In this document: positions 1 to 64,000 of the stretch, in pieces
Layout of the letters: each line of letters starts with the position of its first letter
How positions within the stretch are numbered: the first letter of the stretch is position 1
Source: Polytrichum commune
Taxonomy: Eukaryota; Streptophyta; Polytrichopsida; Polytrichales; Polytrichaceae
Length of the DNA: 64,000 bases
Assembly (NCBI GenBank): GCA_950295325.1
Contig: OX485804.1
Span: 62,588,533-62,652,532, forward strand
Direction: 5' to 3'
Translations under genes and position numbers: made by a program
Notes under the pieces: model-generated
What the model saw: only the letters and a program-made list of their open reading frames with translations
Databases searched by the model: none
Told to the model about the DNA's origin: nothing

Positions 1-3000
1 GGTTGAATTCAAAACCTTCTTGGTTTGCATATCGATAGCAGAAAATACTATGAGGACGCCATCATCAGACAAGATGGACTTGCACAAGGACATTGTTGCA
101 ACCATCCAGTTCTTGTCATATTTATTCCAAAGAGGAATTTCAGCAAGTCTATTGGAGAGGTTGAAGTCAAGACCGTCGGGAAATTGCAGAAAAACCAAGT
201 CAACGGCAAATGGAGTCGGACTTCCCATGACATGAAATTCGCGATTGTCTTTGAACTGAAATACCACAACATATCACAATATAAGACACAAAATAAAATC
301 CAAATGAAAATAAAAACATTACAGAAAATACCAAAACAATAATACTTACGTTTTCAAGAAATGTCCGCCATTGGATCCACTCAGGAGGGCCTACTTCAAC
401 CCCTTCAGACTTGTTCTTGACAGCAGTAGATCGAGCAAAAGAGAGTGTGAGAAAGTTCTTCAGTATGAATAACTATTTTCTCAAAACATTCGTTGGCACA
501 CGATGAATAGTGTCATAGGTGCTCGAGTAATGGAATTCCAATACATCGCACCCAGACTTTGAACTTTCGCCTCCAAGTGGATTCTTATCCAAATCATTGG
601 AAAGAACAAGCAATTCTTCATGTTGTGAAATTTCCGATTGTTCTTGTATTTTGGTTTCAGGAACATGTTTCCTCTTACGACGTTTTGTCTCTTTTGGTTC
701 TGGCTCTCTAAGTTTAAGCTGCACAATTTGTGCTTGCAAAATTGCAGTATCACGAGGATCCACATTTTTAGCATCATTTATCTGACGGATTGTCTTCTCA
801 CTTGACAGACATGCATCCTTAGGACAATCAAGATACCAACCACAATCCTCATAGTGTCGGAGCGACCAATCCAAACAAATCTCAGTAGTGAACATGCATG
901 AACCTCCTGCACCAGTGTCACGCCAATTTGGGAAAAAACGAGGTTCCCCTATAACGCATTTATCTGGAATCAAAACATATCGAAAATACCTACACACAAA
1001 AATATTGTAAGTCAAATATTCCATGACAATTTGACAAATGGAATCAAAAAAATCAAAAAAATAATAAGATTAGGTTGTACCTGTATAATACACGTTTCAT
1101 AGCAAGATCAATATTAGGTTACTCATCCCAACCGTTGTGTTTTTTAACTTTTCCGCTTTGGAATTCACGATAGAATATTGAATTGAAAGCCACAAACTTC
1201 CAGGTTTGGATATACTCGGAGAGAATAGGCACATCTGTAGGCAACTGGAGAAGAGATGAAAGAATACTTTGAAGCTCTTCGATAGCCTTTTTTTCCAACT
1301 GTGCCCAATATGTAGACTTTGATAACCAATCATCAAGTGCAGAATCAGAGAGGGGCGATTTCGGGAAATGCAATGCATCTTTGTCAAATCTATTGCCATT
1401 CCAAAGCTTGAGCCATCCAACTTTGACTTCTGCATCCACATTACTGACAGCAACACGATGAAGTTTCTCTTGTAGCATTTCAGGCACCGAAAATGAACCC
1501 CAATGGTGCTTAACTTCTTCAAGGAAAGCAGAGGTAAGGTTGATATCAGCAATCGCTAGTTGTTTCGTAAAACTAGAAGATAACATTGCACATTTTTCGT
1601 TGACAGCTGCGGATATTGCTTTTGAAACTCCGTCTGATGTCCGTTCAAGATGATGAATTTCATTGTACTGGTTGAGAGCAATATCGCTAGCCTCAGCAAG
1701 TTCTTGCTGAAAAATCAAACAAAAATCAATATTTATAAATTCATATAGATGTAATGTAAAATGAAGGTGAATAAACATAAGGCACATATTAGCAATGGTA
1801 GAAGAACTTACACTGTACATGTAATCCAAAAAAATTGGTCGTGCCAAAGAATACCAAGTTTCGACGGACTTCTCCTCACATCGTTTATAACTCTTTGGAT
1901 CCAGTTGCTTTCTGAAGGAAGTCAAAGGCATGGTGCCAATACTTTACATCCGATATAAAGTATGCACCAAATTGGTGGATACGTGAGAATTTTCGGTTGA
2001 CCTAAAAGAAACATTAAATTGATTAGATTCATGATGATATAATTTGGAAAACAAAATATAAACTAGAAATAAGTGTAAAAAAATAGGTAAGAACATTACT
2101 TGTTGATGTCATGCATAGCAGTCAACAAACTTGGAATGTCGTCAGGCTCGGGCGCCAAAATGATAGAATCCACAAAGACATGACGTTCATAATCTTTGGT
2201 ATATACGCGGTCAATATAATTTTTCCAAGCAAGAAATCTGTGATTTCCATCCCATATAAAAAACATCTTGTTCTTGTATGACGTCAATGACAAATCTATA
2301 TCCAATTGAGATTCAAACAGGGCATTGGCTTGAGCCCAATTTGGGCTCCAAGATGCGCGAATCTCATCATCCACGAATTGAAAGTTTCCCTTAGAATCGG
2401 TGGTCGATATATAAAACACACGGTCACCATCACGATAACCATTGAAAAAATCAACCTCCAATTTAGTAATGTCACCCTTCAAAGCAGGACGCACAATCGG
2501 CATAGGAACCATGCGACATAAGGGTACACGCAAGCGAGCATTAGGTCCAGCACGGATTGAAGAAATTGTGGAAGTGGAATTGACCTTTCGTTTGTTCGTA
2601 AGCTCCCACACTTTCTCTTGATAAGTTTTATTATCACCATCATTATCTTCATCCGAGTCAAAATCATCGAGAGATTCATTTATTTTTTTCTTTTTCTTAT
2701 TATAAAGATTTGACGATATGTCATGATGATGATGAACTTGTTGAGATGGACGATCTTGAGTTGAATGCATTGTGGAATCATCATCAGTAGAAATAAGAGT
2801 CATTCTTTCCAAATCCATTGATTGGTCCTAAAACAAATGAAATAAGTTTCATAAATATTTCAAAACAAGTAGCAACACATTAGCAATAACATTACAAAAA
2901 CAACAGCAATAGCAACAACAATAACAACAGAATACCACGAACACAGGGAAGAATGACAAAAATTATCCTAGACACAGTCATTTGCACCTTTAAATATTGT

Positions 3001-3084
3001 ACAATTAGGATGGCCGCTCACCCCAAAACTACAAGGCCAGACCCTGTGCGTCCAACTACAGGTCTAACAAAGTTGGACGCGAGG

Positions 3085-3778
3085 TTTGGGTCAAACGACC
3101 CAAACCATGCTCACAGTTTGGGTCGTTCGACCCAAACTAGGCAGACAGTTTGGGTCGATCTACCCAAACTAGGCTCACAGTTTGGATCGGCCGACCCAAA
3201 CTAGGTAGACAGTTTGGGTCGATCAACCCAAACCATGCTCACAATTTCGGTCGACCGACCCAAACCAGGCTCACAGTTTGGGTCGATCGACCCAAACTAG
3301 GCTCATAGTTTGGGTCGGCCGACCCAAACTAGGCACATAGTTTGGGTCAGCCGACCCAAACTAGGTAGACAGTTTGGGTCGATCGACCCAAACTAGACTC
3401 ACAGTTTGGGTCGATCGACCCAAACTAGACTCACAGTTTGGGTCGATCGACCCAAACTAGACTCACAGTTTGGGTCGACCGACCCAAACTAGCCTCACAG
3501 TTTGCGTCGGCCGACCCAAACTAGCCTCACAGTTTGGGTCGACCGACCCAAACTAGGCACACAGTTTGGGTCGGCCGACCCAAACTAGGTAGACAGTTTG
3601 GGTCGATCGACCCAAACTAGGCTCACAGTTTGGGTCGGCCGACCCAAACTAGGTAGACAGTTTGGGTCGATCGACCCAAACTAGGCTCACAGTTTGGGTC
3701 GGCCGACCCAAACTAGGTAGACAGTTTGGGTCGATCGACCCAAACTAGGCTCACAGTTTGGGTCGGCCGACCCAAACT
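3085..3778. repeat. tandem array of 22 palindromic 32-bp units
   Basis: Units start at 3085, 3117, 3149 and so on every 32 bp to 3757 with no indel. Each carries a 20-bp palindrome with core GGGTCG-NN-CGACCC followed by a 12-bp linker (CTAGGCTCACAG or variants). The centre is usually GATC or GGCC. In the last seven units GGCC+GTAGACAG alternates with GATC+GCTCACAG, making a 64-bp higher-order unit. The array lies in intron 1 of the minus-strand gene. The 5' units are more diverged than the 3' units. Confidence 0.95.
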
Positions 3779-3983
3779 GTCCGCAATTTACGCCTGATTA
3801 TGCGCAATTACCCAGTCACCACGAAAGTGCAAACAAACCTTGTACTGCACCTGTAGATGAGAGAGCTTGCAGCAATGAGCTCAGGTCCGACGGAGGAGAG
3901 AAAAGAGACTCAATGCTTTGGGGTTGTGGCAATTTATACTACTTGTCCCTGCAGCCATATTTAGCATGGCTCTTCGTGGCCCC

Positions 3984-4135
3984 GCATAGCCGCTAGAAAG
4001 TTGCTAGCGCACACCCTGTGCGTTAACGCACAGAGTCTACTTGCCCAACTTTGCCCAACTTTGCCTCTAGCTAGGCAAGTAGACCCTGTGCGTTAACGCA
4101 CAGGGTCTGCGCTGGCAACTTTCTAGCCACTATGC
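3984..4135. repeat. long inverted repeat containing two GTGCGTTAACGCAC palindromes
   Basis: Arms of about 62 bp (3984-4045 and 4074-4135) are near-perfect reverse complements around a ~28-bp loop containing a repeated TTGCCCAACT. Each arm itself contains a 22-bp palindrome with core GTGCGTTAACGCAC (4014-4035 and 4084-4105). Three degraded palindromes of the same kind follow at about 4149-4213. All lie in intron 1 of the minus-strand gene. Confidence 0.9.
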
Positions 4136-4681
4136 GTTACCGCATACACCTTGTGCGTTAGCACATAAGGCTTGTGCGTTAGCACATAGACCCTGTGCGT
4201 TAACACACAGGGCCGAGACGTGAATTTGGAAAAAAACGTGTCTGGAATTTGTAGATTTGCGAAAACTTGTAAAATCTGGAAAAAATGCTAATGGGATCCA
4301 AAAAAAAAACAAAAATATGCTATATTATCTAAATTTCCGTAGCTACAAATGCTTCTGATATTTTGTTTTGGTTTGAAATGATTTTCTTTTCTCATTCTTC
4401 TATCTGTTTCCTTGTTTTGGGCCACCTCGTAGATTTTGGGTTTCGGGACAGAAAAAAATTTATGCTATTTTGTGTCATTTTCTAGCTCCTATAACGTATT
4501 GCATGAGTACTTGAATAGTCATATTTGTCATTTCTTGCATTCTAACCTCGTTTTGAATAGTTATTTTGCTCCTATGTTCTGAACATCGATTTAAATTCAT
4601 ACAATAGATATTTGTTTTAATTTTAGGCTCTCCTAGTCGTTTTACCTCCCAACTTTGGGCTTCTTAAGTTGCGCTTACGAA

Positions 4682-5205
4682 CCCTGTGCGTTAACGCACA
4701 GGGTTTCTCCTCCCAACTTTGGCCTTCCTAAGTTGCGTTTATAAACCCTGTGCGTTAACGCACAGGGTTTCTCCTCCCAACTTTTGGCCTTATTAAGTTG
4801 CTCTTACAAACCCTATGCGTTAACGCACAGGGTTTCTCCTCCCAACTTCGGCCTTCCTAAGTTGCTCTTATAAACCATGTGCGTTAACGCACAGGGTTTC
4901 GACTTCCAACTTTTTGCCTCCTAAGTTGCTCTTATAAATCCTGTGCGTTAACGTACAGGGTTTCACCTCCCAACTTCTCGCCTCTTAAGTTGCTCTTATA
5001 AACCCTGTGCGTTAACGCACATGGCTTCGCCTCTCAACCTCTCTTCTCTTAAGTTGCTCTTATAAACCCTGTGCGTTCTCCTCCTGACTTCTAGCCTTCC
5101 TAAATTTCTGTTATATACCATGTGCATTGACGTATAGGGTTTCTCCTCTCCAATTTATAACCTCTATAAATTGCTACTACATGACATGTGAGTGAACGTA
5201 CAAGG
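4682..5205. repeat. tandem array of ~64-bp units with GTGCGTTAACGCAC palindrome
   Basis: About nine units begin near 4682, 4746, 4811, 4875, 4939, 5003, 5067, 5118 and 5182. Each has the 22-bp palindrome of the 4.0-4.1 kb repeat plus a linker of the type TTTCTCCTCCCAACTT...AAGTTGCTCTTATAAA. Units decay to the right: the 5067 unit has lost half of its palindrome and the last two are heavily mutated. The array ends about 60 bp from the exon 1 donor at 5266 of the minus-strand gene. The stretch 4214-4681 between the clusters is AT-rich and shows no gene. Confidence 0.92.
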
Positions 5206-5548
5206 TTCTCCGTCCTAACTTACAACTTATGCACTATCAAATTAAGTGAACGTTGAACTGACTTACCTTTTTGTTTGTCGTCTTCTTTGAACTCGTCTTC
5301 AATTCGGACTCTGATATACGATCGTCTACATCTTCTTTGCTCTTTGCACCTTCATCATCCTCCATCGCATCAAAATCCAATGTCTTCACAGTTTCTTCTA
5401 CCGTACTCAACAAGTTTATTTTACCTTCCTTTTTTGCATCATTCTTTCCCACACTGAGTCTGAACTTTTTTTTCTCGGAAGTGAAATACAAAGCTTTCCT
5501 ACGTCTTCTGTTCGGCCTCACGGGTGTTCTCTCTACATCGTCTACCAT

Positions 5549-6069
5549 CGTTGGTATCTATGATATGTTTTCTATCAGGTACTATCATTTATTCTTCCAA
5601 TGTATCTATCTTACAAAATCCGGCGTATATTACGATCACATATTGTAATTGGCGTTCAATGAACGAGATATTTCAACGCGTTTGTCATTATGTGTTTATT
5701 TTTGTTATATCGCCAAAATTTTCTGACACCTACTTTGTTCTATTCATAATGATCAATAATTTATTTTTCCAACCAATTTTAATTCTTTCTACATCTGCGT
5801 CAGTCCACACATATATATTTTAAATTTCTACCAATCCTTTTAGTATTTGACGCCGTTTTGTGTATATCTTGCTCGTAAATAGTCTCTGACTATTATTGTA
5901 TTATGTCCACTTCTGTATTATTAGATGCTATGTATCACACGCTTTCATCTCCATCCATTATTGTATCACACGTTTTCGTTTTCATTCATTTCCTCACACA
6001 ACTCTATACAAAAACAACATTCACCCCATATTTTTGTGATGTGTTGTTCATATGTTCTTTTAATTTTCT
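5549..6069. promoter_or_regulatory. spacer between two divergent transposon genes, possible bidirectional promoter
   Basis: This 521-bp AT-rich spacer separates the ATG of the minus-strand gene (5548) from the ATG of the transposase (6070). No coding sequence is convincing in it. A bidirectional promoter is inferred only from the divergent arrangement; no clear core element was identified. Confidence 0.35.
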
Positions 6070-9000
6070 ATGGCTACCATTAGAGCTCATGGATCTTTTG
6101 TTCCCTTCATCTTGCCACTCCAAGTTGATGGTCATGTGAGTCTTTCAGAGAATTTACTTAGTTTGAGATTCAACCTCCAGATAGGAACCATGTATTTAGA
6201 ACATGAGATGTACTCTGCAGATGGAGAGGTGTATGAAACGATTTTGGTTCCAAAAAATAGAACTGATGTTGGTTTTATGTGGATCTTAGGACCTGGTTCA
6301 TTTAGGGTGATAGGACTTTCTGAGTCTCAAATGCAAGCTTCAACTGTCATTTTGACAAACGAATCCGGTACATCCACAGTTCAAATTCCCTCTATCACAC
6401 ATCTTAAGGTGGAACCCCTTGATGATAGTGTATTTGTGCTATCAGATTCAGAAGATGACATTTGTGCATCTGTTGATCTTTCAAACACATCGCCATTTCC
6501 ATTTAGAAGTGTAGCCAAATACCTTTGCGGTCTTATGTACAAAAAGGTGGTTCCCCAAATCTCACCTTCTCAACGTCCTCCACTACACCCTTCACCTTCA
6601 TCTACAGGGTTGACTATGGTTGATGCCTTGAAGCTGACAAAGTCAAGAAAAAGATCAAAGTCCGATCTTGCATCCATTGATTTTGACAGTATAGATGTTC
6701 GTGAAGTCAAGTACTTACCATCTTCTTTTAATGGTGATATTTTATTTCTCTTGCCTCCTGTGGCACTCAAAGCTCCAAGTACGTATGGTCGCTCAATGGA
6801 CGGCATGGACAAGATGTGCGACGGTCACCCTTGGTGCACCACCAAACCACGAATATCCAAAATGACTTTGGACTGTCCTTCCGGCGCTCTACTTGTGCTG
6901 GTCATCTCCAATGTCATAATGACTACTGTGATTACATGAATCGTAATGGGGGCCTCCGGAACAACACTGAATGGGCCGGTTCAACTCCTATCCCATTTGT
7001 TGTGGGTGTTGTTCCCCCTACTAAGTCCACTGTCGAGTGTAAGGTATGTCGTTCCACACCTGTATGCATTGCTTTGTGTAATGCTCGAATCATATACATT
7101 CACTCCACATCCGTTGGAATGTCCAGGGCTTGCATTCATCTTGGTGTACATGATCATCCTGTGGCCAATGGCACATGCCGTGAATCATTGGACATGGCAT
7201 ACCAATGCGTTGCAAATGAAGTATTGAAAACACCCACAGCAAAAAATTCAGCCATAGTTATGGCTGCGAGCAAACAATTCTTGGCCGATTACCTTCTCAA
7301 ATCTCCCGCAAATGTCGAAGGCCATCACTTGGTTGGTTCATCCCTAGAGGTCGTCATGGACAAATTAAGCACTCTTGCCTCTCCAAATTGTCGTAACTTT
7401 GTATCTGGATCAAAGCGTTTTTTGCGTAGTGGAATGGGAACTATGGATAGTATTATGGCGCTCAAAGACCACTCTGCTTTCAAATTCGTCCATGGTAGTC
7501 GGTTCCCAGGGCAGTCAAAGGACAAAGTGTTTGTTTTTAAGATGTCTGTAGACCTTCCAGGTAGTGGTGTGGAGCTTGTGAAGAGGATGCAAGTCGGTGG
7601 GAATATGGAAAATTCATGGATTATGTTTGATCATGTCAAACGTTTGAAGGACTGGACGACCATGGCTTGCCATGTGTACGACAGTCGATACTGTAAAGTG
7701 TTGACTATTGCGTGTTGTGACATGCAATCTGAAGATGGTGCAGCGTAAATTCTCTTTTGGGAAAATTTGAATGCTGTCATGGCAGATAATGATGTACCAA
7801 ACGTAAACTTCAAAGGGTTTATGGCTGATAGTGCTCAAGCTAATTGGAATGCGGTGAGGGCGATTTACGGGGATGGTGATCCAAGTCTACCCATGGTTGC
7901 ACGTGAGCGTACATGTCTTTTCCATTGGTCCGCAAGCTTGGATAAGGTGACCTAAAAGTATATCAAACCATCCTTGCAATTTCAACACAAACAAATATGC
8001 AAGGATTACAAATACGCGAAAACAATGGACGACGCTGAGACCAAGTACCATGTGATTCGTTCTTGGTGGTTGTCATCTGGAGCTGCCTCCGAAGAAGGCA
8101 TCCTTGGCCTTTCAGAGTGGTTGGGATTTTGGCACTTTCGTTACAGACAATGGGATGGCCATATGCTACTTGTAAGTACATATCAAACTTCATTATTCAA
8201 TGTAATATATCCTATGTTTTTCTTCTTTTTTATCTTTCTGTGTTGTTCATAGGATATGACGTGGCAGCCATTTTGGGTTGAACGACCCAAACCTAGATAT
8301 ATAATCTATCTTATGTTTGTCTTATCCTTGTATTTGTGTGTTGTTCATAGGATATGACAATAGAAGAGCGTGCGGAAATGCCAACATGCAACCTTGCAGA
8401 GACTGCACACAACAAATGGCTCCAACAGTCCGGCAACAAGATGTCTTGTTTATATGAAGCTACAGTGGACGACATGATCCGTGCTTTCATGCAAATTGCA
8501 AATTACCGGACATGGTTGAAAGGGGGGTCTGATGGTAAAGGTCCTGATTCGGCATCCTTGAAACTCAAAGTGGCTGCCAGGTGTGGAGATCCAAAAATGT
8601 TGGCCGATGCCATGAAGTCTTATCCAGGGGCAGAAGACGTCAACACTAGAAATTGTGCATTGGAAGGGTCAGAGCTCTTTGGTTCCACCAAACGCAAATT
8701 CAACCTACCACCGGGTGCTGATTGTGACTCTCATCGACCCGACAAAGTGAACTATTCCATTCCTCGTCCGAACACCCGAGCAACTCGTCAACGCATAGAG
8801 GAATCGTTGAGTTCTACAATTCATGGTGTGGCTCATACTACATCCGTGTTAGAGACAGATTGTCTTGCTTCCAAGTGGCACATTGCAAGATTACCACCCA
8901 ACTCAGCCAAACGATGTTGGGCACTGCAGGCCATCACAGGGACTATGTGCAATGCCAAAGTCGGGACTGGGAAACATGGCACACCTGCTCCAACATACAA

Positions 9001-9718
9001 AGGGCTCAGGAAGGAATTTCGCTCTCCCAACAATGTGGAGTATGAATTTTGGTTTTGCCCTGACGACATCAAACGTTGTGTGAATGGCAGTAAGAAGAAA
9101 TATGTGTTGGACTGGCCTATAGTACCCAACACATGGCCGGTGAAGATAGGTACCAATCTATCGCGAGAGGAGGTTTTGGCACTTGAAGATGCTGGATTTC
9201 AACTACAGCAGAGGGAGGCATTGTCCCCTCGTCGTAGGCTTTCAACAATCGCAACTCTCTCCATCCCTCGCTCGCATTTTTCTATGCCACCAAACCCGGA
9301 CGCCCACCCTACATTCAGGTTTGGAAAGACAATGCGTCGTAATCCAACAGCACCGCTAGCGGATCACAAAAACAAATGGGAGAGCGCCGGGCTCATGGAG
9401 GGTTACTATGTGGTTGGGGTCACTGCCATTCCATATCCGGGCTTTGGAGTGATAATCAACATTGTCTCCAAGCAGGATATCACCTACCATGTCACAATTG
9501 GCCACATCCCGCATTGCACATGCCCGGATTTCACGAAAATGTCCTCTCATGCATTGGGAAAGAAAGGAAAATGGGTGTATTGTAAACATCTTTATTATGT
9601 GTTTAGATTTTTATGCAAGGTGGATTACGAGAGTGACAAGTTCATTCATGCACCTACATATACCTATAACGAGGTCATGCGACTACTTGAATTTGCTGGT
9701 ATTGTAGAGTGTGAGTAG
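6070..9718 (+). pseudogene. decayed MULE-like transposase with SWIM zinc finger
   Basis: The protein can be followed from the ATG at 6070 to TAG at 9718 only across breaks: a frame change near 6850-6865, in-frame TAA at 7746-7748, and in-frame TAA at 7953-7955. Visible parts: an N-terminal region; Cys/His clusters (CDGHPWC, CAGHLQCHNDYC, CIHLGVHDHP) like the WRKY-GCM1/FLYWCH fingers found with MULE transposases; a catalytic-core-like region (SWIMFDHVKRLKDW, ACCDMQSED, FKGFMADSAQANWNAV, RERTCLFHW); a probable intron 8173-8350; then a 454-codon ORF (8354-9718) ending in CTCPDF...CKHLYYVF, a SWIM finger. MULE assignment rests on this domain order and is inference. It is divergent to the DGNHR gene and probably was its partner in one element. 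Confidence 0.75.
8173..8350 (+). repeat. transposase intron with duplicated 3' end and one satellite-type palindrome
   Basis: The intron opens GTAAGTAC at 8173. The identical 20-mer TGTTGTTCATAGGATATGAC occurs at 8241-8260 and 8339-8358, and similarity extends some 35 bp upstream of each, so the intron 3' end plus exon edge was duplicated. Between the copies lies TTTGGGTTGAACGACCCAAA (8272-8291), the same hairpin type as the 32-bp array at 3.1-3.8 kb. Only the second acceptor leads into the long 3' ORF. Confidence 0.75.
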
Positions 9719-10226
9719 TATTGCAAATGGTCTATTAAGTACCATATATTTGAATGTCAAAATATGACATGTTTTTGTTTGGATTTTTATAATAAAAATC
9801 AGCAATGGGCTGGAAGTATTTCAAATGATTCAGTAACTTCATTTCTATTTAGACTACGACCCAACCGTGAGCGGTTTGATTGATTGACATGGATAAATAA
9901 TAACAAGTTTCTAAAAATAAAAAATAATTGAGAAGATTCTACGCACATCCGCGTAGTAACGTCTTCTTGGTATCCGCCTATAAATTATTCCTGCTTTATC
10001 ACTAGCTCAATTTGGGATAACACCAGTCAATGTAACCAACCGGATTCGAACCCGGGTTGATACAGACCTAATACCAGTCTCTTACACAACTCGCATCCAC
10101 AGGCGGATGTCTCAAAACCTAGTAGTTACCTACATATTGACTATTTCTAATATCTAATTTCCTTTCATTTGTAGATTCTGGGCCTTAATTCAACCCGTGA
10201 GCAGTTTGAGTGGCTCACAATTATGG
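9719..10226. other. transposase 3' flank with SINE-like B box
   Basis: The 3' flank of the transposase is followed by AT-rich sequence. On the minus strand at 10042-10052 there is GGTTCGAATCC, an exact Pol III B box, flanked by CCGGG. A full tRNA cloverleaf could not be drawn, so a tRNA-derived SINE fragment is more likely than a tRNA gene. A similar GGTTCGATCC is at 11035-11044 on the plus strand. Both calls are weak. Confidence 0.35.
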
Positions 10227-10413
10227 CACCTACATGTACGTATAATGAGGTTATGCACCTACTTGAGCTTGATGGTGTTGTGGAATGTGAGTAGTTGTGC
10301 AAGTGTTGGTTGTAACTACATGTATAAGGATGTCAATAAATGACATGTATTGGTTTGGATTATTATAATAAAAATCAGCAATGAATTGAAAGTATTTTAA
10401 ATGATCTATGGAA
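10227..10413 (+). repeat. diverged second copy of the transposase 3' end
   Basis: This stretch repeats 9652-9836 (last codons of the transposase, stop and ~120 bp of 3' flank). It includes the ACTACTTGA...GTGAGTAG end and the ATAATAAAAATCAGCAATG motif. The copy lacks the rest of the gene, so it is a truncated duplicate or the end of a second element. Confidence 0.8.
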
Positions 10414-10540
10414 ATAGGGCCCTTTCACTTGTGCTTCATTTAAAATATTGGCAATTTACAATTGAAAATATGCAATTAATTTGTCAAAATTTTGGTTGTG
10501 TACCCTAAACCCGTGTGTCTTTACTAAATTTGGAATCATT

Positions 10541-10611
10541 GCTCATATGTTACTGCTCATTGCTCATGTGTTACTGCTCACCGCTCACCGCTCACTGCTC
10601 ATCGCTCATAA
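10541..10611 (+). repeat. short GCTCA-type tandem repeat
   Basis: Repeated TGCTCAT/CGCTCAC words occur about nine times in 70 bp. The surrounding 10.41-11.72 kb shows no supported gene. Confidence 0.7.
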
Positions 10612-11719
10612 GATAGCTTCCCTCCCCTCACATGAGCTCGTAACACAACAAAATAATGACCACTTCCCAACATGCTTAGAGTACTTCCCATTGCAGATGA
10701 ACGAAGTTGAGTGGGTTAAATGTAGAGTAGAAATCATCCATCAATCTAGAAGTTGTTTCTTGGATGCAAAATGGAAGCAACAAACAACCATAAATCATTT
10801 AGGGAGCACCAACCACGCACATAATTCACTGGCCGTGCCCATTTTGGGCCCAACTGTTTTGTCTCGGAACCCTAAGTTGGAAATAGAATTGGCATTGTTA
10901 AGGGACCACGATTAGGAATGCTAAATGCATGGATGTTGGGCATTAGAATGTGGGACATGATGAGGTTGATGCGTTTAATATCACATTAGAGTTATCCGTA
11001 AAGTCCCTCGGAGAGAGGGAGGAAGGAAACCGTGGGTTCGATCCTTCTATGAGAAAACTTTCCATTGACCCTAAAAATTCTAGAGCGTATTGTGGTTTGG
11101 TTAGATCATCTAAAAAGTAAGAATTCTAGAACTTAATTTTAAGTCAAAAAATGGCATCTCGTGAAGTTAAGGGTTAAGAGCTCGTTGGCTCCTTGTGTAT
11201 CGGAGCATGTTTTGAAAGTTGGGTGAAACTCTTGAGAAGTCTTCTTTCCACTTCTCAAACTTTGAGAAATAAAAACTAGAATCTAAATTAGGGTATGTGC
11301 ATGGGACCGTCGTTCTAAATCCTATGCAATGCTAGCTTGGCCCACCCAGCCTAGCAGGACAAATTAGGAAACCTAATTTTAATAGCCTAACACCACTCCT
11401 TGTGTATGATAATTTAAAGCATTAAGAAAACATGGATGACTTTGTGTTAATTCTCGTAAACTTGAAGTTTGGGACTAAATCCATGGTTTCATCCGCCTCA
11501 CTTTACAAACAACTCTATCATATGAAAATGAAATCACCAAAAATTTGCCTCCAAGTTTCATTAAAAACAAATTTTCATACACGCTCTACTTTGTGAGTCT
11601 AGTAGAATGTTTAACATGGGATACGGGATGGAAAGCAAGAATGTTATGCAAATCAACCCCTTCTCCTAGTGAGTGTAGGAGTTGCGCCCTCAACATTGGC
11701 AACAATCTACCCTCTCTTA

Positions 11720-12109
11720 GGGTTGGTTCTCACATGGTCTCAAGTACCAAGTCCCAAGTCACTTGAGGTCAATTTATGCAATGTCAGCCGTTGAGAGCAT
11801 GGAAGTTGGGACTTACCACTTCACATGAGATCCCAAGTCCTAAGTCCCAAGCATGACATGGATGTATACATGGTGTCATTTTTGGGAGGTGAGGCTCATG
11901 AATTGTGTTGAGAGTTGGGTCGAGCAAAAAACTAGACCCAACTCTTAACAAAAGTCTTGTGAATAGTTTTGCATAAAATAATCAAGATCCGACTTTAAAG
12001 ATGATTAACCATATTTTAATGGTGTCTCGAGACTCAAAAGTTGGGACTTCGCCTCCATGTTGGGACTTGCTGACTTGAGTGGGACTTGGGACCCCATGTG
12101 AACTGGCCC
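11720..12109. mobile_element. Tourist-like MITE, 390 bp
   Basis: Ends read GGGTTGGTTCTCACATGG and, reversed, GGGCCAGTTCACATGGGG. A 3-bp TTA direct repeat flanks it (11717-11719 and 12110-12112). The interior is related along its length to 50631-51019. TTA target duplication and GGG ends fit PIF/Harbinger-derived Tourist MITEs. No coding capacity. Confidence 0.85.
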
Positions 12110-12112
12110 TTA

Positions 12113-13750
12113 CTCCCAATACTCAACCCCCTCTTCTTTCTTGCTTTCTTTCTTTGAATGTTTTTAGTGAAGCTTCTAAATATTTTGCAATCAAAATACA
12201 ACAATTGGAACATGCATTTAAATGATCAAAGATTATGCATATAACTTTCTTTGAGGATATCAAGCCACAATCCCCCCCCCCCCCTCTCCTCCAACCCCCT
12301 TATCTATAGTGCACCCTCCTACATGTGAGAAACACTTCAACGAATTAATGACCTTTTCCTCCAAAAGACGGGATACGAGGACAAATCAAAGCAAGCTTGG
12401 AGCTTAAAATGCTTAAACACCATACAAGTGTAGAACCTATCCCAAACCTCGGACCTTGGCCCAAAAATGTTCACAAAAAATGGATTTCAACCCCTTTAAC
12501 GAATTGCCTTTCAAGAAAGTTAAAATCCATAAATAAAATCTTATTATAATTTGCTTATGAGGGCCCAAATCTTGCCATTTTTGGGCCTTCAACACATGCA
12601 CTAAGTAAAATGTTACATTTGTGATTTCAAAACCATTTTATCATATCAAAACAATATCAACAAAAATAGGATGTTATTGGATTTCTCTACTCCATGTCAA
12701 CAAGAGTCTCTTACACTAAAACATAAAGAAACTGGCTTGCTTTGGCATTAAAATGTAATATATGTCAATACTACATGGCCATATAACAATTGGAGTTGTC
12801 TACAAGAGTAGGGAACACTTCCCACATTGGGAGGCAAGGGAGCGGTGGCCATACCATTTGCGATCATTTATCAAGGCCAACTTGTCCTCAAAATGTTTGT
12901 GTTTGAACTGTGTAGGAATAACAATGACAATGTTGCAGGGTACTATTGATGTCAACAATCGTAGCAATGGAACTATCTCTCAAGGGATTCTGAATTTTTT
13001 TACCAAGGTTTATTCATTGATTTTGTTGTGTTTGATTGAAGTTTATAAATTTTAATTATATACTGCAACTCCAATTTAAGTCATAAATCCCAAATATTCA
13101 CACAAGAAAGACACTTTAACTCTTCAAAGAAATAAAGAAGATTATTTTGCATAGTAATTGTTCTCAAATGCCTCAAACCTTGAGATACATGTTATGTACA
13201 TAGATATAAAGGGTGAGATTTTTTATTTGAGCAAAGCAAATATGTGGATGATCTTCAAGCTTGCATACATAAATTGTTGTTGCATCCTCATGGCATGTGG
13301 TATATCGAGTCGAGGGCATGAGGTGAACAAAGGCTAAGTGTGCCATGAACGGAAGGATGGTAGCCTTTTTGGATCCTTTTTGGCTTCTTCCTTGGCTATA
13401 ACCCTACTCTTGTATACAATTTGCAAGCCTTCTAGGTGCTTCTAAATTCCATTAACAACAATTTAGGCTTTGGGCCTTGGATTCATGGTACTAACCTAAA
13501 AAACACTTATGGCATATGTGCACGTTTTATTGACCTTGAATGTGCACTTTGGGTTCTAAGACCAATGTCTTCCTCTTGCCCCTACTCCTTTGCATATGGG
13601 AAGCAGTTTTGCTTTATAAAATTATGACAACAAATCATCTTTGGGCCCTCCTTAGAGCCGGTTGAATCAAGAGTAGTTGGTGGAAATGAGTTTTGCATGG
13701 GGTTGTGGTATGATTTGGATGTAGGGCAATAAAAAACAAATAAAAAACAT

Positions 13751-13782
<32 letters not shown>

Positions 13783-13870
13783 TAGTGATGGTCAACCTAT
13801 TTTGCAAAAACCCCATTACCATACTCATGCCCTTTTATTGGATAAGGAGGGCCCAAGGCCCATGCATACC
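12113..13870. other. gene-free stretch with microsatellites
   Basis: No coding region is supported. It holds a C13 run (12272-12284) and a (TA)14 tract (about 13751-13778). Small ORFs here have no recognisable product. Confidence 0.6.
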
Positions 13871-14023
13871 ATTATTCATATTCATAACAATGTTACGTGG
13901 GACTAACAATATTTTATATAATATTCTCAAATATTCCCTATATTCAGACGGATGTGGGTAATAGTCAAGAATATTCCGTGGAATGTTGCCAGTCCCACAA
14001 AACATTGTTATGGATTTGAATAA
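13871..14023. mobile_element. fold-back MITE, copy 1
   Basis: Imperfect terminal inverted repeats of about 33 bp (ATTATTCATATTCATAACAA at the left; its counterpart at the right) enclose a short AT-rich centre with AATATTCC words. The same structure recurs at 18948-19083 and 19265-19415. Confidence 0.75.
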
Positions 14024-17000
14024 TGTTATGTGAAAATTCAACCGACCTCATGGTTTAGGTTCAAGCTTTCATGGCTACTAGTACCCTTTAAACATGCACA
14101 TTCGTTTATCAAATCAATATCCTCCCACCCATTCAAGCATGATGAAACAAATTTTAGGGTTGTGGGGCTGATTGAGTTGAAGGCGTGCTATGGAAGCGGG
14201 CATTGCATACTACCTGCAATAACACACTATGGGTTTTGAAAAAATCATATCTCTTCTCCAACCTAGGTGCTATAAACCCTTCGTACATTTTGTTTTCTTT
14301 CCAACAACCACATATGTCACCTCACTTTGGTTATTATATGTGAATGCATGTGTAAACACTAGCTTGAACATGTGTTGTCCTAGCTTGTTGCAATTGTGCA
14401 TACGGATTAATATCATGAATGAATCCATCCCATGCATCTATGCCAACCATATGCCCACGCTGTTGTGACTTGCTATATGCATGCATGCTCCCATGACTTG
14501 CCACTACGTCTTCATGGAACGCTTTAAGATTTTTTTAAATTTTAATTAAAAGAATTCCCAGGTCCACCCAACCATTGATGACAATTGGTATATTTATTTA
14601 GGATTTATGATTTTTATTTTCAAATATATATTCTCATTCATAATTGGGTATTGAGACCGTTTATAAGTTGTTTATTTGAATATTGACATGTGCCCTACGT
14701 GTTCACTTCGAGATATCATGTACATAATAACATGATTCAGATAACATGTTTCCTGATATTATTCTATATGAACTCAAATGAAATAATTTAGGGGTAAAAC
14801 AACCGTTTAAAAGAGATGGGGGTTTCAAGTCAAACCAAAGATATGTTATGAAATATAAGATCCAAGGCCTCCTCCTTTAGCTCAAGCAAATGAGTAATTC
14901 CAATTGTGTGCACTAACAAAATATCAAAACATCCAACCACTATCTTCCTCACGGTTGCACAAATCCAAACACATAATTTCACAAAGTGATGATACAAAGA
15001 GGAAGACTTAACAATTATATTGCAAGCTGCAACGATAATTATTTTTTCCTAGACACACAATCATAGGCAGTTTACAATTAGTATTGAGCAAGTTAATAGA
15101 ATTGGTGACACTAACTACATTATCTAGTGTAGTACCACTCTCCCATGACAAAGATATTCAACATTAGGAATTACAAAAGGGGATCTATGTCATGACAAAA
15201 GTGAAGTATTCTCATGCCACATGGCTCAAATGCAAATTTGTGATTACACTAATTCAAAGGAAAAATCCTTCTGAAGAAGACTCCTCTTTAATATGTGTGC
15301 ACACAACCACCTTCCATTCTCAAGGTGATGCGGTGACTAACCTACTTTGGGAGTCATTATGAGCAACTAACTGACGTTTTTTCTTCTCTTTCTTGTGTGC
15401 ACACCAAATTTGAAGCCAACTCAACCCATACCCAACCCATCCCCCTCTTTAGTTTAACTTTAGTCCATAAAATTGTACGTGTATAGAACATTTATAACTT
15501 GAAATGGACGTCTCTAGAACATTTGGAAATTCAAATGTACGTGTATAGAAGATGCCCAAATATGATGGTTGAAAATTAAATAATTGAGCTCTTCATAGTT
15601 CATCCTAAAGGCCATAAACCGACTTTGACTATAGGTCGTCAATGGAATTAAATTGTCCTTCTTTGTTCTATTGCCCATGTCATGTTGCCACCTTAGCTCC
15701 ACCACTCCCCACCGTGCCTACCTTTTGTGTGATATACCCGGACTAAAAGATTTAATGTTGGATTATGCAAGAAAGAAAGACTATGTATAACATACTCTTA
15801 ATGAATAAATCAAGTTGGAATTAGACAAATCCAATTAGAAGAATGGTGATTGGATTAAGTTGGAATTAGACAATTCCACCTAGTGGATCAATGATCGGGG
15901 AGAACCGATAGTTAGTTACAAATGAACCATTAAAGTTTGAGAAATAACCGGTTGAAGTTCAAGACTTCATGATAATTAACGTTTACTTTAGATGAATTTA
16001 TGGAATATAACTCAAATTAATATATAAAAACCGAAGGACGTCAACATGTAACCGATAGGACTTGCAAACACTAGGATCTCAACCGATTATGCCCAAAAAT
16101 CTCCTTGATCACTATAGTGGATTGTGATTGAGCAAAAAATAGAAGATAGAGCCGTAAATAGAAAACTTTCACAATATAAGAAGTACAAAGTCAAAAGAAT
16201 GGTTTGGCATAAAGGGAGCTTGGGGGAGGAGAAAGGATCTTTTGTCTCCCCTATGGTCGGATGATTCGAGCTCGTAGCAATCACAATATTGTGATTAAGT
16301 TGTAAAGCTTTGGTAATGTACAAGGTTTGAAAATTCTCAACATTGGTGTCTCATATGCACTCATGCTTGTATTCTTCTTGTGTGAAAGAGGAAGATGACA
16401 TTTTCCACTTGTAATCCCCCACCATTCCACACTAGTTTCCTCTTTCTTTTGTCACATGTTTTTTTCAAGGAAGAATTTTTGGCATGTGACCTTTTTTCTT
16501 TGGAAAGCTAGTTGGACATGTGTCCATCTTTACAGACTCCCTCCACCACCACCACCACCACCAAATAGCTTTGTTGTATACAAGGTAGGTATACCCATTT
16601 CCAATAACTTAAGCAATTTTGCATAAGTGTTGTACATGTGTGATAATGGGGTGATTATTTAGATGCCTTTAAATTGATATTTGAATGTTTAAGAAAAGCA
16701 AATCACAAATTTATTTTGAAGTATTGCAGGTACAACAAATTTTCAAAGGCAAGATCCTTTCCCAACCCATATTCATAGCACATGTCAACATGTTTATGAT
16801 AAATGATAGATGAAAACTTTAGTATAATTAGTGTCATTTTTAAGGAACTGAAATATGTGCCCTTTTAACTTGCTTTTTCCCATCACGCTAAAGTCATGAA
16901 CGGCTATAACTCCTTCCTCACTTGATCACTACCTATTTCCATCATTCCAAATTAGAAGATGACAAGTACACATGTGGAACTTCACGGCTTTAGGGAATTC

Positions 17001-18947
17001 TATGTATTGACCTTTAATTTCCTAAGGCTATGATAGGGTTTTTTTTAAGTGCATTTCACTCAATGTTGTTTGTGGAATTTTCATAGAGAAATTTCGAGGT
17101 TGAAGTGGGATACATGGGAGATATATATGTAGGAATTTGAAACATGGGAATTGAACTATTTGTGTGTGTGGGGGGGGGGGGGGGAGATGGGGTAGAAATA
17201 CTATATAGATCTTCAAATACATGACATTTGAATAAAGGTGCACGCGTAAAAATGGAATGTTTTACCCCCAAATAAAGAACCTTTGACCATTCAAATTCAT
17301 CTAGAAAATGAATGAAATGCTTGTGTGATGTACTAAATGAGAACAACCCAATATTTGAGCACCTCCACAAATTCTCATGCCCATATGTGCCAGAATGGGC
17401 TAGTTGCAACTACAATATATGAATTGTCTTATATTTTTTAATTACATATGTGCAAAGAATTTCTTAAAAACTAGAATGTGTCCAAAGGTCAAATGGAACG
17501 GTAGATGTGAACATGAAGGACATATTTACATGACATCAAAAAACATTTCACTTCTATCAAAATTAACACCATCGATGTTCATGCAAAGTTTGCATTTGAG
17601 TGGCAACCATTGATGGGAATCAACATCCTCACAAAGCTCCCAACACAACATAAACATGATCACTTCTCATTTTAGCAACTTCTTGCACACTCTACTCATC
17701 TCCAAGTTGCATGGGTTATGTGTCTATGGATAGATATCCATGTTGGCTTGATGTTCATAGTATTTTTGATTGCGGATGAATGAGGTAGGAGGGGTAATAA
17801 TAGGGCATAAATCATCCATCAACTATAAAATGGTTGTTGGGAAGTTAGGAGTTAAGATTGGGGCGGTTATTGGAAATTGATTTGTATTTCCTCTCACATA
17901 CTTCATATTTTAGTACACTTGCTCATCTAGAAGGCCCAACAAATACATACATTCATCATACATCTTTCAAGCACTTGTGTTGGATTCCTCCTACAACAAC
18001 ATTATGATGTTGAGTTCATCTTTGTAGTTTGCTAACCATGTTCATTAACCCATTATTGCCCTGGGTGCATTCAATGAACTTGCAATTTTCATACCACCCG
18101 TGATGTCAAGGGTGCTTGAGCTCACTATATATCAAGTAGAAGCCAACTCCACAATGAAGGCGTGGGAACAAAAATATCATCATTCCAACCAAATTTGAAA
18201 AGATTGAATGGCGCAAGGTTGAGATTATTAAGTGGGGTGGCTTAGTGAAAATCTTGTTTTCTAAAATTGGATGACGTTATGGATGTACATCCTCAATTAA
18301 AATATACACACATGTGCAAACTTGGAAAACATACATGTGAGAACTTCAAAAGTGAAGTTCATATGCATGTTATAAAGGTGGTCAACGTTCATTGCCTAAA
18401 TGATGGGTGTCTCACATATTGAACTTAAATGTCATCTTTGGAGCATGTTCGCTTTAGGTTGTTGCCCTTAACTATTGGAGATAGTTGATTTGTACAAAGG
18501 GTAACACCCATAGGAGAAAAAAGAAAGACTTGCCTCCTCACTCAAATCTTATTGACCTTCTACGAGGATTGAATTCACCTAGGAGCATCGTTTCCTTCAT
18601 ATAAAACCAAAATCTAACAAGACTTGCATCTATCTTTTTTTGACCGTCTAAGAATCATCATGCCAAGTGGGAGACCCGGATGATGATGTGAGGTGGCGAT
18701 TTAGAACACTCTCATGGCAAAAGATGACCCCTTGGATCACTGGGGCCAACAAAAGGTTAAAAAAGGTTGATGAGGGCGCATACAATTAATGGAAAATTAT
18801 GAGATCATTGTACAAATTAAAGGATATAGTAGTATTATTTATATAATATCATATATTTTGTTGTGGGGCACATATGCTATGTGTAACCCCTTCAATATAT
18901 TGTTGAATACCTATATTAAAACTATTATGTTTACAAATTTTACCTCC
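14024..18947. other. gene-free stretch
   Basis: No coding sequence is supported over 4.9 kb. Minor repeats: two AAGTTGGAATTAGACAA words near 15.8 kb, a CCA triplet run near 16.55 kb, and a TG/G15 tract ending near 17184. The AT-rich composition is that of decayed intergenic DNA. Confidence 0.55.
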
Positions 18948-19083
18948 CATAACATTATTTAGATCCATAATAATGTTATGTGGGACTGCCAATATTCCAT
19001 GGAATATTTCCCAATATTTCCCACATTCATATTGAATGTTGTAAATCCCGCATAACATTGTTATGGATCTGAATAATGTTATG
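18948..19083. mobile_element. fold-back MITE, copy 2
   Basis: Begins CATAACATTATTTAGATCC and ends with the inverse GGATCTGAATAATGTTATG. Arms are about 36 bp with few mismatches, making an almost complete hairpin. Related to 13871-14023. Confidence 0.8.
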
Positions 19084-19264
19084 CCAATGAGTTATAAAGA
19101 TCCTACGTTTTAAGATGAAGGTTTTGAAATATGCACTCACAGTGACCTCCTCTCAAGGGCACATATACAGTTATGGTAAAGTGATTTCATGGGAAATCCA
19201 AAAATCATTTCATGAGTTACCTCAAAATATTTTCTGGGCACCCTTGAGAAAAGGTACCATAAAA

Positions 19265-19415
19265 CATGATTCATATCCATAACAATGTTTTGTGGGATTG
19301 ACAATATTCCACAAAACATTCCCCTCATTCAGACGAATGTGAAGAATATCCGAGAATATTCCATGGAATATTGTCAGTCCCGGAGAACATCGTTATGGAT
19401 CTTAATAATGTTATG
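19265..19415. mobile_element. fold-back MITE, copy 3
   Basis: Same family as the two preceding elements: inverted ends around CATATCCATAACAATGTTTT and a GAATATTCCATGGAATATTG interior. It lies only about 180 bp from copy 2. Confidence 0.78.
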
Positions 19416-19790
19416 CCATGTCCGACCTTCCCACTATAAAAATCCGTACATGGTGAGAAATTTGGGTAGTCTCATGGAATATAACAATAAAGTAAAATAG
19501 CCATAGGGTACTCTAGGATCATGGACGTATGTCCCTTCTCATGAGCATGTTCATATGAGCTTACTCATGAAATATTATTACTCATTCTAGATGAAGTATG
19601 TTTTAGATCATTATCTTAAAAAACAACAACAAGTAACCTTAACCCTTAAATGTTTACTTGGGGCTCAAATCAATGGTAAGTAAATTTTATCAAATTGCAT
19701 TGACCTTTTGGTACGTTAGGCACTATAACAATTGGAATGTGTGGCAAATTTGTTTTTAGAATTTCTCAAGCCTCCGTATTTGTTAAAGTG

Positions 19791-20012
19791 CATACTACAC
19801 TGATCATCCCAATTACCACATGTCACTATTTGGAGTTACACAATGCTATAACTATTTATTGAGAATTTAATATTTTATGGAGCAAAGTTATTTGTGTTCT
19901 TTAATTTTGAATTTTTTTAGTCTCTTGTTAGTCAAAATTGAACTTTGTGGAAGACATTCTTTCACTGCGTAATTCCGAATAGTAACACACAATGATTGGG
20001 ATAATCAATGTA
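19791..20012. mobile_element. MITE with ~50-bp imperfect inverted repeats
   Basis: Left end CTACACTGATCATCCCAATT mirrors the right end (AATCATTGTG...ATCAATGTAG). The interior words (ACTATTTGGA...CAATGCTATAA) are shared with the element at 61074-61306, so the two are related. Confidence 0.65.
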
Positions 20013-21200
20013 GTTGGGTTTTGGCATCTTGTTCACAAACGTGGTTCTTGGCCAGGGGATAAATGTATATCTTCCTCTATAAAAATAATTTCTTCACCAT
20101 CAATTTTGTGAACTTCTTTCATATTATGTGGGCCACATCTAACGTTGGGATATGCAATATGTGCATATGAAGAACTTGCCCAAAACAAAGGGATTTGCTT
20201 TGACAATGTACAATTTGAAAACCAAGGCTTGTGGAAAGACTACAATATCAAACGTTTATATGTTTTGAAATTTCATAAGCTTTCCAATGGTATATTTCCC
20301 AGTTTAATTGGTGCCCACAATATATGTAACTTGATAAGAAGCAAACATGAAGAATCTCACATTGGGACACCTTATCACTCATTGCCTATTACATCTCACA
20401 TGCAAATACTTGGAGATGATGATTGTTTTAAGTTACAAGTCATCTACATAGCCTAAACATCTGCATGGTTGAATTTGAAAATTTCTTATTGGATGTGAAG
20501 GTAAAACCCATCAAAGTTTAGGTTTTGACACATGGGCCTTATGAGGTTATTTGAGAGGGACTAATGGGTAGGCATTCAGGGGTTAAACACCTCCATAGTA
20601 TTGCTTTGAGAACCAAAATGGACCTTTGGAATGTCATTGTGTGTGTGTGATGAAAATATGCCACTTTATTTTAAAACACTTTGGTCTTAATCCCTAAGCA
20701 TCTAAGAGGGCATGTTTGGACCTCGTTGTGCACATAAACATGTATTTGAACTAGATATATACTTCCTTTTTTAGTCAACAATGAAAAACGACCCTATCTA
20801 ATACTAACTCATTCTTCTTGTGCACTTTTCAAATTGGTTGAATACCTCAACACTTGATATTGAATGTTTGGGTTAAAATACAAACATGAATGTCACATGT
20901 GAATATATTTGTGTTTTTTTAAACATAAGATCAAAACCCAAAGATATGAAGAAAGATGATTAAGACTTGGTGAAGCTTGTAGAAATTGTTTACATGGCCA
21001 CATACATTGAGCCCCTTGGTCCTTTAAGGGTCATTGTGCTTAATTCGATACCGTTGAATTTTGGCCTTGGACCCTAATGTAAACCGCCCCTAATCGACGC
21101 CCACCTTAGTTTACGTGGTAAGCATATGCCCTCTAAAAAAACACAATTGGAACAAATCCACAAAAGAAGGAAAGAATAGAAGCTATGGAAGAGCCTAGAG
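20013..21200. other. gene-free stretch upstream of importin gene
   Basis: No supported gene. A lone GTAAACCGCCCCTAA word at about 21080-21095 matches the end of the MITE at 59271-59715, but no partner end was found nearby. A 103-codon ORF at 20145-20456 has no recognisable product. Confidence 0.5.
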
Positions 21201-21233
21201 GGGAACCACCTAGCCTAGGGTTTGGGGCTCTCT

Positions 21234-21249
21234 AAACCCTAAACCCTAG
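21234..21249 (+). promoter_or_regulatory. telo-box (AAACCCTAAACCCTAG) in importin promoter or 5' UTR
   Basis: Double AAACCCTA motif about 1.1 kb upstream of the importin ATG, next to a reverse TAGGGTTT. Telo-boxes are common near the transcription starts of growth-related plant genes. The true start site is unknown, and a 5' UTR intron is likely between here and 22329. Confidence 0.5.
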
Positions 21250-21989
21250 AAGCTTTGAAGCTCTGTTCGCCATAGCCAGAAATCCTTCATTTTCTCTCTA
21301 CCTTCAACTCCCGATTGGAAACCACCCCTACAAAGCACGATCTGTGTGACTCCTCATTTGTACTCGTAGATCGGTATACACAAGCGATTTCAATCCATGC
21401 GGTAGTATTCTTACCCGGGATTTATAGATTTTCTAGGAGCTCAATCTACATTTGCAGGCTTGGCGTGACTGTTTGAATCGAATCGAATCAAATCAATCAT
21501 CACAATGCGATCCATCAGACGAATGACACGAATTGCGCAATTTCAATGTATGTGTCTGATTTTTCTTGCACCTCGAAGAGTAGCGTTGTGATCGGTTCCA
21601 TGACTGCATTGATATGTTTTTTCCAGCACAGGGCAGATTTGAGTAGGTTTTGTTTTTCTCTTTGTCCATTTGATTGCTTCCAGGAAGTTGAGCTCGTTTT
21701 AGGGTTCGATTGTAGTCAATCACCCCCCAGAATGAGTCCCTTGATGCACATGAATCGGTCAAACCATAGCTTTCGTTAAGGGACGATTGTAATCGTCGAT
21801 GGTGTATAGTAGACTGTAGCAACAGTGCATACTGCGCTAGTGATTATTTTGTGACCTAATTTAAGAGATTTCGTTTTGTTAATAAAATTCTGAAGAGTCG
21901 GCTGTACCACTCATTGTAGTTCGCCCTTTAAGATTGTCAAAGTGAGTGTTTCAGCAGATTTCCGCGTCTTGATGCTCTTGAATTTTTAT

Positions 21990-22780
21990 CTCCTTACGCA
22001 TTATAAGCCTTCTTTTAGAATTCTAAATGTGTTTTTAAGCTAATCAAGAGCCTCATGCTGCTTGTCATTCTTGGGACAACATTGAGAGCCCTCCATGGTC
22101 CTTAGCTCTCATTTCATATCAACTGTGCTCGAAGTAATACATCTTTGAGCCAAATATGACGAAGCATGGGAGGTAAAATTGTAAGCAATTCTTAAAGGCT
22201 GTATCAGGAGCTGAGTGGAAAACCTCAGCTAACCATGAACATATGGTGGATTTTGATTTTGTGCAGAGGTGATTGATTGGGCATGAGATACTTGCATTAT
22301 AAGTTAAATCTCGCTGTTGCAAGACACGATGGGCAATGAGGCCGCGGACGGAGGCCAAGTGTGGTTGGTCAACTGTTTAAATGCCACACTTGATGCAAAT
22401 CTACAAATTCGCCAAGCAGCCGAAGAGGCATTGAAGCAGGCATCCCTCCAAGCAGGTCCTTTTCCTGGCCTCAATCTCGACCCTTTTTTTAAGATCAACA
22501 TCAGTGATTTTGGAGGTGGATTCTTCCTGAATAATTCTCTCCTTGCGCATTAGCCGAATTTTCATGTGATTTTAAGCTAATCAAGAGCCTCATGCTACTT
22601 GTCATTCTTGGGAGGACTTCGAGAGCCCTACATGGTCCTTAGATTTCAGTTCATGTAAAAGGCGTTCATAAATATGCATCTTTGAGGCAAATATGACGAA
22701 GCATTTGAGATAAGGATATGAGCAATTTATAAACCCATATATAGGGCTTGACTGGTAATCCTTCAGCTAACCACTTGACA
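21990..22780 (+). repeat. imperfect direct duplication flanking importin exon 1
   Basis: The segments 21990-22255 and 22535-22780 are diverged copies of one another. Shared words include TTTTAAGCTAATCAAGAGCC, CTTGTCATTCTTGGGA and AAATATGACGAAGCAT. One copy precedes the start codon exon and the other lies in intron 1. Confidence 0.8.
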
Positions 22781-25700
22781 TAATCCAAACCTACAATTAG
22801 ATGAACTTGACCAGGTGAATCGATTGAATTGCTAACACCAATGCATGGTGATAAGTCAATCAAGAGAGTTAAGTATTAGAAATGCTCCTCATTCAATGCG
22901 TGCCTCTTGTTTAAGACTTAGACTTTGTGGAGCATACAGCTTTCTGTATTTATGGTTCACAATTATCTTTCTACTTTTCCAAGAACTCTCAGCATGAACA
23001 CTGACAAACATGCCATGAAATGGATATGATAACACAAATTTCTGTGTGATGATGTCGATTGTGTAGGATATGGTGTGGCTCTAACTAAGGCTACTTTGAA
23101 CAAGGAGGTGCCTTTGGGTCTGCGACAAATATCCCCTGAAAACTGGGTTACTGGCCCAAAAATTGTACATTAGGATTTTTATGGCTGGCTTATTTTGGAA
23201 TCTGTTGTATACTTGTTTGTATTTTCAATATTAAAGTTCATGATAGTGCTTGCTGTAGTGAACTATGTGGATGTTGATGATCTATAGAGATTGAAGATTC
23301 TGTTTATTATTTTCCTTGACTACTTGTCACCTAGCGGCAGTGTTACTGAAGCAGTATGTGAAGCAACACTGGCAGAAAGATGACAAGAATTTTATTTCAC
23401 CGGAAGTATCACTTGAAGAAAAGGTTTTTGTTTCTTGTACATTTCTGTGACTTGAGTGCAATGCTGTTTGAATTACTACATCTATGTTGTTCCATACTCC
23501 TTCCAGCAAACAATTAGAATGTCCCAGTAGTTACTCATAGTTGCCTGAGGAGAACACTACATTCCATGTAGGCATCCCTTTGTTTGAAGTCTACTTGCTC
23601 AACTGCTTGTTAATAGATTTTGGAGCAAGCAATCCTGAATCTTTTTTAATCATGAATATTACACTTCGTGCATGACTACCTGAAGGAACTGTTGCTTAAT
23701 GTTGCATACATGAAAGGCAAATTATTTTCTAGCTTTATGCCAAGCTTTTGCTTGGTGTGATCCTTGCTGTAACTTCCTTAGATAAATGACCCAACTACTG
23801 TTACTTCAATAGTGTTTTTGCCACCTTTCCAATCACAGTGGTCATCTACTCCTGTTACAGGCAGCCATCAAAGAACTTCTTCCTCCAGCATTGGAGGACC
23901 CACATGGCAAGATCCGGACTGCTGTTGGAATGGCAATTGCATCAATTGCCAACTGGGACTGGCCTGAAGAATGGCCTGGTTTGATGGACTATCTGATTCG
24001 ACTCATTAATGACCGCACAGATGTCAACAAAGGTATTGATGTACCCATATACATTCATTTTTGAGGCTAGTCTAAGGTGTGTGCTATATTTGTGTATAGA
24101 AGTTACTAACACACATATTGTATTTTTGGACAGTGCATGGAGCATTGCGATGCTTAGCCTTATTTGCTGGTGACCTTGATGATGTCCAATTGCCACCTTT
24201 GGTGCCAGTTCTTTTCCCTGCTCTCTACGCAATTGTTACTTCCCCAGAAGTAAGTTCTTCCCTTGTCGGCTCGTTTGAGGCATTTGGTGGGTGCTGCATG
24301 AGAAGTAATATTCTTTGTTTGACATAAAAGTTTGATGTTAAGCACCTTCAGTCAACGCTGTTAATCCCTTCATGGTAACTACCCCATGTAGCTCTATGTA
24401 ATTTTTGGGATTTTTGGATCTATTGAGGTTCATTTTAAGGTTCAAAAAACTCAATGCTCTCAAAGTCAATCTAATAGGTGCATTGCAGGCAGCTCATAGA
24501 ATGTGGTGCATTTAGTTTTGTAAGCTCTGTATCCTGCTGCAGTTATACTTCGATTGGCTGAGGGTGTATCTATTGCCATGAGTTTACAAGGCTTTTCTAT
24601 CCTCTGACTGTTACTTTTGTGGGTACCTCAACTGATGATGCATCTTTGAACCCATAAGATGCTTTTGATAAAGCTTCGGGTAGTTGGCGAGTAGTACTTT
24701 GAGTTGATGTCTTTTCTTGTTCTGGTCACAGATGGTAGATCAGATGTTATATCTTAATAGATAAGGGTCAAATGGTTTGTTGCACTTAATGCTGTAGCAA
24801 AGTTTATTGACCTTAGGATATCTTTGTGTCCTATTATCCAGGCTTATGAAAGCTCTTTACGGCGGCGGGCCCTAATTATTTTGCACAGTTGTATTTCAAC
24901 TCTGGGTGTCATGAGTGGTGCTTATCAACAGCAAACGAAGGAATTGATGACACCCATGCTGAAAGCTTGGATGGAGCAGTTTGCTCTGATATTGACACCT
25001 GTTGTACCGTCTGAAGATGCTGATGACTGGGGCCTGCGAATGGAGGTATGTGTGTCTGTCCAGCTGTTGAAAATTTATAAGGAGCTAGTTTGTTTTGTGT
25101 AGTGACTATTGATGCTACTCTGGACACCGTCAGTCTATTTTGTGAATATATGAAATTGTCCTGGACCAGCAATTGTGAAGCTCTGTAGAAGTTTCTACTT
25201 GCAGGAAAATGCTCATACGAATCCGATCTGAGATTCTTGTCTTGTTATTCTGAGCCTTTTATAGCTAAGGATCACCCAGAATCTGTAGGATGTTATACTA
25301 ATCACTCTCCACGTTTCACAAAGGCTGGTCAGGGACTTTGCAAGCCTTGGTAGTGCTCCAGTTGATAGGTGGCGAGCAAAGATAATAAACTTAAGAGTGG
25401 AAATTACTTAAGAGTTTGCTGGTGTGGTTTAATTTAATGAAATTGGCATGCAGTGTGCAAATTTGTACTAAGTGCATACTGAAATGAACAAAGGGTATCT
25501 GCGTCCAGTCAAATGTCCATATTCTGGTCTTTAAGAAGTCCAGCTAGTCAAATACAGTAGTTTGAAGCTGACCTTCAAGTGAAATTACTTACCTGCAGAA
25601 CAAGTCATGTGTGCTTTGGATATGTTGATTACAGGCATTGAAGGTTTTAATGCGAATTGTAGAAAATTTCCCTAAACTGGCTGCAGCAGAATTTCCAGGT

Positions 25701-28700
25701 AAAATCCCCAAAGCACTTGAGTTCTTTTTATTGATTGTTCAGTGCAAAGATCTGCATTTTATATTGGTGCATATTTTTTCTGGTGAATGGCTGCTGGTCA
25801 AATGATTTACCACAATTTTACTATTGCTGCATATTTGTTCTCTATCGTTTCATTGCATGTGCTCTTTGCTTCCCTTCTCTTGCTTATTATTTGAGCATGT
25901 AACTCTTGGATAGCTGGATCACAGTGCTTTGATCCCTGGTTACTTATATCTGTAAGTGTTGTCTAAAACGTGGTACTTACAAGGATATCTGTTTTTGTTA
26001 TTGAACAATAAAGTTTCTACCTTGCAAGAATTTGGAGTGTCTTGGAGCACAATTCTCTCGTCACAACCCCAATACTGTGATGACAAATGTGCTAACATTG
26101 AGAACACCTTTTTTTGCAATTCTTTCACAACCAAAGCAAATAGGTCAGGTTCTTGTGCTACACTTCCTCTTATATCAGATTTCCTGTGCAGCGGTTCTGG
26201 GCCCACTTTGGCAGACATTTGTCTCGGGTCTTAAAGTTTATGAACGAGCATCTGTGCAAGGGATGGAGGAGTCCTTTGCAGGAATGGCGGACTCCGATGG
26301 CACTGACCAAAGCCTGGAATCATTTGCTATACAGGTTCAATTAATAATTTTACACATCCATTAACTTATGTAGTTGAAAGCACTTGTTTCTCTTTGAAAG
26401 TGTTGGAATCTGGATGTGTTGTAAACATGTTCTGTGCAGGAGAATAATGTTTTGTGGGCATTTTGGTCTGCATTCCTCTCATTTTCCAATACATTAAGTG
26501 GTGAAGTCCCTTGTACTAAATTTAGTGTTAAATTTGTCTATTTGCAGCTATTTGAATTCCTGTTGACAGCTGTTTCCAGCCCTCGCTTCAGCAAGGTTTG
26601 TTCTTGTGGCCTAAATTGACCTTACTACAGTATCATAGGAAGGTGCACAATGTTCACTATTGCATTTTCTGCTAGATTGTTAGGCTATGTTATGCAATTG
26701 AAACATTTTGACCAATCCCTTAGCTAGTTGGATTGTCCCAGAGATGTCAATTTTCTTGGCACTTTAAAGTTTGCTTGGATGAGGCCGTGTCAGCAAATAT
26801 ACCATCCATATGCAACAATGTCGGCTGATTTAGCTATCTTCCAAAGTATAGTTGTGCGTATCCTGTTCATTTCCTGGCGTGATGGTTACTTCTGAGCTCT
26901 CTGCTCTAACAACGTATGCCTTCTTTGCCTTCAAAACTTGAAAGCAGATTGTGCAGAAGAGTGTTGGTGAGTTGGTGTATTACACAGTTGGCTACATGCA
27001 AATGACTGAAGAACAGGTACTTGTCTTGGAGGTTCTGCAACTTGTCATTAGTGCCATCTGTTTGTAGTAGGCACCACAGAGAATTCCATGATGATTGGAA
27101 CACACTTTGATAGTATGAGGTCTATGGGCTTGATCTGAGGTTGTTTCTCTAGCAACATTTTGATTGTCCGTGAATTAACACAGTGCATTCAACAACACAG
27201 GACATGCTAGGTTCTCTGAAATGTAGAGTGATTTGTGTTGCTACATGTTTTCCTGTTTTGATAGGTACAAACTTGGTCATCTGATTCAAATCAGTATGTT
27301 GCTGATGAGGATGATGTTACATACAGTTGTCGTGTTTCAGGTTAGATTTGATGAAGCCCACAAAAATATAGGAGCCCTCTATTTCTTGAAATATTCTTGT
27401 CTAGGGACTACAGTCAAATTTGCTTCACATTTTATTGACTTTCCTTTTAAGATTACTAGGACCAGTCATGTCTCTTAGTTCTACAGTGCCATCCTTGGAT
27501 TTTTCATCTCCAACGACATCACAGTTTTTGTTAGTGAAGTTTCTCAGTGAGGTGAATTTCTATTTGTTTACTTCCATGGTTTGTTTAGTGTGTGACTGTT
27601 TGAACAAAGTGAAACTTATGGGTTACTTTAGGGCCTATATATGACACAAACTGGAGTTTCTATTCTGGGCAGGAATACTGCTGTTGGAAGAGCTAGTCGC
27701 CGTGTTTGATATGGATGGACTTCGATTGATAGTTGAAGCTGTGCAACAGCGACTAGCAGAAGCTAGCCAGGGCAAAGCTCAAGGTCGCACTGACTGGTGG
27801 AAGGCAAAGACAAAACAATGCACAGCCTCTTTGCACGTGTTTGCTGCATTTTTTTTCTTCCTGTTTTCTATTCCTGACCAACATCCCTGTATTCTATTTA
27901 ATATATGCAGGAGACAGATTGCTACTGTTCTCTTATTTCCTTGCCTCACCTTTATTCTGGTTTGGCAGCTCCGAGAGGCATCTATTCTTGCAATTGGGAC
28001 TGTGGCTAATTACCTTCATGAAGCAAAGGTACTACAATGTTGCTCCTGGTGGCTAAGACATTGCAGTGTTTCCCTCCTGAATTTTTTGCTCTCTGTTTAT
28101 ATCTTACGCTACTTGCGGTTTGTTGCTGTACTGGTGCGTTCAGGAAGACTTATTGACATTCAATTTTGAGCCCTTCTTGGATTCCATTTTGAACGAGGAT
28201 CTTGGGTCAGGTGTGTTTGTGGGCTTATGTTTGTTGCTCAATGAATTGTCATTTCCCTTCTCTCTCCTGTATATTTCAATTCATGCATTTTTACTGTGAC
28301 TCAATTCCTTCTTATTTCTTCCAATTGGTTCTGTGCTGCTGTTCCAGAAATATTGAAGAGCATCATTTTATCAGTACCTAAAGTTACAAGCAGATAGTGG
28401 ATCTTGAGGTTCTTGAGATAGTATGATATCTTAGTTAGATATTGTGTCCTTCAAAGATTGAAGGCAACAAGATACCTGTAACCTAGAGGCATAGAGGCAC
28501 ACTGTGTCTGAGGGGTTACATACACTTTAATTCTTTTGTCATTTCTTTCAAGTGTGTAATTCAGAATCATCTATATCTCAGGTGTGGAGGAGTGCCCTTT
28601 TCTGCATGGTCGAGCGTTGTGGGCTGCTGCCAAATTTTCCACTGCAGTGAGAAAGGCCTAACTTATTTCATATGTGTTTGTACTTTGTCTTTATTAACAT

Positions 28701-31700
28701 GTCTGGAGTAGTTAAACTCTTGTTTAAGAATCTGTTATTCCCTGACTGATGATTCCATATATGTCTGCAGATTGATAAAGGAAGGTCAGAGAGGTTTTTC
28801 TATGCAGCTATTAACGGCTTGGCAGATGGCTAGTAAGTTCTGCTCACATGCAATCAGTGTATAGAGATATATGTTTGTACCTTAGTTTCTGACCTAGCCA
28901 GCTTGGAAATATTCTAACTTTGCAGCAGATCCCTGTACCCTGTAGCCACATGCATGGATAAGCTCGTTCACTTCCTCTCACGAGCTGTTGTACTTTTAAG
29001 CACATGATATTGCTATCATTGTTCAAGGTCAACTGGCTAATATGACATCATATAGTGAACTTCATGAATCCTGTGGTGATACTGAGGATAAACAAATGAA
29101 TTGTGTGTGGGTGGTCATTGTTTACAGCTCGGCAGCAATCAAAGTAGGGGCTTGTCGAGCACTCGCTCAGTTATTTGAACAAGTGGAGGGTTCAGTTTTG
29201 CAACCTCACCTTCCTTCTGTTTATGTCGCCCTCAGCAAACTACTCCAGGAGGTAGGTCAGAGAAATTTTGCATTAAGATTTGTAGATATTCTATTGCTGG
29301 GCCATTGGTTTGAGGTCGTTGAATATGTTATAGATTTAACTTCTTCAGATAATGTGATCATGTTTGTCAGAATGAACAATATGTTCACAACAGATGTAGA
29401 TCACTGTTGTTTCAGTGCACAATTAGCTGTTACACTTTATCTCAGTGGCCTTGTACCATTTTGCCTCTGATATTCTTCTTATGAGAAGCCTATTATTGTG
29501 TTCTGATCTATTTACTTTTATGTAACATTTCTCTCTTTTGCTACCTGCCTTTTTTTGGCAGAGAAAATGTGACGTATTTTAATGTACAGATATCTATACC
29601 TTATCGTTGAGTGAGTATTGGACTCACTGAGGATAGTATCTCTTTCTTGCAGGCCTCTGATGAAACTCTCCATCTTGTGTTGGAAACCGTCCAAGCTGCA
29701 GTGAAGGCTGGTGAGTTATTTTGGGATTTTTCTAAACATATGCATATTCATTTTTAAAGCATATGGAATGAAGTTTATAATCAACTCAAATCTTTAGTTA
29801 TACAACTCAGGTTTCAAAGTCCCCTGGTGTGCACAGATGATCAAGCGGCAGCTGCAGCAGAGGCCATGATATCCCCTCTTATTTTGAATGTCTGGGCCCT
29901 CAACGTATCGGATCCTTTCATCAGTTTTGATGCATTAGACACTTTGGAGGTCAGTCTTTAGAGTACATATGGCCTTTAAATTTTGTCGTATGTTTATCTG
30001 GTTTCACGAGTTCAAAAGTGTGTCTGGAGCTCATGGACTCAAACTGTAATGATTGATTCCAATTTGATGTAATGTCCAAAGTAATCATGCCACTTACCTC
30101 AAGTGTATTGTGAAGCTTTACAAGCACCTCCAATTAGAAGCCTGCAATTCTATGTGAAGCGTAGATGTCAGTAATTTTTTTGGTCTGGTTTCACTTGCCA
30201 TTTGTACTCTAAGACTTGAAAGTAAGAACTTTAGTTTTCTAGTGAAGTGTGGAAGGTGTGACTTGATGTAACTTGATTGATGACTAAATTACTTTGGTTG
30301 CAATTGCAGACCTTGAAGAAGGTTCCAGGGTGCCTCCAGCCACTGGCAATGCGTGCTTTGCCAGTCTTGGCATCCATTTTGGCCAATGTAAGTCTTTACA
30401 GCCCCAAGTACCGGTAATTTACTAAAGGTTCTGGTCGAGGTATTCTGAAGCAAAATACTGCAGCACTTGTTTAAGCACTAGTGGCTCTTGAATTTTGCAG
30501 CATTATTTCATGGATTAGTATTTAGCAATGTTTGTATCAGATGTCTGGTTTATACTAGAGATTATACTCAAATATTGCTGTGTAATCTCAAGTTGCACTT
30601 ACTCCCTGGTATTTATTTCTGGTGTCTGAGAAATGGTTTGGTTTCTGGTAGCCTCAACATCAACCTCCTGGCCTTGTGATTGGAGCTCTTGACCTTCTCG
30701 CCATGCTACTCAAGGCAAGTCTTCCTCATATTATGATATTACCACATTATTGTACGAAAGTGCTTCCTATCCATAAAATATGTTCACCTGCCATTGTTGT
30801 CTGTTTTCCGAACAGTGTTTAACTGCTTCTAAATAAGCTTATGTGGTGATGTATTCAAAATACTTCCATCTCTTGTAACCACCATCCTTTTGATACGGAG
30901 CAAATGCTGAATTCAACACACATGTAAGAATCGCAAAGCCAGAGAGATTAATTTTGAGACATTCATAATGACCTTGCAGAAAGCGCCTGTGGATGTTGTG
31001 CGAGCAGCATATGATACAACATTTAATTCTATTGTGACAATAATTCTTCGGAGTGATGACACAAGTGAGCTCCAAGTGAGTATCAAACAACATTGAGAAA
31101 TTTGAAAGGTTTTAATGCCATGTGTATTTTCTGTTCTGCATTCCAATTTGGTTGAACTATATCTAACTGGTTGTCACTTGTTTACCTTGGAACATAATGA
31201 TCTACACATTTTGATTTTATGAATTGTCTTTGTGTCACTTTGTAGTTGTGTTCTCTGATTTGGTCATTTTGTTCTTCCAGAATGGTACAGAGTGTCTGGC
31301 AGGTTTTGTAAGAGAAGGAGGAGAAACCTTGCTGGGGTGGTCTGGTGATGCAGATAGGACAACACGCATGCTCCTCGATGCAACTGCAAGGTATGTGGAA
31401 CATAGACATATTATTGTGGATTATTTATGGGTATGGTTATTTAATATGTATTCATAGCTTAATCGTTTACTTTGTCTAATCAAGATTGACACCTACACTT
31501 CTGTAGTTGATTTGCTTTTGACATTTATTATAGTCTGTATAAATGCATTGATTATGCATTGGGGCTATTCCAGGATGTTGATGAACTTCCAGGTTTTAAC
31601 TCAGCCAAGTTATTACTCTCATGTTGTGTCTTTCAATGCAATGTGTAGGTTGCTGAACCCAGAACAAGACAGCTCGGCTGCTTTATTTGTGGGGAACTTT

Positions 31701-34700
31701 GTGACACAACTCATCATGCAGCTGTCTGTAAGGATGGCTCCGCACATTCGGGATCTTATTGGTGCTCTTGTCAGTCGAATGCAGTCCACCAATATGGCTG
31801 TGCTCAAAACAACGCTTCTAATCGTGTTTGCAAGACTGGTATGACAGTTTTCTTTCTTTGTTGGCTTCGTGAACTACTGCCTTGCATTTCACAAACTCCC
31901 TGATTCCACCAGACCTAACAAGTCAAGCAAATCCAAAGTATTTAAAAAAACGAATTCAAACTCTCTTCCTAGGAATAACCTAGACACGGAACTGCAGTGG
32001 TAGCTGTATTTATAGCAAGATTTAGCAAAAACATGTAATCTGAAATTTGTTGTTGCTAAACCATATAGTTTCACATACTGTATGGTTGATACTTGGAAAC
32101 CTCCGCTGTCACTGTTGAGTGTCTTAGATACAGGAAACGAAAGAACCACTTTAGTATTTGTTATAATGTGAATAAGAAGATGATTAAGGATTAAAGGCAC
32201 CATATCTTCTGCATTGTCCGATTGGACACTCCTTTATTGTTCACTCTAGTTCTGCAGCCAGTTCCTGTTTATCACACAGGCTGGTCATGAGATATCCTCT
32301 GCATTCTCACATTCAATCTCCTAGCATTGATATTGCTATTTTTATAGAGTGCAAGCTTTACTACCAAAAAGACTCTACTGTCATGTTAAGTCTGCACATT
32401 AAAACCAGACTTTCTGTATAATGCTAGGTGCATATGGCATCCCCAAATGTGGGCCAGCTTTTGGACCTGTTGGCCAGTGTTCCTGCTCAAGGGCACGAAA
32501 ATGCACTCTCCTATGTGATGTCAGAATGGACAATGCATCAAGGTGAGTTGGCTCAGTTTACAATGCTTCTTATGTATTTTGTACTGGGCTGTATTCGTTT
32601 TTGTTTTTCTTCCATTCTTTTAGCATATTTAGTGGAGTTAGTACTTTTCTCTAGTTGGATATATTCTTGAGATTACCATGATGCTGCCCATTGAGGATCA
32701 TGCAAATCTGTCAGGGATTAAGATGTTGAAGCTAATTAAATGGGATGTTGGTTTCATTATATGCCATAGGGGAAATACAAGGATCATATCAAATTAAAGT
32801 GAGCACAACTGCTTTGGCTTTGTTGCTAGCATCTGGTCATCCACAGCTCTCACTAATCTATGTCCAAGGCCATATTATCAAGGTATATCTGAAGGGTAGC
32901 ATTGGAGTATGAATAGTTATGATCTTATTATTTGTTTGACTTGCTGTGTAATACTGCTGGATATTTTTGTTCACTTCCAGCAACAAATAGGTTTGCTGTT
33001 AGTATTTATTAGCTCTGCCCTGAGGGAAGGGACCTAGGGGTGGTCTCTGAAATGGGCCAAAGTTTGGCAGCCAACTGGAAACTGCCACATGTATGCTGTG
33101 ATTCTATGGTGTTAGTAACTCGCCCTTCAAGTGGAGTCCAATCGTAAGTGAGTTTTGATCTAAAGTGGTCTCTAAAGTGAGCCAAACTTTGGACTTGGTC
33201 AGAAAGCTGGCTAGAATTAACAACATGTGCAGGATAATAATAGGGCAGAGCACTCTTGCAACTAGCCGCTTGTTAATGAATTGTTGTTTGTAATTTCAGT
33301 CTACCTCTGGTGGAATAGTGACACGATCGCGTGCCAAAACTTCTCCAGACCAATGGACACAAGTTCCTCTCCTTGCAAAGGTTCTGTTACGGTTCCTATC
33401 AATTTGACCTCTTAGCTTTAAATTCCTTTAGATATGGTTATAAGTAAACCCACAAATAATGAAACCTTAAGACTTAGTTATAATTAGGTTACATTAATGG
33501 TCTACTTTCAGTCAACTTCATTTATATTTGGAGTCAGTATATTTTGCATGTATTGAAGAAGTGAACAACAATCAAGCCGATGATTTTGTCTTTGATGTAC
33601 TCTTGAATTCTGTTCATTTTTTCAGTCATTTCCTTGGCAGTCAAGAAGGGTGAATTCATCTACAAATCAAATCTTGTACAGTGTGTCTTGCCATCACAAG
33701 TTTGGCTATTTATTTGGAAACTAATAGCTGAAGCTTGTTGGCATTAGTACAGCTTCTCGCCTTGTTAGCTGACTCCTTGGTGGAGGCCCAGGAGCAATCA
33801 TCGGCACTTGGGCAAGACAATGTGAGTTTTTACTGTTGCTGGGTATACAAATCTTAATCTAAACAGTGTGTATGCATCTTCTTTTCGGTGACGTGTTCTG
33901 TAGGATCCTACTCTGCAGCTGACACTTAGTTTCAGAAACCATGCACTTCCACTGTATTGATTTGGCTAAGCCTGACAGTACTAAAACCAATTTGCTAGTG
34001 GTTTTAGTGGCGTCTTTGGCATTTGGTGTTTTTAGTACTTGATCTTTGCCAGTTTATGTATGTAATGGAGAAGTATAGGGGTTTGACCATTTCAGAATCT
34101 GTGTTTATGGAACTTGTGGGCCATGTGATTCATTCAGGATGATGAATGGGAGGAGATTGATGATGATGAGGACGAGGATGATGATGACGAAGATGTGGAA
34201 GATGGTGATGAAGCTGGAGCTATGGAAACCAAGTCTAGCAATAAACAGTCCTCTGTTTTTAAGGAACTGTCGGACTTCAAACATTTGATTACAGAGGAGG
34301 TACATGTTCTTTAATTTAATGTCACATATGTATATATATATTTTCAGTAGTGTATGTCGCACAATATGGTTTCTTAAACTAGTACTAAACTGAAGAGAAG
34401 CTTGGAAGAAGCTGCACTAAATATGATATTTAGTGTCACCAATTCTAATTGTCTTGCTCAATATTAATTGTATACCGCAGTATAGTGTCACCAACACTAA
34501 CTAACTGTTAACCCAACATTATTTGTCATTCCTTGGAAATGTTTTGGGGATTATAAATTTTCAGTGTTGGAATTACTGTCGCTCAACAAGTGATTTTTCA
34601 TCCAAATTTCAATCATCCATGACAATATTTCGTCACAAGAGAAGGTAGGGTTTTGGGCAATGGATCAAATCATCGATCATCCATGACAATAGTTGTAAAC

Positions 34701-35471
34701 TTATTCATAATAAGTGTCATCCGAAAAGTTACCATAGTGATAGAAAATACCATGATAGTAAATATCATATTTATTGTACTTAATTTCTGTAAAAAGTGTA
34801 TCTGATGTGAGAGATGTTTCAACCTACCCTTCCTCATTCTTGCTTATGAATACTGTGAGGTGTACCCAGAAAATCTAACTATGCCAAGCTTGTGGTCAAG
34901 AGCCTGTCAATAATTAGTGTTGATTGGTGGATGAAGCTTGAAGATGAAGATTACCAAGAAGATCCATGTGCAGCCACTGATCCTCTAAATAAGGTACAAA
35001 AGCAATGGGGTTTAATGTATAGCTGAAAATTTTCACATTCCTTCTGCAGTCTTCTTTCATATCTGAAGAATGTCAGAAATTGAAGTCTGTTGCGGTTTGG
35101 TGGAATTGAGCAAGAACTTACATATTTGTGTGAATTGCAGATTAATTTGACAGTCTATGTGACGGGTTTCATTAAGCAATTGATGGAAACAGACAGAGTT
35201 TCGTTTGAGCATATGTGTCAGGTACGATTCTACATGCACCTGGACAATTTGGTATCAACTATTAGCAACATGGTGACTTTTGGTGCCCTTCAAGCTATAA
35301 TTATAACCCCATCAGTGCAAAGCTAAATCCACAATATTCTTGTAAATTCTTTAGTACATATGCGCAAAAAGTTTCCATTTCTTTATATCATGTTGACACT
35401 GTTTCTGTTGGTTTTTGCAGACACTCACAGATGCTGAGAAAAGAGCAGTTCAAGCAGTGCTGGCCAGATGA
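22329..35471 (+). CDS. IPO9: importin-9 type karyopherin-beta, 32 exons
   Basis: Exons: 22329-22455, 23067-23128, 23331-23423, 23861-24032, 24134-24249, 24842-25045, 25635-25698, 26192-26334, 26548-26595, 26948-27016, 27265-27340, 27673-27803, 27969-28028, 28144-28210, 28582-28646, 28771-28832, 29128-29251, 29653-29710, 29837-29949, 30310-30387, 30652-30714, 30980-31075, 31281-31390, 31649-31838, 32428-32542, 32770-32882, 33300-33380, 33753-33821, 34138-34299, 34937-34993, 35141-35221, 35421-35471. Total 3,120 bp, 1,039 aa, all phases compatible. Landmarks match plant importin 9 (Arabidopsis At1g26170): QAAEEALKQASLQ, LAAVLLKQYVKQHW (importin-beta N domain that binds Ran), DWPEEWPGL, KVGACRAL, GHENALSYVMSEWT. 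HEAT repeats follow. Exon 29 encodes the acidic loop (DDEWEEIDDDEDEDDDD). Importin-9 proteins carry basic cargo such as histones into the nucleus. The ATG at 22329 starts the conserved protein. Exon 30 has a weak acceptor and is the least certain. Confidence 0.95.
23129..23330 (+). other. AT-AC (U12-type) intron 2 of importin gene
   Basis: Exon 2 ends CTG CGA CAA (LRQ) and exon 3 starts CTA GCG GCA (LAA). The 202-nt intron begins ATATCCCC and ends AC. TTCCTTGAC at 23312-23320 matches the U12 branch site, with its A 11 nt from the end. No GT donor downstream in exon 2 keeps the LAAVLLKQ frame. Confidence 0.9.
27804..27968 (+). other. GC-AG intron 12 of importin gene
   Basis: The exon ends TGG TGG AAG and the intron starts GCAAAG. 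The next exon resumes CTC CGA GAG after CAG. The nearby GTGGAA would break the frame, so a GC donor is the only fit. Confidence 0.85.
30715..30979 (+). other. GC-AG intron 21 of importin gene
   Basis: The exon ends CTA CTC AAG and the intron begins GCAAGT, the classical strong GC donor context. It ends TTGCAG before AAA GCG CCT. Protein alignment (AMLLK/KAPVDVV) needs this junction. Confidence 0.88.
34415..34779. mobile_element. MITE in importin intron 29
   Basis: The left end CACTAAATATGATATTTAGTG is mirrored imperfectly at the right (AGTAAATATCATATTTATTG). The interior matches 60520-60981, and 41255-42725 in inverse orientation. It takes up more than half of intron 29 and ends about 160 bp from the exon 30 acceptor. 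Confidence 0.85.
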
Positions 35472-36920
35472 CAGTGGTTATAGATTATTGAAAACATGGG
35501 AGAAACAACTTTGCACTTGCAATTTTTTGGCCCAACTGCAAAACGAAACCATGGTGGAAGTGCTTCTGGGGACATGAAGGTGGTGGTGTGTTGTGTGCAA
35601 TTATGGAGAATTTGTACTGTGTCACTACTGATTTATTAGATCAGAGTGCATTCTTGAGAATTGTTTCTTAAGTCAATAGTCATTGGAACAGTGATGTTTG
35701 TAAGCCTAGAATTTTGACTCAAGATCCCAAGTCTGGCATTAGGCTTCTTTTATGTGTTGTGCTTCCCAACTAAACAGGAAGCTTCAATGACGGTTCTGAA
35801 TGCTGGAATGAATAGGTCAAGTGTTTTGGGAATTGTTTCTCATTTTGTGTACTCCAAATTGCAACAAAATTTTATTTCAATTTGCTGGTTTTTGTTCAGC
35901 ATCTAAAATAAGAATTTGTCTAGGGCGATATTGTCCCAGGAATCATTACCTAGCCAGATTATTTTTCTCTGGGTCAAGCACTTTTGAGATTTTTTCCTTG
36001 CAGATGCCTCTTTAGGAACACTTCATTGATCTGTGATTCTTTTATTCTTTATGGTGGGAACATGGAGGATCGTTATCAGCATTGGCTACTTGCAACATCT
36101 GAGCCTGGCTCAAACTTTGGCCTAGCGTAATGTCCATTCTGAATTCAGCTTTAGGAGACTGTAATTTAGATTCACTTCTTACGAACTGGCTCTCAATTGT
36201 GTGTATTTATATACTATTTGTTATCAGGTCTGGAGACCTCTGCCAACTTTCTTCAACTAAATCCTAGTCTCCATTTCCTTGTTATCATGAGTGAAACGAG
36301 ACCATACCAAGCCTGCTATATTCAGGTCACTGCATCACTCTTGAACTTTTGCAGTGGCAATACACACAGCTCTCTATGCAACTACAGTAATTGGGTGATC
36401 AGTATCAGTGAGCAGTAATGTTATATCCTGTGCATGGGGTAAGCAAGTTGGCCAGGAAATAATTCAAAATAACTAAGCCTAATTCTTTTTGGAAATTATT
36501 GGGTTCTATGGCCTAAATGAAAGAAAAAGTAATAATCAAAATGCCTAAATTTTAGGAAATATGGTGCATTAGAAAAACTCAATACAGAGTCAACAGTTCA
36601 CATCTGACAACACAGCTTGTCACATGTATTCACAAAAAGTGAACTTCAAATTCACGCATTAGGTATTAAACCTCTCGTATTCAAGTCAATAAAAGGTTAA
36701 GAGCATGTGAAGTGTGCTAGAGAAGTGTGTATAAGCAAATTTAAGGTGAGGTGTTGCTGTGTGAAGGCCATACGATATGCTATGTGCCTAAATGAATAGT
36801 TCAATGGTAGCATAACATTACTTAGAGTTCAACTCTCGTTTTGTGGACCACCAAATGCTCCAAAAGTTGTGCTCCCATCATCCCACTCTTATAAAGAATG
36901 CATACATTTTCGTATGATCT
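35472..36920. other. importin 3' UTR and gene-free spacer
   Basis: After the TGA at 35469-35471 there is AT-rich sequence likely to include the 3' UTR. No further coding region is supported up to the IPT9-like remnant. Confidence 0.5.
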
Positions 36921-38342
36921 TACGGGTCATCCAAAGAGTTGGGAAGATGCGCCTCTCTATCGAGCTCACCAAGTCACTTGGGGACGAGATCATCAATGCC
37001 GACTCCATCAATGCCGACTCTGTCCAAGTGTACAAAGGCATGGACGTGGGGGGCGGCCAAAGCGCACGTTCACGAGTAGCAAGGCGTCTTGCACCACCTC
37101 ATGGACTTAAGGTGAGTTTGCATGTACGCCGTTGCCCACTAGATTCTAGATAATAGTGGGTGGGAGGTGTTCATGTGTAGTTAAGCACAAGTCGTTATCC
37201 AATCACATTTTGGCGCTATATTTGTATGCGCCCACTAACAAATCTTCAATCTAAAAGTGCTAGTCACGGATCCGTTACAAACTCAAAAGAATCGATGTTG
37301 GTCTAGAACTCCATCTTTGATAATCAAGAGGAGAAGGTTAGTAAATGAACCCAGAATTGAGATGATGGGAGTAGCTAGTTGGCACACACATACCCTCCCC
37401 ACCATTTTTTTCTCTACATTTGGGCGGGTTTGTCCTATTCACACTAGAATCTGGAGGGCGACGGCCTTCATGGAAACTCACTCTTATGCTCTAGACTATT
37501 GAGTACACCTACGAGCAATTTCTCGCTGATGCCGGCGCTGCGACCGAAGAAATACTCGCAAGAGGCTTGCTACCCATTGTCATTAGCGGCACGGGAATGT
37601 GTATGTGTTGGTAAATGCAGAATAAACAAGGCATCACGTCCCACCCACTCCCGGCGAAGACACAGAGGATTCACAGATCACCTCACCGAATGGGACTACG
37701 ACTTCCAACGTTATTTCTTTACCAGCACCAAGCGGATCTTTACCCACGGGTCGATCGATATACAATGCGAGCAGATGATTCCCAAGCTCCTAAAGGAGAC
37801 GTCCTGGCTCTCGACTTGGGGGTGTGCCCGGGTAGCAACACAGCGGCGAAGGCCATCGGCGATGACAGAGCCATGAAGTTCCTGCTTGAAGCTCACGGCA
37901 GTCATAGTGTTGTGAGCGTCGAGAGGTTCCTCACTTTGCTCTCTGACAGCACATCTCTAAAGTCTTGGTGAGGAAGCAGATCGCGTGGTTCCATCATTCA
38001 GCGAGGAGCGAGGTGCGCAAGTTCCTGTGCGTGCAAGCCGGCCAGCCTGTGGAGCAGATGGCGGAGCTTCTGGCCAGCGAGTACAGGAAGGCGCCATGGA
38101 CATGCACCTCCTTCGGACTTCTCAAGTGGGGAGATTCTGAGACTGTCGAGTTTGAAGGAGCAGAAGCGGATGAAGAATTACAAGTCTGAGTTCAAGGTTT
38201 ATTCCGACCCGGAGACGGTCATCGTTGCTCTCAAGTGGATAAGGGCAACTCAATCTCGATATGGATCAATACTACCTGCCAATGGAATCAACATCAGCTC
38301 TGGCGTACATCATGATCAGCCGATGCTCCACAGCAAGCTTTG
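36921..38342 (+). pseudogene. IPT9: tRNA dimethylallyltransferase (IPT9/MiaA type) pseudogene
   Basis: Pieces match plant IPT9 in order: LSIELTKSLGDEIINADS..VQVYKGMDVG (36950-37050), then a retained intron opening AAG|GTGAGT near 37111, EYTYEQFLADAGAATEEIL..LLPIVISGTG (about 37502-37600), WDYDFQRYFFTSTKRI (about 37690), LDLGVCPGSNTAAKAIGDDRAMKFLLEAHG (about 37812-37900), VRKQIAWFHHSARSEVRKF and a C-terminal YSDPETVIVALKWI. These enzymes prenylate A37 of tRNA. Breaks: no intact Walker A loop (degenerate GPTGxGKT region near 36930), a 15-bp duplication giving INADSINADS, several frame changes, and loss of about 100 residues between GTG and WDYDF. Because an intron is kept, it is not a processed copy. 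Confidence 0.8.
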
Positions 38343-39348
38343 AATTGCAGAGAGCTTAGTCAATCTGCACAACGGGTTTCATTTAATTTTGCATCGAGTC
38401 CAGCGATGTATTCATGCTTCCTTGCTACGCACTAATGCATTTTGACTGCGTTAATGTGAAGTTATTGAGCATAATAATGTCACAAAATGACACTTTCTCT
38501 TAGTGGAATCCATGAATGCCACAAAGTTGACAAACGAATATGACATTAAATCCACTAGATTCCAGTAGTGACGGATAGAACACAGACAAACACCCATAGG
38601 TGATAGACCGTGTTCCATAAAATCAAAACAAGCATTTGATCAAGTTACATTGTCCGTCTCAATCGCTTGCTGACTCCGGGTGATGATGGTATGATTTCAT
38701 TCCATTATTCCTGCAAGGGCCTGAGTTCATTAGATTTTTACTACACAGGTGATCCGGAACGCACATCTTGCTGTGAGGAACTCATAGCAAGTCGACCAGG
38801 GGATTGTCAGCTATACATCAAAATTCTGAGTTGTCCAATACTGGATGAACTACTGAGGCGGCAATAACTGCAACTGGAGGCTCATGCGCAAGTGCAATAA
38901 AGGAATCTATTTTCGTTTAGTTGACATGTTGAACTTGCACATTCCTTCCCTTACATCTGTCTCAATGATTTTCTTTCTGCTAGTTGTTCAGTGCTTCAAT
39001 TTAGGTTTTGGAACTCATGTGACTTCATGCATTTGTTGTGCAGTACAGTGTTTTGAGTTGTCTCATGTAGTTTGCCCCAATATGAGTCTGGAAATCACGT
39101 CACTAGTATGCCGAAAAACGTTGACCTTTCTATTGGTAATTGAGTACTTCATTACAACTCATAATGTTCCTTACATTTGTCAATTCCAATTTGGTGTTCT
39201 TTCTTCTTGTTCGGTACTACAGTTTCCGTACAGGCTTATAAGAAGGAACCAAATTGTATCTTACAAGTTGAGTGCCAGCTTCTTTGTTGGCTTCGGCTGG
39301 GAATCTCTTTTTCTTGTGTGAATGTGAGGGTTTTTGTATCCTTGCATT
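38343..39348. other. gene-free stretch
   Basis: No supported gene. A 66-codon ORF at 38667-38867 has no recognisable domain. Confidence 0.45.
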
Positions 39349-39650
39349 TCACTTCCTGGATTAGCGCCCCTGCATCATAGCACTTTGTGCCTAAAGCCTA
39401 ATTGAATAACTGGATGGAGGTGGAATTGAAAAAAAAATGGTGTTGCAGGAGGTTATATTTGGTGTGGATGTGACGTTTTATGTATTTTTTGCAGTCCACT
39501 TCGTGGATTAGTGACCCTGTATCGGAGAACTTTGTCCTTGAACCCTAATTGGACTACCAAATTTCTACTTTGAGGTTCATTCAAAATGGAGTTGTACCAA
39601 CTTTTTATTTCTTAATGTTTTTAATTGGTGTTGCAGGCGGTTATTTTCTC
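39349..39650 (+). repeat. local diverged tandem duplication
   Basis: 39349-39470 and 39489-39650 share CACTTC.TGGATTAG..CCCTG, ..CACTTTGT..., CCTAATTG and GGTGTTGCAGG.GGTTAT in the same order. A GAA triplet run follows at 39753-39774. Confidence 0.6.
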
Positions 39651-39734
39651 ACATACGAGGACAACCACGCAATCGGGGCCAAGGGCAAAAACTTGGAGAA
39701 TCATCTTCGAATCTGCTACCGAGTAGGCTCATTA

Positions 39735-40325
39735 TGACCCAGCTCCAGGTCTGAAGAAGAAGAAGAAGAAGAAGTCGTGATCAGAATGTAGAATCAGTTT
39801 TGGGTGATAATTTGGGTTGAAATTTGCCACATGACAGGCAGAATAAATGACTCCTGGTGTAGGTCTTTCTGTCGCCCAAATTGTAGAATCTCCCTATCAA
39901 ACAAGACCGTGGTTCAAATGGTATTCATTGGGAATCTCACGAAGATAGATTTGAGACTTGCAATTTTCTACATGAGAATGAAGAATAATGAACCACTAGG
40001 TCAGCTAAATATTTTTTCTTTCGAACTCGGGCAAACAATTAGTGAGTCAGCTTTGAATCTGTTAACAAGTCAGCTTAATACGACTCGGCTCCAGGTCAGA
40101 AGAAGTGATTAGAATGTGGAAGCAGTTTTGGGTGACCAAATGCAGAATGAGCAACTCCTCTCATAGTATCTCTTGTGTCACCCACATTGTACAATTTCGG
40201 GTAACAACAGATAGGCTCAAATCGCTTCCACATTTTGTTCAGAAGTTGACGAAAAGAGATTTGGGACTCGCAGACAGGTTTTTACCTGGAAACGAAGAAT
40301 AGTGAACCACTAGGTCAACAAGATC
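39735..40325 (+). repeat. diverged ~300-bp tandem duplication
   Basis: 39735-40030 and 40079-40325 are two copies sharing GGCTCCAGGTC.GAAGAAG, CAGTTTTGGGTGA, GATTTG.GACT.GCA and AGTGAACCACTAGGTCA. No protein function is recognisable in either copy; 40326-41254 shows nothing further. Confidence 0.7.
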
Positions 40326-41254
40326 TCATTTCTTTCAAATTAGGGCATCCACATTGATCCCGTTGAGTTAGGGACTAGTGTGTATGAGAAGGCTGCCATG
40401 GCACCAGGCACGTTCAGTTTAGCTTGAAATGCTACTGTAAGAGCCCCTTAAGATGCAAACCACCACAGTGAGTGGTAATGTGAGCAGTTTCAATTGGAAT
40501 CAAGAATTGATTTTCACATCCATCTCTTGAATCACAAATTTTGATGTTAACTGGCAGATGGGAGAATCCTTTGATGGGGATGGATATCAACAGGGGATCC
40601 CTATCCGAGTGTAGGTGAAGCAGCTCTGAGGTTTGATGACGAGGAGACTGCAGTAGATTTGGCTGAGAAGTAACTTATGGTTGGCAACACACGGTTATCA
40701 TGAGTTACATACTCTTTGCACTTTGTTAAATGACACTCACATCCTGAGGTATGAAAGGTTGAGCATCTTGCTGAAGTGCTACCCATCAAGAAATGTGATT
40801 AAAGCTCATCATTTGGCTCTAGAATTGGCATTCATATGATCACTGTAGTTAGTGCGGAATGTAACAGGTTGATATGGGTAAAATGGAGTTGTCGCGTACT
40901 TATAGACACGGCTACAGCTAGTGCTTGCAAGTGTAATCTGAGCATATTCAGCCTTTGCACTTCACCTTTGAATCTCATTTATATCTTCCAGTTTATCAAT
41001 GCATTCGAGAACAGACGTGGAAATGTATGTCCTCTGATGTACATCAATTTGAATTGTTCACAACTAGTCCAATCCTAGCATACCTCACACGATGCGCTGT
41101 TCAGAAAGTAGAGTGTAACCGTAAAGAAAACTACACTCTGAAGGTTGATTTGTTCTTTTCCCAAACCTTACACTACACACCATCTTGCCAAACTTGTGAA
41201 GGAGATTTGGGTTGTGAAGTAGTTCTAAACCTACCATTGGCAACATGAAGAGTA

Positions 41255-42725
41255 CACTAAATATGATATTTAGTGGCTTATGGTATTTTATGTCACTATG
41301 GTAACCTTTCGGATGACACTTCTTATGAATAAGTCAACAAATATTGTCATGGATGATGGATGAGTTCATCCAATGGTGAGAATCCTACCTTCTCTTGTCA
41401 ACAACTTGTGATGAAATATTGTCATGGATGATTGAATTATGGATGGAAAATCACTTGGTAAGTGATAATAACTACAACACTGTAAATCTATAATCCCCAA
41501 AAAAATTTACAAGGAATGACAAGGAATTTTGGATCAACATTTAGTGTTGGTGACACTATACCACGGTCCCGGGTACGCAACTCCCATATTATACGTAGGG
41601 GGCATCATATTAAAAACGGCTTAGAGGACGGCTTTTGTAAAAATTATATCAAATTAAAATGATCAAAAAGTTGGGTGAAGACCAAATTAAATAAATGAGA
41701 TGAAAAAATAAATTGGGTTCCATATTTATTAAAAAAAACCTCCAACGTATATAAAAAATTGAAACCCCTAGTTTTTTAACCTTGTAGAGCGTCTAAGAGG
41801 GGTATTCAATGTAGATGTCGGATTAGTATTCACAAATGATAGAGGGTCCTTTCGAGGTCTCCCTCTTTTGGAAGGAGTTGTGGCAATTACAGGTGTAACG
41901 TATTCCTTCTCCCTATCTCTACCTCCACTACATGAGCCTCTACTCTTCATCTCACAATCCATGTGTTTGTTTAAGCCAAGGATGACCCTCCTAAATGAGC
42001 ACAAGCACACTCCAAAGCGACGACACAAAGGCTCCAAAGCAAAGCCGCACACTCCAAAGCAAAGACACAAAGGCTCCAAAACCGAACACAAAAGCTTCAA
42101 AGCAAATATATAGAAGCCTCAAACCCTAAGCCCTAAGCCTAAACCGGGAACCCATGATATTTTGAAATACCCCATGATACCCTTGAGTACTCGGGGCACC
42201 ATATGATGTATATGGTCTTAAAAATGCATACCTCAATTGTATCCTAACACAAATCATTAGTTTTCTATCCCAACAGTTAGACCAGTAGTTGCCTATACAT
42301 AATTTTAAAAAATCCACATGAATATTTGCCTCCAATTAGAATTATAAGCCACGAATAGTTGCCTCCCATTAAAATTATAAGTCATTCACAATGTTAAAAT
42401 TTTATTAAAAAGTCCAAAAAGTTGGGTAGTTTGACTTATGGTACATGTATTAAAAAAATCATATAATTAGGTTTACAATGCAATTATATGCTTCAAATTA
42501 TATTCATTTCCTATATATAATTACATTTTTGGATTCCTTGTTAGAAGGGCTACAAGGGTTTCCTACATTAAAACAAATTGTATCACTCAATATTGGACTA
42601 AAACGCATTATAAGTGATTATAATCAGGACCATATAATACGGGAGTTGCGTACCCGGGACCACGGTTTACAATTACTATCGAGCAAGACAATTAGAAATG
42701 GTGACACTAAATATCATATTGAGTG
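41255..42725. mobile_element. MITE (same family as 34415) split by another transposon
   Basis: The outer ends CACTAAATATGATATTTAGTG (41255) and CACTAAATATCATATTGAGTG (to 42725) and the interior match the 60520-60981 element in inverse orientation. The element is interrupted between 41567 and 42659. Confidence 0.85.
41568..42658. mobile_element. 1,091-bp DNA transposon with 26-bp TIR and 8-bp target duplication
   Basis: Left TIR CCCGGGTACGCAACTCCC... (41568-41593) and right TIR (42633-42658) match with one mismatch over 26 bp. ACCACGGT flanks it on both sides (41560-41567 and 42659-42666). An 8-bp duplication fits hAT or some MULE elements, but the ends are not typical of hAT. Inside, a minus ORF (42100-41768) has an AT-hook-like RGRPRKDP and an AAAGC-rich repeated stretch (about 42000-42110). 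No transposase, so it is non-autonomous. Confidence 0.85.
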
Positions 42726-44371
42726 GTCCACTCAACCACAAGAGAATAAATCATGTCCATGGAGTAAACAATGACCTAGATGAAAGGTGTTGATTGGTGT
42801 ATTAAACGTCTGATGTAGTGTGACATTGAAATGGGTGGGTCATGTTAAATAACGTGTAACACTAGTAGAAAATTGTGCCCAAAAACATCGTTGCTGAAAT
42901 CGTTTGCGATGATTTTTGGCAGAGTTTTCTATTAGTGTAATGACTTGCTATGTAGCCCCATGTATCATGTAACACTTCTCTCAAATTGCCATCCAACCCA
43001 ATGAGTTGACATCTCATTGTAGTCCATCTTACAAGGTGTTCTTCCATCTACCAAGATTCAATTGAAAGAGGTGTATCCTCAATGGATTAGGAATTCTTAG
43101 GTTATCCGGAATACATAAGAATTGTTCCATTTACATCGGAGCCTAAGTAGGTTTCTTAAGAACATTGTGGACAATGTGTTCATCAAAGTGATCATAAACC
43201 CGATGTAAGTTATGATGCCCTATTTTTGTCATCTACATTTTGACCAATTTTATCTATTTATGTACATTGGCATTGGACATTCATTTTCTTTATTTTTCCA
43301 TCTAGAGGTAGTGAACAGAAATTTGTCCTAAGTTTTTTGAATTTGATTCATCATTTTTTAATAAGTTATGAATTTTAAACTATTTTTCTAGAGTGTTCTA
43401 TGATAGATTATAAATGGTCTCTTTTTAGAAATGAACAACTCCTACTATAGAAGCGAGTCTTGTTTGTTAATTACATCTAAGTTTATGTTTATACACCTAT
43501 CATGTGTCTTGGAACCAATACATAATGAGCAAATTACACATTAACTTGGCTCTAAATACCTTCACCAAGTTGTCTTATATCCAACACCCTAGCCAACCAA
43601 TCATAGCAAACAAGAGGATGGAATTGTCTTGTCCTTGGAATCATACTTAGCTTGTCATATTTAGAGAGATTGTGTTCTTTATTCTTGGTACTTGCGTTTA
43701 CCATTCAAATGTTTCTAAGGGATGTTTCACACTATGGCCATCTAATCGAAGGTTGTGGGATTGAATGGCCAAACTTGTTGAGAGTTCAAAGAACTGGGCT
43801 GAAAATAGCTAATAAATTATAGGAATTGGAGCCTTTGGCCGGGCATAGTGTGAAGCCTCCAAAGGCAAAGCCCAAAGTCCAAACCCATATCATTTGTCCA
43901 ACTTCCATCCATTTTTCTCTTCATCAATCCATCCGATGTTTAAAATTTCCTCTCGCCTTTTCTAGGCATGGATTTTAGAAGTGAACACATATTTGTTCTT
44001 TCAAGGTCATAAAATATGTCATTGTGGGTATTTTGGCATTGCAAAAACTAGCAATTTTTCAATAAAATGCCCAAATGATGATGTTGGCAATTTATATTGC
44101 ACAAGGACGGAATGTCAATTATGTTGGCAATTTAAAAGATATGGAGGTTTCTTTAGAACATACACTTATGGGATAATATTCAGATGGTGATTTTTTTAAG
44201 TGAACGAGGGTGAATACATCTACATTTCAATATTTATATACTCTTTTAGGACATGTTTTGGAAAAAAAAAAATACATATTTCAGACAAACTATTAGTGTT
44301 GAGTGTAGAATTGTATTTTTTTTCGGTTAGCAAGTGGTAATTCATTATAAATTATTGGTAATTTATTTGAG
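42726..44371. other. gene-free stretch with a possible short MITE
   Basis: No gene supported. At 43725-43857, TTTCACACTATGGCC and GGCCGGGCATAGTGTGAA form short inverted ends, a weak MITE candidate. Confidence 0.4.
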
Positions 44372-44653
44372 GTAGAATTGAATAAAACTTCTATTATTGT
44401 GAGAGAATGTTTTGAAGCTATTAGAATTCATTTGAGACCATTGATTTTTAAGAAATCAACTCTTATTGAGATAAATCAAATAGCAAAGGGTTTTGAAGCA
44501 TTTCATGGTATTCCATTTATTTATAAGGAACAGACAATAGTCACACAAGGGACGCTTTTTGAATCCCCTATAGGCATTTACAGTTCAAATTCCCTCCGAG
44601 AACATCCTTTTTATATAAAACACAAGGAAAAAACATCTCACAAGAAAATGTGA
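44372..44653 (+). pseudogene. possible PIF/Harbinger transposase fragment
   Basis: An open frame of about 91 codons contains SIIVRECFEAIRIHLRPL..., EINQIAKGFEAFHGIPFI. This resembles the region just before the first catalytic Asp of HARBI1-like nucleases (helix, then F..I.GFP). The catalytic residues themselves are absent. Weak call. Confidence 0.35.
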
Positions 44654-45318
44654 GACAGGAAAAATACAAGTCAGAGAAGAAGGAAGACACATAGGGAAAT
44701 AAAATAAAATACTTGCAAGGGAAAATCTATTACAATCCCCTGTAGGGTAAAATTAACATATTCATGTACATAGGGAGAACCAATCATATAGGAAATGTAA
44801 AATGAATTCCCAAAGGTCTTTCATATACAATTATCCACAAGGGATTTTGTTACATTTTGCTTAAAAAATTCCACAAGGGATTCGTATACAATTTCCCGTA
44901 GGAATTTTCAAAGTAAATTTTCAACATGGGAAAATATCACATCTTTCTATAAATGTAAAAAAATGGTATTTTGAAAAAAATAAAAAATGACCTATGAGGC
45001 ATCAATGCTCAAATGACCTATCAAACAACAAGATCTTTAATCTACAACTACAATCACTTCCTTTCACACAAGAAAAAATTCAACGCTCCAACTTTTCAAC
45101 CAACTTTCAAACACCAACTGCAACCACCTTCCAAATACTAGTTTCCATCCAGTTGCTTTCAAACACCAACTTCAACCACTTCCTTTGAAATCAAAATTAG
45201 CAACAGCTTCCTCCATACCGCTTTAGCATTCCTACAAAAGTATCAGTTCAAACTTCAGAAATAAATATTATATATAACTATATTATTAATTAAATTAAAA
45301 TTGATTACCTGATTACAT

Positions 45319-45900
45319 TTATTTCCTTCGATAATGCTTGATCTCAATTGCGTAACAAAGAATATCCTCTATCTTCCAGCGAAGAGTGATCCCTTCATTC
45401 ACAAATACCAAACTTGCCAACTCTGGCTCCCGTGTCTCCACGAACTCAATGAGCCTCCTCATCATACTAGTATCGTGTCTAATAAAAGGGTGCTTAAAGA
45501 ATTCCCCCACGAATGGATCCGCCAGGTCTGAGAACCAGTGCCACACATCACCATAGTTCAGATTCAACTACTCATGTTGTCTTGGATGGCATCTCTTCAA
45601 AAATCCCTTTCCCCACAGTTTCCTAGCAGCCAAACGCCTAGGTCTAGGGTGAAAGACACGCTTGTAGGTCAAAAGAGTATGAGGAAATCCTAAAACCTCC
45701 TCATGCTCCCCACGTTGTATTGGATGGGTAGGCTCCTCCGGTTCCTCACCCTCTTCTAGATCTTCTTCGGGAAAACCTACTCCAGCATCGGAGCCCACTT
45801 GTTTTATACCGCAATGTCCGCAGAAGAACGAACTAGGACTCCCCAACTTCAACTTACAACTCCAGCATAAAGCTTCATGTGCAACACCTGGCATTGCCAT
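45319..45900 (-). pseudogene. zinc-ribbon ORF interrupted by a single in-frame TAG
   Basis: From ATG (45900) the frame encodes CWSCKLKL...FFCGHCG, a four-cysteine zinc-ribbon, then an acidic EEDLEEGEEPEEP stretch. It reaches TAG at 45570-45568 and goes on in the same frame without another stop to 45319 (YGDVWHWFSDLADPFVGEFF...). Total about 193 codons. It may be a gene fragment with a nonsense mutation, or two exons. I do not recognise the family, and no neighbour gives context. Confidence 0.4.
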
Positions 45901-48147
45901 CACAGTTCTCTTCTTCTACATAGTGGTTTCTTTTTCCTTCTCCACTAGCGATGTATGAGTTTCATTCCCCTTCTCCGCCTTTGTGATCATATCCTTATTC
46001 TAGAACCATCACATGACTATATAATATTCATATAATATTCATTACTAAAAATGATATTATTTATGTTTATTATAGTGTGTAATAGATGTGCATTGCAAAT
46101 TTTGGTATTATGATTTTTGATGGGCTTGACGGATTCATGATTGGGCATTATTTCATAAATTGGAAATTGGAAAAAAAAACTATGAAAGTTACATATGTAC
46201 CTACAAATTCAGTTTTGATGATAAATATTTTATGAGGGTTTGATTTTTATTCACCATTTAAAGGAGGGAAAAAAAGACTTCCTAAAAGAAACACTCATTG
46301 GAATTTTAAACAATCAAACGTTCATATGTTTGTAGAAAAAAATATTTGGGATGCTGAAATGAAGATGGTTTATATTATTGAAAAAAATTGATATGTCATC
46401 ACATAATATGTCTACCATTGTTACTATTTCTTTATGTCTTCATAGTCTATGCATTCAAGATATTGATAAATTCTCAGTATAGAATTTGACAAAGAATTAC
46501 AAATCGAAATCAATATGTCACAAATAAAAATTTAACAAATAGATATATTTCATGCTCTAGAATCATCATTGAAAGAAATCAAGAAGTTGCAAAAGATAAA
46601 TCCATAAACCGAAAAAACACCATTTATAAAACCAGGAGAAGAATAAAAAAATAGGAAACAAGGAAAATGATGCATACGAAGAAACCAAATAAGAATAAAA
46701 AAAGAAGATAAGAAAACATATTGGTTGATTCAATCTGGGTTCATATATTATTAACGAAGAGTTTTTACAAATTTTCTTTGGAAAAAAATTCAGGTTTTTA
46801 GTTTTAAAGTTGTATGTATAATTATGATAACTTTAGCTTGGATGAAAAGTAATATATATAATTCTAAAACTTATTGATCAAACGTTCAAATTGATATTGT
46901 ATAATTTCTAGTAGTTAGTTTGTTATCTCAAATTTTTTTTATCAATTTTTTGTTAGTTTCTACCATTTTTTCAAAGATATTAATGGGTATATCATAAAAA
47001 TTATGCTTATATTTTGATGTTGGTGTTGATATAGATATTGATGGTAGTGCACTCTTTACATCTAGGAATGAATTGGTCTAGAATTCCATGTTATCCGTGA
47101 TTGTAGCCAAGACTTGCTTTATGACTTCTCAGACTTTGTGATACCACTCGACTAGAGCATCATAAAATTTACTTTATTACGGATTATTCCTAAAAATACC
47201 ATTGGTCATTTTGTTTTTCTTTGTATGCATTAAAGATGGTCTTAAATTTTGTACAACAAGCCAAATTTAAAATTTGGTTTAATTTGGTAGCGTTACAAAT
47301 TTGGTTTAATTTGTTTAAAATTTGGTAGCGTTACAACCATTTGAGCATGAAATCTTACTCATGTGCCAAATTCTACAACTAAAAGAGAGAAAAAATAGGA
47401 AATAATAAAAATGGCACTAAAAAAAATCATACTATATGCACAAATCCTCAAACACATACTGTAATTATGATAAAATGAAGACAAAGGTGGAATGGATTAC
47501 CAAAGGAAAGTAGGTAGAAGATGTGACCATTGATAGCAAAGTCTCCCCACTATGGCTTAACATCCAACAATGACTAAATATTTGCATCCCTATTGGGGGG
47601 ATAGGAAGGCCGAGGGGCTGGGACCAAGACCGGATACCGACACGGACATAAAGCCAAGGTTTTTAGGCCCCAAATTGGTCCAATCTTAAATCCGGTCTTT
47701 TAGTTAAAGTATACAAACCTTATTTTATTTTATTTGCCGTCCCTTTCAAATTCAGGCTCCATCATCCCCTTAACTTTAATGAGTTCAAGCACTTTTGAAT
47801 CCTCCCACATTTGATTTGCCTCTTCTCCTTCTCCTTCAACTTTCTCTATCACCTTTGTTCCTTCTAAAGGTTTAGGAAGAACTTTTTTTAGAAGACCCTA
47901 CAATGTCACAATCTCCTCCATGTACAATCCTCTTGTCTACCATTTGAGCATCTCTTTTTCCTAATATTTTCTCTGTAACTTGAGTTGAATAGGGTTAAAA
48001 TGCTCGATAAGAATTTGGAGCAAAATAATCTCCATCCCCATTAGATTCGGTTGGCTACAATAGTAAGGGTTTTGAGAGAAATTATCCATCTTCCTTACTT
48101 GTGAGAAAATGAAAGCTAAAATCTGCTCAAAAATCATGAATAGGTCC

Positions 48148-48181
<34 letters not shown>

Positions 48182-50230
48182 CATTCTATGTCAAAACAAC
48201 CCCTCCAATCTAACAACCAAGATCTTGTCAATTTTTGGATTTTTTATAAAAAAATCGACAACCTCTTGACCATAGTTTGGATTTCCATCCCTATCCGACC
48301 CAAACTTCCTTGGAGGGTCCGTCTCCTTGGTCAAAAAATATTGCCATGTAGGCATTTTGGAGAGCAACGGCCTTTGAACTTTGGCCTCTAGTGTGAAGGG
48401 TCGAGAGGCCGAAGTCTTGGTTTGTTGCAATCTGATTGGTGGAAATCAATGGCCTCTCAACCTTTGGCCATAGTGTGAAGCGGCAAAGATGGGCTCCACC
48501 TAATTCCAACACCTCCCTTCCGTCACTAGTTCACTGCATTGGAAACTTTGGAAACCCTAGGACCCTATTTTTTGAATTTGTTCCCTTTGAGCACGGAAAG
48601 AGGACACCATAACGGTATCAGGGCAGTATACCCTTGAGGTGGAAGCGATACTGGTGCAAATAAAAAATCCTTTAAGTACTGTTTGTGGTGAGTTGGTCAT
48701 TAAGAAACAGTTGATTTCAAATGGTCTAAAAGGTTCCTTCCAAAGCACCAGAACTCGAATACCTGAAAGAACATAGCCTTCCCCAAGATTTGGAAACCAA
48801 AATCAAAGACATCAGCGACAAGATAAGAAAGCATGTAGGCATGCAGTCAACTGTGTACGTCTTCTACATTATATGGATACAATTGTAAACAAAAAACCTA
48901 GAGTCTACACAACCTTCAAACAGAAAGGTCACATGAGAAATGTACTATAACTAGTTTCTTATTCTGAAGGACCAGGAGGAATTGGTCTCATCGACACTAT
49001 TTTCAAATGGTCTAGCTGAGGCGCTGTGTGCCGACTCCTTGCCACTAACGTTGCAGCACCCTTTGCAGCTTCGGGATGGTGTCAAGACAAACTGCATGAA
49101 GAAAGGTCATTAGAGCCCACCAAGAACAATTCTTTCCAAACAGGAAAGCCTGCTTAACCTCAACTTGCATGAGTATTCACAACAAGATGAAAAACCTAGA
49201 ACTGGCTAACATGGACTAACTGTCCGCTGGCAATAGCTTACGAACCAAGGATTACTTCTTGCAGCAGTAGTGACTTTTGGTAATACTGATCAGCTGAAAT
49301 GGAGAAGTTTCTCAGAAAACACAACATAAATTCAGAAATTCAGAAAAGACAATCATGTCAGAAATAACAGGGACCAACAATTGCCTGCTGAAAAGACATC
49401 CAACAGTTGCGCAAGTACAAAAACCTACTCAACTCTCGATATGCAAGCTTGAGATAACGAGATAACACAATGAACCTATCACTGAGACCGTCCACTCGGT
49501 ATCCTGAAAGAACTATCTTCTCGTGTAAAACCAGGCCCACCCGTTGCCGACTCACATAACAGACATTTAATATGGATGCGAAGCACATATTATGTTGGAA
49601 ACATTGCAGCTAGGGCTCCCTCCCATCGACATATCCGCAAATACATGTGAAAAGTGGATGCAACTATCCCGTTTGTTGCCACCGCAAACTCTCAACAATA
49701 TAATGAGACGAGCAATTAATGACCTTATTTCCCCTCACGTTTCCACCTAAAATAGTCTAGGCTGCTTAGATTGATGAGTTATTTACCATGTCATTTTACA
49801 AGACAACGTGAAATCAATAATTTTCTTTTCCTGAATGCGAATATGGATACGACAACCGGTGGGAGAATGCACCGTGCCTGCATCCGCAAAACCAAAAGCG
49901 GATGGATACAAGTTGGATACAGATACGGCAACAAGTGGGCTTTGCTGTAATAAGCAGATACAGAAGATAATCCACTAAAATACAGAACACAACAGATATC
50001 AGTTCTCTTCGATTGATGAATGGATTCAGGTCAAGTAGTGAACCCCTACCTTCCAAGGATAACAGTCTGGATAATGCTCCCATGCTGCTTCTCAGGAACA
50101 TGCACCCGGATGAATCTGTAACCGACCTCCAAAATTTACTTGATGATAGTAACAAAACCGTTGTACCAAAATGGTTGCTGTGCAGAAAACCGCAATCCGC
50201 AACCAGAAACCAAGAAACTGAGGACGCTTC
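45901..50230. other. gene-free stretch
   Basis: No coding region supported. AT-rich at 46.0-47.5 kb; (AG)15 at 48149-48178. Part of 49.6-50.2 kb may be 3' UTR of CSN9. Confidence 0.5.
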
Positions 50231-50244
50231 AAACCCTAGGGTTT
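50231..50244. other. AAACCCTAGGGTTT palindrome just after CSN9 stop
   Basis: A 14-bp perfect palindrome made of two opposed telo-box halves begins 10 bp downstream of the CSN9 stop codon. Role unknown. Confidence 0.5.
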
Positions 50245-50253
50245 GCAGCCCGG

Positions 50254-50442
50254 CTAAGCTAGGTCGGTATCGTCGAAGTCGTCTTCGAAGTCGTTGAAGA
50301 AGTCGGCGTCGGATGGCTTGTGGTCGACTGCGGCGTCGCCAAGCAAATCCAGTGCGTCTCCATCAACATCGACGTCCATGGCCACCCCTACCACTCCGTC
50401 CTCCAGGTCCGGCATATACAGGCCTGCCGGATAGGCCTTCAT
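50254..50442 (-). CDS. CSN9: COP9 signalosome subunit 9 (CSNAP), 62 aa
   Basis: A single-exon 62-codon ORF starting MKAYPAGLYMPDLEDG and ending DADFFNDFEDDFDDTDLA. The C-terminal FFNDFEDxFDD (residues 48-58) is the signature of CSNAP/COPS9, the small acidic ninth subunit that docks in the COP9 signalosome, the complex that removes NEDD8 from cullins. Length matches the family (about 57-62 aa). The ATG at 50442 is chosen because the MKxYPAG start is followed directly by the acidic body; the in-frame sequence upstream has no ATG. Any 5' UTR intron cannot be seen. A MITE starts 189 bp upstream. Base composition is more GC-rich than its surroundings. Confidence 0.88.
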   Translation of the reverse strand: MKAYPAGLYMPDLEDGVVGVAMDVDVDGDALDLLGDAAVDHKPSDADFFNDFEDDFDDTDLA

Positions 50443-50630
50443 CCTGTTTGAATCCGTCTCAACCTTCACCCACAATCAACAAAACCGATCCTCAACTTTC
50501 ACAATCATTCCTGGCGCTCCACCCACTCTTGCCAAGTGCTGTGGAATGCAGATTTTACGCAAGCTTGCCGCTGCCGAAGCTTCGAAATCCACTGCGAAGT
50601 GCACGACAATCTTCTTCGTCTTTCTTCTTA

Positions 50631-51019
50631 GGGCCAGTTCACACGGGGTCCAAGTCCTAAGTCCCAAGTCACTTGAGGTCAATCCGTGCAATCTCAACCG
50701 TTGAGAGGCTTGGGACTTACCACTTCCCACGAGGTCCCAAGTCCTAAGTCCCAAGTACGACATGGATGCCTACATGGCAACACTTTTTGGAGGTCAGGCT
50801 CAGGACTTGTATTGAGAGTTGGGTCGCACAAAAAGCTAGATCCAACTTTCAACACAAGTCCCCCAAATATTTGTGCATAAAATAATTGAGATCCAACTTT
50901 AATTTTAATTAATACATTTTAATAGTTTCTTGAGGCTTAAAAGTTGGGACTTTGTCTTCATGTTGAGACTTGCTAACATGAGTAAGACTTGGTACTTGGG
51001 ACCCCATGTGAAGTGGCCC
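50631..51019. mobile_element. Tourist-like MITE, 389 bp, upstream of CSN9
   Basis: Same family and almost the same length as 11720-12109. Ends are GGGCCAGTTCACACGGGG and, reversed, GGGCCACTTCACATGGGG. TTA flanks the left, ATA the right. It lies within the 5' UTR or promoter of CSN9. Confidence 0.85.
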
Positions 51020-52150
51020 ATAATGTTCTCCGTAAAGCACAAGCATGTTTCAATCCATGCTTTGAAGATGAACTTAGGTCATGTTTATAAAGCATTAAGC
51101 CTTGTCTGAAATTTTGCTTTCTAATGTGCGGAGCCCTTATATCATGTAAAGCACTTATACATTTTTTTTCATCTATTATTATGTGTCCATTATCTAGCTT
51201 GAATGTGCATATAATTGAATGGAGGGCATTATGCTGGGGCGGAATGCCCTCGCCAAAAACGTGATCCTACCTCTTGGCAAAATGTCCTTCATACATCTTC
51301 TCTAGCAAAAATCTAGGAGTTCTTTACGTAGAAGAATGCCCCTCAAGTTGTGGATTGCAAGATTTTTCAAGCACGGCCGTTGGGCTCCTACCCTTGGGCA
51401 ATGCCCTTAAATACTACAATGGAGTCCCCTAAGGCATTCCCCTATAATTGCCCATAGTGGCTCATTACCCTATATCACGTAATATCCTTAGTCGTGGAAG
51501 GAGGTATTCTTTGGATCCGAATATATATCACGTAGTTGGGTTCTAGACATGCTTATTGTTGATGCACCATCTTTCTAATGACCATTTGGACAAGACTTCT
51601 AAGTCATATTGACTCATCCTCCTTCCTAACCTACTAAACCAGTTTTTGCAATTTGAAATGCAAAAACTTGCATAAACGAATGCATGTCAATTGACACGCA
51701 CAATTTAGAATTTGACATGTAGTGTGACTTGTGAAGAAAAAAACCACACATCAATTGACACGTACAAATTTGAAGTGACACGCACTACCAAGCATGTGAC
51801 ACTTTAGAAGAAAATGTAGATGTCTATTGACACTCATTTTTGTTTTTGAATTTGTCAAGTGACACTTTTGATTTGAGGTTTGAACATCAAATGAAATTTG
51901 TCAAACATACACACTGCTCGCTTTCTTCCTGCTCATTTCCAGTGTTGCATAGTAAGTACTTATGCAAACCCCTGCATCACTAGCTTATGAGAATTGGGAT
52001 TTTATTAGGGTTTTCCCTGCTTCCGTGCTGCACTTGCAGGCGATCTCCTGTCGCTTCCGCAACACTTGTAGGGTTGAGGTGCAGATCAATTGCTGGGATT
52101 GCCTGTACGCTTCACACGTAACTCCAGCCTCTCTTTCTATCTTGCAAGTT
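51020..52150. other. gene-free stretch
   Basis: No gene supported; AT-rich with TTGACACGCAC-type words near 51.7-51.85 kb. Antisense ORF 51985-52506 was not accepted. Confidence 0.45.
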
Positions 52151-53358
52151 TGTGTTGGTGGTTGATACTCATGGCGATCCAGGAACTCTGTTTCTCGAAC
52201 CTCAGTCCAATATCGATTGCCTTCCTCGACGAGGGCTACCCCTTGTTGGCAATACTCCTGGGAGAGTTTCATTGCATTAAACATTCTGAACATCGAGGAA
52301 TCTTGCTGGTGAGGAGTGGTACATTGATGTATTTGACAAGAGTTGGGGACTTCATGGCACAAGACTTGATTAAAAATATTGTTTGGCAGAAAGACCTTTC
52401 CCATCCCATCATCCACAATGTTTCTAAAAAAATTCTTACCGCCTGAACCAAACTTGAAAATTCCAACTTTCCAACTGGTAAACCTCAACTTCACGTTTGC
52501 AACCATTAAACCTCCTCATTGTAAAGTTGGGCTTTCACATTCAAGTGCCCAACAAAAAGAAAATGTTAGTAGTAATGCGTTTCAATGTCCTCCTCGCCAA
52601 GAGTGGTCTAGAATTCAGAAGTTCATTAGCATGCTCAAGGTAAATTTGTCAAGATATCGGAGACAAATATAAGAATACATTGATTTGGATACGTTAGCAT
52701 CAAAAAGTCTCGGTTTGGGATGCATACTGTGAAATTTGGTTGCAAAACTAATAAGCTGCATCTTAGCAAGATCTTGAAACCATTAAAACTTGATGTAGGG
52801 GAGTTTGCATTACACATACATAGATTTGATCGACATACACAGCCGTGTGATGACCAAATTCTATCTGTAGTGTTTGGACAGGCTTGGGTCGGCCTGCAGA
52901 CCAACCTCATAATTTCTCTTCAAACTTGCGCTCAAGACGCAATTGTAACATCACAAACTGTTGAAACAGTTGACGATTAAATCATGAAGTAGAGCAAATA
53001 TGTAGTTCCACCGCAGCATCTGTTCAAATTCTGGGCAGATGAAATGGGGAAAACCACAGGAGACGTGTGTTGACACAATAGGTTTGCTAAAAAAATGTAC
53101 ATTACATGAACCTTCTGTTACAAGCCACGCGAGAGACTCAGTTGGCAGGAGATTATTGATGTGAAGCTATGTTGGAAGAAAATCCAAATCTATTGGGAAT
53201 ACTCGTTTGCATCATGGAGACTCCCTCAGGATCAACTCCCTTCGTCATTTTATGCTGTTGGTACCACTTTGTCCTCTCTGTTCCAACCAGCACCAGATCC
53301 CCAGTATCAGTTTGCAGATGGTCAAATCACCCTCAGGAATCCAATTATAAACAACTGA
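52151..53358 (+). pseudogene. unrecognised, decayed multi-exon coding remnant
   Basis: Several plus-strand stretches look protein-coding but change frame. They include VVDTHGDPGTLFLEPQSN (from about 52160), a 97-codon frame 52379-52672, LKLDVGEFALHIHRF..PCDDQILSVVFGQAWVGLQT (52720-52980), FKFWADEMGKTTGDV (about 53020-53070) and WQEIIDVKLCW...RLPQDQLPSSFYAVGTTL...QYQFADGQITLRNP (about 53140-53358). A donor-like AAG|GTAAAT is at about 52640. The family is not recognised; the call rests on protein-like composition only. Confidence 0.4.
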
Positions 53359-53990
53359 CTTCGAAATAAATCATATCTGTAACATCCACCTAATAACGCG
53401 TGGAGCCAAAACCATCAGTTAGACTCTTCCAATGTTGTTACAAATAAACTGGATACTGAATAGTTGACGATGAAGGATGTCTAGATGCTAAATTTCTATT
53501 TGAATGATTTGCAAACCAACACCTACTATCTGATGAAATGCTAGAACTATCATGTTAAGCAGATAGAGTAGAGAATGAAATATAAGCACCTAATTGCATG
53601 ATATGTTGATTCAGTGTATGGGAAAATTTCTTTACACACATTCAGTGGTAACCAGAGGTCAATGATGACACTTTAGTTTTATTACAAAAGGTCATCACAA
53701 AACAAGTGTGAAGACGCTTAAAGAATGAAGAGCTCTTTATTTACAGATAATACTTTTTTCTCATGGATAATATCCAAATGCTTAAGGGAAATGTTTGCCT
53801 GGAGACAGGGAGAGGGAAAGAGCTAGGGAAAGGGATATCTTTTTCACAGGGTAGGTGACACTGCAGAGTTAGTAAGTAAAGAGTTAGTAGGAATGTAAGG
53901 TTAAAGTTGGATATAATGAGATGCTGTCCAAATCCAGAAGGGGGGAGGGGGAGTATATTCTTGTATTGTGTCAACAGACACTCAGTCAAG
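53359..53990. other. 3' flank of RLP4-like gene
   Basis: No coding sequence; probably contains the 3' UTR of the minus-strand RLP4-like gene. Confidence 0.45.
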
Positions 53991-56900
53991 TCATATTGGC
54001 AAACAATTGGAGGTCCTTCTTCTTAAGGATGAAGATGATTTCAACAAACAAGCACTCAGACTCTGTTGCAGAGTATCGTTGAGAGAGGACTGACCAACAA
54101 GCTGATGAGGGAGGTTGAAATTGTAGTCCTCCTGAGACCTCCTTCGCATATACAGGAACACCCCACCGGCAATGGCAACAACCGCTGCCAACACCCCGAT
54201 CACTATACCGAAGATGGCGCCCGTGGAATGGCTTGCTTTGTGAGAGCAATCTGGTAGCGATGGAACACCGCAGAGTCCTTGGTTATCTGCCAAATTGATG
54301 TACCCACCATGTACTCCAATGGTGTATATCGCCTCTGGGACTGGCCCAGCCAGATGATTGTTGTCAAGGCTCCTGCAAAATCAAAAGGAAGCATTTCATT
54401 AATGATGATGAATACAGAACATCAACATACACCATTCACATGATGATGGTACAATACATCAGAAAATACATGAGAGAGAGAGAGAGAGAGCTCTTACAGA
54501 TGTTGCATTTGTGCGCTGCCAAGGCTAATGGGAATGGCGCCTACCAGAGAATTATAAGACAAATCTCTGAATTTCACAAATAAACAAAAATATAAATCAG
54601 AACATCTGAAAACTTGGGTGGACTATGGAGCATGGCAGAGTACATAAACTAACTCCTTGGAACACTATGATGTCATTCTAACAGTTCGAGGCTCATAATT
54701 TGTTAGGTCCGATCATGCATTTTACGTGTTTGTGTCAACAAGTTACACAAGGAAAAGGAAGCATCATTTTCTGATTTCAAAATAATGAAGATGAAGACAC
54801 TATGAATGATGATGAAGTATGGAAAGAGAAAGAAATCACACACTAGAAGTCCTCGTCAGGGACTTGCTATGAATCATGCTTACAAAGAAATTAGGTTGTT
54901 TGTTCCCAAGCCTGAAGGAATGGGACCTGAAATTTGATTATTGCTGGCATTCCTGTGGTCCAATATCAACACATTAGAATGAGAACAAACAGAAAGATAA
55001 ATCTACTTGAAGTGCACTCTACGAATATTTTATAAAGTAAAAATGCTCTCATAACCGCAAAGCAGATAAGGGAACGAAAATAATGTATGTGGCAAAAGCA
55101 TATAGATCAGTTTCTTACATTGTTATGAGATGAGAAAGTTGGTTAATGTCTGGAGCGATATATCCTGTAATACCTTGCTGCGCAATGTTTCTGCAGTAGT
55201 CAAATTCAAGGTCGTTAGAATGACAACATTGCAACTTTTCGTCGACAACCAGAACAACATTAATCAGACACCCCTATCAAAAAAAACACCTGAATCAGAT
55301 AGCAATAACCTCATCCGTGGAACACAAATTTCATATTGAGAAAGGATTGATATCTGATCCACAGTGGAGTGGACTATACAAAAGCAAGTAGAATTCTGAG
55401 TGCGTACATGTGAGTGACAATGAGGGAGGCACCATCAGCGGCAAGATTACAAGTGACTCCTTCCCAGGCATCCCAGTCAGTGGGTGCGCAAGGATCTCCG
55501 TTCCATCCCAACCTCGAAGGAACATTTAATGTGTCTCTCAATGCATGCATAGCAGCAGCTGCTCAGAGCGAATGTCAAATGATGTCAGCAAATTTTCCAC
55601 CGACGCAGGAACTCCCAATCCACTCACTGGTCTTACTTGAGAAACAACATCAGAGACGGTTTGCCTTACTGATTAGAGTTGCAACCAATACCTAGGGTCA
55701 TTTACGAGCATAATTTACAGGATAAAATAGAAACATAATTAAAGACACCAAGATTTCAGTAACCAAGAGAATTCAGAAAAAGGCTGATAACTAGACATAA
55801 TTGGCGAAGATTACGCACCTTCTGTGAGGTTTGTGGCAATATCTGCTGGTACAACCGCAAGAACTTCCAGCCCACAGATGAGAGGGCTCCCTATGACCGG
55901 TACAAGTGAAATTGTGAGTTGCCCCCCAGTCAGATTCTTCACAGTGTAGACATAATCGAAAGCTGCATTAGCTCCGACTTGCTGGAACAAATCCAATGAG
56001 GGCAAGACTGTTAGCCCATTGATGGAAACATTGAACACACGTAACCCAGCGTTAATTACAGTTGGATCGATCTCCGCAAAGTGGAACCAAATCTGATAGT
56101 CCAACTTCGCATCCACAGTAAAATCATACACTATCGGGATGCCCGGCTGCGCTTCGATCCGACAGATTTGGTAAAGGCGCGCAGGCCAGTAATTTGGTGC
56201 CAAGTTTGACCCAGCGATGTTTGCCTGTGTGGACACGACTGCTCTCACATTGTTTGTGTACACATCATCTGCCTCCCAGGATCGTCCTCCAAGGTCGGTC
56301 ACATTGTCAAACCCTGGACCGAAAGAGGAGTTTCCCCCCGTCAACCTGCCATAGTCCACAAGGATCACATTCTGCCCCGTGACATTGGAATTGTAAGACA
56401 GATCATCCACTTTGAGAAGCTCAAGAGCTCCAATGACTGGAACATCTGTACCAATGCTGTAGAAGCAGATTGTTGCCACACTGTCGTGAATGTAAGCATA
56501 CAGATCTGAGTAGGCACCGAAGTTGCTATTATCATCGGCCCATGGGTACCGCCAACTGAACACCACAGTTCCTTCCACCGATACATCGAAACTCGGTGAG
56601 TGACTCAAATTGTCGTAGTTGTTGTAGGCGAAGAACATCTGAATTTGGTGTCTGCCCAATGGCACCGGTACTTCGTAGCAGTTCTTCTTGCCCTCCGAAA
56701 TGGGGAAGTAACGGAGCGTGCGTTCTTGTTCCCTGGGGAAATTCTCGGGGTTCATCACACTTCCTGAGTCACCAGCTGAAAAGAATCGATCCGCGTCCCA
56801 TGTTTGGTTGACGTTATTGAAAAACGTTTGGTTCCCTCCACAATCTATGCGCACATAATTGTCTGCCAAATTTCCCACATCGCCTGTACGTCATCATCTT

Positions 56901-57739
56901 GGCTAATCCACAAAAACTCAATTGTGTTCCTCTACTACACATCCTGTTTTGTATGAGACATGACATTGAGCAATTTCACCTACAAAAATCCACGATCAAT
57001 AGAGAAATGAAGAATGTTGAAAGGTAAATAGGTGTATGGACAAAGAGAAAGAGCACATTTTGGCTAATTCACACCAATTCAAATGTGATCCCCTAATACA
57101 CATGTTATTTTGAATGTTAAGCATGACATGAGAATTGCACTTCCAAAGATCAACATTCAAGAGAGAAATGCAAGGTGTTGAAAAGTACATTGGTCCATGA
57201 TCCACTTTGTCACCGAAGGACGAAGGGAGTGGGGTAAATTTCATGAATGGGTTAATCGGCAGGAGGAATTCCATGAATTGATGAGACGAACTTTAGGGAT
57301 GCAATTACAATCACTGTCGGAAAACTTCATGATAACATTTAAACCCTTAATGGGTATCTTTTCGAGAGGTGCTCAAGCAAACCTGGAGCTGCGATACAAA
57401 GAATCACATTTCGGTGTATTGGGTTGATGGGATCCAACTCAATGAGGTGCTATGGTCGCAATTTCTTTGTGCATTATGGGCTAACTGATGTACAGGAGAG
57501 GAATGTAGGTTGCAGAATGAACGATCCGTCTTGTAACCTAGTGCATTTATGACAGTCGCAGAATGTGGATTGCAGAACTAATAAAGTCACCAAACATACA
57601 TTATTTAACCCTTAGTGAGAATTGAAGACAAGATACTTAGTTGCGAAGAGGTGTTTGAATCCACACCTAGACCCTGCGCAAACACCGCGGGCAGGAAGGC
57701 CAGAAGCAACACCCACGCAGTTCGAGGAATCCCCGCCAT
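53991..57739 (-). CDS. RLP4: RLP4-like receptor-like protein (malectin-like domain, LRRs, TM, no kinase), 7 exons
   Basis: Exons (minus): 57739-57667 (or to 57673), 56883-55819, 55558-55408, 55190-55119, 54952-54884, 54566-54498, 54372-53991. This gives 1,881 or 1,875 bp, about 625 aa, in frame throughout. Exon 1 encodes a signal peptide (MAGIPRTAWVLLLAFLPAVFAQG). Exon 2 is the malectin-like domain (NYVRIDCGGNQ ... FHFAEID ... ISLVP). Exon 3 has the WNGDPC motif before the LRRs; exons 4-6 are 72-, 69- and 69-bp phase-conserved LRR exons; exon 7 holds the last LRR, GLCGVPSLPDC, a TM helix (IFGIVIGVLAAVVAIAGGVF) and a short basic/Ser tail. Arabidopsis RLP4 has the same plan and length; its family acts at the cell surface, thought to sense the wall. 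A GA repeat (54472-54490) lies in the intron just after exon 6. The apparent GTG start at 56878 is internal. Confidence 0.93.
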
Positions 57740-59270
57740 GGCGCTCGACAAAACTTCACAATGATCTCAATACCCACGCATCGTTTCCACCACCATGAAA
57801 AAATCGGACGAGGCCAGTGACTCAGGCAGCTCCGTTCTTCACCCCTTTCACCTGATCCCAAAAATCGCAACCCGCACCAACACACCCACATCAACAACAG
57901 CGTCATCCTTGCAGGATTGAAATCACCCAAGAGAGAGGATCTTGCACCTTCCTCGCCATTTTAAGCAATGCTACCCACCCTCTCAACCTAATATTGAAAG
58001 AAAAATACACCTCCATTGGGCTCGTCCCCTGAAGAATCCACGGCCGATCTAGCAATGCCAGCACCTTCGAAGAGCCTAAGCCATGTCCACAAACGACCAA
58101 CAACAATATTTTTGAGAAAATCCTCACCTTTAACTAGTAGAGCTCCGCCTCCCAAGCTGCATCACCACCTCTCAGAACCTCTCAGAACCCCACCGCCCAC
58201 ATTGACGCCAACAACGTCCCGGAAGCAAAGATGAGCTTGCTCAACCAAAACCCACAGATCTCCCCGACCAAAATGTGGGGCAACCGAGCTAGATCCAAGG
58301 CAACGTTAAGGTGTCTCCTTGCTTTGCAACAAAAGCACCACAACAGATGCACACGAGACTTGACAAGTTAGCCCAGAATCTAATACTGTCCAGCCGCCAC
58401 TTTGACAGCTCCCAAGTTGAGTTGGCTTAGTAGGATCTGAATACCTCCAAAAAGATTTGGTTGTGAGGATCGTAGGCGGCCGACAAGACAATGAGAGGCC
58501 GAGAGAGACCGGCCAGAGCAGGGCTCGGGGCGATATGGGTAAGTTGAGTTGCGCGTGGTGACGGGGGCGGAAATGCGAGGAGGGAGGAGGTGATTATTCC
58601 TCCGGGTGCGGCGGCTGGCGCGCTCTACTCCGCCCCAAGTTTGCTAATTTGGTTCTGATTTCGTTTTAGTTTTTTTGTTTCTTCGGTTGTTCGGATGTGA
58701 ATCATACGATGCTTTTCGCAGTGGATGTTAGCGGGAAGGAGGAGGAAGGAGCCGGGAAGCAGCGTCTTCAACGAACTTAAGCTTAATCTACTAGCAGATG
58801 GATCAGGACTCAGGAGTGTCGCCACCAACAATTTACTTATTAGCTCCCCGTTCGGTGGGGCGATCACCAAGACATGCTGCAAGTGGACAGAGCGTGGAAA
58901 GTTAGCGGCATTCAGGATTTCCGCATTTGTTGCGAAGATTGTGAATCTCTCGAACTACCGCAACTGTAGAAGTCCTTCATCTGACTTACTAGGACAATTG
59001 CGCCTTGTTGTACTGTAACAATAATCTATGGCACTGGGATTTACTGCCCCTGTACTACACTGCTTGTGGTATTTAGTGGGACGTACACTATTTATTAAGG
59101 GTACACTAAATCTACTCTATGTCCATTTTGGAACTTTAGAACAATGACAGTGAGTCATTGTTTCAAAGTTCCAAAAGCAGTTGGCCATTGATGGTGGCGT
59201 GTCGGGATTGTTCAAGAAATTATTCATATGCACTTGTACAATGGGTCAGGATGTAACGAGCCCAAACTAA
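57740..59270. other. 5' flank of RLP4-like gene, no gene seen
   Basis: 57.74-58.65 kb is relatively GC-rich with short ORFs on both strands but no recognisable product; promoter and 5' UTR of the RLP4-like gene are expected at its left edge. Confidence 0.45.
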
Positions 59271-59715
59271 GGGGCGGTTTACACTATGGACCATGAAGTC
59301 GTCCCACGTAAGAGGCCTATTTTGTGTGGGACAACTTCATGGGACAACTTCCATGGTCCGAGTTACTAAAATATTAGTTTTCATGGTTCATGGGCCCTTC
59401 ACTAGGTGTAAACCGAATGTGGACCATGAAGAATGACCATGCACCAAAAAGGCTTAAAACGGCATTTTTCTGACATGGGCCCTTGCTCTTTTTCCCGGAC
59501 CACCTCTTTTGCTTGTCCCAACGGAAAACCCGTTGGACCATGGCAGTGGATAGAGTAGGCTTAAAAAATAATATTTTGTGGACCTCAACCTCCGTGGTCA
59601 CTCTGCCATTTTTTCCTTGGTGTAAACCCAAGTCGTCCCGGGACGACTTCAACGTCCAATCACATCGCCTAGACGGCCTTGGGACGACTTCATGGTCCAT
59701 AGTGTAAACCGCCCC
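59271..59715. mobile_element. Tourist-like MITE, 445 bp, 36-bp perfect TIR
   Basis: Ends are GGGGCGGTTTACACTATGG and its exact inverse, perfect over 36 bp (59271-59306 and 59680-59715). TAA target duplication at 59268-59270 and 59716-59718. The interior contains further GGTGTAAACC words, suggesting an older related insertion. Perfect ends imply recent insertion. Confidence 0.92.
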
Positions 59716-59731
59716 TAAGGTAGGGAAAACG

Positions 59732-59974
59732 TAACCGGTTGGCCGCTTTGTTTCACCGAGGTGGCACTACACGATTGGCTCTGAGCACACAGGTTTGCAA
59801 ACGATAACCTCGACATCCCAGCCGGTTATGATCATCTAAATCGGTTATGGTGACAAGTGACCCACTGTTTAGGTCACCTGCGCGGCTCAACAAAGCGGCC
59901 AACCGGTTATGTCCGGTAATCGTTTTATTGGAACCGGTTCTGCACCGATAACCGGTTCCAATAAAACGATTACC
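59732..59974. repeat. nested inverted repeats rich in AACCGGTT
   Basis: TAACCGGTTGGCCGCTTTGTT at 59732-59752 is exactly inverted at 59889-59909. A 25-bp arm at 59915-59939 is exactly inverted at 59950-59974 around a 10-nt loop. Several CCGGTTAT words lie between. It could be a MITE or a TIR cluster; no target duplication is evident. Confidence 0.85.
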
Positions 59975-60519
59975 TAATACATTCACGACACTTACCGAGG
60001 TGTCTATGTGAATTAGTTTATGTAGTGAGGTTAAATTGGGATGAAAGAACAACAAACCTATATGCAATAAGTTCTTACCAAAACCTCCTCCCCTTGCCCC
60101 TCGGTACTAGGTATTGTGCAATGAAACCCCCCAAACTACACAATATAAATATTTAATAATTGCCAACAAGCCTATGCAAGTGTGTCGACACTAGGTTTTT
60201 GTTGACACAAGTGATCTTTTTAAATGAATATGTTTTTTGATATTTTTTAAATTCATGTAAAAGTTAGGTTCACATTCATAAGTTGTAAACTAATAACTGT
60301 TACAAGGTTCAGAAGAAGCGAGAGAATAGATCATATGATGTAGGGAGAGAGGGAATCACATATGAGTGTACTTCTCATCCATCCAACATAAAAGCTTAAC
60401 CCCCTATAGGTTTATGGTCGATTAATCTCAAATGACTTTGACTACACTATATCAAGATCTTTAAAGCTAGTTATGGTGTCACTTCTACTTTTAAAATGTA
60501 CCCTACATGCTACACACTA

Positions 60520-60981
60520 CACTAACTATGATATTTAGTGTCACCAATTCTGATTGTCTTGCTCAATACTAATTGTAAACCACAATGTAGTGTCACCAAC
60601 AGTAAATGTTTAACCCAACATTATTTGTCATTCCTTGTAATTTTTTAGGGGATCATAGATTTACAGTGTTGCAATTATTGCCACTTACCAAGTGATTTTC
60701 ATCCAAATTTCCATCATCAATGACAATATTTCATCGCAAATTTGCTAGGATGCAAATTATACCAAACTTAAGAACATTTACCTTAGGGTGGAGGCAGAAC
60801 CGAGAGAAGAGTAGCAAACTAGAGAAGGTAGGGTTTTGGCCAATGGATGAACTCATCCATCATCCATCACCCATCACCCATCACCCATAACAATAGTTGT
60901 TCACTTATTCATAAGGTGTCATCCAAAAAGTTACCATAGTGGCATAGAATACCATATGACACTGAATATCATATTTAGTGT
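60520..60981. mobile_element. MITE, same family as the one in importin intron 29
   Basis: Ends CACTAACTATGATATTTAGTG and (inverse) ACTGAATATCATATTTAGTG; interior shares long stretches with 34415-34779 and carries an additional ~100 bp and a CATCCATCACCCATCACCC expansion. 59975-60519 shows no gene. Confidence 0.85.
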
Positions 60982-61073
60982 AGTTTAGGGCTTTTATGTT
61001 GGATAAATGAGAGGTACACTCATATGCAATAATTCCCTTTCTCCATAGAACAACCCATTGTCATCACTTAGGG

Positions 61074-61306
61074 CCAGTTTACACTACACAAAATATGATA
61101 TTTAGTGTGACTTACTATTTGGAACCACGCAATGCTATAATTGTCTATTGTGCATCTCATATTTTTTATCAACCATGGTCGAATTGGTTGTTTGGCCATT
61201 ATAGTACATTAACACCTTTACTTAGTAGAAAAATACATTAATAATAAAAAGATATAGAAACATGTAACTCCGAACAGTAAGTCACACTAAATATCATATT
61301 TTGTGT
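61074..61306. mobile_element. MITE with 31-bp perfect inverted repeat
   Basis: 61086-61116 is the exact inverse of 61276-61306 (ACACAAAATATGATATTTAG at the start). A TTA|GGGCCAGTTTACACT end precedes the left arm but has no counterpart at the right, so the right terminus appears to have lost about 15 bp. Related to 19791-20012. Confidence 0.8.
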
Positions 61307-63169
61307 AATGACTAGTGATATGATCACCGCTTTCTAAAATCTTCTCATCAGTTGAGAAATGAGTGGCCATCCCACTTTGTTTTACACAAGGTCACTTACA
61401 ATAGAAATGACGATGGGTGAGCATGTCATAAATTGGATGAGAAAGCGACATAGAATCCTACATGTCCATAAATGGATAATGTTTGGTTCCCTGGGGGTGC
61501 ACCTTTTCATAACATGTAAGAGTATACATGAGTGCACAATAAGGGTATTAATTTGAACGTTGCCATACTACGTATATGTATGCCACACACATTGTAGCTC
61601 GTAGTAATGTACATGTATGGACCTTTGGAAGGTATACAACACTTCTACTTGTATGGTAGTGTCACTAGACTTTATGGGACAAGTGTTTAATATTGGATGA
61701 AACTAGAATGAATGCTTTTTCTCATTTCCTTATCTTATCTAGGCATGTATGGAAGAGGCAACATTAGGGTATTGGAAGGGGGCCTTTGAGTTGAGAACAA
61801 AGGCACTTCTTGCTTAGGGTTGCAAGAGGAACGGGCCACACCTCTTTGCAAAGGTTGATCAAAGGGGATGTAGATGATTGATGTGGTTGGTTGATGCATG
61901 TAGCGAATGCATGCATTGGGTGACTTAAAGGTTAGGTCTTGTCACAAAGCGCAACTAAAAGTTTGTTGAAATTGTGAAGGTGCTTGAAACTCCTCCTTTC
62001 CTCATTCAATTTCACATTGCCCTAGCTCCTTTTGGGTGTTCATCACATTAGTGGTTTGTGTATTTGATTGTGGAAGTACAATAGGCGTTTATAGATAAAT
62101 TCTTTCATCAATGGAATACTCAATTTTGAACAGAGAGTAGAATGTTTGTCTTGCTCAAAAATAAGCTATAGCTATTATCAAAACATGCATGGTAGAGAAT
62201 AATTAACAAGTGGAAAAACAATGGGACAAGTAGTTTTTTTTGTTGGTTCAAGATAATTTGAGTTTTGATTGACATCGAAACTACAAGATTCATACAAAGA
62301 AAGTCTAGACAAGAACCACTTGAATCTAGAATTATCAAAATGTGGTAGACCAAAAAACTAACTCCAATTAAGGTTTGGTTTGTTGGGAGGGTTTATAAGG
62401 TGTGTAGAAAATTTGGTAATATTGGTTGGAGTATAGGGATCCAATTGACTTGATGGACTATTCATGAGACATGGAGATTGGCTTATGTCAATATCAAAAA
62501 GGCCAACAAGTGGACTTATGATCTTACTAATTATTTGATGAAAAACTTCTTAAGATCTTATTGGTCTTTTGAAACAATAATCACATTACCTTCTATGACA
62601 TATATTGTAGACTTATATGCTTATGAGTTACATTTGGGGGATGAAAAAGTCTTCAACAACTTTATGATGAATGCTAGGATTTTGCATTTTACATGTGATA
62701 GTGGTTGATTGTTATTCAAAAGCATATTTGTATACTTATGTAAATGACTATGTAGGAATGTAAACTTTTTTTCATGTATACGTATTGTCACTTGTATTTT
62801 TATCATTGAAATTGTATGTGTATTGCTTGATTTTACCCCAAAAAACTTGTGTGTAAGGATTGTTGCAAACACACATGGTTCTTGGATTTTAATGAAAGGT
62901 GCGCCCCGGGGTTTGGTGTTCACCTATATTTTGCAACGAGAGAACCCAAATAAAATGAATTGATTTTCAAAGTCTAGGAAGCCAAAAAGCTAGTGGGACT
63001 AAAAGTAGATTAGGATGGTGTCAAACCAACTAATTTCCGAGTTCCTTAGAGAGGCGGAGTGTGGTAGCCTAAGTGAGACAACGACTAATGTTGACTTGAT
63101 GGGTCCAATTGAAAGAAAGACTTGAGACTCCCTAATATTACATTCTCAAATAATAGTTTATATTCATAT
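61307..63169. other. gene-free stretch
   Basis: No supported coding region; several short ORFs without recognisable product (61359-61556, 62478-62708). Confidence 0.45.
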
Positions 63170-63660
63170 CTAATGAGGACACTTCAACACAAGATGTGCC
63201 TCATTTTCAACGACTTTATAAGAGCAAAAACGGTAAACTCTATTATCTCTAGAGATAAGGATAGTTGACCACCATCCAATTTCAATGGCAAGTCTATGAT
63301 TCAAGATGCAATGATTTGCTATAGCAATGATTTTGTGTTGTGGTGGTCTCGATGGTTGCTTGAAGTACATTTCACATTCGTATTAGAGAAAATCCTCAAG
63401 GTGGAGGTAATCTAGTTTCTACCTTGAGAGATGCAAAGAGTTATACCACTCATTAGCAAGAAAAACCTCCTTGATATCATCAAATGTGTTTATTGATGAT
63501 GTTGGGTTGTCATAGGTTCCCCAATGAGATAAACCCCAAGATGCTTTCCATACAGGTGTAAATTTGTCCCAGGTGTGAATTCCTTGTTCTGCAAGGTGTC
63601 GGGAAAGTGAGGATGCTTGATTATGTGACCAAATAAGTTACTTGAGCCTAAAAACATCAC
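63170..63660 (-). pseudogene. LINE reverse-transcriptase C-terminal remnant (zf-RVT)
   Basis: Minus frame 63370-63170 encodes NHRLAIEIGWW...YRFCSYKVVENEAHLVLKCPH, the Cys-His pattern of the zinc-binding domain that ends plant LINE reverse transcriptases. Upstream pieces (HLAEQGIHTWDKFTP, VFLANEWYNSL) are separated by stops and frame changes up to about 63660. The domain is cut off by a stop after CPH. 63661-64000 shows nothing recognisable. Confidence 0.7.
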
Positions 63661-64000
63661 TTTCAAAAATGTTTGCTAATTCATGTAGGTAAAATAGCTT
63701 GAAAATATTTCAAAACATTTTCATAGATTTTGGAATACTAGAAAGAGTCTACCCATTATTTTTTCAAAAAATAATATATTTATATGCAACCTCCATAAAT
63801 TTGCAAAGTTATTTAAATAAACATGCCTGTTACAATCCATAGGGGGTTTCCATTGATGTTGGATTGCTAGGTGAGAATCACCACAAAAACAATCTTATTG
63901 CAGGTGAGAGTCTTCTATTGAATGAAGGTGTTGTCCCCCTCTTTGTGGAGCAATTCTTACATTGCCTCATTGAGCAAAACTTACACTAGGGCATTGAGCA

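Follow-up and report, generated by a model that had tools for sequence, protein, structure and literature searches.

In the plant Polytrichum commune, a Mutator-like transposon carries, together with its transposase gene, an accessory gene whose predicted product joins a DGNHR domain, probably of the ParB/sulfiredoxin type, to a beta-class methyltransferase domain. Copies of this gene are constrained as coding sequence, and each subfamily has its own conserved, dyad-symmetric DNA motifs beside the exons. We propose, at a probability of roughly 0.55, that the accessory protein would act as a self-recognition factor on these dyads, in the manner of VANC or of ParB on parS.

The element and its accessory gene

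The stretch of DNA analyzed here, called the window, comprises 64,000 nucleotides (C2:62588533-62652532); negative positions lie to the left of its start. The transposon measures 11,841 bp, from -1215 to 10625 (1 to 10625 in the window). It has imperfect inverted ends, both of which contain GCTATCTTATGAGCG, and is flanked by the 9-bp target-site duplication CCTCACATG, found at -1224 and, as the right copy, at 10626 to 10634, with no other occurrence on the plus strand of the joined 70 kb. The right terminal inverted repeat (10536 to 10625) is made of short GAGCGGTGAGCAAT-like repeats. An association with a transposon had been proposed in a preliminary description of this DNA, and the inverted ends and the duplication bear it out. 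Target-site duplications of 9 bp are typical of the Mutator superfamily. Because of this duplication and the inverted ends, we describe the element as one that fits a Mutator-like DNA transposon. Both of its genes, the accessory gene on the minus strand and the divergent transposase gene on the plus strand, lie within the ends flanked by the duplication. The Mutator-like transposase gene (approximately 6064 to 9718) was recognized from its reading frames and, by eye, from a C-terminal SWIM-like CTCPDF...CKH; considered alone, the window copy has two stops, at about 7746 and 7953, in the reading used. No Pfam transposase was matched by the window pieces and the one read-through piece that were scanned.

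The accessory gene consists of eight exons on the minus strand, starting at 5548 and running leftward past the start of the window. Exon 1 (5267 to 5548) begins with MVDDVERTP, ends at an AAAAAG/GTAAGT donor and has a homologous exon in another genomic copy, L032. Exon 2 (2100 to 2827) encodes a low-complexity N-terminal part followed by the ParB-like domain with the GxxR-type P-motif DGNHR (2237 to 2251), flanked by FFIW on its N-terminal side and VDSIIL on its C-terminal side. In the window copy, exons 3 (1812 to 2001), 4 (1081 to 1706) and 5 (350 to 989) each contain a premature stop, at 1946-1944, 1121-1119 and 475-473, respectively; exon 3 of L032 is open when read from the upstream acceptor. 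Exon 6 extends from 255 to -94 (1 to 255 inside the window) and covers the region of methyltransferase motif IV and the sequence after it. It encodes VDLVFLQFPDG (172 to 204), at the position of DPPY in beta-class amino-methyltransferases, and SILSDDGVLIVF (78-43). Exons 7 (-187 to -644) and 8 (-753 to -1005) lie to the left of the window, so that the gene ends about 1 kb before the window starts. All the residues named in the preliminary description are thus present in a single minus-strand gene, with DGNHR in exon 2 and VDLVFLQFPDG and SILSDDGVLIVF in exon 6. The span given there, 1-2827, truncates this gene: it leaves out exon 1 and the two repeat arrays described below, which lie between exons 1 and 2.

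The exon 2 search of the 408-Mb genome scored 150 of 1,242 candidates, so that the counts are lower bounds. It yielded at least 154 matches at E <= 0.001, some of which represent parts of the same copy; for exon 6, 150 matches were obtained in its own genome. Most of the exon 2 matches listed are 74 to 96% identical to the query and form subfamily A; a second group, subfamily B, is about 43% identical, and a few matches are intermediate. We examined 20 stretches of up to 10 kb each, 13 of subfamily A and 7 of subfamily B, the window copy included. The other 19 had been chosen from the exon 2 list for a stop-free exon 2 prior to any counting of dyads. Collecting intact homologues had been suggested as a check in the preliminary description, and three of the 13 A copies (L032, L033 and L034) have an uninterrupted reading frame through exons 2 to 8; the protein of L032 has 1,173 amino acids. 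The three in-frame stops of the window copy are absent from these copies, and its coding length exceeds theirs by 5 nucleotides, which shows up as a shift of frame within exon 6, immediately to the left of the window. These lesions make the window copy a pseudogene. The view of the gene as decayed is therefore correct for this copy, with its three stops and 5 extra nucleotides, but not for the family.

Among the 13 A copies, most of the variation falls on a single codon position, a pattern that is sharpest in exons 2 and 4. The dN/dS ratios of L032 were 0.12, 0.20 and 0.28 against the three most divergent copies (L041, L042 and L043, respectively) and 0.35 to 0.48 against the closer copies L031, L036 and L038; these ratios are raised because several of the compared copies carry stops. 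Given the codon-position variation in 13 copies and the ratios of 0.12, 0.20 and 0.28, the segments of the accessory gene are coding and under constraint.

The methyltransferase and DGNHR domains

The methyltransferase-like segment noted in the preliminary description is supported by profile matches and by its motif order. The spliced protein of L032 matched the PHROG family phrog_67, annotated as DNA methyltransferase, over residues 871 to 1067 (E = 4.3e-7) and phrog_3008 (E = 3.6e-4). Both families are also matched by L002, a bacterial ParB-methylase fusion from a Sphingobium plasmid. The joined methylase exons of L032 matched Pfam N6_N4_Mtase (PF01555) at E = 1.1e-4 with 22.7 bits, below the curated threshold of 26.7. 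For the whole protein this family was the sole Pfam match at E <= 1 (E = 0.025, under the curated cutoff). When 13 A and 3 B copies were combined in a profile and compared by hhalign with 14 bacterial and phage ParB-methylases, the score was 37.3 (E = 8e-5), and the maximum in 60 column shuffles was 23.9. The same kind of profile comparison with exon 6 alone stayed at the chance level, with 75 of 150 shuffles scoring as high.

Motif IV precedes motifs X, I and II, which is the order of the beta class: VDLVFLQFPDG is followed by GRPWRGPYQK...VVDLTCSTGAS...LLAFEGD, and exon 7 of L032 carries GRPWRGPYQKSPRFFQDLIELFTPSNGRVVDLTCSTGASILATRACGRHLLAFEGDNDMFEHILKPLL where beta-class amino-methyltransferases have motifs X, I and II. 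Judged by these sequence features, the C-terminal part of the protein is a beta-class amino-methyltransferase domain. The catalytic pattern [DSN]PP[YFW] was found in neither subfamily. Its place is taken in A by QFPD (11 of 13 copies), QFPN (one copy) or QCPD (one copy) and in B by EYPD (all four loci). Motif I reads DLTCSTG in A and DLTAGTG or similar in B, compared to the canonical DPFxGSG. The preliminary description was right that DPPY is missing, but its suggestion that the motif might have been mutated here does not hold, since all four B loci read EYPD and 11 of the 13 A copies QFPD. By this comparison, the absence of DPPY appears as a family trait, old and retained, and not as local decay. 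Since the loss is old and has been kept, an altered or non-catalytic domain is favored over decay, and the domain is more likely such a module than an ordinary DNA methylase.

The DGNHR domain was conserved at its core in 21 sequences of A and B, down to 43% identity: N and H are invariant, and D, G and R are each kept in at least 90%. In the portion of PMC12704722 available to us, GxxR is described as the P-motif (Box II) of ParB-type domains. This motif is present in our copies as FFIWDGNHRFLAW and FFVCDGNHRRQAW, nearly invariant and in a strand-helix context as judged by eye. Profile comparisons with ParB stayed within the range of shuffled controls: 127 of 150 shuffles scored as high as the DGNHR part in one, and a second gave a score of 11.9 against a mean of 11.4 in 100 shuffles. 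Deletion of a presumed 44-residue insert brought no gain (17 of 60 shuffles as high). PDB sequences, searched with a profile of the DGNHR domain, yielded nothing relevant, and the sole match naming ParB was phrog_1033 (E = 0.091), in one of the two B copies scanned. Structure prediction, which the preliminary description had recommended as a check, gave unusable models: AlphaFold2 reached a pLDDT of 42.5 with one sequence and of 44.1 with a 21-row alignment. The earlier assignment to ParB/sulfiredoxin has the GxxR motif and its conservation down to 43% identity in its favor, but the profile comparisons do not show it. We regard a ParB/sulfiredoxin fold as likely, and hold it at that level because of profiles that did not exceed chance and models that could not be used. 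Searches that started from the window sequence alone returned nothing useful from Pfam, NCBIfam, PHROGs, PDB sequences, IMG/VR and GTDB genomes, and weak matches at best from phage records.

Dyad arrays beside the exons

Intron 1 of the accessory gene contains two kinds of dyad-symmetric repeats. Array 1 (3084 to 3777) consists of 22 dyads of the form GTTTGGGTCG-NN-CGACCCAAAC, with up to 2 mismatches, at a spacing of 32 bp; this motif is referred to as dyad 1. Dyad 2, CCCTGTGCGTTAACGCACAGGG, has nine occurrences with no more than 3 mismatches between 4014 and 5024; a 64-bp array accounts for six of them. A single remnant of dyad 1, with 2 mismatches, lies in the intron of the transposase gene (8271 to 8292), where 100 shuffles of the window produced none within 3 mismatches. 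Six such dyads, of which two are exact, occupy the homologous place in another A copy. The genome contains 9,231 exact copies of dyad 1, 444 of dyad 2 and 997 of the B2 dyad described below; each reversed control occurred 0 times.

All 13 A copies possess A dyads, with dyad 1 in 11 of them (1 to 15 exact sites per stretch) and the core of dyad 2 in 12; the divergent copies L042 and L043 have no dyad 1 and carry dyad 2 or variants of it. Subfamily B has two other motifs. The B1 dyad, GG[GT]TTCGG-NN-CCGAA[AC]CC, is found in L044, L045, L046 and L048 (13, 15, 14 and 14 sites, respectively), and the B2 dyad, GTGTCTCGG-NN-CCGAGACAC, in L047, L049 and L050 (12, 9 and 12 sites, respectively). In 100 block shuffles of L050, no 9+2+9 dyad occurred more than once, compared to 12 occurrences of the B2 dyad. 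The B dyads flank exons 2 and 3 on both sides, in what are presumed to be introns, the B gene model being incomplete. Across the 20 stretches there was no crossover of dyads between subfamilies: 13 of 13 A, 4 of 4 B1 and 3 of 3 B2 stretches contain their own motif only. Three different dyads have a common layout with a 2-nucleotide center. Some dyads have GATC or GTTAAC centers, and GATC varies within array 1.

The half-sites are more constant than their surroundings. In array 1, departures from the consensus numbered 8 of 440 in half-sites, 20 of 44 in the center and 31 of 210 in the spacers, and the 64-bp dyad 2 array of the window showed 5 of 132 in the arms, compared to 32 of 252 at neighboring positions. 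With sites anchored on the flank, the arms departed at 31 of 846 positions in B2 and 52 of 1,062 in B1, compared to 515 of 2,820 and 724 of 3,540 in the flanks. The arms are thus about 4 to 8 times less variable than neighboring bases; these figures serve as ratios, since the units of an array are not independent and p-values overstate the effect. The center is as constant as the arms in B2 (5 of 94) and B1 (0 of 118), and a variable center is found in dyad 1 only. Paired changes that keep the symmetry were few relative to one-sided changes (0 versus 10 in B2, 1 versus 20 in B1 and 3 versus 28 in A2), so that the arms are conserved but selection for symmetry itself is not established by these counts. 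Together, these observations show subfamily-specific, conserved dyads beside the exons.

The dyads differ in how closely they keep to the family. Dyad 2 looks private to A, as 45 of 50 listed sites lie within 5.2 kb of a listed exon 2 match. Of 100 listed dyad 1 places in the first 2.2 Mb of C1, 81 have no listed exon 2 match within 6 kb, and for the B2 dyad, just 12 of 50 listed sites lie beside one. The sites compared in this way are all from one end of C1. Since dyad 1 and B2 sites occur away from the listed matches, another element or unlisted relatives may use both. In L032, 9 of 12 dyad 1 sites lie outside the element, and a 78-bp array of the dyad 1 type is found just beyond its end. 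L059, a 10-kb stretch of a different element, holds 35 copies of dyad 1 in five arrays that differ in period and flank. Dyad 1 is common to the family and this other element.

L059 was also considered as a further ParB and methylase element, and this candidate was set aside. Its open reading frames resemble those described here by eye only (DGQHS and a methylase C-terminal end), and the scores were weak. The putative ParB part reached 15.9, compared to a shuffle maximum of 18.2, and the second frame scored 22.9 (E = 0.026); Pfam and PHROGs yielded no match.

A proposed self-recognition factor

According to our model, a dimer of the accessory protein, of about 1,170 amino acids, would bind the dyad-symmetric arrays within the element and might then load and spread along the DNA as ParB does. 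The bound protein would preserve the ability of copies of its own family to be expressed or to move, an anti-silencing role like that of VANC for VANDAL elements. In the methyltransferase domain, the half that bears motifs X, I and II is retained and motif IV is changed. Dyad arrays that differ by branch and stand beside the exons are what is expected if the protein recognizes its own element. A more far-reaching version, which we put forward tentatively and regard as doubtful, is that a plant transposon runs its own ParB/parS-like system, with an NTP-dependent clamp and a repurposed methyltransferase acting on dyads, and that protein and sites have drifted in step, so that one genome now holds at least three specificities that exclude one another.

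Other readings of the dyads have to be weighed against the self-recognition model. The dyads could be recognized by the transposase or by a host protein, with the accessory protein doing something else, and their presence in the transposase-gene intron, as well as in the other element L059 in the case of dyad 1, would agree with this. We consider it unlikely: the ends consist of another repeat, GAGCGGTGAGCAAT, and show no dyad in the 110-bp end stretches, and the dyads change with the subfamily of the accessory gene, though the transposase may change too. The dyads could also be passive, that is, palindromic minisatellites amplified by slippage or hairpins and homogenized by concerted evolution. 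Nearly all of them stand in arrays, the number of exact dyad 1 sites varies from 1 to 15 per copy, most L032 sites of this dyad (9 of 12) are outside the element, and symmetric paired changes are rare. We nevertheless judge a passive origin very unlikely, given arms that are about 4- to 8-fold less variable than their neighbors even when sites are anchored on the flank. The same 22-mer, moreover, recurs in the five L059 arrays despite their different period and flank, as well as in introns of both genes, and three different dyads have the same 2-nucleotide center layout.

The domains themselves admit two further alternatives to the self-recognition model. A catalytically active methylase, marking the element that encodes it at N6-adenine or N4-cytosine, would be in line with the beta-class motif order, with recognizable motifs X, I and II, with the GATC or GTTAAC centers of some dyads and with the suggestion made for Ectocarpus, in the available part of PMC12477816, that such a protein binds and modifies its own transposon. 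The replacement of DPPY by QFPD or EYPD and of DPFxGSG by DLTCSTG or DLTAGTG, and a GATC that is not constant in array 1, make this reading quite unlikely in our estimate. As for the N-terminal part, the nonsignificant profile comparisons and the lack of a usable AlphaFold2 fold would also be expected of a DNA-binding or other domain unrelated to ParB/sulfiredoxin, with DGNHR as a chance resemblance. That appears improbable for a motif that is conserved to 43% identity and, as the ParB part does in the bacterial and phage fusions, precedes a beta-class methyltransferase; moreover, a transposon gene of the same layout with a ParB-like domain has been published (PMC12477816, in the part available).

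This published gene, the closest counterpart at the level of the gene, belongs to Sola1-1_Ec32 of Ectocarpus. In the available part of PMC12477816, it is described as oriented opposite to the transposase and as encoding 1,104 amino acids with a ParB-like part and an N4/N6 methyltransferase, and its product is said to resemble transposon proteins of green and red algae (citing Iyer 2011 and Petroll 2025) and is suggested to bind and modify its own transposon. The idea of a eukaryotic transposon protein of ParB-methylase design, raised in the preliminary description, is not new, being already in print there. As far as that text allows comparison, the two genes are alike in their orientation relative to the transposase, their length (1,104 versus 1,173 amino acids), their amino-methyltransferase domain and their ParB-like part. 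The present one differs in its 9-bp duplication, Mutator-like transposase, plant genome and changed motif IV, and in the subfamily-specific dyad arrays described here. Since the self-recognition idea is that of the Ectocarpus authors, the contribution made here is the candidate sites, to which several intact copies are added. The text available to us on the algal ParB-methyltransferase genes proposes no binding sites, and titles and abstract openings of the papers found on ParB-type transposon, algal or plant genes and on palindromic repeats mentioned no comparable dyads. The arrays therefore appear, as candidate binding sites, to be what is new relative to the known ParB-methyltransferase transposon genes. 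By its sequence, the accessory gene represents a variant within an established type of transposon accessory genes, and with the candidate sites its function can be tested directly. A test of specificity is built in, since the dyads differ among the three subfamilies and did not cross over in the copies examined.

The bacterial and phage fusions of ParB with N6_N4 methylases (L002 and 13 relatives) show the same order, a ParB-like part followed by a beta-class methylase in which motif IV precedes motif I. Unlike the proteins described here, they have DPPY, DPPW or SPPY and mostly DPFxGSG, and their methylase lies close to the ParB part, whereas about 480 amino acids separate exon 2 from exon 6 here. 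ParB acts on parS, short palindromes in clusters, according to the available portion of PMC12704722; the proposed arrangement is the same in placing a protein on clustered short palindromes and differs from what is described there in its half-sites. If the binding proposed here is true, a ParB-type system would operate in a eukaryotic transposon, Mutator-like elements would have a second, structurally different way to recognize their own copies, and natural protein-site pairs would be at hand for DNA targeting in plants.

VANDAL elements are Mutator-like as well. Their VANC proteins, in Arabidopsis, offer the closest functional parallel: as described in the available part of PMC5735166, the motifs bound by VANC21 are arranged as tandem repeats within introns and drift between families. 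Judging from that part, an accessory gene in a transposon, intronic tandem-repeat motifs and motifs that differ among related families are common to both systems. They differ in the motifs themselves (dyads of 18 to 22 bp here, 9-bp motifs for VANC), in the methyltransferase domain found here and in that the present system is known from sequence alone. The domain names given for VANC in the same part of that source are DUF1985 and DUF287, neither of which was matched by the 1,173-amino-acid L032 protein in a Pfam scan at E <= 1. The layout of family-specific, target-like motifs in intronic tandem repeats is present in the P. commune elements, as candidate sites and with the B introns presumed.

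A different element with dyad-1 arrays

The dyad-symmetric candidate binding site of array 1 (dyad 1) is also carried, in arrays, by an element other than the window family, located elsewhere in the same genome (L059; G000:C1:616000-625999). This stretch contains 35 exact dyad-1 sites, spread over five arrays whose periods differ. Judged by eye, two of its ORFs look ParB-like (positions 5369-6850; WLIDGQHSVEASKK) and methylase-like (7039-8571; GDCIFNVFGGSK), with weak profile support. Positions 8221-9042 of L032, a stretch with a subfamily A copy that is open over exons 2 to 8, hold a 78-bp array of dyad 1 of the same type as in L059. This array begins approximately 200 bp beyond the end of the intact A copy, whose insertion may therefore have taken place beside, or within, an element of the L059 kind.

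Observations on subfamily B

In the B1 copies L044 to L046 and L048, a second dyad, TTGAAGCC-NN-GGCTTCAA, was seen alongside the main B1 dyad, with one to six sites per copy. Outside the window, approximately 46 kb from its left edge, lies a methyltransferase exon of the B type (G000:C2:62542239-62542481).

Other repeats and host-like genes in the window

A repeat of a few hundred base pairs, with both direct and inverted copies (34412-34753, 41249-41507, and 60517-60955), contains a ACACTAAATATGATATTTAGTGT-like dyad and looks like a small non-autonomous element. Another repeat, of about 370 bp, is present as two direct copies (11741-12112 and 50651-51022) separated by 38.9 kb, which are 82 to 91% alike, depending on the segment. 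By eye, from the ORF list, we recognized three apparently ordinary, host-like genes: a malectin/LRR-type receptor-like gene (53994-56890, minus strand), an importin-like gene with long introns (24761-31841, plus strand), and one represented by a tRNA dimethylallyltransferase-like exon (36800-37150, plus strand).
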